36,336 nt of DNA from a virus. Shown piece after piece: positions 1 to 36,336 of this stretch; positions within the stretch are counted from its first letter, which is position 1; every line of letters begins with the position of its first letter. The translations under genes and the position numbers were made by a program. A model generated the notes under the pieces. The model saw nothing but the letters and a program-made list of their open reading frames with translations. It did not search any database and was not told the DNA's origin. The DNA lies in the IMG/VR virus record IMGVR_UViG_3300017593_001240, positions 1 to 36,336 of that record, one strand, 5' to 3'.

Positions 1-99
1 AAAGATGTTTTTTCAAAAGGCAGGGATTGATATATGGGAGGTTATTGAGGCAAGCAAGACCAAACCTTTTGGTTTTATGCCGTTTTATCCAGGCCCCGG
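1..99. repeat. Terminal direct repeat, left copy (assembly overlap of a circle)
   Basis: Bases 1-99 match bases 36238-36336 exactly by eye. The repeat lies inside a protein-coding gene and joining the two ends restores one uninterrupted reading frame. A 99-base overlap looks like an assembler k-mer overlap rather than a biological terminal repeat, so the molecule is best read as a 36,237 bp circle or a circularly permuted linear phage genome. Confidence 0.95.
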
Positions 100-607
100 T
101 TATGGCGGGCATTGCATTCCTGTGGATCCGTTCTATTTATATTGGAAAGCAAAAAAGTTAGGCATTGATTTAAATTTTATTAAGTATGCAGGAGAAACTA
201 ATACATATATGCCATATTATGTTGTTAAAAGGCTTGAAAATGCCTTAATGAAAAATGGGAAAAAATTGAAAGGAAGCAGAATCTTGCTTTTGGGTGTTGC
301 ATATAAAAGAGATATTGATGACATAAGAGAATCCCCCGCTTTAATTGTATTTGATATTCTTGAAAAAAGAGGCGCAAATGTTTTTTATTATGACCCGTAT
401 GTCAAAAGAATTGAAAGCAAGAGGCATAAAAGGATTATAAACAGGATTAAAAATTTAAGAAAAACAATAAAAAATGTTGATGCTTGTATTATTCTCACAG
501 ATCATACGAATGTGGATTATAAAATGATTTTAGAAGAGGCAAATCTTATAATAGATACGAGAAATGTTTTTAAACACGTAAATAAAATGAAGGTTTTAAA
601 AGCATGA
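1..607 (+). CDS. UDP-N-acetylhexosamine 6-dehydrogenase, C-terminal part (continues from 35531)
   Basis: This is the C-terminal part of a nucleotide-sugar dehydrogenase whose first part lies at 35531-36336; joined across the circle it is 437 residues, the usual length for WbpA/WecC-type enzymes. These oxidise the C6 hydroxyl of a UDP-N-acetylhexosamine to a carboxylate with two NAD+. The catalytic cysteine is visible in GGHCIPVDP (Cys274 of the joined protein), after PFYPGPGYGG. The C-terminal NAD/UDP domain shows GVAYKRDIDDIRESPAL and a YYDPYV motif. The frame is open from base 2; the ATG at base 5 is internal, not the start. The stop overlaps the next ATG (ATGA at 604). The exact substrate (GlcNAc, ManNAc or GalNAc form) cannot be settled by eye. 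Confidence 0.93.
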   Translation, partial: KMFFQKAGIDIWEVIEASKTKPFGFMPFYPGPGYGGHCIPVDPFYLYWKAKKLGIDLNFIKYAGETNTYMPYYVVKRLENALMKNGKKLKGSRILLLGVAYKRDIDDIRESPALIVFDILEKRGANVFYYDPYVKRIESKRHKRIINRIKNLRKTIKNVDACIILTDHTNVDYKMILEEANLIIDTRNVFKHVNKMKVLKA

Positions 608-891
608 CAAAATTGCACTTGACAAATATTTCAAAAAATGTTATATCTACATATATGAGGTATATGGTATTTTTTTTATGTTGTTTGGGTTGTCAAACGT
701 TGCCAAGCTATAAGCCTCCATCTACTTCTGTTATCCGACTTCAATACAATTTTTATGAAGACAAATGGGAATTTAATTACTTAGATTCAACATTTAAATT
801 TAACATCTATGAAAACAGATGGGAATACAACCCTTCATATTCAACATTGAAATTTAATATTTATGAAAATCGTTGGGAGTTTGTACCTTGA
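604..891 (+). CDS. Small repeat lipoprotein candidate
   Basis: A 95-residue reading frame starts at ATG 604, overlapping the upstream stop. A strong promoter (619-647) lies inside it, so the start used from that promoter is probably ATG 655 or 664. From there the product begins with a short hydrophobic segment ending LCCLGC-Q, a plausible though imperfect lipobox, followed by a Pro/Ser-rich linker. The rest is three copies of an 18-residue unit (residues 46-63, 64-81, 82-95) with the core FNIYENRWEY. I do not recognise the family. A small surface lipoprotein with its own promoter resembles in layout the receptor-blocking lipoproteins of some phages, such as T5 Llp, but nothing in the sequence proves that role. 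Confidence 0.6.
   Translation: MTKLHLTNISKNVISTYMRYMVFFLCCLGCQTLPSYKPPSTSVIRLQYNFYEDKWEFNYLDSTFKFNIYENRWEYNPSYSTLKFNIYENRWEFVP
619..647 (+). promoter_or_regulatory. Sigma70-type promoter P1 (extended -10)
   Basis: TTGACA at 619-624, a 17-base spacer, then TATATC at 642-647 preceded by TGT (639-641), an extended -10. It shares TTGACAAAT and TGTTATA at the same spacing with promoters at 30755 and 31988. Transcription would begin near 654, practically at the in-frame ATG 655, so the first message may be leaderless. It would drive the lipoprotein and the sugar genes behind it. Confidence 0.75.
739..888 (+). repeat. 54-bp tandem repeats coding 18-residue units
   Basis: Three adjoining coding repeats at 739-792, 793-846 and 847-888 (the last shortened) give the repeated core F-N-I-Y-E-N-R-W-E. 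Copies two and three are more alike than copy one at the protein level, and the DNA has drifted at third positions, so the duplication is not recent. Confidence 0.75.
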
Positions 892-1805
892 AATATTTTA
901 AGAGTTTTCAAAGTTATAGGCAGGCATGGGACAGGGCTTTTGAAAAGGACCCGTCAATTCCTTTAAATCTGGACATAGAATTATCAGCAGTATGTAATTT
1001 ACGTTGTCCTTTTTGCCCCCTTTCAAACCCCAACTGGAAAGCCCCCAAAGAAGAGTTTATACAGGTTATTCAAGCCATTAAAATTATTGCCAAGGCAAAT
1101 GAAATAGGGGTTCCAGCATTAAAATTCAATTGGATGGGAGAGCCCACATTGCATCCTGCTTTTAATATCATATTAGAATATGCTGCTTCAAAAGATTTCT
1201 ATGATTTGCTTGTTAATACAAATGGAAATTATAAACCAGAAAAAAATGAAGGCTTAATGTATGCAACAAAAGTTATGTTTAGTGTTGATAGCATGATTCC
1301 TAACATTTACAAACAATTGCGGCGTAATGGAGATCTATTTAAGGTGTTTTCTAATATTGAGGATTTGCTTAAAAGAGGCCATAAAAATATTGTAGTTCGT
1401 AGAGTTATTACGCCACAAAATAAAAAAGAGAATTTTGCAGAAATAGTTAAAACAGTTTTTGGCAATAAAGTGCAGGTGTCAGAACATTATGTTTTTGACA
1501 GAAACCCCGCAAAAAAATATCAGAAAAAAAAGGCTACTGAGTTCAAAAGGATATATTGCGGTTATCCATCTCAACGCCTGGTAATAGACACCCAGCTTAA
1601 TGTGTTTCCTTGCTGCGTGGATTATAACAAAGTTATGAAATTAGGCAATTTGAAACGAGATTCAATCATGGATATCTGGAATTCAAGAAAGTTGCAGACT
1701 ATTAGGGATAAATTGAGGCAGAACAAAATGCCTTCTCGGGTTTGTAAAAATTGCACCTCCTGGGCGAGTTATGACTCAGAGTATAGGAAAGCTGTATTCA
1801 AATGA
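888..1805 (+). CDS. Radical SAM / SPASM-domain enzyme
   Basis: This 305-residue protein carries the radical SAM cluster motif CNLRCPFC (CX3CX2C, about residues 36-43), which binds a 4Fe-4S cluster and S-adenosylmethionine. Near the C-terminus a SPASM/Twitch-like set of cysteines is seen (YCGYP, FPCCVD, then CKNC) together with the typical GNLKRDSIMDIWNS stretch. The start is placed at TTG 888, eight bases after a good GGGAG and overlapping the upstream stop; a TTG at 873 is also open but lacks a Shine-Dalgarno. Relatives act on peptides or on sugar and lipid precursors; several occur in surface polysaccharide loci. Its setting between a sugar dehydrogenase and a glycosyltransferase favours glycan work, but the substrate is unknown. 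Confidence 0.88.
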   Translation: MKYFKSFQSYRQAWDRAFEKDPSIPLNLDIELSAVCNLRCPFCPLSNPNWKAPKEEFIQVIQAIKIIAKANEIGVPALKFNWMGEPTLHPAFNIILEYAASKDFYDLLVNTNGNYKPEKNEGLMYATKVMFSVDSMIPNIYKQLRRNGDLFKVFSNIEDLLKRGHKNIVVRRVITPQNKKENFAEIVKTVFGNKVQVSEHYVFDRNPAKKYQKKKATEFKRIYCGYPSQRLVIDTQLNVFPCCVDYNKVMKLGNLKRDSIMDIWNSRKLQTIRDKLRQNKMPSRVCKNCTSWASYDSEYRKAVFK

Positions 1806-3160
1806 GAAATGATGCTTTAATAATTATATGTTCTACGCCGTATTCCCGGCGGTTGCCTAGAAAGTGCTTTTTAAATATTGGTGGCAGAACGGTTCTTGAA
1901 CACATATTTAACAGGATTAAAAATGTGGAAATACTGGTAGTATTGGCAATTCCATACAAAATAAGCGAAGATGATTATAAAAGATATTTAGATTTAGCTT
2001 CAAAATATGGTGCTTATTGCTGGCGGGGCTATGATGCCAGCCCGCTTCACAGGATGGCTGCGGTTGTAAAAAATTGGCAAAATATAGGATTATCAGCATT
2101 ACCAGAATATGTAATTCGTATAACTCATGATGATATTTTGATAGATGCCGAGACATTATTATACCTTCTGGAAGGTGTGATCATGGCAGATGCTGGATAT
2201 GGCATAACGCCAACCATTATTGAAGGCGCCGGGGTGGAAGTAATAAGCACAGAGAATTTATTATGGGCTGCACAACATCACAAAGACAATATTGAGGATG
2301 TATCATATTTTGTGAAAGGCAGGGGAGTTCCAAAATCTGATATTGTCAAACTTATCCCCCGCTCACAAATTCAAAGGCCATATAGATTAACGCTGGATTA
2401 TTATGAGGATTATGTAGTTCTTGAAAACGTGTTTCGGGAGGTGGGGGTGGATGCTTCATTGGATAAAATATGTGAATATCTGGATCTAAACCAATCAATA
2501 TTAGATTACAACAAAGCGCCAGAAATAACGCTTTATACCTGTGTTAGAAATGGTGCCAGATGGATACGCCACACCATAGAGGCCATAAAATCTTGCACAG
2601 ACAAAGAATACATAGTTGTTGATGATGCTTCAACAGACAGCACGCTCCATCAATTGCTTAAATATTATGGCCGTGAAAAAATTAAAATCCTGGTAAATAA
2701 TGAAAACAAAGGACTGGCAAGCTCCTCAAATATTGCTTTAAATCATGCTAGAGGGAAATATATAATGAGGATAGATGCTGATGATATTCTCATGGTTAAT
2801 TCCTTAAATAAAATGAAAGCAAAAATAGAGGAAACAGGCGCGGTAATTTGTTATGCTAATTATAACGAAATAGATGAAAAGGGCAATATAATAAGAAAAA
2901 ATGTATCTGCCAGAGAGAAACATCATATTGGTTGTGCGCTGATAAATAAGCGGTTCCTGAACGAATTAAGGTTCAAAGAGGGGCTCAGGCACTGGGATGG
3001 GCTGGAGCTTTATAATAGAATTAAAAATAATTTTCCAATTGCTTATATTGACGAACCTTTATGGTATTATCGTGTTCATAAGGATAGTTTAAGCAATAGT
3101 GATTTACAGGAAAGAGACAGAATAAGAAAGCAAATAGAGGGAAAGCAAGATGGTGAGTAA
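1802..3160 (+). CDS. SpsF-like cytidylyltransferase fused to GT2 glycosyltransferase
   Basis: The 452-residue product has two domains. Residues 1 to about 225 resemble SpsF-type CTP:sugar cytidylyltransferases: SRRLPRK near the N-terminus, then GGRTVLEHI and later VIRITHDDILID. Residues about 240-440 form a GT-A family 2 glycosyltransferase with TLYTCVRNG, EYIVVDDASTD, NENKGLASSSN and a DXD-type site in MRIDADD (near residue 323). SpsF relatives activate sugars, including nonulosonic acids, as CMP derivatives, and in Bacillus sps clusters stand beside the NeuB-like SpsE, as a NeuB-like gene does here two genes downstream. It starts at an ATGA overlap with the radical SAM gene. A single protein that activates and transfers the sugar is an inference. 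Confidence 0.85.
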   Translation: MRNDALIIICSTPYSRRLPRKCFLNIGGRTVLEHIFNRIKNVEILVVLAIPYKISEDDYKRYLDLASKYGAYCWRGYDASPLHRMAAVVKNWQNIGLSALPEYVIRITHDDILIDAETLLYLLEGVIMADAGYGITPTIIEGAGVEVISTENLLWAAQHHKDNIEDVSYFVKGRGVPKSDIVKLIPRSQIQRPYRLTLDYYEDYVVLENVFREVGVDASLDKICEYLDLNQSILDYNKAPEITLYTCVRNGARWIRHTIEAIKSCTDKEYIVVDDASTDSTLHQLLKYYGREKIKILVNNENKGLASSSNIALNHARGKYIMRIDADDILMVNSLNKMKAKIEETGAVICYANYNEIDEKGNIIRKNVSAREKHHIGCALINKRFLNELRFKEGLRHWDGLELYNRIKNNFPIAYIDEPLWYYRVHKDSLSNSDLQERDRIRKQIEGKQDGE

Positions 3161-3494
3161 AGCAGATACTTATAGTTTTTCAGCTTTATTGCAGCTTGCG
3201 AACTTAAAGAAAGCAGAATTAAATGTTTTTATTCGTATGCAAAGTGTAAGGCAAAACCTTGATATCCGCCGCCGGGTGCAGATGTCATTAGCTCAATACC
3301 GCAAAAAAATTCCTTTTGATATACAAATGAAACTGATAGCAATTACGCTTGAAATTGAAAAATATTGCCGAAGTTTTTTGATGACTGAATTTAGAAAGCA
3401 GGTTAAGCAAAAATACCCGTTGGCCAATGAATCCAAAATAAAAGCGCTAGCCAAGGCAAAAACTGAGTTATTTATGGCAAAATATGCTTACTGA
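3150..3494 (+). CDS. Hypothetical protein, basic and helical
   Basis: A 114-residue protein rich in Lys, Arg, Leu and Ala that should be almost all helix. I do not recognise it and see no signal peptide, membrane segment or cysteine motif. It overlaps the end of the glycosyltransferase gene by 11 bases and its stop overlaps the ATG of the following HTH gene, so it is translated as part of the same operon. A partner role to the adjoining regulator is possible but unsupported. Confidence 0.7.
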   Translation: MVSKADTYSFSALLQLANLKKAELNVFIRMQSVRQNLDIRRRVQMSLAQYRKKIPFDIQMKLIAITLEIEKYCRSFLMTEFRKQVKQKYPLANESKIKALAKAKTELFMAKYAY

Positions 3495-3727
3495 TGAAAT
3501 ATAGAATAATTTTAAACGGAGATAAAATAAGATTTATGGTGGCCAGAAAGAATAAAACACTTAATTGGCTTGCTAAAAAGCTAAAAATTTCGCAAAGTTA
3601 TTTATCTATGGCGTTAAATGGTAAAAAGTGTTTTAGCCCCAAAAAAAGGATAGAATTGCAAAGATTGTTTGGCAGAAAAGGAAGCTGGGATAATTTATTC
3701 GTTGTACAAGAGGAAGATGTTTCATAA
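3494..3727 (+). CDS. Cro/XRE-type HTH DNA-binding protein
   Basis: A 77-residue protein made almost entirely of a lambda-repressor-like helix-turn-helix: LNWLAKKLKISQSYLSMALNG is the helix 2/turn/helix 3 region, here in two pieces LNWLAKKLK and ISQSYLSMALN. There is no dimerisation or peptidase domain. The ATG overlaps the upstream stop (TGATG). It is the only Cro/CI-like protein in the genome and lies in the sugar module rather than beside the replication genes, so it could regulate this module or act as the phage's Cro-like switch. Operators are not identified. Confidence 0.75.
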   Translation: MKYRIILNGDKIRFMVARKNKTLNWLAKKLKISQSYLSMALNGKKCFSPKKRIELQRLFGRKGSWDNLFVVQEEDVS

Positions 3728-3740
3728 AAAGGAGGAATAA

Positions 3741-4520
3741 ATGTCCATTAAATCTGGAACGGCTTACATAACCACTACCAATACTGATACGAATATTGTT
3801 TGGCAATATGGGGCACTTGATAACATAAAGTTGCCTATTATTATTGCAGAATGTGGTAACAATCATATGGGAAATATGAATTTTGCTTTTGAACTTCTTA
3901 ATGCAGCCAAAGAATCAGGAGCTGATTTAGTCAAGTTCCAGGCTGGCTCTGCAAAAGGATTTGCCAGAGATAAAAGCCAGATAAAACGATATAAGCAATT
4001 TGAGCTGGGCCTGGCTAATTATAAAAGACTCATTGAATATGGGCATAAGATAGGCATTCCAGTATTTTTCTCAATATGGGGTGAGGGATTTGATGAATTA
4101 CGCGAAATGGAGCAATTTCATAAGATTGCAGCCCGACAATGCAACCAGGATAATATAGAGAAATATGATTCAGAAAATACTTTTATATCTGTTCCTAAAA
4201 ATGCTCAAATTATTTATGAACCAGACAAAAAATATAAATCAATATTTATGCATGTGGTTTCAGAATACCCAACATATGACCCGCAACTCAGCAGAATAAA
4301 GTTTTTGCAGCAGATATTTGATAAAGTTGGTTATTCTGACCATACAATAGGCATATCGTCTTGTATCACGGCCGTGAAGGATTTTGGGGCAATTGCTATT
4401 GAAAAGCATTTCACATTGCCTAAATTAAGGGCAGAATATGGGCATGTTTTTAGGGACCATAAGCATAGCGCAACCCCAGATGAATTCCAAATAATGAGCA
4501 TTATTTTGCGAGGAGGGTAA
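3741..4520 (+). CDS. Short NeuB-like sialic/nonulosonic acid synthase
   Basis: A 259-residue protein of the NeuB/SpsE/PseI family, which condenses phosphoenolpyruvate with an N-acetylated amino sugar to make a nonulosonic acid. Seen are AECGNNHMGN (residues 36-45), GADLVKFQ, VGYSDHTIGIS, IEKHFTL and DHKHSATPDEF, the conserved strand ends of the TIM barrel. Usual family members are about 340-350 residues; this one stops after the barrel and lacks the C-terminal SAF/antifreeze-like domain, and the middle of the barrel is also shortened. It has a strong ribosome site (AAGGAGG) and codon use like its neighbours. It may be an active trimmed form or use a modified substrate; activity is uncertain. 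Confidence 0.85.
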   Translation: MSIKSGTAYITTTNTDTNIVWQYGALDNIKLPIIIAECGNNHMGNMNFAFELLNAAKESGADLVKFQAGSAKGFARDKSQIKRYKQFELGLANYKRLIEYGHKIGIPVFFSIWGEGFDELREMEQFHKIAARQCNQDNIEKYDSENTFISVPKNAQIIYEPDKKYKSIFMHVVSEYPTYDPQLSRIKFLQQIFDKVGYSDHTIGISSCITAVKDFGAIAIEKHFTLPKLRAEYGHVFRDHKHSATPDEFQIMSIILRGG

Positions 4521-4522
4521 CA

Positions 4523-5836
4523 ATGAGATGTTATGTATGTGATGGTAATGATTGGGTATGGAGAACGGATTTGTATCCTGAAAAGAGAGTTGGAATTTGT
4601 AAAAAGTGTGGTAATGTTGCATTTGAAGTAGATCCAGCAGATGAAATCAAACTTAAGGAATTTTACAAAAAAGAATATAGGAGCGGTGAGCCAGGAGCAG
4701 GAATTATTATTACCACTACTCATAAATTAAATTACATAAAGATTTTTTTGTCAGATTGGCTAAAAGACAAAAAGAATTTAGTTATCACCGATTGGGGAGC
4801 GTCCTCAGGATATCTTGCAGATTGGTTTAGAAGGATGGGGCACAGAGCCACCGGGGTAGAATGGACTACAACATTAAGGCGTTTTTCAGAGCATTATTAT
4901 GGCATTCCGCTCACTGAGGACATCCAGGAAAAGCACAGATATGATTTAATTGTATTTTATCACACATTGGAACATATGATTGAGCCTGATAAAAAATTAA
5001 AAAAAGCTGTTTCATTATTAAGTGACAATGGTGCTATTATGGTGTCAACTCCTGAATGGTTCAATGTTCTGGAAAATCTAGCGCAAATTGGTGATTTAAC
5101 AGTAGAAAATTATTTCCATAAAAATCACATCAATTGTTTTTCAAGAACATCGTTAAAAAATCTGTTCATGAAATGCGGCTTGAAAATTATAAAAGAGGAA
5201 TTTCGAACATTAGGCCAGACATATTTGTTAGTCAAAGACAAAGAGAGCAAAGTCCCACCGCCAATTGTAGTTGAGCCCTGGAAAGAACAAATGGAAAAAA
5301 TTGATAAAATTAAAGCAGCAATTCAAGCCTATCAAAAGCTCCGCTACAAAGATGCTATAGATATATGGTTTAATTTTCCTGATGCTCACGTGCGTCTCAT
5401 TTTTGATTTGTATAAAAAAGAGCCAGACAGGCAAAAACATGAATTTGATAAGATATTACAAACAGAAGTGGGAAAAAGCTATAAAGTCCTTATAGCTTAT
5501 GCTATATGGCATTATCAAAACGCTAAATATGAGGAAGCGCTAAAACTTTTTGACGAAATTTTGTCAACATATCCTAATGAGGATTTATTTGTTTATGCAG
5601 GATGGACGCTGGAACGGCTAGGGAGATACAGAGAAGCCATGATGGCATTTCAAAAAGCTATCCAGCTCAACCCACAAAAATGGACCGAATGCATGAATTG
5701 GATAGGGCATTGTGCTGCCCAATTGCCAACCTGGGATGAGCGGGCAGAAGAGCAGATTAAAGAACAACTATTTCAGCAAGTTGATGGTAAATCAAAGATA
5801 AAATTAAATGACCCTTATATGGATAAAAAAGAATAA
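4523..5836 (+). CDS. Zinc-ribbon class I methyltransferase with C-terminal TPR domain
   Basis: The 437-residue protein begins with a zinc ribbon (CYVC at residues 3-6 and CKKC at 26-29), as in sugar C-methyltransferase-type proteins. A class I SAM-binding domain follows, with motif I TDWGASSGYLADW near residues 89-101 and a later FYHTLEHM loop typical of the Methyltransf_23 group. From about residue 260 it becomes a helical repeat region, including a clear TPR pair (ALKLFDEILSTYPNEDLF, then YREAMMAFQKAIQLNP). It starts two bases after the NeuB-like stop, behind AGGAGGG. By setting it may methylate the sugar nucleotide or the finished glycan; the TPR tail may bring it to a protein partner. Confidence 0.83.
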   Translation: MRCYVCDGNDWVWRTDLYPEKRVGICKKCGNVAFEVDPADEIKLKEFYKKEYRSGEPGAGIIITTTHKLNYIKIFLSDWLKDKKNLVITDWGASSGYLADWFRRMGHRATGVEWTTTLRRFSEHYYGIPLTEDIQEKHRYDLIVFYHTLEHMIEPDKKLKKAVSLLSDNGAIMVSTPEWFNVLENLAQIGDLTVENYFHKNHINCFSRTSLKNLFMKCGLKIIKEEFRTLGQTYLLVKDKESKVPPPIVVEPWKEQMEKIDKIKAAIQAYQKLRYKDAIDIWFNFPDAHVRLIFDLYKKEPDRQKHEFDKILQTEVGKSYKVLIAYAIWHYQNAKYEEALKLFDEILSTYPNEDLFVYAGWTLERLGRYREAMMAFQKAIQLNPQKWTECMNWIGHCAAQLPTWDERAEEQIKEQLFQQVDGKSKIKLNDPYMDKKE

Positions 5837-5841
5837 ACGCC

Positions 5842-6312
5842 ATGGGTGCCGGCAAGAAAAGAACTAGACGGATTAATTGGCTTAAAATAAAACAGGAATA
5901 TATGAGCAGCACAAAACCGCTGTCTGCCATTTTAGCAAAATACAAGGTATCAAGAGGGCGAAATACTCAAAACCATACTGCAGGCTGGATAGAGGAAAAA
6001 AAGCAACTTCAAAATCAGGTTATATCCAAAATCAAAAACAAAGTAGTAAAAAAACAAATTAAAGAGTGGGAAAGACAGCAGAAGCTATGGAAAGACATAG
6101 AAATACAGGCAGCCAAGATTCTGAAAAAATATTCTAATCAGAATATGACTATAAGCCCTAAAGATTTAGCCAGTTTAGCTTCAGCAATTCAAACCGCATT
6201 AAAATCACAAAGATTAATCAAAGGAGAATCCACAGAAAACATTGATCAAAGAAATATACATTTGGCTATAGTTGATATAATAGAAACAGCAGAAAAAGAG
6301 GCAGAAAAATGA
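5842..6312 (+). CDS. Terminase small subunit candidate
   Basis: A 156-residue protein directly upstream of the packaging genes. Its N-terminus is basic and then shows a helix-turn-helix-like segment (NWLKIKQEYMSS, then PLSAILAKYKVSRG) of the type used by small terminases to recognise packaging sites, followed by a long charged coiled coil. The family is suggested by this pattern and by position rather than by a unique motif. It starts three bases after the methyltransferase stop, with no obvious Shine-Dalgarno, so it may depend on coupling. Confidence 0.7.
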   Translation: MGAGKKRTRRINWLKIKQEYMSSTKPLSAILAKYKVSRGRNTQNHTAGWIEEKKQLQNQVISKIKNKVVKKQIKEWERQQKLWKDIEIQAAKILKKYSNQNMTISPKDLASLASAIQTALKSQRLIKGESTENIDQRNIHLAIVDIIETAEKEAEK

Positions 6313-6557
6313 ATGATTTTAAGTCAGAATTTACCAGGGGCTTGGAGAAGGCAAATTTAAAGCCTTTTCAATTTGCTGATTGCATAAGATGGGCGTTTGG
6401 TAATATTGGTAAAGAGAAAATGAGAATTCAGGATCTAATTGAAAGATGGAACAGTAAGCATGGGGATATATTTCGCATTTCATTGGAAGATGATATTCGA
6501 GAAACCGCTAAAGCAATAGGCAATGCCTGGCGGAAAGTTGTTAACAATGACAGATAG
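6309..6557 (+). CDS. Hypothetical protein between terminase genes
   Basis: An 82-residue soluble-looking protein with no recognised motif. It overlaps the small terminase by four bases (ATGA) and its end overlaps the large terminase start, so it is firmly in the packaging operon. It could be a terminase accessory factor; that is inferred from position only. Confidence 0.7.
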   Translation: MNDFKSEFTRGLEKANLKPFQFADCIRWAFGNIGKEKMRIQDLIERWNSKHGDIFRISLEDDIRETAKAIGNAWRKVVNNDR

Positions 6558-8121
6558 ACAGAAAAAAATAGCTGATAAATATTGGCGGCTTCAACATCTT
6601 TATAAGATCAAAGATAAAAACAAGAGAATAATCAATATGAAATTTAATCGTGTACAACAAATAATAGCAAACGATATTTTGCATCAGCATCCAATTCGTC
6701 ATTTTACTTTGAAATACAGGCAGGCGGGGGTGAGCACCTTCTGGCTTCTTTATTATCTTGATGATACTATATTCCACCGCAATGTTACCACAGGAATTCT
6801 TGCGCACAAATGGGAAAGCCTTACTTATTTATGGGACATTATTAAATTGGCATTTAAATATTTACCAGACAGAATCAAGCCGCGGCTTGGAACTGAATCT
6901 GCTAAAGCTTTGGAATTTAAAGATATAAATAGCAAAATATTTATTTCATTAAGTGTGCGTTCTGCTGGGCTTCATAATTTGCATATAAGCGAATGGTGTT
7001 TTTGTCGTGATGAAGAAATTGAAGCCACCCTTGGCGCCACTTCACCGCTAACAAACATATCAGGAGAAAGCACGGGTAATGGAGTGGGAAATCATGGATA
7101 TTTTACATATCAAGATGGCAAGACAGGGGATAATGAATATAAAGTTAGATTTTTCCCATGGTTTTTTCAAGATGAATATCGGCTTCCATTAAAAGGCATG
7201 GATCCTGAATATATTATGCGCAATTTAAATCAAGAAGAGAAAGAGTTGCAAAAATTGTTAAGAGAGGAATATTCAATGGAACTGGAGCCTTCACAAGTAT
7301 TATTTCGCAGACAAAAGAAAAGAACACTTAAATCAACATTCCCACAGGAATATCCAGAGACAGATGAAGATGCTTTTATAACTTCAGGTTCTCATTTTTT
7401 TAATAACAAGAAATTGTTGGCTTTGCTTAATGAGGCCCGGGAATGGCATAGGGAGGAAAAATATTTTAAGAAAACTGATGATTATATATGTTTTGAGCCC
7501 CCCAATAAAGAGGACTTTTTTGTGGCCGGTGCTGATACTTCTGAGGGGGTTGATGATTATTCTGTATTAAAAATAATTAATGTAACCAAGCGCAGAGAAG
7601 CTTTTGTATATAGGGCTCGTTGTGGAATTAAAGAATTTTATCAAGTATGCAATGAATGGGGGCGAAAATACAATAATGCCCTGCTTGCAGTAGAGGATAA
7701 CAATACAGGCCATGCTGTGCTTTTGGGCTTGGTAGAAGATTGCAAATATCCTAATTTGTATAAAGAGCGTAAAGCTACAAGGTTAAAAAAAGACAAAATT
7801 AAGTTTAAATTAGGTTGGCATACAGATAAAATCTCAAGAACGCTACTTTTGAACGATTTGAAGTATGCTATCGAAGAGGATGATAATATAGATGTTGATC
7901 ATTTTTTGCCAGAATTTACAATTTTTGATTTAAACCTTTTGAAAGAAGGTTTGACTTTTATTAAAAATAATACTAAATTTGAAGCAGAAGCTGGCAAATA
8001 TGATGATGATATATTTGCAACGGGGATTGCTTTTCAACTTTATAAAGAATATAAATATGTTGATAGCAGAAAAACATATAAAGGAGTGTTAATTGGTGCC
8101 ACACGTGAGGCAAAAATATAA
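6547..8121 (+). CDS. Terminase large subunit
   Basis: The 524-residue ATPase/nuclease motor that packages DNA into the prohead. The ATPase shows the terminase-type Walker A loop YRQAGVST near residues 57-64 and a Walker B-like LHISEW. The RNase H-like nuclease has an aspartate in GADTSEGVDD near residue 328, an acidic VEDNNTGHA strand and a final KYDDDIFA aspartate cluster. ATG 6547 is preferred as start; an open ATG at 6523 lacks a better ribosome site and would overlap the previous gene further. The end overlaps the portal gene by 26-29 bases. Confidence 0.92.
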   Translation: MTDRQKKIADKYWRLQHLYKIKDKNKRIINMKFNRVQQIIANDILHQHPIRHFTLKYRQAGVSTFWLLYYLDDTIFHRNVTTGILAHKWESLTYLWDIIKLAFKYLPDRIKPRLGTESAKALEFKDINSKIFISLSVRSAGLHNLHISEWCFCRDEEIEATLGATSPLTNISGESTGNGVGNHGYFTYQDGKTGDNEYKVRFFPWFFQDEYRLPLKGMDPEYIMRNLNQEEKELQKLLREEYSMELEPSQVLFRRQKKRTLKSTFPQEYPETDEDAFITSGSHFFNNKKLLALLNEAREWHREEKYFKKTDDYICFEPPNKEDFFVAGADTSEGVDDYSVLKIINVTKRREAFVYRARCGIKEFYQVCNEWGRKYNNALLAVEDNNTGHAVLLGLVEDCKYPNLYKERKATRLKKDKIKFKLGWHTDKISRTLLLNDLKYAIEEDDNIDVDHFLPEFTIFDLNLLKEGLTFIKNNTKFEAEAGKYDDDIFATGIAFQLYKEYKYVDSRKTYKGVLIGATREAKI

Positions 8122-10234
8122 TAGAACCGAAGAAGAAAGGCCACTTCCGCTTATTGGCAGCCGATCAAAGGCTGAATCTGAGCTCAAAACCCCATACTGG
8201 GGACTTTCTTATAATTTCCCCTGGAATCCCGATCCGCTTTGTGCCGGGAATAATTATTCTATTTATGATGAAATGATAGACGATGATCAGGTAAAAGCTG
8301 TATTATCAATCAAAAAAGATATGGTTGTAAATACTGGCTGGAAAATAACAGGGGATAATGAGAAAGTTAACCAATTTGTGACAGAAAATCTTGAACATAT
8401 AAATGAAAATACTGGCCTGGATTCTACTTTTGATGATGTATTGCGTGATATGTTATCAGCATATGATTATGGATTTTCTTTAACTGAGCCAGTATATACA
8501 ATTAAAAATGGGAAATATTATTATCTCTCTCTTAAAACACGGGCGCCTCATTCTTTTAAATTTAATGTAGATAAATATGGCAATGTTATAAGCATTACTC
8601 AAACAACTTCGTCAGGAGAAAAAGAATTCAAACCTTCTCAATTTATTCATCACGTTTATCAAATGCAGTTTGGCAATCCTTATGGCAAATCGGATTTAAG
8701 AGCAGCTTATAAAGCATGGAAAGCTAAAAATTTCTTTTCAAAATTTTTTGCAATATATGTTGAAAAATTTGCCTCAGGTACCGTAGTAGGCAAATATCCG
8801 CGGAATTATTCTCCCAGCGAAATAGATGAATTTTTCGAGGTTATTAAATCCATACAAAACGCCACAACTCTTGTGGCTCCTGAGGATACAGAAATAGAAT
8901 TCAAGCAGCTAGAAAGAGAAGCAGGATCCATATATTTAAAGGGGCTGGATTATTATAACATGCAAATAGCTCGTTCAATTTTAGTGCCAGATCTCATGGG
9001 AATTGGCGGAACCGAAACAAAGGGCGGCTCTTATGCACTGGGAAAGGAGCAATTTAAAGTATTTTTAAGTAGCATTAAAAAAGACAGAGAAAGCTTGGCC
9101 CGCAAAATAACCATGAAATTAGTCAGGCCGTTGGTGCTTAGTAATTTTGGAGATATAAATTGCAAATTTGAATTTTTGCCATATACTTTAGGAGATATAG
9201 AAAATTATTTGAAAATTTGGATTGAATTAGTCAAAGCTGGTGGCTATATCCCGACTGATAGAGACATAGAATACTTTAAATCAGTAATTGGATTTCCCAC
9301 ATCTGATTCAAAATCAAAATCTACAGCAGTCCCCGTGGCTAAAAAGCCAGAAAAAGAAGAACAAAATAAGATAGGGATAGAGACATATACTATGCCCTAT
9401 CACCGGGAATTAACCAAATATGAACGCAAGATGAATTTTGGCTCTATTAAAAGAACTCTTGATTTAAATGATAAATTGGTTGCAAGGAAACTAAAAACAG
9501 ATGCAGCACTTATTATTCATAGTCTAGTATCTCAAATAAGGGATGAAGGCTTTTTACGCAAGTTCAACCCTGCTAAATTAAACAAATTACAGCCTAAATA
9601 TCTAAAGCAGATGAACCAAACATTAAAACATTATTATACTGATTTATTTAAATCTGCTATTCAGGAAGCCAAGCACGAAATGTTTCCTCAAGGAGACATA
9701 AAGAAATTTGCTATTGATTTATTGCCAGATGAATATCTTGAATTGCTTCAAGCTGAAGCATTTTCTACAGTTGGAGATTATGCTTTTAATGTCACAAAAA
9801 AAACAAAAAACATGATTATCCAGGGCATGAAAGATGGCGTAAGTGAATCGGAAATGTTAAAAATAGTAAGGAACGAATTAACAGCCGAAACCGATAGATG
9901 GATTCAGACAGTTGCAAGGACCAAAAACACAGAGATATATAATGAAGCCAGGAAAAAATATTGGGAAACCGATCCGCTAGCAAAACAAATCGTTGAAGCT
10001 TATCAATGGAGTGCAATTTTAGACGATAGAACTAGCCAGGTTTGTTCATATTTAGATGGAAAGATTTTTAAGGTTGGTGAATTGGAATTTCTTAAGCCCC
10101 CGGCACATTTTAATTGCCGGTGTGTGCTGGTTCCTATCACAAAATTTGAAGAATATAAACCCAATCCCAAATCTGATTTCGATCAAGATAAATTAAAGAA
10201 AATGGGTGGCGGTTTATTAAAAATAGGAGGTTAG
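8093..10234 (+). CDS. Portal protein (Mu gp29/DUF935-like) fused to MuF head-morphogenesis domain
   Basis: This 713-residue protein combines two usually separate head proteins. Residues about 30-430 look like the Mu gp29/DUF935 portal: an IYDEMIDDDQVKAVL helix, GWKITGD, and DYGFSLTEPVY. Residues about 590-695 carry the Mu gpF/SPP1 gp7 domain, with VARTKNTEIYNEARKKYW, the ILDDRTSQVCSYLDGK segment and PPAHFNCRCVLVP. The portal ring is the DNA gate; MuF proteins enter the head in small numbers and sometimes carry effector tails, but none is seen here. The start is TTG 8093 or GTG 8096 behind AAGGAG at 8081-8086. Confidence 0.92.
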   Translation: MVPHVRQKYNRTEEERPLPLIGSRSKAESELKTPYWGLSYNFPWNPDPLCAGNNYSIYDEMIDDDQVKAVLSIKKDMVVNTGWKITGDNEKVNQFVTENLEHINENTGLDSTFDDVLRDMLSAYDYGFSLTEPVYTIKNGKYYYLSLKTRAPHSFKFNVDKYGNVISITQTTSSGEKEFKPSQFIHHVYQMQFGNPYGKSDLRAAYKAWKAKNFFSKFFAIYVEKFASGTVVGKYPRNYSPSEIDEFFEVIKSIQNATTLVAPEDTEIEFKQLEREAGSIYLKGLDYYNMQIARSILVPDLMGIGGTETKGGSYALGKEQFKVFLSSIKKDRESLARKITMKLVRPLVLSNFGDINCKFEFLPYTLGDIENYLKIWIELVKAGGYIPTDRDIEYFKSVIGFPTSDSKSKSTAVPVAKKPEKEEQNKIGIETYTMPYHRELTKYERKMNFGSIKRTLDLNDKLVARKLKTDAALIIHSLVSQIRDEGFLRKFNPAKLNKLQPKYLKQMNQTLKHYYTDLFKSAIQEAKHEMFPQGDIKKFAIDLLPDEYLELLQAEAFSTVGDYAFNVTKKTKNMIIQGMKDGVSESEMLKIVRNELTAETDRWIQTVARTKNTEIYNEARKKYWETDPLAKQIVEAYQWSAILDDRTSQVCSYLDGKIFKVGELEFLKPPAHFNCRCVLVPITKFEEYKPNPKSDFDQDKLKKMGGGLLKIGG

Positions 10235-10238
10235 CAAA

Positions 10239-10460
10239 ATGTACGAATACATTGGTGGTGGTGTAGTATTGGTAATACTTGCAGGATTAATAAGCAAAGT
10301 GGCACACACAGTATCAAAAAGCGACTGTGAGCAACATAGAGATTGCATAGAAAAGGAGATGCAGAAGCATATGATTATATTGACGGAAATTAAAACTGAA
10401 CAGAAAAATTTAATTGATAAGTTTGATAAAGTTACCAAAATAACCATTAAAGATGAATAA
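10239..10460 (+). CDS. Small membrane-anchored coiled-coil protein
   Basis: A 73-residue protein with an N-terminal membrane helix (YIGGGVVLVILAGLIS) and a charged coiled-coil tail. A cysteine pair flanks the first turns of the tail (SDCEQHRDCIEK). It has a strong ribosome site (AGGAGG) and stands between portal and protease genes. Family unknown; the layout resembles small phage inner-membrane proteins, but its place in the head operon gives no clear role. Confidence 0.7.
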   Translation: MYEYIGGGVVLVILAGLISKVAHTVSKSDCEQHRDCIEKEMQKHMIILTEIKTEQKNLIDKFDKVTKITIKDE

Positions 10461-10477
10461 TTAGAAGGGAGGATATT

Positions 10478-12178
10478 ATGCCATATTTGATTAGTGATCC
10501 GCCAGACAGAATAAAAGGATTGCCAAAACCTGCCCAGGAAATCTGGATTAAGGCATTTAATGCAGCAATAAAACAATATGACGGAGATGAAGAGAAGGCA
10601 AATGCAGTAGCATGGAGCGCTGTCAAAAAGGCAGGATATAAGAAAGTTGGAGATAAATGGGTAGCACCTAACACGCAGGATTATGAATTACCCAAGACAT
10701 TTGATATTGAAGGCGTTGAAATATTTGCAGCAGGAAAACCCAATGGGCATACATATACTGAGAAAGATCTTGAGGAAATGGTAAAAGGATTTTATGAGAC
10801 CAAATCCATATTGAAGCCATATCTTAAGTTAGGGCATGATGACAACCAGAAACTTGCGCAAAGGAGCGGAATGCCTGCTTTAGGATGGATTGAAAATTTG
10901 CGTAAAAAAGGAAAAAAACTTGTTGCTGATTTTGTAAAAGTCCCTAAAAAAATCTATGATCTTATAAAAGCGGGAGCTTATAGAAGAATATCCTCAGAAA
11001 TATTTTGGAACATTCCTGTCGCAGGCAAAACATATAGACGATTATTAAAAGCGGTAGCATTATTAGGCGCAGATACGCCAGCGGTGGGAAATCTTAATGA
11101 TATCATAAATTTATATTCAATTCCTGTTATGGAACCTTATGAAACAGATTCTGAATTCCAGGAATATGAGTTTGCAATAGATGGTATTTCAATAAAAGAA
11201 CAGCAATTATTTGTTTGTGAATGCATAAAATGTGGATACCAGATGCAAACTGATCAACATTGCGATCAAATCTCCTGCCCTAAATGTGGTGGAACAATGC
11301 GGCGGCTGGAAAGGCCAGGGCCTGGAAAAAATAACATAAAGGAGGATCAAATGGCAAAATGGAGTGTTGCATTTATTAATGACCTTCCTGATTCTAGTTT
11401 TGCATATATTAAACCAGGCGGCAAAAAGGATGAGGAAGGCAAAACCGTTCCGAGAAGTTTGAGATACTTGCCTTACAAGGACGCAAATGGTAAAATAGAC
11501 TTACCCCACTTGCGAAATGCGCTAGCCAGGCTGCCACAAACTAACTTGACGCCGGCTGAAAAAGCCAAGGCAAGAGCTGTTTTAGTAAAGGCAGCTAAAG
11601 CTGCAGGTGTGGGTGAGTACGAGTTAGAAAAATTTTTAGAGGAGGTAAAGAAAATGGAGAGAATTGAAGAACTTCAAGCAAAAATTGACAAGTTGCAGGA
11701 AGAGAAAGCAGCGGCAGAGAAAGAGGCCGAAGAAGCAAAAAAGCAAGCAGAAGAAGCTGAGAAAAAGGCCAAAGAAGCAGAAGAGGCGAAGAACAAGATT
11801 GAACAGGAAGTTGCAGAGAAAGCTGAAAAGGAATTAAAGGCTTCAATAGAAGCAACTGTTGATAAACTTATCCAGGATAAACATCTTTTGCCTGTTCACA
11901 AGGAAGCGCTTGTTGATATATTGTTTGACCTCAAGAAATCGTCAGAGGTCAAAAAATACAAGATCAATGAGAAAGAAGAAAAGTCAGCTGATGAAATTAT
12001 ACTCAACATTGTCAGCAACCAGTTTGTGGATTTAAATACCACAGATGCATCAGAAACAGGCGTTCCTCTTACTGACGAAGAAGGCGAGCTTACGCACCAG
12101 AAAGCTTTAAAATATGCAAAGGAACACAAAGTTTCTTACAAAGAAGCTTTGCTCCATGTTGCTTCTAGTAAGCAATAA
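10478..12178 (+). CDS. ChaB / Mu-I-like prohead protease / zinc ribbon / scaffold polyprotein
   Basis: A 566-residue multidomain head protein. Residues 1-60 match the ChaB fold (LPKPAQEIWIKAFNAAI, then NAVAWSAVKKAGYKK). Residues about 68-215 resemble Mu gpI-type capsid maturation proteases, with PYLKLGHDD, PALGWIENL and YRRISSEIFWN. Residues about 246-272 form a zinc ribbon (CIKCGYQM...CPKCGG). Residues about 292-385 form a domain often found after phage proteases (LRYLPYKDANGKIDLPHLRN). From about 393 there is a strong Glu/Lys/Ala coiled coil, as in scaffolds. Two in-frame ATG codons with strong ribosome sites (11351, 11654) should yield shorter proteins. Protease activity on the scaffold and capsid is inferred from family and place. 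Confidence 0.85.
   Translation: MPYLISDPPDRIKGLPKPAQEIWIKAFNAAIKQYDGDEEKANAVAWSAVKKAGYKKVGDKWVAPNTQDYELPKTFDIEGVEIFAAGKPNGHTYTEKDLEEMVKGFYETKSILKPYLKLGHDDNQKLAQRSGMPALGWIENLRKKGKKLVADFVKVPKKIYDLIKAGAYRRISSEIFWNIPVAGKTYRRLLKAVALLGADTPAVGNLNDIINLYSIPVMEPYETDSEFQEYEFAIDGISIKEQQLFVCECIKCGYQMQTDQHCDQISCPKCGGTMRRLERPGPGKNNIKEDQMAKWSVAFINDLPDSSFAYIKPGGKKDEEGKTVPRSLRYLPYKDANGKIDLPHLRNALARLPQTNLTPAEKAKARAVLVKAAKAAGVGEYELEKFLEEVKKMERIEELQAKIDKLQEEKAAAEKEAEEAKKQAEEAEKKAKEAEEAKNKIEQEVAEKAEKELKASIEATVDKLIQDKHLLPVHKEALVDILFDLKKSSEVKKYKINEKEEKSADEIILNIVSNQFVDLNTTDASETGVPLTDEEGELTHQKALKYAKEHKVSYKEALLHVASSKQ
11351..12178 (+). CDS. Nested in-frame scaffold product 1 (275 aa)
   Basis: ATG 11351 is in frame with the protease gene and follows a near-perfect ribosome site, AAAGGAGG at 11338-11345. 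Translation from it gives a 275-residue protein that begins MAKWSVAFIND and lacks the ChaB, protease and zinc-ribbon domains. Lambda C/Nu3 and Mu I/Z use the same arrangement, in which the 3' end of the protease gene is also expressed alone as scaffold. Production is inferred from the ribosome site. Confidence 0.65.
   Translation: MAKWSVAFINDLPDSSFAYIKPGGKKDEEGKTVPRSLRYLPYKDANGKIDLPHLRNALARLPQTNLTPAEKAKARAVLVKAAKAAGVGEYELEKFLEEVKKMERIEELQAKIDKLQEEKAAAEKEAEEAKKQAEEAEKKAKEAEEAKNKIEQEVAEKAEKELKASIEATVDKLIQDKHLLPVHKEALVDILFDLKKSSEVKKYKINEKEEKSADEIILNIVSNQFVDLNTTDASETGVPLTDEEGELTHQKALKYAKEHKVSYKEALLHVASSKQ
11654..12178 (+). CDS. Nested in-frame scaffold product 2 (174 aa)
   Basis: A second internal ATG at 11654 follows AGAGGAGGT at 11638-11646 with seven bases spacing and is again in frame. 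It would make a 174-residue protein consisting of the coiled coil and C-terminal tail only, the typical make-up of a phage scaffold. Purine-rich Lys/Glu codons could make such a site by chance, but the match to the consensus and the domain boundary make it credible. Confidence 0.6.
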   Translation: MERIEELQAKIDKLQEEKAAAEKEAEEAKKQAEEAEKKAKEAEEAKNKIEQEVAEKAEKELKASIEATVDKLIQDKHLLPVHKEALVDILFDLKKSSEVKKYKINEKEEKSADEIILNIVSNQFVDLNTTDASETGVPLTDEEGELTHQKALKYAKEHKVSYKEALLHVASSKQ

Positions 12179-12216
12179 ATTTAGTTCCTTTGTCGGCTGA
12201 AAAATTGCCTGTAAGT

Positions 12217-12277
12217 CTTAGCTTGTGTTTAAGCTAAGGCGCCAAAGCTATAAGTTTATAAAATGACCTTTTATAAA
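12217..12277. promoter_or_regulatory. Two perfect hairpins between scaffold and decoration genes
   Basis: The 138-base gap at 12179-12316 is the longest in the head operon. It holds a stem CTTAGCTT/AAGCTAAG (12217-12238, 6-base loop) and a stem TTTATAAAA/TTTTATAAA (12255-12277, 5-base loop). Neither is followed by a T-run, so simple terminators are unlikely. RNA processing, stabilisation of the capsid message, or partial termination are possible. Confidence 0.55.
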
Positions 12278-12316
12278 CGAAAGGCTTCAAAAAAATAAAA
12301 AAAGGAGGATTTAGCC

Positions 12317-12724
12317 ATGTCTCAGGTTAGAAATCAAGTTGTGATTACCATGAAAACGCTTAATGGCTCTATGCCTGCTTATAGAATTTTAGCTCCTGCT
12401 GGTGCTAACAACACTGTGAAAGTGTGGGATACTAGCACATCTCTTATAATCGGGGTTAGCACTACCGAGCATAGTGCCACAGGTGAAGCTGTGGCTGTTG
12501 CTATTGCAGGAACAGCTAAAATTATGGCAGGTGAGAATATTTCAGTTGGTTCTATTATCACTGCACAAACTGGTACTGGAAAGGCTGTAACAGGAGTAAA
12601 AGAATTCGTGCAGTCTACAACCAGTGCTCCTCGTGCAGTCGGTATAGCGTTAGAATCAGCTAGTACAGGCGCGTTGGTTGAAGTTTTACTGTTTCCTCTC
12701 AACATCGCAATGACGAAGGTTTAA
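12317..12724 (+). CDS. Capsid decoration protein (DUF2190-like)
   Basis: A 135-residue, mostly beta protein rich in Ala, Gly, Thr and Val, with no cysteine. The order (scaffold, this gene, major capsid) and the pattern of repeated small-residue strands (AVAVAIAGTAKIMAG, then VGIALESASTGALVEV) fit DUF2190 and other head decoration or cement proteins that trimerise on the outside of the capsid. It has a very strong ribosome site (AAAGGAGG). Confidence 0.8.
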   Translation: MSQVRNQVVITMKTLNGSMPAYRILAPAGANNTVKVWDTSTSLIIGVSTTEHSATGEAVAVAIAGTAKIMAGENISVGSIITAQTGTGKAVTGVKEFVQSTTSAPRAVGIALESASTGALVEVLLFPLNIAMTKV

Positions 12725-12767
12725 GTAAGCTTTAACTAACAAAAAAAAATAGAAGGAGGTAATAAAA

Positions 12768-13697
12768 ATGCCATTAGGAAAACAAATACACAGAAACAGA
12801 CCTCTTGAGAACATCTCGATTGCTTACAAGCCAGGTGAATTCATTGCTGATAAGTTTGTGGGGACAGTTCCAGTCAAGAAAAATTCAGATGAATACTACA
12901 TCTATTCAACTGATATTATGAGTCTTCCTGAAACTCTGCGTGCTCCAGGAACAAGGGCAAATAGGGCAGATTTTTCAATGTCCTTCAGCACCTATTCTCT
13001 GGAGAGACATGCTTTGTCTCAGGTTATTCCTGATTCTGAAAAGGAAAACGCAGATAAACCCATTCAGCTGGAAATTGATATGACTGAAATTTTGACCCGC
13101 AAAATTCTTATCAGAAAGGAAATTGCCTGTGCGAGTGTGGCTCAAGATTCCTCAAATTGGTCTAACAGTATGTCGTTGTCAGCTGGTGCAGCATGGACAC
13201 AGAACACAGTTGCAAGCAACCCTATTACATTAATAGATTCTTGTTCATCTGTCATTCTGAAGAATTCAGGCTACACGCCTAATAAACTTCAGATTGACGA
13301 CGGAGGCTTTAGAGCACTTAAGGTTCACACATCTATTGTGGATAGGGTTAAGTACACGTCAGCTGATTCTATTACAGAACAAATGCTGGCAAAACTTTTC
13401 AGCTTGCAAGAAGTTCTGGTCGGTAAAGCAACCTATGAAACAGCAGCAGAAGGTTTGGCTTCCAGCATGGGCTGGATCTGGACCAACAATGCATTGTTAG
13501 CATACATGGAACCCAATCCAGGCCTTAAAAAGCCAAGTGCTATGTATCAATTTGTTAAGTCCAATGGAGGCAGCAAGGTCACAGTGAAAAAATGGAGAGA
13601 AGAAGCTGTGGATGGTGACTGGGTTGAGGTTGATACATCATTCCAGTTTAAGCCAGTAGCTACTTCTTGTGGATATCTGCTTATTGATATTACATAA
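12768..13697 (+). CDS. Major capsid protein
   Basis: A 309-residue protein in the position of the major capsid gene, after protease/scaffold and decoration genes. The sequence suits a HK97-fold shell protein: an N-arm leading into IAYKPGEFIADKFVGTVPV, an E-loop-like part around RAPGTRANRADF, a long helix around IQLEIDMTEILTRKILIR, and a beta-rich end. No exact family signature is recognised, so the call rests on position, length and composition. Ribosome site AAGGAGGT. A GC-rich hairpin follows the stop, as expected for a gene needing high expression. Confidence 0.83.
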   Translation: MPLGKQIHRNRPLENISIAYKPGEFIADKFVGTVPVKKNSDEYYIYSTDIMSLPETLRAPGTRANRADFSMSFSTYSLERHALSQVIPDSEKENADKPIQLEIDMTEILTRKILIRKEIACASVAQDSSNWSNSMSLSAGAAWTQNTVASNPITLIDSCSSVILKNSGYTPNKLQIDDGGFRALKVHTSIVDRVKYTSADSITEQMLAKLFSLQEVLVGKATYETAAEGLASSMGWIWTNNALLAYMEPNPGLKKPSAMYQFVKSNGGSKVTVKKWREEAVDGDWVEVDTSFQFKPVATSCGYLLIDIT

Positions 13698-13718
13698 GAA
13701 ATAGCGAAAAATTCCGTG

Positions 13719-13747
13719 GATGGGGGCGAATTATACAAGCCCCCATC
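13719..13747 (+). terminator. GC-rich hairpin after the capsid gene
   Basis: A perfect 9-base stem GATGGGGGC/GCCCCCATC with an 11-base loop lies between the capsid stop and the next ribosome site. No U-tract follows, so it is probably a transcript-stabilising structure or a partial terminator that lowers expression of the downstream genes. Confidence 0.6.
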
Positions 13748-13768
13748 TGCGAGTTATGGAGGTGAATT

Positions 13769-14158
13769 ATGAGAGGAGTTAGAGAGGACGGCCAGGTCCA
13801 AACTGGCAATGGAAATGTGCAGGTTGTTGAGCAAGAAGCAGACAAGAAAAAAGGCAGACCGAAAGCAAGTTTCAAGATCGGGAACGAAGTAATTAAGCCT
13901 TACACAGGAAAAGAAAATTTACCCAAAGAAAAACTTGATTCTAAAGGCAATGTTATTTCTCCTGGGGAACCGAGGCATTTTGTAGTGCGTGCAGATCACA
14001 ACACATGGAAGCTTATTCGTGTTTATAGAGCCAAAGGAGTTAAAAGAAGCCTTGTCAGGACATTAAAACCCAAAAGAAGGAAAAAAACGCAAAAAAGCAC
14101 TCAGGATGCTTTTATTCTCCAGAAATTAAAAGAAATGCAAATTCCAGGAGCTTATTAA
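13769..14158 (+). CDS. Hypothetical head protein, basic
   Basis: A 129-residue protein with an acidic/Gln-rich N-terminus and a strongly basic second half (TLKPKRRKKTQK). I do not recognise it. It lies between the major capsid and the gp36-like connector and so may be a minor head or head-tail joining part. Good ribosome site (GGAGG). Confidence 0.75.
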   Translation: MRGVREDGQVQTGNGNVQVVEQEADKKKGRPKASFKIGNEVIKPYTGKENLPKEKLDSKGNVISPGEPRHFVVRADHNTWKLIRVYRAKGVKRSLVRTLKPKRRKKTQKSTQDAFILQKLKEMQIPGAY

Positions 14159-14159
14159 A

Positions 14160-14654
14160 ATGGGATTGTATGTAACAACAACGGCTATATCTTTAATTTT
14201 GCCAGGATTTTTAAAAGGCAACACAACCACATCTGATACTGAAGGCACCAACATCTTTGCAAGGCAAATAGAAAATGCAGAATCAAAAGTTAATGCTATT
14301 ATAGCCTCGAGATATGATATAACACGGTTCACATCTGGTTCTATTCCTCCGCTTTTGCGAAAGCTTACAGAAGATATCGCTGTCTACAATGTAATTCGTC
14401 TAACTGGTTATCGTTCTGATGACAGAAACGAATATCTGGATGATTATAAAAGAGCGGAGGAAACTCTTGAAAAAATCATCAAGGGCCAGATAAATTTAAC
14501 CTATACAGATGGTAGCGCAGTACCCACAATAGCAACCAGCAGATTTATTTCCAGCACAAGAAACTATACGCCCATTACTGGATTAGATGACCCAATAAAT
14601 TGGCAAAGGGATCCTGACGAAATTAATGACCAGAAAAGTAAAAGGAGTGGATAA
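14160..14654 (+). CDS. Head-tail connector, Mu gp36/DUF1320-like
   Basis: A 164-residue protein with the DUF1320 pattern: a YVTTTAISLILPGF start, a helix ending NAIIASRYD, then PPLLRKLTEDIAVYNVIRL and LDDYKRAEETLEKIIKGQ. Such proteins form the ring below the portal. The ATG lies one base after the previous stop and uses AGGAG inside that gene. The last 30 residues are more variable. Confidence 0.85.
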   Translation: MGLYVTTTAISLILPGFLKGNTTTSDTEGTNIFARQIENAESKVNAIIASRYDITRFTSGSIPPLLRKLTEDIAVYNVIRLTGYRSDDRNEYLDDYKRAEETLEKIIKGQINLTYTDGSAVPTIATSRFISSTRNYTPITGLDDPINWQRDPDEINDQKSKRSG

Positions 14655-14656
14655 TA

Positions 14657-15127
14657 ATGAGCGATGTCCGTGTGGTTTTGGATGATAGCAGATGGAGGGA
14701 TTTTTTAGCAAACTTGAATAAGAAAATAAAGGATCCTTTTCCTTTATTGAAAGCTGCTGCTGTGACATACGGATTTAAAGACATTATTGAGCACTTCAGA
14801 GATGAACAAGGCGAACATAGAAAATGGCCCGCCAGGAAACCATCTACACAACGGGCATATGCAAGCAAACACAAAAAAGATGCAAGATATAATCCCTCTA
14901 ATAAGCTTCTGCAACTCACAGGCCACTTAAGAAATTCTTTATTGCCTTCCAGAGGCGGCATTAAGCGTCAGGATAGAATGAGTGTTTTATTGTTTTCGAC
15001 ATCAAAAGTGGGGATATATCATGATGAAGGCACTCCCAAGATGGCCAAGCGAGATTTTATGTGGCTTAGTTCAAAAGCACAACAGAAGATGGTAGATTTG
15101 ATAATTAAACTGGCGGTAGGAAAATGA
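14657..15127 (+). CDS. Virion morphogenesis / tail completion protein (Mu gpG-like)
   Basis: A 156-residue protein resembling the phage virion-morphogenesis family (Mu gpG, P2 gpS): helical start, KWPARKPSTQRAYA, LLQLTGHLRNSLLPS, then YHDEGTPKMAKRDFMWLS, the conserved His/Gly loop followed by a Pro/Arg-Phe motif. It would join head and tail. It overlaps the next gene by four bases. Confidence 0.83.
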   Translation: MSDVRVVLDDSRWRDFLANLNKKIKDPFPLLKAAAVTYGFKDIIEHFRDEQGEHRKWPARKPSTQRAYASKHKKDARYNPSNKLLQLTGHLRNSLLPSRGGIKRQDRMSVLLFSTSKVGIYHDEGTPKMAKRDFMWLSSKAQQKMVDLIIKLAVGK

Positions 15128-15627
15128 GTTTCAATTATATAACAAACTTAAATGCGGTGGTTCAAGCGTTAAAGGATTATAATACCACAACTGCTTCACC
15201 ATATTTGTCTGATGGATTAAGCACCAAAATAGATAATGATAACATCCTTAAAACCGACCCTGAAATTTCACCGCCAAGAGCTGACAGATTGCCTGCTATT
15301 TATGTAGTAATTCGCAGCAAAGAGGAATCATCTACTTCCATAGGTCCCACAGGACCTAATGGTGTTAAAAAAGGCGCTGTAATCGAATATGAGATTTATG
15401 GGATATTTGGCAAATATGGTGGGCATTCACCGCATTCTGAATTGTTAGAAGATATTTATAAAATGGCAGGAAATATAGAAGGCATATTTCAGGCAGAATA
15501 TGATTTAAGTAATACAGCATTGTGGTGCAATCCTGTATCTACTGAATTTTCGCCATCCATAGATATTGGAGAAGGGTTTGCTAAAGCAGTATTAATAAGG
15601 TTAGAGGCTCATTATATGTTTCGATAG
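15124..15627 (+). CDS. Tail terminator / minor tail protein candidate
   Basis: A 167-residue alpha/beta protein starting at an ATGA overlap. An N-terminal helix (NLNAVVQALKDYN) and strands such as LPAIYVVIRSKEE and GAVIEYEIYGIFGKYG suggest the small tail-terminator fold (gpU-like), which fits its place just before the tail tube. No diagnostic motif is seen. Confidence 0.65.
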   Translation: MSFNYITNLNAVVQALKDYNTTTASPYLSDGLSTKIDNDNILKTDPEISPPRADRLPAIYVVIRSKEESSTSIGPTGPNGVKKGAVIEYEIYGIFGKYGGHSPHSELLEDIYKMAGNIEGIFQAEYDLSNTALWCNPVSTEFSPSIDIGEGFAKAVLIRLEAHYMFR

Positions 15628-15635
15628 GAGGTTGT

Positions 15636-16625
15636 ATGCCAGTAGTATTAACCTGGAAAGATGTTCAGAATCAAAGTGAAGCTGTATTTAAGCAGTTTGG
15701 AGAAAAAGTATGGATACCGAATGCTAAAAGGAATGCACAACTTCCTCGCCGAGATCCTGAGGAATTGCACAACACAGGGATTGGAAAACATTTATTGCTA
15801 GTTGCAATTGGAGCCAGTCTTGAGGAAAATATAGAAACAATTAAAAAATATAGAGATAGAGTAGAAATTATGACGTGTGATAAGGGATTTGAGTTGTTAC
15901 TTAAGCATGGAGTTAAAGCAGATTATGTAATGCTTTGTGATGCCAATATACCTTTTACATGGATCAAAGATTCGATCAATGAGACAAAAGATGTAAAACT
16001 AATTGCAACACCATATGCAAACCCAGAATGGACTGAAAATTGGAAAGGTGACAGGTATTTTATGATAAATAAAGATGCTTTGGAAACTGAAAAAATATTT
16101 ATTGACATATTTAAAGACAGATTTAGAATTATTCCTGCCGGCTCTAATGTATCAAATGCTATGTTAATTTTTGTAACTGGTTCAGATGAATATCAAAATA
16201 TTAACTGGGCTGGCTATGAAAGATACATTTTGGTTGGATATGATTATAGTTGGCGGCCTGATGGCAATTATTATGCCTGGAAAAACCCCATACCTAAACG
16301 CTATTATATGCATCACAGAACGGTTCTGGATTTTAATAGCACACCAGCTTTTACAAGTGAGAATCTTTTATTTTCTGCAAAATGGCTTTATTCATATATT
16401 ACTGTTTACAATTTACCGGTGGTAAATTGCTCAGGACGGGGATTGCTTGATATTCCGCAAAAAAATTCATTAGAAAATGAATTGATGCAGATAAATACAA
16501 GCAATATAAAGCAATGCAGGGATACATTTGAATTAATGCAGCATGCTTATCAAACATTTATGAGCAGTAAGAAAATGTTTGAGGAAAGCAGAAAAATGCT
16601 TTATACTAGAATAAATAGGAGGTAA
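15636..16625 (+). CDS. DUF115 / MptE-Maf-like protein inside the tail operon
   Basis: A 329-residue protein of the DUF115 family. It shows LLLVAIGASLEEN (residues 53-65), CDKGFELLLKHGVKADYVMLCD, here given as GFELLLKHGVKADYVM plus LCD, a PAGSNVSNAM motif and RYILVGYDYSW, matching the conserved strands and nucleotide-site loops of that family. Members include archaeal MptE pterin diphosphokinase and bacterial Maf glycosyltransferases that attach nonulosonic acids to flagellin. The gene sits 8 bases after the tail terminator and 5 bases before the tail tube, with its own AGGAGG, so it is made with tail proteins. With NeuB-like and SpsF-like genes in the same genome, transfer of an acidic sugar to a tail or host protein is an attractive inference. 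Confidence 0.82.
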   Translation: MPVVLTWKDVQNQSEAVFKQFGEKVWIPNAKRNAQLPRRDPEELHNTGIGKHLLLVAIGASLEENIETIKKYRDRVEIMTCDKGFELLLKHGVKADYVMLCDANIPFTWIKDSINETKDVKLIATPYANPEWTENWKGDRYFMINKDALETEKIFIDIFKDRFRIIPAGSNVSNAMLIFVTGSDEYQNINWAGYERYILVGYDYSWRPDGNYYAWKNPIPKRYYMHHRTVLDFNSTPAFTSENLLFSAKWLYSYITVYNLPVVNCSGRGLLDIPQKNSLENELMQINTSNIKQCRDTFELMQHAYQTFMSSKKMFEESRKMLYTRINRR

Positions 16626-16630
16626 AGAAA

Positions 16631-17665
16631 ATGGCAATTGGACAGAATGCAAAAACAGGAGCAAGATCTTATGTGGCTTTGATGATTGAACCTAGTTTTG
16701 GAAGTTTTCCAGCAACCAGTTCCTCTTACACCCATACTCTGGAATTTTTAAGCCTGGGGATTAAAACAGAAATAGCAAGCACAAAGCTGGATACAATTTC
16801 TGGCAACAGAGGCTTTACAAAAAGAGTGCAACTGGATAAGAATGTGGGAGGGACTTTGGAACAGTACTTACATCCGACAGAATCGCCAATTTTATTGGCA
16901 GTAACATTAGGCGGTGGAATATCTACCACAGCCAACACTAATACGGGTGCAACAGTATGGACCCACAGCATTTCTGCAGGTAATTTTGACAACACAATTT
17001 CTAGCATTGGAATGCAAGTTAGAAAAGGAGATGCACATCACTGGCAGTATGCAGGTGGGCGAGTCAATGTTTTAACAATTACCGGCACTATTGGAGAGCC
17101 TGTAAAGTGTTCTTATGAAATGGTTTTCAAGGACAGCACACAGGCAGGCACAGATATTTCTAGCAGTTTAAGCATAAGTGCTGTTCTGCCATTTACCTAT
17201 GTTCAAGGCAGCTATAGATATGCCGGCTCAGAATCAAGTTTAACTTCATCTGCAGCTGAACATATCACAGATTTTGAGCTAACTATTAATAACAATTTAG
17301 TTAGCGATGCTGGAGTGAGGTCTCTTGGATATAATACAATTCAAGCTTTGCCAGCAACACGCAGAGAAGTGTCTTTGAAAATTACTCAGAGATTTGACAC
17401 CACTACTGCCTGGGAGAGGTTTATACAAAATACTCAGGGGGCAGTTGAGCTTTATTTTGAAGGCAGTTCTATTACTTCAGAGGAAAATTATTCCTGCAAG
17501 ATAATTATGCCTAAAGTATATCTCAACACTCCTGATGTGGAAATAGGTGGAGCCAATGAGATCTTGAAAAGCGAAATCGAGTTTGATGTCCTGGTTGACA
17601 ACCCCTCAACTTCAACAGGAAGAGATATAGGAATTACGATAGTTAATGATGTTTCTGGCTATTAA
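16631..17665 (+). CDS. Major tail tube protein
   Basis: A 344-residue beta-rich protein, Ser/Thr-rich, just before the frameshifted chaperone and tape measure, where siphophages keep the tube gene. Seen strands include SYVALMIEPSFGSFP, GGTLEQYLHPTESP and VNVLTITGTIGEPVKCSYEM, with symmetric repeats suggesting a duplicated tube fold (about 170 residues per half). Strong ribosome site (AGGAGG). The many exposed Ser/Thr residues would suit O-glycosylation, but no modification is shown. Confidence 0.82.
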   Translation: MAIGQNAKTGARSYVALMIEPSFGSFPATSSSYTHTLEFLSLGIKTEIASTKLDTISGNRGFTKRVQLDKNVGGTLEQYLHPTESPILLAVTLGGGISTTANTNTGATVWTHSISAGNFDNTISSIGMQVRKGDAHHWQYAGGRVNVLTITGTIGEPVKCSYEMVFKDSTQAGTDISSSLSISAVLPFTYVQGSYRYAGSESSLTSSAAEHITDFELTINNNLVSDAGVRSLGYNTIQALPATRREVSLKITQRFDTTTAWERFIQNTQGAVELYFEGSSITSEENYSCKIIMPKVYLNTPDVEIGGANEILKSEIEFDVLVDNPSTSTGRDIGITIVNDVSGY

Positions 17666-17685
17666 TTTTGTGGGAGTTAATAAAG

Positions 17686-18126
17686 ATGTTGTTTTCCAGG
17701 AAGCCAACTCGTGCTAGGCTGAGGCGTTATAAAACTGTCAGAATATCAGGATTTAAATTTGTTATTCGCAAATTAAATCCTTTGATAGATTTTCCAGACG
17801 ATAAAATGCCTCAGATTTTCACTTCGTTTATTTCACGGCGGAAAGTAGATCCTGAAAAACAAATAAATGAAGCCGCATTGAGAAAAACTTACCAGGATAT
17901 GAAAAACGTAATCGAGGCTGGTCTTGTTTACCCAGAATTGTCAGAAAATCTCACAATAGATGATATCATGGCCGATTACGTTTTGGCATTAAAATTGTAT
18001 ACCGAAATCGTGGTGCATTCTTTGAATATGTTTAGAGGATTGAAAGGGCTTTTTTTTTCTCTAAAGACAAAGCGCTTATTTTATACAACATATGCAAGCA
18101 ATATGGAAAGCTTCCAGATGAAGTAG
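17686..18126 (+). CDS. Tail assembly chaperone, short form (gpG-like)
   Basis: A 146-residue protein, basic at its start (MLFSRKPTRARLRRYK) and helical later. The start is ATG 17686, nine bases after GGGAG; an upstream in-frame TTG at 17668 lacks such a site. Between tail tube and tape measure this is the chaperone position, and a run of nine T residues near its end offers a -1 frameshift to a longer form, as in lambda gpG/gpGT. Chaperones coat the tape measure until the tail polymerises. Confidence 0.75.
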   Translation: MLFSRKPTRARLRRYKTVRISGFKFVIRKLNPLIDFPDDKMPQIFTSFISRRKVDPEKQINEAALRKTYQDMKNVIEAGLVYPELSENLTIDDIMADYVLALKLYTEIVVHSLNMFRGLKGLFFSLKTKRLFYTTYASNMESFQMK

Positions 18127-18221
18127 CATTTCCTGAAGGGGGATTGTCTACTATGGAGAAGCAGATGTTTAATATTTTTATAACTACAATAGGCGTAGAA
18201 GAAGAAAATAAGAGGAGATAA
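17686..18221 (+). CDS. Tail assembly chaperone, -1 frameshift long form (gpGT-like)
   Basis: A slip back by one base at T-TTT-TTT (18051-18057) fuses the first 124 codons to a -1 frame of 54 codons ending at TAA 18219-18221, one base before the tape-measure ATG. The extension reads SKDKALILYNICKQYG, then KLPDEVAFPEGG, and MEKQMFNIFITTIG: a typical chaperone T-segment. The -1 frame opens only at 18036 and has no good start of its own, so frameshifting is the simplest explanation. A base-count error in the T run is the alternative. Confidence 0.75.
18050..18058 (+). promoter_or_regulatory. Programmed -1 frameshift slippery run
   Basis: Nine T residues follow GGGC. In the zero frame the codons are CTT TTT TTT TCT, so the heptamer T-TTT-TTT is in the correct register for a tandem slip. 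A small AAGCGCTT palindrome lies 13 bases beyond. Confidence 0.72.
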
Positions 18222-18222
18222 A

Positions 18223-20166
18223 ATGGCTACAAAAAAAGCTAGTTTACTTATTACTTTAAAAGACCAAATCAGTAAGGGACTGAATAGAGTAAGACAAAAT
18301 ATTAAAAAAATTGCTGTTACTGCAACAGCCATGGGAGCATCTATTACTGCTATGGCTGTTAAGGCTATAAAAGCATTTGCCAGACAAGAATCCGCTGAAA
18401 ACGCTGTAGCATCTGCTCTTGCATCTCACGGGGATCAAGTAGACGCTCTTATGCCAAAAATGAAAGCTTTAGCTGCAGCTATTCAAAAACAAACCACTTA
18501 TGGAGACGAAAATGTGTTGTCATTAATGGCACAGATTCGCAATTTAGGCGTTATGCCTGAAAATATGGAAAAAGCTACAAAAGGAGCAATAGGATTAGCA
18601 AAAGCTTTAAATTTGGATGCTAACGCTGCAGCCCGCTATACGGCGCTGGCATTACAAGGAGAATATACAGTATTGCAACGATATGTTCCTGCTCTTAGAA
18701 CTGCTACAACTGAAGCTGAAAAACAAAAGATTGTCACTGATTTAATGGCAAAAGGATATAAACAAGCACAAGAAGAAACAAATACATTAAGCGGAAGGGT
18801 TGCTCAACTCAAAAATAGACTTGGAGATTTATTTGAAGTTATAGGAAAAATACTGTTGCCAGCTGTGAATTCATTAATCAGTGTTGCTGAGAAACTGGTA
18901 TCATGGTTTGAAAATTTAAGTCCTGCTTCAAAAAAATTAACAGTTATTCTGGTTGGTTTATCTGGAGTTGTAGTGTCGTTGGTGGGTGCTCTTTCTGGAT
19001 TGTCTCTAATATTGCCCTCAATACTTAGTGGATTCAACATGTTGCTGCCTTTATTGGGGCCATTTGCAATAGCACTAGGAGCCATAACTGCCGCTGTTGT
19101 GAAATTAACAGCAGAATTTCTGAAATTAAATGACGCTATTAAAGAGCAAAATGACGCTGTAAACAATTTTTTGGGAAAGCAAAAAGAAGTACAAAATAAA
19201 GTAAGAGAAGGTGTTGAAATCTGGAAAAAATACGGTGACGAAAGTGTTAATGCTATAATGCGCCAGGGAATATCTATGGAAGAAGCTAAGACAGCAATGG
19301 AAGGTATGTTTGCATTAGCAAGCCAGTTACAAGAAGAAGATAAAGCGCGCTGGTTGGAACGAGCGGAACTTTATAAACAAATTTATCATGAATTAAGAGA
19401 TGTATATATCCAGGCTGAACAAGAAAAGAGCGAAATTCAAATGCGAGAATTAATGCGAAGGTTTGAACAACAAGTTGTTATAGGCAATATGAGTCTAGAA
19501 GAATTTATAAGAATTAATAATATTAAAAATGAAAATCTTATAGAAACCTTGAAAAAGCAAGAAAAAGCATTAAAAAAAGATTATGAAAAAAAGATTAAAA
19601 TGCAAAAAGAAGCAGCAAAACTTTTTATAAAAACAGAGCAAGAAGTTGCAGCAAAATATAAAGAGCAACAGGAAGCGAAGAAAAGAAATTTCGAGGATAC
19701 TTTAAACTATATCGCTTCACTTTCAACTGCAAAAAATAGAGAACTTGCAATAATAGGAAAAAGTGCTGCAATTGCTTCTGCAATCATAGATACTTATAAA
19801 GCAGCAAATAAAGCATTGGCTTCAACTATACCACCTTTTAATTATGCGTTAGCAGCTGCAGTTACAGCAGCAGGATTAGCAAATGTCGCGAGAATTAGAG
19901 GCGTTAAACTTGCAGAAGGTGGAATTGTATTGCCCACCGCTGGCGGAACTATAGCCAGGATCGCAGAAGCTAATAAGCCAGAAGCTGTAATTCCGCTGCA
20001 TGATGAAAGAACTAAAGAAGCATTAGCTGAAGCGGGATTGGGTGGTCCCACAATTATAATTCAGGCTGGTACAATTGTGGCTGATGAAGTAAGCATAAGA
20101 GAATTTGCAGAAAAAATTGATGAAAAATTATTTGAGCTTAAACATAATAATGAATCGGTATCCTAG
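18223..20166 (+). CDS. Tape measure protein
   Basis: A 647-residue protein that sets tail length and enters the host envelope. It starts with a helical ISKGLNRVRQNIKKIAV segment, continues with a TP901-like part (GDENVLSLMAQIRNLG, LNLDANAAARYTALAL), has hydrophobic helices at about 235-300 (LTVILVGLSGVVVSLVGAL), long Glu/Lys coiled coils at about 330-510, and ends in a Gly/Ala tail with LAEGGIVLPTAGG and EAVIPLHDERT, as many tape measures do. From the usual 1.5 Angstrom per residue, a tail near 100 nm would be expected. Ribosome site AGGAG. Confidence 0.9.
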   Translation: MATKKASLLITLKDQISKGLNRVRQNIKKIAVTATAMGASITAMAVKAIKAFARQESAENAVASALASHGDQVDALMPKMKALAAAIQKQTTYGDENVLSLMAQIRNLGVMPENMEKATKGAIGLAKALNLDANAAARYTALALQGEYTVLQRYVPALRTATTEAEKQKIVTDLMAKGYKQAQEETNTLSGRVAQLKNRLGDLFEVIGKILLPAVNSLISVAEKLVSWFENLSPASKKLTVILVGLSGVVVSLVGALSGLSLILPSILSGFNMLLPLLGPFAIALGAITAAVVKLTAEFLKLNDAIKEQNDAVNNFLGKQKEVQNKVREGVEIWKKYGDESVNAIMRQGISMEEAKTAMEGMFALASQLQEEDKARWLERAELYKQIYHELRDVYIQAEQEKSEIQMRELMRRFEQQVVIGNMSLEEFIRINNIKNENLIETLKKQEKALKKDYEKKIKMQKEAAKLFIKTEQEVAAKYKEQQEAKKRNFEDTLNYIASLSTAKNRELAIIGKSAAIASAIIDTYKAANKALASTIPPFNYALAAAVTAAGLANVARIRGVKLAEGGIVLPTAGGTIARIAEANKPEAVIPLHDERTKEALAEAGLGGPTIIIQAGTIVADEVSIREFAEKIDEKLFELKHNNESVS

Positions 20167-20176
20167 GAGATAAAAT

Positions 20177-20929
20177 ATGGCAGTAATGGAATTTTTGAAA
20201 GCGAATTATTTGAATACTACAACGATGGTTAAGGTGGATAGTAATACAGCGCTTACGAAATATTTGTTTAATAGAAATCCCGATTTGGGATACACAACAG
20301 ATGGTTATAACTCAAATACATCTGCAACAATTTCAATTGAATTTGGTTCAACAATGCCAGTGAGTAATATATTAATTCAAAATCATAATCTGAAAAAATT
20401 TAGCTTATTTTATGATTCTAATACTGCCAACGCAATAGCGAGCTTCACAACAAATTCAGATAATTCAATTTATTTATCTTTCAGTACTATCCAGGCAACT
20501 TCAATTCAATTGCAAATGGATGAAACAATATCAGGAAATGCCGAAAAATCTGTTGGAGAATTAATCTTGTCAGAAAGAAAATTAGCTTTTGATGTCAATC
20601 CCTCTCAATCGTTATTTAACCCTATTATTATGCGAAAACAAATTGTTCATAATATGCCTGACGGCGGAGTTGTAACTTACAATATTAAAGATAAATACCA
20701 GGCCAAAATTGGATTAAGATATATCTCAACTTCTTTCTATAATAAGCTTTTAAGCGTCTTTGAAGACGCAGAACCAATGTATTTTGTGCCTTTTCCCACC
20801 GCCACTTCATGGGATGGCAAAGCATATGAAGTTGTGTGGGTAGATAAATTTGATTTTAAATTTGCAGATAATGCTAAAAACACATATTCAGGAAATATAT
20901 TAATAAAGGAGACTCCAAGTGCAGGATAA
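20177..20929 (+). CDS. Distal tail protein candidate
   Basis: A 250-residue beta-rich protein directly after the tape measure, the usual place of the distal tail (Dit) gene. The first 130 residues look like a discoidin/lectin-like sandwich (SVSNILIQNHNLKKF-type strand, seen as VSNILIQNHNLKKF), the rest contains GLRYISTSFYNKLL and a SWDGKAYEVVWVDKF end. The exact family is unclear. It overlaps the fibre gene by 11 bases. Confidence 0.65.
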   Translation: MAVMEFLKANYLNTTTMVKVDSNTALTKYLFNRNPDLGYTTDGYNSNTSATISIEFGSTMPVSNILIQNHNLKKFSLFYDSNTANAIASFTTNSDNSIYLSFSTIQATSIQLQMDETISGNAEKSVGELILSERKLAFDVNPSQSLFNPIIMRKQIVHNMPDGGVVTYNIKDKYQAKIGLRYISTSFYNKLLSVFEDAEPMYFVPFPTATSWDGKAYEVVWVDKFDFKFADNAKNTYSGNILIKETPSAG

Positions 20930-23900
20930 AATAAAGAAAATAATTTTATTGTTTGGGTTCATAAGCTGTATTGGATTTTCACTCAGCGCTGCGGAATTGG
21001 GGTCCGGTGCTGGAAGTGATTATCCAAATGCTATTGATACTGATGACGCCAAAGAAATAGATAATGTTACTATTGCCCGTGATGATGTACCCAATGACGC
21101 AAATGCGGCTATTATAGCAATAGAGACAGAACTTGGAATAAATCCATCAGGAAGTGCGGCCACAGTGGCTGAAAGATTAGACGCAATTGCAGAATCTACA
21201 ACTACTGCTTATGATGTGTTTGTCAACACAACAGGTGATAAAATGAGTGGGCAATTGGATTTGGGGAATTATGCCTTACTAACATCAAGTTCAATTATAG
21301 GAGTTTCTAAAATTGAATGGGCAGATGGCACAGTACAGGTTTCATCGTCGACGGGAGATAATCTTGGGAATCATACTGCGACACAGGACCTGAATATGAA
21401 TAATTACGGAATTACAAATGTCTCAACAATAACATTAACAAATGGTACAACAAGTACTATTATACTTGATGGTGGAAATGGAACGATGTTAATTGAAAAA
21501 ACAAACAGTGGCTCTGCTGATTTGAATGATTATACCATAAGGGCAAATGGTGAAAATGCTTATTACAATATACTTGGATATGGAGGCATGAGTGCAGTTG
21601 CGGGTTATCAACCTGATGATGGGGCATCTACCACAAAAGGTATCTATGGACGAGGCAGTGATTATGGGACTGGCGTATATGGGACGACTTTATATGGAAC
21701 AGGCGTAAAAGGTTATTCTTATGATGGGAAGGCAATTTATGGAGAAGTGTCTGATAAGAGTAAGGGATATGCAGGATATTTTGAAGGTAAGGTATATTCA
21801 GATACGGGGTTTATAGGGAATTGTTCATCTGCGACTTGGTCAGCAACAGCGAGTTCTGCAACTTATTTATTGGGAACAAATTATGATATTAGTGTAAGCA
21901 CATCTGAATATGCAAAAATTTCAAGCACAGCAACCTATGCGGAAAGTGTAAATTACAATGTTTTAGTGGCTTCTGCCGATTATGTTTCAGGCACAATATC
22001 ATCTGCGACTTATGCGGAAAATAGTGACAAACTTGATGAATTGGACAGCACGGATTTTCTATTTCTGAACCAGTCTGCAACACAGACAGTTATAAATGGA
22101 ATTCCCTTGCTGGATACAACCCCAAATGGTAGTGTTGACATCAAGAGTTTTGTCAATAAGGAATATGTGGATTTTGCGGTTACTTCTTTGGGTTCAGCAT
22201 ATTATATGTATGATGAAGATGACGCAACTGGATACAAGACCTGTTATTTAACTCCGTCAACAGGAACAGAGACATATATTGAAAAGGCAAGTTTGACGGA
22301 TAACGATTACATAGGCGGTTGGATTTCAGCGGGAGATGAAGCACCACAAAAACTTCTCAAAGGAGTTTATAATTGGTATCTCACAGCGGAGAAAACCGCA
22401 GGGACGCAGGATTTAAGAATTTACTGGGAATTGATTGAGAGAAAATCAGACACAACAGAGATAGTTATATCAACAAGTTCAAATAGCAATTTAATCATAG
22501 ATAAAGGAGCATATCTTATACCATTACAATTAAATGAGGATTATATTCCCGATACAGGAAGCAGAATAGTAGGAAAACTTTATGCCGATGTTTCTGGAAA
22601 TGGGAACGCTCCAACAGTAAGGATATATTATCAGGGCAACACTTCAAGCAGATGGGAAATACCAGCAAATAGTGAGGTGTTTCAAGATATTTTTGTTCCA
22701 TACGAAAATGCGACAAAGGATATTGACTTGAATGAAAAACAAATCACAAATATAAGCACGATAACATTTACAGACGGGACAAGTATGACTTCCACAACTA
22801 CTTTCTTGGGAAAGAATGAGAAAGCAAGTGATAGTGATAAATTGGATGGATATAACTATGATTATTTTCTATCAACAGATAGCAAAAATGTTTCATTTTC
22901 AACAGTAACATTTGCAGACGGGACATATATGACCTCAACGACTACTTTCTTGGGAAAAGATGAAAAGGCAAGCGATAGTGATAAATTAGATGGATATAAT
23001 TATGATGAATTTGGTAGATTATCAGCAGAAAATGTATGGACAGAAAAAAACATTTTTAGAGATGACGGAGCAGAAGGGTTGTATATTCAGGCGGGTCAAT
23101 ACCCTGAAGGAGTAAATAGAGACCCTATGATAAGAATAGTATGTGATGGAGAGTATGGTTATGTGGGGGGAGACCATTATTTTGTTGGTGAGAAACAAAC
23201 CTTAAAGGGCATAATTCTTTCAGGTCACGATTTACCATATACTAGAGATTTGTTTATATCAACTACAAGCAAAATAGGAATACAAACTGTAGAACCTACT
23301 GCTGGTTTTGATGTGAATACAGATGTAAAAATAAGAAATGAATTAAATTTAACAGGTAGTTTGACGGTAGGTTCTGAAGGAGTAGGACATCCTATTATTT
23401 TTTATACAGATAGGTCATCACCTTATTGGAGATTTAAAATACACGACACAAAAAATAGTTTATCATTTGGTTTACTACAAAATGAAACTGATATTGGAAA
23501 TTATGCTTGTCAAATAGGTTTGGGGGCTGAAGCAAATGGTGATTATGCTATAGCATTAGGACGAGATGCAGTTGCTCCTCATAGTGGTTCAATAACAATA
23601 GGTTATAATTCTGTTGCAAATGGAATAAATTCATTAGTTTTAGGGTATGAAAGTTGGGTTAGTGATTCTTCTTATGAAAATTCAATAGCAATTGGGAAAT
23701 GGCTTGAAGTAGGGGCTTCTAATAACATAGTAATAGGTATAGGTGCTTCTCAAACAAATAAACTTGCTAATTCGCAACCTTATACAATTATGATGGGGGT
23801 AACATCAACACCAACAATGGTAATAGCAAAAAGTTCTGTTTCTTTTGAAGGAGCAAAACTTATCAATGTCTCCACCTCACCCGTCAACAACAGCGATGTT

Positions 23901-25574
23901 TCCACAAAAGGATATACCGATTATGCGATAAGACAAGCGACAGTTTCTCTTATTTCTACTGGCGGTTTATCCGCAAATTGGGATGCAGGGGATTATCAGA
24001 TACACATTTCCACAATCAGAGCCGATGGTTCAAAAGGGTTATATCTCCTTGACGACGGCGGGAACGGGATATTTGTGGAAGACGGGGGGAATATTGGGAT
24101 TGGGACGGATAATCCTTCTTTTAGTCTAATAAATAAGAATGGATTAGAAATTGAAGCCGTAGGTGATTATTTTCCTGGAATAAGGATAGAAAGAACTGGA
24201 GGTTCTGCAAAAACAAATAATGCTTGGGAATGGTTTGTAGGAACCCCAGGTGGATTAGGCTTGCGAGATGTAAGCACTGGTGTTCAACCTTTCGCAGTCT
24301 TAATGGGGGCTGATGCAGATAGTCTTGTTATAGATAGTAGCGGAAACGTGATAATGAATGGGGGAAATGTGGGGATTGGGACGGATAATCCTGATTATCT
24401 ATTAGATATTGAAAAAAATCAAGATACTCAGACAATTTTTAGGATTTCTAATAATAGTAATAGTTCTTCTGGAGGCGAAAGGATTGTTTTGAGAGAAAGT
24501 GATACCAAATATTTCTATATGTTTAGATTGAATTCAGACGATAAGTTTTATATGAAAAGTTATGATGGCACAACATATAGAAACATAATGATTTTACAAG
24601 AGGATGGCAACGTCGGCATTGGGACAACGGAGCCGGTGGCGAAGTTGGATGTTAATGTTGCCGCAAATTCAAGTGATGGATTATTCATCGGTAATGTAGA
24701 GTTTAGATATTCAACTGCAGAGAATAATTTTGTCATTGAACATGGGGATGATACTGGCAATTTCTTTATTAGAAGCATGGAAGCAGGAGATACTTCTGGA
24801 AATTTAATTTTAAATGACCAAGGAGGTGACGTCGGCATCGGAACGACAAGTCCAGAACATCCGTTAGAGATAGAGAGTAGTAATGTTGAACTTTTGAAAT
24901 TAGAGCGAACAGTATCTGGAAGTGCGTCTTTTATGACTTTTGAAAATGGGGATAATTATCAAGTTAATTTGGGACTTGGTGGAGATGAAGTTTTTAGTAT
25001 TTACAATCCAGCGAGTGGTGACAGTGGAACAACAAGAGTTCTAAATATAGATACAGATGGTGAGGTTGGAATTGGGGATACTACTCCGAGTTATGATTTA
25101 GATGTTTCGGGCGACATTCACTGCACGGGAAAACTTACTTCTGATGGCGGTAATGACCCTCCGTATATTCTATACAACTATGAGACGAGAAAAAGCATAA
25201 TAGAAAGAGTAAAGCAAGAAGTCACACCAGATAAACTCAACGGGGCGGTGATGTTTTACAATGGTGAGGCAAATAGAATGGAATTGTATTTGCCAAGCAA
25301 GGGAGAGTTCAGGAATTTGCGGGGAAATTTACTTGCTTCTGTTGAACCGATAACAAAAACATTTGAGACAAAAACAAAGTATTACTTTGACAGGAAAACG
25401 GGCGAAGTCAAGGCAATTCAAGTGCCTGTAAAGAGTAGAAAATTCAAAATAAAGAAAGGATATGAGTTCAACAGCGAAGATGGGCAATTTTATGAAATAG
25501 TCAAGTCAACAACGGGAGAGGTTATGAAAAAAAAGAAAGTGTCAAAAGACAAGGCAGTGGAGGTGTTGAAATGA
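20919..25574 (+). CDS. Giant tail fibre / adhesin with signal peptide and NVGIGT repeats
   Basis: A 1551-residue protein starting at GTG 20919 behind GGAG. Residues 1-25 look like a Sec signal peptide (KKIILLFGFISCIGFSLSAAE), here IILLFGFISCIGFSLSA then AE, rare in a tail protein. Next is a phage-fibre-like part (AAIIAIETELGINPSGS), SSATYA repeats, a duplicated block from residue 616 (TFTDGTSMTSTTTFLG and a near copy), a YadA/Hep_Hag-like head region at about 865-955 (AIALGRDAV, SITIGYNSV, SIAIGKWL), and five G-[NED]-[VI]-GIG units near residues 1058, 1150, 1231, 1305 and 1384. The end is Lys-rich and has no S74 chaperone motif seen by eye. It likely binds the host surface as a trimer; the signal peptide raises the chance that it is displayed by the host cell instead. 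Confidence 0.8.
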   Translation: MQDKIKKIILLFGFISCIGFSLSAAELGSGAGSDYPNAIDTDDAKEIDNVTIARDDVPNDANAAIIAIETELGINPSGSAATVAERLDAIAESTTTAYDVFVNTTGDKMSGQLDLGNYALLTSSSIIGVSKIEWADGTVQVSSSTGDNLGNHTATQDLNMNNYGITNVSTITLTNGTTSTIILDGGNGTMLIEKTNSGSADLNDYTIRANGENAYYNILGYGGMSAVAGYQPDDGASTTKGIYGRGSDYGTGVYGTTLYGTGVKGYSYDGKAIYGEVSDKSKGYAGYFEGKVYSDTGFIGNCSSATWSATASSATYLLGTNYDISVSTSEYAKISSTATYAESVNYNVLVASADYVSGTISSATYAENSDKLDELDSTDFLFLNQSATQTVINGIPLLDTTPNGSVDIKSFVNKEYVDFAVTSLGSAYYMYDEDDATGYKTCYLTPSTGTETYIEKASLTDNDYIGGWISAGDEAPQKLLKGVYNWYLTAEKTAGTQDLRIYWELIERKSDTTEIVISTSSNSNLIIDKGAYLIPLQLNEDYIPDTGSRIVGKLYADVSGNGNAPTVRIYYQGNTSSRWEIPANSEVFQDIFVPYENATKDIDLNEKQITNISTITFTDGTSMTSTTTFLGKNEKASDSDKLDGYNYDYFLSTDSKNVSFSTVTFADGTYMTSTTTFLGKDEKASDSDKLDGYNYDEFGRLSAENVWTEKNIFRDDGAEGLYIQAGQYPEGVNRDPMIRIVCDGEYGYVGGDHYFVGEKQTLKGIILSGHDLPYTRDLFISTTSKIGIQTVEPTAGFDVNTDVKIRNELNLTGSLTVGSEGVGHPIIFYTDRSSPYWRFKIHDTKNSLSFGLLQNETDIGNYACQIGLGAEANGDYAIALGRDAVAPHSGSITIGYNSVANGINSLVLGYESWVSDSSYENSIAIGKWLEVGASNNIVIGIGASQTNKLANSQPYTIMMGVTSTPTMVIAKSSVSFEGAKLINVSTSPVNNSDVSTKGYTDYAIRQATVSLISTGGLSANWDAGDYQIHISTIRADGSKGLYLLDDGGNGIFVEDGGNIGIGTDNPSFSLINKNGLEIEAVGDYFPGIRIERTGGSAKTNNAWEWFVGTPGGLGLRDVSTGVQPFAVLMGADADSLVIDSSGNVIMNGGNVGIGTDNPDYLLDIEKNQDTQTIFRISNNSNSSSGGERIVLRESDTKYFYMFRLNSDDKFYMKSYDGTTYRNIMILQEDGNVGIGTTEPVAKLDVNVAANSSDGLFIGNVEFRYSTAENNFVIEHGDDTGNFFIRSMEAGDTSGNLILNDQGGDVGIGTTSPEHPLEIESSNVELLKLERTVSGSASFMTFENGDNYQVNLGLGGDEVFSIYNPASGDSGTTRVLNIDTDGEVGIGDTTPSYDLDVSGDIHCTGKLTSDGGNDPPYILYNYETRKSIIERVKQEVTPDKLNGAVMFYNGEANRMELYLPSKGEFRNLRGNLLASVEPITKTFETKTKYYFDRKTGEVKAIQVPVKSRKFKIKKGYEFNSEDGQFYEIVKSTTGEVMKKKKVSKDKAVEVLK
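22764..23007 (+). repeat. Direct duplication within the fibre gene (144-bp offset)
   Basis: About 100 bases from 22764 recur from 22908 with scattered, mostly synonymous changes, giving TFTDGTSMTSTTTFLG and TFADGTYMTSTTTFLG, then KASDSDKLDGYNYD in both. The 144-base offset is exactly 48 codons, so the frame is kept. Such duplications lengthen fibre shafts. Confidence 0.8.
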
Positions 25575-25777
25575 CGAAAGAAGAAAGAGAAAAATGGCAA
25601 AGGCGGATTGATCGAGCCGTCTGGATTCGAAGGCGGGTAGCACAAATAATGCATCAGCTAGATGAATTGCATGATGAATTAAATTGGATAATAGATCAGA
25701 TTAGTGAATTTTTTATAAAAAACGGCGTGATAGAATTACAAAAAGACAAAAAGAAAAGAGAAAGAGTAAAAAAATGA
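25571..25777 (+). CDS. Small charged coiled-coil protein
   Basis: A 68-residue helical protein, basic at both ends, with a heptad-like middle (IMHQLDELHDELNWIIDQIS). It is coupled to the fibre stop by ATGA and to the following gene by an ATGA as well. Family unknown; it could be a fibre assembly helper or part of the lysis cluster. Confidence 0.7.
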   Translation: MTKEEREKWQRRIDRAVWIRRRVAQIMHQLDELHDELNWIIDQISEFFIKNGVIELQKDKKKRERVKK

Positions 25778-26226
25778 TATTTAAAAAAATGATTTTAGAC
25801 AGGATAACCGAGACCCAACACGGAACATTTGGTGCTTTACTTGACGAAGATATAATGAGAGGAGAATTCGTGCCTTTTGCAACAACATTAGAATTAAGGT
25901 GGAGAAATAATATAAAAGAAAATAGTTGCATCCCCGCAGGAATCTATGAATGCAGAAGAATAAAAAGTCCAAAATTTGGATGGACATTTGAAGTAACAGG
26001 AGTTCCAAATAGAGAAAATATTTTATTCCATTGGGGCAATACCATAAAAGATACTTTAGGTTGTATTATTGTGGGTGAACAATTTGGTGTTCTTGGTGGT
26101 TTGACTGCAGTCCTGGCCAGCAAAAAAGGATTTAAAGAATTTATGCGGCGGTTAAGGCTATACGATACTTTCCAACTGGAAATATTGCAGACACGGATAA
26201 AACATGGATACAGGAGGTGGAGATGA
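25774..26226 (+). CDS. DUF5675 family protein (lysis candidate)
   Basis: A 150-residue protein matching the DUF5675 pattern: GTFGALLDED, LELRWRNN, SCIPAGIYECRR, then ILFHWGNTIKDTLGCIIVG. The spaced His, Gly-Asn and Gly-Cys resemble the active site of L,D-transpeptidase-like folds, so action on peptidoglycan is likely but not shown. It is next to small membrane proteins and an LLH-like holin, and no classical lysozyme or amidase is found elsewhere in the genome, which makes it the best endolysin candidate. Confidence 0.75.
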   Translation: MIFKKMILDRITETQHGTFGALLDEDIMRGEFVPFATTLELRWRNNIKENSCIPAGIYECRRIKSPKFGWTFEVTGVPNRENILFHWGNTIKDTLGCIIVGEQFGVLGGLTAVLASKKGFKEFMRRLRLYDTFQLEILQTRIKHGYRRWR

Positions 26227-26444
26227 AAAGATATGTATTTCTATTGTTATTGGTTGTCAGTATATTTTTTAATATTGTTAATAATAATGCCGTGATAGTT
26301 GGAGTTCGGCCGAAAGAAGCGAGGCCATGGTTGATAACAGCAGGAGTTCTTTCAACTGCCATAGGGATTTCCGATTGGGATAGGCCGTCAGGAAAAATCC
26401 TTACTGTGGCAGGTCTGGGGGTGACAATATGCTGGACATTCTAA
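26223..26444 (+). CDS. Small membrane protein
   Basis: A 73-residue protein starting at ATG 26223, five bases after AGGAGG. It has an N-terminal hydrophobic segment (YVFLLLLVVSIFFNIV), a polar stretch with RPKEARPW, and a second weaker hydrophobic stretch (ILTVAGLGVTICWTF). Family unknown; the size and place fit a holin or antiholin. Confidence 0.65.
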   Translation: MKRYVFLLLLVVSIFFNIVNNNAVIVGVRPKEARPWLITAGVLSTAIGISDWDRPSGKILTVAGLGVTICWTF

Positions 26445-26490
26445 AAAGGAAAAAAATGAGAAGAGAATAAGAATGTTAAAGGAGGGAAAA

Positions 26491-26946
26491 ATGAGAAAGG
26501 TTTTAGTATTTGTTTTTTTGTTTCAAAATCTTTATGCTTTTTCTTTGCTTGGTGGACTTTCACCTAAAATGTTCAATAAAAGAATAAATGAATTAGAAAA
26601 TGCAACCCAAAAACAATTCTCGGATATTAAAGCAGGAATAAATGATGTTCAGATTAAACTGGGAAAAATTGAGACCAGAATAAATGCAAATGCAAATGTA
26701 ATGGCACAGATTAAGGCAGGATATGACCGCTCAAAAAATATATCTGCTGGCAGGGATGTTATTCAAAAAACATCTGTTGTAAACGACCCAGAATTGCTAA
26801 AATATATCATAGGCGGATTATTAGCAATAATAATGTATATGTTAAAAGATTTGTTTGCTACGAAAAAGTATCTTTACAATGCATTAGCAAGTAAAAAAGA
26901 ATGGAAAGAAAGGGCATTAAAAAATGAAAATCAAAAGAATATGTAA
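26491..26946 (+). CDS. Signal-peptide, coiled-coil, membrane-anchored protein
   Basis: A 151-residue protein with an N-terminal signal-like segment (VLVFVFLFQNLYAFSLL), a coiled coil (RINELENATQKQFSDI...), and one membrane helix near residues 108-128 (YIIGGLLAIIMYMLKDLF) followed by a basic tail. Start is ATG 26491 after AAAGGAGG; an in-frame ATG at 26473 precedes that ribosome site. A periplasm-spanning lysis function (spanin-like) is possible, but no established family is recognised. Confidence 0.65.
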   Translation: MRKVLVFVFLFQNLYAFSLLGGLSPKMFNKRINELENATQKQFSDIKAGINDVQIKLGKIETRINANANVMAQIKAGYDRSKNISAGRDVIQKTSVVNDPELLKYIIGGLLAIIMYMLKDLFATKKYLYNALASKKEWKERALKNENQKNM

Positions 26947-27760
26947 ATTTTGTGGGAAGGAATTTTACATAAATTCCTGTTATATTAAATATGGGCGTGG
27001 CAAATTTTGTTCTTTGAAATGCAGGGCTCAATATTGGCGTAAAAAAAATTCAGGGAAAAATAGCCCACTTTGGAAAAGACAAAAATGTATTTGTAAAACT
27101 TGTGGCAAAGAGTTTTATGCTAAACAATGTGATATAAAGAGGGGGAGTGGGAAATACTGTTCAAAAAATTGCTGGAAAATGGATAAAAAAGCAAGCAGAA
27201 TAGCGGTTTGTAAAAATTGTGGTAAGATTTTTATAAAGAAACGAAAAGAAAGTAAATTTTGTTCAATTGTTTGTGTTTTAGAGTGGAGGAGAAAAACAAA
27301 ATTCTATTCTAAATTAAAAAGAAAATCTAAAAAGATAAAAAGGACTTGTAAATTATGTAAAAAAACTTTTTATGTATTTCCCCGAACGGTGAAAAGAGGT
27401 GGCGGTATTTTTTGTTCAAGAAAATGTGCAGGGAAATGGCAAAGTGAAAATAAAATAAGAGAGAATGCTATAAATTGGCGTGGTGGAAAGTCATTTGAAC
27501 CTTATGGGATGGAATTTAATAATAAACTAAAGAAAAAAATAAGGGAAAGAGATAATTATACTTGTCAAGAATGTGGAATGACAGAAAAAGAATTGGGCTA
27601 TAAGTTACATATTCATCATATTGATTATGATAAAAAGAATAATAATCCTGATAACTTAATTTCACTTTGTAGAAGTTGCCATTTACAGACAAACTTCAAA
27701 AGAGAAGATTGGACAAAATATTTTCAAGGAAAAATACGAAAAACTGTTAGAGGAGGTTAG
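26924..27760 (+). CDS. HNH endonuclease with four zinc knuckles
   Basis: A 278-residue, very basic protein. Four similar modules of the form CX2C...CX3C start with CKFCGKEFY, CKTCGKEFY, CKNCGKIF and CKLCKKTFY; they should bind zinc and probably DNA. The C-terminal nuclease has CQECGM, the core LHIHHIDYDKKNNNPDNL and CRSCH, the HNH/McrA signature. It overlaps the preceding gene by 23 bases and interrupts the lysis cluster, as free-standing homing endonucleases do. It is richer in A than nearby tail genes. Weak ribosome site. Confidence 0.88.
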   Translation: MKIKRICKFCGKEFYINSCYIKYGRGKFCSLKCRAQYWRKKNSGKNSPLWKRQKCICKTCGKEFYAKQCDIKRGSGKYCSKNCWKMDKKASRIAVCKNCGKIFIKKRKESKFCSIVCVLEWRRKTKFYSKLKRKSKKIKRTCKLCKKTFYVFPRTVKRGGGIFCSRKCAGKWQSENKIRENAINWRGGKSFEPYGMEFNNKLKKKIRERDNYTCQECGMTEKELGYKLHIHHIDYDKKNNNPDNLISLCRSCHLQTNFKREDWTKYFQGKIRKTVRGG

Positions 27761-27762
27761 GA

Positions 27763-28074
27763 ATGCTAAAAAAAATCTGGGAAAAAATTAAAAGGTTTTT
27801 GTTGGGAATTTATTATGAACTGAAAGAATTTATTAAGATAGCGATTCCACAGGTGGTGGCCATCATCTTTCTTGACTTAAAAAACTTCGCAATTCAGGTT
27901 GTTGAGGAGTTAGAATTAGAAGACATCAGCAACGAGGATAAAAGAAAGCAAGCATTGAAAAAGATAAAAAAGGAAGCGAAAAAAAGAGGGTTTGAGCTCA
28001 AAGATAGAGTTATTAACCTCTTAATAGAATTAGCGATAAATTATATTAAAAACAAGAAAGAAAATGGAGTATAA
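27763..28074 (+). CDS. LLH-type holin candidate
   Basis: A 103-residue protein with an amphipathic/hydrophobic N-terminal helix (FIKIAIPQVVAIIFLDL) followed by a charged helical region with VVEELELEDISNEDKRKQAL and a final INLLIELAINYIKN helix. This layout matches the Holin_LLH group (one membrane segment, then A/E/K-rich helices ending in an amphipathic helix). Ribosome site GAGGAGG. It would form holes for the endolysin. Confidence 0.65.
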   Translation: MLKKIWEKIKRFLLGIYYELKEFIKIAIPQVVAIIFLDLKNFAIQVVEELELEDISNEDKRKQALKKIKKEAKKRGFELKDRVINLLIELAINYIKNKKENGV

Positions 28075-29391
28075 GTGGCTAAATGGGGACAAAAATATTG
28101 GGGCACTTTTTACTGGGGTGGCCTTGCAGAGGAGGAATTAGTGAATAAATATCATTCAGATGTTTTTAGGCGTGCCATGATAAAAAGGCGGCTTATAACT
28201 GATGGTACTTATGAATCCACATGGTTCGATATTACTGACTATGTGGAAAAATGGGGTACCATAAAAAATTCCATTGACGCTGTTAAATTAAATGATTTTA
28301 AATTTTCTGGCATAACTCTGGTTCTCAGGAATGACGAAGGGAAATTCAATCCTGAAACCTTTATACATAGTTTTTTTCACGGATACATGACCAGATTTAG
28401 GACATTGTTAAAAATTGAGGCTGGTTATCTTGATGAAGATGGAAACGAGGTTCCTGCCGACTCAATTCAAGGTATATTTATTTTAACAAACGACATAAAA
28501 ATAGATGCCGTCAAAAACCAGGCAATATGTAATTTCAAATCAATAGCCAGTGTTTTTGAAGAAGTTCCAGCAGTAGATATTCCTGGGCTAGGAGCAACAG
28601 GTACAGCCAGCCAGATAATTACTAGAATCAAAAATTATACTGATGGTAGTGGGCATTATGTTTTTCAACAATTCATATCTGCCGGCGCTTGGTATATACA
28701 GTCAACAACAACTTATTATAATCCTGCAACTTCAACTTCGTTAGCTGGATTGAGCACATGGGACCTTTTAAATAAACTTGCTGAAGCAGAAGGATTTATT
28801 GTATTAATCAACCGTTCGGGGGGATTTGAATTCAGGGATAGGACTGAAAAAACTACTGCCAGTCAGTTTTCGTTCAGGGGATTAGGATTTGACAAACAGA
28901 ATGTAATAGGGCTGTTAGAGTACAAGGAACCAATAAATACCTTCTATAATTATTTTAGATTGAAATTTAAAAAAGAGGATACTTCTACCAGCTATGTAAC
29001 TGCTGGCACAACTACTACAGTTAATCCCTCATTAACTTCCTGGAAATATGGGGTTCGTAAATATGAATTTGAAAACACTTTTATTCCTGATACAGCAACT
29101 GCACAAAATATTGTTGATGCCAGGCGAGCTCAATTTGATACTATGAAAGAAGAAATACGAATAACAACAAAATTCGTTCCAAGTTTAGACATTTCTGATA
29201 AAGTTGAATTTTCTTATAGAAGCTATGAATTGGCAGGTAGAACATTATGGGATTTTTTTAATTGGGACGAAGCAAACTGGGCTAGCGAGGAAGGAGATAT
29301 TTTTGATTGGAAAGATGTTCCTTTTAAAATAATATCAAAATCTACAAACTTGGATACTTTTGTAACAAGTTTAGTTTTAAGGAGGTTATAA
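28075..29391 (+). CDS. Tail hub / baseplate protein candidate
   Basis: A 438-residue protein starting at GTG 28075. It opens with a short aromatic tail-fibre-like tag (KWGQKYWGTFYWGG), then a beta domain (WFDITDYVEKWGTI, ITLVLRNDEGKFNPE) typical of siphophage hub or tail-tip proteins, followed by a middle domain (SLAGLSTWDLLNKLAEAEGF) and DISDKVEFSYRSYELAG near the end. Structure-type recognition only; it likely forms the tail tip below Dit. Confidence 0.75.
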   Translation: MAKWGQKYWGTFYWGGLAEEELVNKYHSDVFRRAMIKRRLITDGTYESTWFDITDYVEKWGTIKNSIDAVKLNDFKFSGITLVLRNDEGKFNPETFIHSFFHGYMTRFRTLLKIEAGYLDEDGNEVPADSIQGIFILTNDIKIDAVKNQAICNFKSIASVFEEVPAVDIPGLGATGTASQIITRIKNYTDGSGHYVFQQFISAGAWYIQSTTTYYNPATSTSLAGLSTWDLLNKLAEAEGFIVLINRSGGFEFRDRTEKTTASQFSFRGLGFDKQNVIGLLEYKEPINTFYNYFRLKFKKEDTSTSYVTAGTTTTVNPSLTSWKYGVRKYEFENTFIPDTATAQNIVDARRAQFDTMKEEIRITTKFVPSLDISDKVEFSYRSYELAGRTLWDFFNWDEANWASEEGDIFDWKDVPFKIISKSTNLDTFVTSLVLRRL

Positions 29392-29392
29392 A

Positions 29393-30058
29393 ATGGCAGG
29401 TACTTCATGGCCAGATTTAGAAGGGGGTCAGAAAGCGAGAGCTTCTGATGTAGAGGCAAAGTTTGATTGGATAGAAGGCAGCATAGTTCCTATGGTGGCG
29501 GGAAATAAAACAGACGGCGCATATGACCTAGGAGAAAGTAGCTACCGGTGGAATGTGGGATATATTAAGGAATTAGCTTCATGTGCTGCACGTGAAATAA
29601 CACTGCAGGTGCAGACAAGATATTATAAAGTGATGCCTGGCGATCTAATACCCAGGAGCCATCAATACGGCTGGGATATTAATCCAGCTTATGGTCAAAT
29701 TTTCACTGCTGGCACTGTAGTTATTGCTCCAGTCCATCTTCCACAGGGGGCATCTATTACAGGCTTCAAAGTGTTTTGGTATGGTCAGGCGTCTGCATCT
29801 ACTGCTGCGGTTGAATGTAATCTTGTGCGTTCTAATCATTCCGCTACAAATGCAACAGATTTTCTTACAATGGCGGCTGCAAATATGATTAATACTTTAG
29901 GCGCTTATTCTGTTGAGGCTACATCATTAACACTTACTACAGTTGATGTTACTTCATATAATTATGCTTTAAGATTATATGCGCATACATCGGCGACACA
30001 TTATTTTGAAGGTGCTCTTATTACTTATCAAATCAAAGGAGTATTACCGCTATTGTGA
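29393..30058 (+). CDS. Short tail fibre / tail-tip appendage
   Basis: A 221-residue protein with an adapter-like N-terminus (WPDLEGGQKARASDVEAK, then DGAYDLGESSYRWN, the LGxxxYRW pattern common at fibre attachment parts) and a beta-sandwich second half rich in Thr and Ala. It follows the hub gene by one base with AAGGAGG. Probably a small receptor-binding or decoration fibre. Confidence 0.72.
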   Translation: MAGTSWPDLEGGQKARASDVEAKFDWIEGSIVPMVAGNKTDGAYDLGESSYRWNVGYIKELASCAAREITLQVQTRYYKVMPGDLIPRSHQYGWDINPAYGQIFTAGTVVIAPVHLPQGASITGFKVFWYGQASASTAAVECNLVRSNHSATNATDFLTMAAANMINTLGAYSVEATSLTLTTVDVTSYNYALRLYAHTSATHYFEGALITYQIKGVLPLL

Positions 30059-30747
30059 AAGATATAGTGGATTTTAGCGCATGCAATGTCCTATTAATTT
30101 CTGATTTACATTTGTGTGACAAAACAGGGGCTGATAACTTCGGCGTTAATCAAGAAAAAAAATTTATAACATTACTCAGGAATCTTTATCCAGATATTAT
30201 TATTTTTGTTGGAGATACTTTTGAGTTGTGGCAAACTGACATGGAAACTATTTTTGCAGCATATCAAAATTTATGGCAAGAATTAGAAAGATATGAATAC
30301 AAATTAATATTCATAAAAGGAAATCATGACTGGACAATTGATGAAACTACTTTTCCTTATAAAGTGTGTACAGAATTTAATTTTATTCATGGCGGAAAAA
30401 TATATCATTGTGAGCACGGGCATAAATACGACATTTTTAAACATAAATGGTGGATATTGGCAGCCTTTTTCGTTAATCTTTATGGATACATTGAACGATT
30501 AATTTTTCGTAAAAAATCAAAACAAGAATTAAGATTATTCAAGATGCAAACAAAAACCCCTGATAACAATAGATATGAAAAAGCTGCCCAGAAAATGTTG
30601 CGTAATAAAAATTATGATGTGGTTGTAATGGGACACACACATCAATTCGTAAAAAGAAAATATTCTACAAATCAATTATATCTAAATACCGGGACATGGG
30701 TAGACGGAAAAACAGATTTTTTCTTTCTAAAAAGAAAAAAATCATAA
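30055..30747 (+). CDS. Metallophosphoesterase, LpxH-like
   Basis: A 230-residue calcineurin-like phosphoesterase with the full metal-binding set: SDLHL, VGDTFELWQ, KGNHDW, CEHGH and GHTHQF. The DTFELW pattern recalls LpxH-type UDP-2,3-diacylglucosamine hydrolases, but those usually have GNRDF where this has GNHDW. A helical insert (HKWWILAAFFVNLYGYI) may touch the membrane, as in LpxH. It starts at a GTGA overlap with the fibre gene, so it is expressed late with tail proteins. It may act on lipid A precursors, a nucleotide or a teichoic-type polymer; substrate unknown. Confidence 0.85.
   Translation: MKDIVDFSACNVLLISDLHLCDKTGADNFGVNQEKKFITLLRNLYPDIIIFVGDTFELWQTDMETIFAAYQNLWQELERYEYKLIFIKGNHDWTIDETTFPYKVCTEFNFIHGGKIYHCEHGHKYDIFKHKWWILAAFFVNLYGYIERLIFRKKSKQELRLFKMQTKTPDNNRYEKAAQKMLRNKNYDVVVMGHTHQFVKRKYSTNQLYLNTGTWVDGKTDFFFLKRKKS
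30715..30743 (+). terminator. AT-rich hairpin at the end of the late operon
   Basis: GATTTTTTCTTT pairs with AAAGAAAAAAATC across a four-base loop, overlapping the end of the metallophosphoesterase gene and just ahead of promoter P2. A nearly identical hairpin lies at 34028-34055. It is weak in GC, so a terminator role is plausible but unproven. Confidence 0.5.
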
Positions 30748-30754
30748 AAAAGAC

Positions 30755-30783
30755 TTGACAAATAAAAGAAAACATGTTATAAT
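30755..30783 (+). promoter_or_regulatory. Perfect-consensus sigma70 promoter P2
   Basis: TTGACA at 30755-30760, 17-base spacer, TATAAT at 30778-30783, with TGT before the -10. Both hexamers match the bacterial consensus exactly. Start of transcription is expected near 30790, about 45 bases ahead of the next ATG. Strong early expression by unmodified host RNA polymerase is expected. Confidence 0.88.
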
Positions 30784-30834
30784 AATAGTGAATAGATGTT
30801 AAAAGCGGAAAATTAAAAAAAGGAGGACGGAAAG

Positions 30835-31722
30835 ATGAAAGTTTTTAATCATGACATAAGGGATCGGAAAGAAATCACACTTTTCTTTTTTGGAGATCTA
30901 CACAGAGGGAATGCTCTTTCGGACACACAGTTAATTATTCGTGACTTAAAAGAAGCGCGAAAAAGAAATGCTAGAATTCTTTGCGTGGGTGATATTTTTG
31001 ATGCAATAATTCCACAGGACCCGAGATATACACCCCCCATGCTTGACAAAAGCCTTGTGGGACACCCAAGCATGATTGATGAAGTAATCAAGCAAACAGC
31101 AGAGCTATTGGCTCCTTATGCTGATCTTATTGATGTGCTAGGAGATGGCAATCATGAATGGCAATTAAATAAACGCCATCACACAAATATGGTATTACGT
31201 CTTTGCGAGCGGCTTAATACAATGACAGGCAGCCAGATAAAATATGGTGGATACTTTTACTATATGGTCTACAGATTTTATTACGGGAAACAACAATGGG
31301 GAGCAAAATCTCGTTGTGTTGTCCTGGTGCATCATGGAATAGGTACATCTGCGCCTGTAACGAAAGGAGTAATTGATGTTGCCCGTTATCGAGATGCCGG
31401 TTTCCGATACGATATTTTGGCTTTTGGCCATAAGCATAAAACATTCGCTCTTAGAGAAGTCTTTTGCGAACCCGTTATAGGACATCATGAAAATAAAAAT
31501 AGGCTAGCAGTCTATTATACAAAATCTTTTCAAACTGGAAGCTATCTGCATAGTTTTGATGTTTCTAATGACGCAATAACTAATGGGGTGACAACTTGGG
31601 AAGAAACAAAAGGATTTGGGCCAGCAGTAATTGGCGGAGTTTTTGCCCATGTTAAAATAGCTCAAAAGAAAGACAAAGGACATCGCATGTTTTATTATCC
31701 AAAAATTAAAGTGGAAATTTAA
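30835..31722 (+). CDS. Metallophosphoesterase, early
   Basis: A 295-residue calcineurin-like phosphoesterase different from the one at 30055. Metal ligands are visible in FFGDLHRGN, CVGDIFDAII, GDGNHEWQ, VLVHHGIG and AFGHKHKTF. It is the first gene after the consensus promoter P2 with a strong AAAGGAGG, so it should be among the first phage products made. Relatives include nucleases and nucleotide or lipid phosphoesterases; an early role such as DNA end processing or counter-defence is possible but not shown. Confidence 0.85.
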   Translation: MKVFNHDIRDRKEITLFFFGDLHRGNALSDTQLIIRDLKEARKRNARILCVGDIFDAIIPQDPRYTPPMLDKSLVGHPSMIDEVIKQTAELLAPYADLIDVLGDGNHEWQLNKRHHTNMVLRLCERLNTMTGSQIKYGGYFYYMVYRFYYGKQQWGAKSRCVVLVHHGIGTSAPVTKGVIDVARYRDAGFRYDILAFGHKHKTFALREVFCEPVIGHHENKNRLAVYYTKSFQTGSYLHSFDVSNDAITNGVTTWEETKGFGPAVIGGVFAHVKIAQKKDKGHRMFYYPKIKVEI

Positions 31723-31786
31723 TAAAAAAAGTGTAAAACTTATATGAAAAAAGGATATATTATTTATGAAAAGGGAGGTAAAGAAA

Positions 31787-31981
31787 ATGGAAAAAGTAAT
31801 GAATGAAAGTCCGTGGAAAACGTTGGAAGAGGCAGCAAGATATTTGAGAGTCAGCAGAAGCACTCTTTACAAAATGGCTGAAAAAGGCAAGGTCCCTTGC
31901 GTTAAAATCGGCAGACAATGGCGGTTTAACCTTGCTTACCTGGATGCCTGGCTATTGAATAATCATGCAAAATTTGTTTAA
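31787..31981 (+). CDS. Excisionase-family / MerR-like HTH protein
   Basis: A 64-residue protein of the excisionase DNA-binding type (HTH_17): KTLEEAARYLRVSRSTLYK, then KGKVPCVKIGRQWRF and LDAWLL. The start is ATG 31787 after GGGAGG; an in-frame ATG at 31766 lies before that site. Such proteins bind DNA by a winged helix. There is no integrase in the genome, so it is more likely a transcriptional or replication regulator than a true excisionase. Confidence 0.82.
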   Translation: MEKVMNESPWKTLEEAARYLRVSRSTLYKMAEKGKVPCVKIGRQWRFNLAYLDAWLLNNHAKFV

Positions 31982-31987
31982 AAAGGC

Positions 31988-32016
31988 TTGACAAATGTTG
32001 TTTTTTGTGTTATATG
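31988..32016 (+). promoter_or_regulatory. Sigma70-type promoter P3 (extended -10)
   Basis: TTGACA at 31988-31993, 17-base spacer, TATATG at 32011-32016 preceded by TGT. It shares TTGACAAAT and TGTTATA with the promoters at 619 and 30755. It would start transcription of the replication genes near 32023. Confidence 0.75.
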
Positions 32017-32046
32017 TATAACAAAAGAAAATTTTTAGGAGAGCGG

Positions 32047-32253
32047 ATGAACATGGAAAACGAAAAAAGGAGACAGAAGCTAACAAATCGGCATATTGCA
32101 AAACTTCTCTCAAGATTACAACCACTTTCTATGCCTGCAATATGCATAAGCGAAATTAAAAAAGAAATGTGGTGGCTGTCTGATGACTTAAAAGAGTTGT
32201 ATGAGGGAAAAGGAGGTAAGTATGGAGAAAGGTATAAATCAAAAATCGAATGA
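32047..32253 (+). CDS. Hypothetical small protein before the initiator gene
   Basis: A 68-residue helical, charged protein. The frame is open further upstream, but that part lies within promoter P3; ATG 32047 follows AGGAGAG. It contains NRHIAKLLSRLQPLSMP and a Trp pair (EMWWLSDDLKELYEG). Not recognised. It overlaps the initiator gene by 32 bases. Confidence 0.65.
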   Translation: MNMENEKRRQKLTNRHIAKLLSRLQPLSMPAICISEIKKEMWWLSDDLKELYEGKGGKYGERYKSKIE

Positions 32254-33202
32254 TGAACTTAAAATGGAAAAAGGTTATACGCGGATTCACAATAGGATTC
32301 TAGAAGAATTAGCCAAAACACAATTAAGTGGTTACGAAACTCGCTTAATTATGATCCTGTGGAGAAAAACTTACGGCTGGCAACAAGAAAAAAAATATAT
32401 TACTCAAAGAGAATTCGCCCTGGAAACTGGTTTACCCAAAAATGAAGTAAGCAGAACATTGAGTCGCCTTAAGCAGAGAAATTTAGTTGTAGAAAATTAC
32501 ATCAATGGTTACAAAATGTACGGATTTAACAAGCATTTTACAACTTGGAGAAAGATGGAGAAATCTACATCTCTCCCAAAAAATCAAACAAAAACAAATA
32601 ATCCAAAAGCAAAAACACCATCAACCAAAGGGAAAACCCCCGAGATGTGGAAATCTACATCAAAACGATGTAAAAATCTACATCAAAACGATGTAAAAAT
32701 CTACATCGAAAATTCACGAAAATCCTTACAGCATAAGGATTTTCAGCGCCCTAAAGAAATATATAAAGAAAAGAAAGAAAATATATATAGTGTTAACAAA
32801 GTTAACACTATATTTAGCGGGGCTACAAGTAGCCCCACTAAATCACGTGTTTTTTGCTATCCTGTTAACATTGATCCTGAAACAAAAACAGCTGTTAAGC
32901 ATTATGCCTCTTTGTATTTTAAGAAATTCAATACCTGGCCCCCTGCCAGGAGCCAGCAAATTGCCAATGTTATGAAACCCATTGTTAAAACCCACGGTCT
33001 TACACAGACTTTGTTTTCAATATCAATTTTCATGGATTTAAAAGATCCCCAGGTGGTAGATGCCAAATATAGCATTGACTTATATGCTAAATATGCAGCA
33101 AAAATTATAGCAAACAGGAAAAACAAAAAGAATATGTCAGGTCCTGAAGCCGGGGGTAAAGATTTAAATCCCCCTGGGCCTGAAAAAGATTTACGGAGGT
33201 AG
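32222..33202 (+). CDS. Replication initiator, lambda O-like, with internal origin
   Basis: A 326-residue protein whose N-terminal region (about residues 15-115) is the phage replication protein O winged-helix domain: GYTRIHNRILEELAKT, RLIMILWRKTYGWQ, ITQREFALETGLPKNEVSR. The middle is a low-complexity linker encoded by the iterons and hairpins of the origin, and residues about 215-300 form a second helical domain that may bind a helicase or its loader. ATG 32222 follows AAAGGAGGT; the ATG at 32201 lies upstream of that site. No phage helicase or polymerase is seen, so host replication proteins are probably recruited. Confidence 0.85.
   Translation: MEKGINQKSNDELKMEKGYTRIHNRILEELAKTQLSGYETRLIMILWRKTYGWQQEKKYITQREFALETGLPKNEVSRTLSRLKQRNLVVENYINGYKMYGFNKHFTTWRKMEKSTSLPKNQTKTNNPKAKTPSTKGKTPEMWKSTSKRCKNLHQNDVKIYIENSRKSLQHKDFQRPKEIYKEKKENIYSVNKVNTIFSGATSSPTKSRVFCYPVNIDPETKTAVKHYASLYFKKFNTWPPARSQQIANVMKPIVKTHGLTQTLFSISIFMDLKDPQVVDAKYSIDLYAKYAAKIIANRKNKKNMSGPEAGGKDLNPPGPEKDLRR
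32554..32707 (+). other. Iteron replication origin inside the initiator gene
   Basis: Four 18-base imperfect palindromes lie at 32554-32571, 32644-32661, 32667-32684 and 32690-32707. The last two are identical (GATGTA AAAATC TACATC), and the three tandem copies are 23 bases apart with AAAAC between. Lambda ori has the same plan: four palindromic 18-19 base iterons in the O gene bound by O, next to AT-rich DNA. A-rich DNA lies between the first and second copies and again at 32751-32790. Confidence 0.82.
32718..32836 (+). other. Three consecutive perfect hairpins beside the origin
   Basis: Stem 1: GAAAATCCTTA/TAAGGATTTTC, 11 bp, 5-base loop (32718-32744). Stem 2: ATATAGTGTTAAC/GTTAACACTATAT, 13 bp, loop AAA (32785-32813). 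Stem 3: GGGGCTAC/GTAGCCCC, 8 bp, 2-base gap (32819-32836). They lie directly downstream of the iterons in the linker part of the initiator gene. They may be part of the origin (strand opening, primer synthesis) or control of the message. Confidence 0.75.
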
Positions 33203-33204
33203 AA

Positions 33205-33555
33205 ATGAGCAGGAAAAAGCAAGGAATGAGGAGAAAGTTGTCAGGAATGGTGTTTGGAAGCATTTTTAAGCGATTGCGTTCCAGAAAGTCAAGCAAGATT
33301 CGAGATGTGTTTTGGCACCCATGGACATCACAGGAAGCTATTGTCATGGAAATCAACTATTTGATTAGCCGTGGTTTTGCAGCTTTTCTTGTGCCGGCCA
33401 CACCAAGAGAGGGGCAGGCTAGTTTAATGCCCATTTACAAGGGCAAGATTTTTATTGCTCCCCCCACTCAAAGCCAGATTGCGGAAATCAGTGAAATGCT
33501 TGAAAAAGAACGCGAATTGCTTAAAAACCAATGGAAAAAGGAGGAACGGGTATGA
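33205..33555 (+). CDS. Hypothetical protein after the initiator
   Basis: A 116-residue protein with a strongly basic first 30 residues (RRKLSGMVFGSIFKRLRSRK) and an alpha/beta remainder (SQEAIVMEINYLISRGFAAF, ending in a charged helix). It has a ribosome site GGAGG just behind the initiator stop. In lambda this place belongs to the helicase loader P, but no similarity is visible. Confidence 0.72.
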   Translation: MSRKKQGMRRKLSGMVFGSIFKRLRSRKSSKIRDVFWHPWTSQEAIVMEINYLISRGFAAFLVPATPREGQASLMPIYKGKIFIAPPTQSQIAEISEMLEKERELLKNQWKKEERV

Positions 33556-33872
33556 AAAAGCTAACTCAAAAAGAAAAAATTTTGGCAATTGTTCGTTTGT
33601 TTGGCCCTATCAAGACAGAGCAGGTTGAAAAAATTGCTTTACAGAATTACATCTCTGGCGGTTCAGCTGGCAGGTATCTGAGGGCATTGCAGGCAGAAGG
33701 ACTGGTGTACGGTGTCAGGGAATGGAACTTCAAAACACAGAAATTCAACAAAACTTACACCTGGTATCCAGTCAAAAAAGACAACAAATCTAAAAATTCT
33801 AATTTGCCAACTGATGAAAACCAGCAGGATTGTTCTCCATTTGATGATCCTGTGCAAGAGGAGCTTTTTTGA
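33552..33872 (+). CDS. Winged-helix DNA-binding protein candidate
   Basis: A 106-residue protein starting at ATG 33552 after AAAGGAGG (the in-frame ATG 33531 lies before that site). Residues 8-60 form a winged-helix pattern: KILAIVRLFGPIKTEQVEKI, then SAGRYLRALQAEGLVYGVR and a wing with KTYTWYPV. The tail is acidic and disordered. A regulator of phage transcription or replication is likely. It overlaps the upstream gene by four bases. Confidence 0.72.
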   Translation: MKKLTQKEKILAIVRLFGPIKTEQVEKIALQNYISGGSAGRYLRALQAEGLVYGVREWNFKTQKFNKTYTWYPVKKDNKSKNSNLPTDENQQDCSPFDDPVQEELF

Positions 33873-34066
33873 AAATGCCCATAAACGCGCAGAATGGGGT
33901 CAAATTTCAATTTTTGGGCTTTTGAGGTGTCAATGGTCAAATCACTAGAAAAACTAAAAAAAAGGCATAGTTCTGCCGCAAAAACCATAGGAATTTTTAT
34001 GAGCTGTGCCTGTAAGGGTTTTAAAGTGATTTTTTTCTTTCCAAAAAGAAAAATCGGGAGGTGTTT
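33873..34066 (+). other. Gap in the early region, with an AT hairpin
   Basis: These 194 bases hold no convincing gene. A 52-codon frame from ATG 33933 (behind GAGG) runs into the next gene in another frame and is doubtful. The clearest element is the hairpin GATTTTTTTCTTT/AAAGAAAAATC at 34028-34055, almost a copy of that at 30715-30743, placed just before the ribosome site of the next gene. Confidence 0.5.
34028..34055 (+). repeat. Second copy of the AT-rich hairpin
   Basis: GATTTTTTTCTTT, loop CCAA, AAAGAAAAATC; 28 bases nearly identical to 30715-30743. It ends one base before GGGAGGT, the ribosome site of the gene at 34067, so folding could hide or expose that site. Confidence 0.6.
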
Positions 34067-34300
34067 ATGGCAAGGAACAAATTTCGCATGAAATTAAGTA
34101 AAAGGCGAGGGTGCAGGCTTAGAGACAAAATCTGGATTCCTTTTTCACCGCAGGAACTTGAACGGCTGGAAACTTTGATGGAAAATCATGCTTTAGAAGC
34201 GGAGGATTATCTCACTCAGGGAGAATTCAGGGAATTGAAACAGAAGTTTGCGGAAGCGAGAGATGAATGGGAAAGGCGCAGAAGCAACCTGAATGTGTAA
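34067..34300 (+). CDS. Small basic/acidic helical protein
   Basis: A 77-residue protein starting at ATG 34067 behind GGGAGGT. Basic N-terminus (KLSKRRGCRLRDK), then IPFSPQELERLETLM and a charged helix. Not recognised; the size and amphipathic helices suit a DNA- or RNA-polymerase-binding phage regulator, without direct evidence. Confidence 0.68.
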   Translation: MARNKFRMKLSKRRGCRLRDKIWIPFSPQELERLETLMENHALEAEDYLTQGEFRELKQKFAEARDEWERRRSNLNV

Positions 34301-34480
34301 ATGAAAGACGAAATAGAAATTACTGGAGTTAGAAGTAAAATTTTCAAATGTGTTAAATGCGGGAAAGTTGCAACAGTGAGAGCATACAAAAAAGAAATGC
34401 GTGCTCACTTTTGCACGGAGTGCGCGATGGAAATAGAAAAAATGGACAGAGATGTCCACCTTGTTTGGTTGAGTAGTTGA
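34301..34480 (+). CDS. 59-residue zinc-ribbon protein
   Basis: ATG 34301 directly follows the previous stop, and the frame runs to TGA 34478-34480. The product has two cysteine pairs, FKCVKCGK and HFCTECAM, about 21 residues apart, a small zinc ribbon. The next gene begins 14 bases on. The frame is uninterrupted, tightly spaced and of clear domain type, so I regard it as real although short. Function unknown. Confidence 0.72.
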   Translation: MKDEIEITGVRSKIFKCVKCGKVATVRAYKKEMRAHFCTECAMEIEKMDRDVHLVWLSS

Positions 34481-34494
34481 AAAAAGGAGGACAG

Positions 34495-34689
34495 ATGGGA
34501 GAATTGAAAGCAATTTTAACTTTTGCAGAAATATCAGATTGGGAATCCTTGTTTGGCTACTATCCAAACTGGGAAAAAGACAAATTGAAAAGATGGTTAA
34601 AAGATAAAGGTTTTGATTTAGACAAGGAAATCACATACTACAAAGATTTCAAAATTAATGCGTTTGTGTTTTTGCAAAAAAAAGGATAA
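34495..34689 (+). CDS. Hypothetical small early protein
   Basis: A 64-residue protein starting at ATG 34495 after AAAAGGAGG. Trp/Tyr-rich middle (DWESLFGYYPNWEKDKLK) and a short strand end (FKINAFVFLQKK). Not recognised. Confidence 0.65.
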   Translation: MGELKAILTFAEISDWESLFGYYPNWEKDKLKRWLKDKGFDLDKEITYYKDFKINAFVFLQKKG

Positions 34690-34701
34690 AAAGGGGGAGC
34701 A

Positions 34702-34950
34702 GTGAGAGAGAGTAAGTTTAGAGGAAAGAGAATAGACAATGGCGAATGGATATGTGGTTACCTGGTTAAGGCTAAAATAAACAGGCTTTATAGATCTCCT
34801 GTGGTAAAATATTTCATATTTACTGACATGGAGTGGGTCCAAGATGACTTTGGTAGATTGGAAATGCGGGGGTTTTATGAAGTTATCCCTGAAACCGTTA
34901 GAGAATTCACAGGGCTATATGATAATAAAAGGATTAAGGAGGAGCAATGA
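34702..34950 (+). CDS. YopX-like protein, short
   Basis: An 82-residue protein starting at GTG 34702 behind GGGGGAG. It has the YopX family ends: SKFRGKRIDNGEWICGYLV at the start and YEVIPETVREFTGLYDNKR at the end, the latter being the most conserved part. The usual family length is about 120-140, so the middle is shortened. YopX proteins are common small phage proteins of unknown function. Confidence 0.8.
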   Translation: MRESKFRGKRIDNGEWICGYLVKAKINRLYRSPVVKYFIFTDMEWVQDDFGRLEMRGFYEVIPETVREFTGLYDNKRIKEEQ

Positions 34951-35222
34951 ACGAGTTGGTTGAGGGAATTGTAGAAATTTTAAAAGAATTTAACCTTTTT
35001 ATTGAAAACAAGTTTTTTGGGACAAAATTTCCTTGTTGCGAAGGAGATTATCGTGAAATCGCCACCGCCATCGCCGAGAGGTTGGTGATTGATGAGGAAA
35101 AAGTATTTGAAATAGCACAAAAAAGATTAAATGCACAGGGAGAATATGATTTAATAATATGTGACGGTTTAGCAAAAGATATAGCCGAAGCAAAGCCGAT
35201 AAAGGTGAAGGAGGAACAATGA
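34947..35222 (+). CDS. Hypothetical small early protein
   Basis: A 91-residue acidic helical protein (ELVEGIVEILKEFNLF, then EIATAIAERLVIDEEKV and GLAKDIAEAKPIKV). Starts at an ATGA overlap behind AAGGAGG. Not recognised. The ATAIAERL part resembles helper segments in other small phage proteins but gives no function. Confidence 0.68.
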   Translation: MNELVEGIVEILKEFNLFIENKFFGTKFPCCEGDYREIATAIAERLVIDEEKVFEIAQKRLNAQGEYDLIICDGLAKDIAEAKPIKVKEEQ

Positions 35223-35413
35223 AAAAAGTTGAAGTATCAAAAAAGTTCACGATTGAGTTCACGGAAAAAGAGTTACTGTATATTCTCACTTGTCTTGAGG
35301 ATTATTTTGAATGGTTGGAACAGAGTGGAAAGATTGTTTCTTCCACAGACGAAAAAAAGCAGGAAATAAATATCGTGAAAAATTTAATCAATGTAATGAA
35401 AAGATGGATATAA
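35219..35413 (+). CDS. Hypothetical small early protein
   Basis: A 64-residue protein with a short strand (VSKKFTIEFTEKELLYIL) and a helix ending in a basic tail (NIVKNLINVMKRWI). ATGA overlap with the upstream gene; ribosome site AAGGAGG. Not recognised. Confidence 0.66.
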   Translation: MKKVEVSKKFTIEFTEKELLYILTCLEDYFEWLEQSGKIVSSTDEKKQEINIVKNLINVMKRWI

Positions 35414-35460
35414 GACCTTATTTTGAAACAAGTTTGGGAAAGTTATTTTAAGGAAGAGTT

Positions 35461-35547
35461 ATGAATAGAATTTTCTTTTTTTATTTGCTAGTTATCGTTC
35501 TGGCAACGGTCATTACAGGGATAGTTTTAGATGATAAATATAAGTGA
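35461..35547 (+). CDS. 28-residue membrane peptide
   Basis: ATG 35461 follows AAGGAAGAG and opens a 28-codon frame made of one membrane helix (FFFYLLVIVLATVITGIVL) with a short charged end (DDKYK). It overlaps the start of the dehydrogenase gene by 17 bases, which may couple their translation. Single-helix phage peptides of this kind are plausible but hard to prove from sequence. Confidence 0.5.
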   Translation: MNRIFFFYLLVIVLATVITGIVLDDKYK

Positions 35548-36336
35548 AATAAGAAAAAAAATAATTGAAAAAAAAGCAGTTATTGGCATTATTGGATTAG
35601 GATATGTTGGACTTCCACTTGCAAAGCTTTTTCTTAAAAACAATTTTAAAGTCTATGGATTTGATATTGACAGAAAAAAGATAGAAAAATTAAAAAAAGG
35701 AATTTCCTATATAGAACATATAGATTTTTGTTTTTTTAGAGAGAAATTCAGACAAAAAAAATTCAAGCCCTCTTCTGATTTTAAAAAGTTAAAAGAAGTG
35801 AATGCAATTATAATATGCGTTCCAACCCCATTAAACAAAAAGATGAAACCAGATTTAAAATTTGTTAAGAATACAGTAAAAGAAATCAGTAAAAATTTTG
35901 AGAAAGGGATGCTAATTGTTCTGGAGAGCACAACATATCCTGGCACAACAAGAGAGGTAATTCTACCAGTTTTTGAAAAAAAAGGATTAAAAATTGGAAA
36001 AGATTTTTTCCTTGCTTTTTCTCCTGAGAGAGAGGATCCAGGAAACAAAAAATTTACAACAAAAAATATACCCAAGGTCGTTGGGGGGATGGATAAAAAT
36101 TCCACAGATATTGCCTGTCTGCTTTATTCAAAGGTTGTTGACAGGGTTGTCAGGGTTTCATCCCCTGAGGTGGCAGAGGCAACAAAGATGCTTGAAAATA
36201 CCTTCAGGGCTGTAAACATTGCTCTTGTAAATGAGTTAAAGATGTTTTTTCAAAAGGCAGGGATTGATATATGGGAGGTTATTGAGGCAAGCAAGACCAA
36301 ACCTTTTGGTTTTATGCCGTTTTATCCAGGCCCCGG
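35531..36336 (+). CDS. UDP-N-acetylhexosamine 6-dehydrogenase, N-terminal part (continues at 1-607)
   Basis: The open frame runs off the right end and continues at base 2 of the window to give 437 residues. The Rossmann loop is IGLGYVGLP (residues 21-29). Family motifs follow: CVPTPLNKK, ESTTYPGTT (with the catalytic-pocket threonines), FSPEREDPGNK, KVVGG and a long ENTFRAVNIALVNEL helix. This combination points to the WbpA/WecC branch acting on UDP-N-acetylated hexosamines rather than UDP-glucose dehydrogenase. ATG 35531 is the first start after the 28-codon peptide, with AGGG ten bases before it. Confidence 0.93.
   Translation, partial: MINISEIRKKIIEKKAVIGIIGLGYVGLPLAKLFLKNNFKVYGFDIDRKKIEKLKKGISYIEHIDFCFFREKFRQKKFKPSSDFKKLKEVNAIIICVPTPLNKKMKPDLKFVKNTVKEISKNFEKGMLIVLESTTYPGTTREVILPVFEKKGLKIGKDFFLAFSPEREDPGNKKFTTKNIPKVVGGMDKNSTDIACLLYSKVVDRVVRVSSPEVAEATKMLENTFRAVNIALVNELKMFFQKAGIDIWEVIEASKTKPFGFMPFYPGP
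36238..36336. repeat. Terminal direct repeat, right copy
   Basis: Identical to bases 1-99. It should be counted once when the genome is closed. Confidence 0.95.

Follow-up and report, generated by a model that had tools for sequence, protein, structure and literature searches.

The window spans an entire linear IMG/VR record (36,336 bp) and carries a cassette of sugar-related genes directly upstream of the terminase region and, farther along in the tail operon, a gene for a DUF115 domain. The relevant features, with the E-values of their profile matches, are:

2 to 607, plus strand: C-terminal 201 aa of a UDP-sugar (HexNAc/Glc-type) dehydrogenase (PF03720, 9e-26; PF00984, 1.5e-19)
604 to 891, plus strand: lipoprotein-like 95-aa ORF with W-rich repeats, not core (no Pfam match)
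873 to 1805, plus strand: radical SAM/SPASM enzyme, core (PF04055, 1e-12; SPASM PF13186, 1.6e-14)
1802 to 3160, plus strand: fusion of an SpsF-type cytidylyltransferase (residues ~1-232) and a GT2 domain (~240-440), core (PF02348 CTP_transf_3, 1.5e-7; PF00535, 8.9e-24)
3150 to 3494, plus strand: 114-aa conserved cassette ORF (similar ORFs in L009 (47%), L096 and the DRGL contig)
3494 to 3727, plus strand: small HTH_3 protein, likely regulator (PF01381, 2e-5; kept in L009, L012, L095 and DRGL)
3741 to 4520, plus strand: NeuB-superfamily PEP-dependent ulosonic-acid synthase, SAF-less, 259 aa (PF03102, 1.4e-24)
4523 to 5836, plus strand: zinc-ribbon class I methyltransferase with C-terminal TPR repeats, core (PF13489, Methyltransf_23, 2e-15; TPR matches)
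5842 to 8121, plus strand: terminase region, with TerS at 5842-6312 (by position), an ORF at 6309-6557 and TerL at 6523-8121 (PHROG terminase matches)
15636 to 16625, plus strand: DUF115/MptE-like protein, Maf-type glycosyltransferase catalytic domain, predicted transferase (PF01973, 3e-20)
16631 to 17665, plus strand: tail tube protein, putative acceptor (PF18906, 5.9e-24)

All genes named in the first-pass annotation are present as intact plus-strand ORFs with significant profile matches. Its module upstream of the terminase holds for the radical SAM enzyme, the SpsF-GT2 fusion, NeuB and the methyltransferase, but not for the dehydrogenase, a fragment truncated by the window end (TIGR03026, E 2.7e-54, slightly below the cut-off). 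A core role for the dehydrogenase was rejected; we regard the gene as peripheral, since it is missing upstream of the radical SAM gene in the related phage L009. It also lies outside the range of 604-5836 given for the module, which holds the other genes; the ORF that opens that range, at 604-891, is unrelated to the dehydrogenase and has a weak homologue at L098:5337-5537. Two ORFs of the block, at 3150-3494 and 3494-3727 (HTH), had been omitted. In distant relatives an ORF of 119-128 aa occupies the position equivalent to the former.

The block appears in the same order in 16/16 related phages with contigs reaching it (two only in part), lying either ahead of the terminase or after the tail genes. 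The cassette-then-terminase order recurs in L009 and L012, and a methyltransferase-TPR ortholog is found in every cassette read to its end. Chance is excluded, as independent phages repeat the block with the same gene order. Cassette gene trees are congruent with the portal tree, and dN/dS ranges from 0.04 to 0.22; for NeuB in L009 versus L012 it is 0.046, purifying selection like that on the terminase. The cassette is thus vertically inherited and phage-owned, not a stray host insertion. Three contigs (G022, G040 and G043) seem to lack it, but they end before the cassette site of their clade and we claim no loss. Exact-peptide scans of viral contigs for NeuB and SpsF-GT2 gave no match, and relatives were then found with two-row profiles. 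Scanning with TerL yielded no relatives, and tblastn of annotated phages returned no DUF115 homologue and only two NeuBs, both distant. The lone contig from two genome scans for a host, L101 ('Pricia antarctica' MAG HyVt-345), was rejected as phage-like throughout.

The first-pass annotation had staked its proposal on intact active sites, and the motifs tested are kept, the SAF domain aside. The SpsF domain (PF02348, 31.9 versus 22.6 bits) has the S-x-R-[LI]-P-x-K signature as SRRLPRK, with S15, R17 and K21 invariant in a 14-row alignment. The DxD motif of the GT2 domain (PF00535, 84.7 bits) reads DADD, and D[AS]DD is found in 15/15 phages checked. In the radical SAM enzyme, which is probably a sugar-tailoring step, the CxxxCxxC motif (CNLRCPFC) and the SPASM cysteines (C229, C247, C248, C291 and C294) are likewise kept in 15/15 phages. 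NeuB scores 87.4 bits to PF03102 against a gathering threshold of 22.1, and its model (pLDDT 85.7) matches 6ncs with Z 27.7 and NmNeuB with Z 26 (fold Z 26-28). By alignment, the metal-binding His pair and catalytic residues of NmNeuB (E25, K53, Q55, K129, Y186, S213, H215, E234 and H236) correspond to E37, K65, Q67, K128, Y176, S199, H201, E221 and H223 in the window, and they are kept also in L009, L012 and DRGL. The protein is, however, a bare barrel of 259 aa and falls short of the canonical NeuB/PseI equivalog (TIGR03569, 97.9 versus 399.65), with the C-terminal SAF domain and its Arg314 absent. That arginine is important in NmNeuB (PMC6795526), and its absence makes the identity of the product uncertain. 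Other viral NeuBs that we aligned are also short, as is the best structural match, 6ncs, at 290 aa.

Most relatives carry a DAHP-synthase-like enzyme in the NeuB slot. We rejected this ~270-aa ORF as a diverged NeuB, since Pfam assigns it to DAHP synthase. It shares the fold family and metal-ligand motifs of type I-beta DAHP synthase, but the substrate motif KPRTSPYSFQG is replaced by RAGTYPGxxxG, and at 271 versus 335 bits it lies below the curated NCBIfam cut-offs for DAHP synthase. Since the slot holds another PEP-dependent ulosonate synthase, the step recurs; its chemistry (PEP + aldose to 3-deoxy-ulosonate) is apparently unchanged, whereas the sugar would differ. The nonulosonic acid originally proposed would therefore apply only to the small NeuB-bearing clade. 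One Maf enzyme accepts both CMP-Neu5Ac and CMP-KDO (PMC11339370), which fits such a synthase swap.

The DUF115/Maf-like assignment in the tail operon was borne out. The protein scores 73.1 bits to PF01973 against a cut-off of 34.6, and its AlphaFold model (pLDDT 93.6) best matches residues 233-520 of the Maf flagellin glycosyltransferase 5mu5 (Z 22.3, 3.6 A over 254 residues), followed by the archaeal pterin diphosphokinase MptE (Z 16.7) and CMP-sialyltransferases. Profile comparison gives E 3.8e-6 for Maf versus 0.09 for MptE. Maf enzymes join ulosonic acids to Ser/Thr. It is a stand-alone domain of 329 aa and not the full multi-domain Maf architecture (NF050051, 34.4 versus 670). The gene is intact in 28/28 cases checked and lies directly upstream of the tail-tube gene, within 150 nt, in 41 of 42 readable loci, with gaps mostly of -28 to +25 nt. 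Ser and Thr make up 22.7% of the tail tube; we rejected this as proof of an acceptor, since such richness is not specific and too weak. The first-pass annotation had offered a virion coat, a masked host receptor or an altered host glycan as outcomes; gene order favours a virion protein over the host glycan and points to the tail tube as the most likely acceptor.

Taken together, our results suggest, with a probability of roughly 0.58, a phage-owned protein-glycosylation system in which a CMP-ulosonic acid is synthesised and then used by DUF115 to modify a protein of the virion, most likely the tail tube. The NeuB-type synthase would condense PEP with a hexose, probably an amino-hexose, to a 3-deoxy-nonulosonic acid, which the SpsF domain would charge with CMP. 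The radical SAM enzyme and methyltransferase may tailor the sugar, in an order that we can only propose, and the GT2 domain may add or extend a glycan. DUF115 would then transfer the ulosonic acid to Ser/Thr of the acceptor, leaving a particle coated with an acidic sugar, presumably to the phage's benefit. The earlier idea of a phage that makes, activates and attaches an acidic sugar is supported at its core by lineage-wide conservation, kept motifs, the Maf-like fold and coupling to the tube gene. Gene families, synteny and selection were observed as well. The class of pathway is well supported; the exact sugar and acceptor we infer.

Among the closest known systems is Maf glycosylation of flagellin with pseudaminic or legionaminic acid (NeuB/PseI, a CMP-transferase and Maf), which shares the NeuB-superfamily synthase, the CMP-transferase and a DUF115 transferase whose gene adjoins that of a tubular structural protein. 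The system described here differs in being phage-encoded: its DUF115 protein consists of the catalytic domain alone, its NeuB lacks SAF and its SpsF is joined to GT2. It also has additional radical SAM and methyltransferase-TPR proteins, a tail tube in place of flagellin, and a synthase swappable with a DAHPS-like enzyme. In Caulobacter, flagellin glycosylation by FlmG/NeuB (PMC7591256) likewise combines a NeuB pathway with TPR repeats, which there bind the acceptor protein; they sit on the glycosyltransferase FlmG (GT-B, not DUF115), whereas those of the phage sit on the methyltransferase. Glycosylation of virion capsid and tail tube is reported for mycobacteriophages (secondary source PMC12619734), and is phage-encoded in the Che8/F1 cluster (Freeman et al. 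2023, cited in PMC11256854 and PMC12619734). In the sources that we consulted, glycosyltransferases are described for those phages, with no mention of a ulosonic-acid synthase or Maf-like gene. Nine large phages (L055-L063) combine NeuB and a PF02348 cytidylyltransferase in one viral record, but they are different phages with another gene order, and DUF115 exceeds the cut-off in 0/9.

The same sugar pathway might instead act on the host, modifying a structure such as its surface glycan, flagellin or pilin for receptor masking or superinfection exclusion. In phages, GT2 genes often serve serotype conversion (PHROG moron annotations), and flagellin is the natural Maf target (PMC11339370). We consider this unlikely, as the DUF115 gene is part of the head-tail operon and adjoins the tube gene, none of the cassette proteins shows a hydrophobic segment of the sort expected for a membrane span, and the annotated genes include no recognisable flippase or polymerase. 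It is less probable still that DUF115 is separate from the cassette, as a tail assembly factor or pterin/nucleotide kinase, with the sugar used elsewhere: MptE ranks second in the fold comparison, relatives in BFVD go by the name MptE-like and several kb separate tail operon and cassette, but Maf is clearly the better match and DUF115 co-occurs with the cassette in nearly all relatives of sufficient length.

Phage glycosyltransferases can also glycosylate DNA (as cited in PMC12619734). Sugar hypermodification of phage DNA is nevertheless very improbable here, where the transferase resembles a protein O-glycosyltransferase and the Pfam matches of the window include no recognisable nucleotide-modifying partner. 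NeuB and SpsF are common in bacteria, as our control genomes confirm, and the first-pass annotation had named recent, decayed host insertions in this genome alone as a finding that would count against it. That the genes were captured recently from a host, or are decaying, and serve no selected function is scarcely credible against the kept order, congruent trees and purifying selection across related phages.

What emerges looks like a group of uncultured tailed phages carrying the cassette as core genes, an apparently complete kit for an acidic 3-deoxy-ulosonic sugar, which in this phage would resemble sialic acid, and for its attachment to protein. More tentatively, at somewhat under even odds, the lineage may own a Maf-type O-glycosylation that makes its own CMP-ulosonic acid, coats the tail tube as a core assembly step and diversifies the coat by synthase swap (C7/C8-type versus C9-type) and a varied CMP-transferase. 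Phage virion glycosylation is known from only a few systems. If the reading is true, sialic-acid-like sugars would here have a self-contained viral pathway that works through a flagellar-type protein glycosyltransferase and is conserved enough to count as a core feature of assembly. Viral proteins that bear the label 'MptE-like pterin kinase' may, on this view, be glycosyltransferases. The alternation of NeuB and the DAHPS-like enzyme would be a natural experiment in sugar swapping, and the compact, apparently soluble enzymes are candidates for protein glyco-engineering.

All eight ORFs in the initial 5.8 kb of the window lie on the + strand:

2-607, +, UDP-sugar dehydrogenase fragment
604-891, +, 95-aa lipoprotein-like ORF
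873-1805, +, radical SAM/SPASM enzyme (rSAM)
1802-3160, +, cytidylyltransferase-GT2 fusion (SpsF-GT2)
3150-3494, +, 114-aa ORF
3494-3727, +, small HTH protein
3741-4520, +, NeuB-family synthase
4523-5836, +, zinc-ribbon methyltransferase with TPR repeats (MT-TPR)

Downstream follow the terminase, a Mu-type portal/F fusion, a ChaB-domain protein, capsid, the MptE-like/Maf-like gene DUF115, tail tube and tape measure. The gene list of the first-pass annotation holds as a description, but its span (604-5836) excludes the dehydrogenase. The record, the entire 36,336-bp IMG/VR entry, is classed as linear in topology and is therefore probably a fragment. The ORF at 604-891 encodes a small lipobox protein with a repeated W-containing motif (NIYENRWEF), with a weak homologue at L098:5337-5537 in a related phage. 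A large YadA-head tail-fibre ORF (20919-25574) starts with a signal-peptide-like hydrophobic stretch, odd in a virion protein, and its start codon may be misplaced. An HNH protein with repeated zinc-binding modules (26924-27760) and two calcineurin-like phosphoesterases in succession (30055-31722) were also noted.

Scanning with DUF115 recovered six viral loci sharing the window's structural gene order, one of which (L004) has an MT-TPR gene 5' of the terminase. In its full record, L009, rSAM, SpsF-GT2, the 114-aa ORF, HTH, NeuB and MT-TPR are ordered as in the window, at 47-62% identity for this cassette and about 70-77% for most structural genes. A second sister phage, L012, likewise carries the cassette. 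Between L009 and L012, dN/dS is 0.046 for NeuB, 0.069 for MT-TPR, 0.14 for rSAM and 0.22 for SpsF-GT2, set against 0.047 for TerL and 0.071 for portal, indicating that the cassette genes are kept by selection. The dehydrogenase was not found 5' of rSAM in L009, where ordinary phage-type ORFs stand instead, and it is therefore peripheral to the cassette. While these two phages are otherwise about 95% identical, residues about 41-160 of SpsF-GT2, in its cytidylyltransferase half (L009:4451-5767 versus L012:4651-5970), are just 38-70% identical, through either recombination or diversification of sugar specificity.

Profile scans found DUF115 at 45 loci, 33-100% identical. Of the 42 loci whose downstream flank could be read, 41 have its stop codon at most 150 nt from a tail-tube match, mostly at -28 to +25 nt. 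Capsid is no more than 3.5 kb 5' of DUF115 in 39/39, and the ORF is intact, at 324-350 aa, in the 28 checked. Distant members also have rSAM, SpsF-GT2 and MT-TPR. Cassette genes stand upstream of the terminase in phages G008, G009 and G018, and 3' of the tail genes in G020, G025, G029, G030, G032 and G035-G038. All 16 distinct phages whose contigs reach the region have the cassette, two of them partially (G013, G025); G022, G040 and G043 are outside this count, their contigs stopping too early to judge. Portal, SpsF-GT2 and MT-TPR trees are concordant on the main splits. TerL has apparently been exchanged for unrelated terminases in two relatives (L095:2102-3496, -; L097:5354-6574, -), with the adjoining cassette kept, and a ParB-like/DNA methyltransferase fusion is inserted between MT-TPR and terminase at L099:11136-12398 (-).

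The acidic-sugar proposal had been staked on intact NeuB-like and SpsF-like active sites. Aligned to the catalytic residues of NmNeuB and its family, the window NeuB retains E37, K65, Q67, K128, Y176, S199, H201, E221 and H223. Structural comparison of its model (pLDDT 85.7) gives Z 27.7 with 6ncs, a Leptospira synthase of 290 residues, and Z 26 with NmNeuB. The window enzyme lacks the C-terminal SAF domain, which in NmNeuB supplies a functionally important residue, Arg314 (PMC6795526). Every cassette shows the GT2 D[AS]DD, and most show a recognisable SpsF signature; the cysteines of rSAM and SPASM are retained in 15/15 phages.

In 12 phages, a DAHP-synthase-like enzyme of mostly ~270 aa takes the place of NeuB ahead of MT-TPR (PF00793, 6e-48; best NCBIfam 1.5e-80, yet under that model's cut-off). 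Full-length copies retain the metal-ligand motifs G-[PS]-C, D-x-S-H, E-x-H and D-x-x-Q, and their substrate motif is RAGTYPGxxxG versus KPRTSPYSFQG in true DAHP synthases; the G009 copy is shortened and divergent. NeuB is restricted to the clade of the window, G001, G007 and contig DRGL01000039.1 (100/98 support in the portal tree), besides an extra copy in G020, and a single synthase replacement is therefore the simplest history. DRGL01000039.1 (L112/L113), with its NeuB-type cassette, is phage-like throughout, though assigned to a vent MAG named 'Pricia antarctica', and is likely a mis-binned or associated virus. G020 has both synthase types, its NeuB-like copy being without either metal histidine. 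At L086:4787-5470 (+), next to a DAHPS-like gene that is intact, stands a NeuB-like ORF in which both metal-binding histidines are gone (YKDKT, EKNIT); it is probably a dead or repurposed paralogue. NeuB, DAHPS and KDO8P synthase perform one reaction type, PEP plus aldose to 3-deoxy-ulosonic acid, and structure matches place them in one fold. The conserved unit is therefore a PEP-dependent ulosonate synthase plus CMP-transferase, whichever sugar results.

A DUF115 model built from 28 sequences (pLDDT 93.6) best matches Magnetospirillum Maf 5mu5 (Z 22.3 over 254 residues), followed by archaeal MptE (16.7) and the CMP-sialyltransferases ST8SiaIII (10.5) and CstII (about 9); existing viral database entries name its relatives 'MptE-like'. 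A bacterial Maf transfers Neu5Ac as well as KDO from CMP to Ser/Thr (PMC11339370). If DUF115 shared this tolerance, it would take either synthase's product. Nine unrelated records of other large phages (L055-L063) also encode a short, SAF-less NeuB, with a CTP_transf_3 gene in 9/9, whereas DUF115 was over cut-off in 0/9. Searching other phages for the NeuB-SpsF-DUF115 trio, as had been suggested, thus shows it to be particular to the window's lineage within the searched data; L055-L063 represent a separate and broader class of viral genes for ulosonic acids.

The analysis establishes the gene families with their motifs and folds, their co-conservation and order, and purifying selection; that the cassette makes a CMP-ulosonic acid is inferred (probability about 0.8). 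The acceptor is rather likely a protein in the virion, for which the tail tube is a tentative candidate. Cassette proteins are without long hydrophobic stretches, as expected of a cytoplasmic system working before assembly. Capsid and tail-tube glycosylation has precedent in mycobacteriophages (Freeman et al. 2023, as cited in PMC11256854 and PMC12619734). The TPR of FlmG binds flagellin (PMC7591256), and that of MT-TPR may similarly bind the acceptor protein. The acidic-sugar module of the first-pass annotation is correct in substance and larger in extent: a Maf/NeuB-type glycosylation cassette at the level of the lineage, whose synthase is interchangeable, and a variant within a known category, not a new one.
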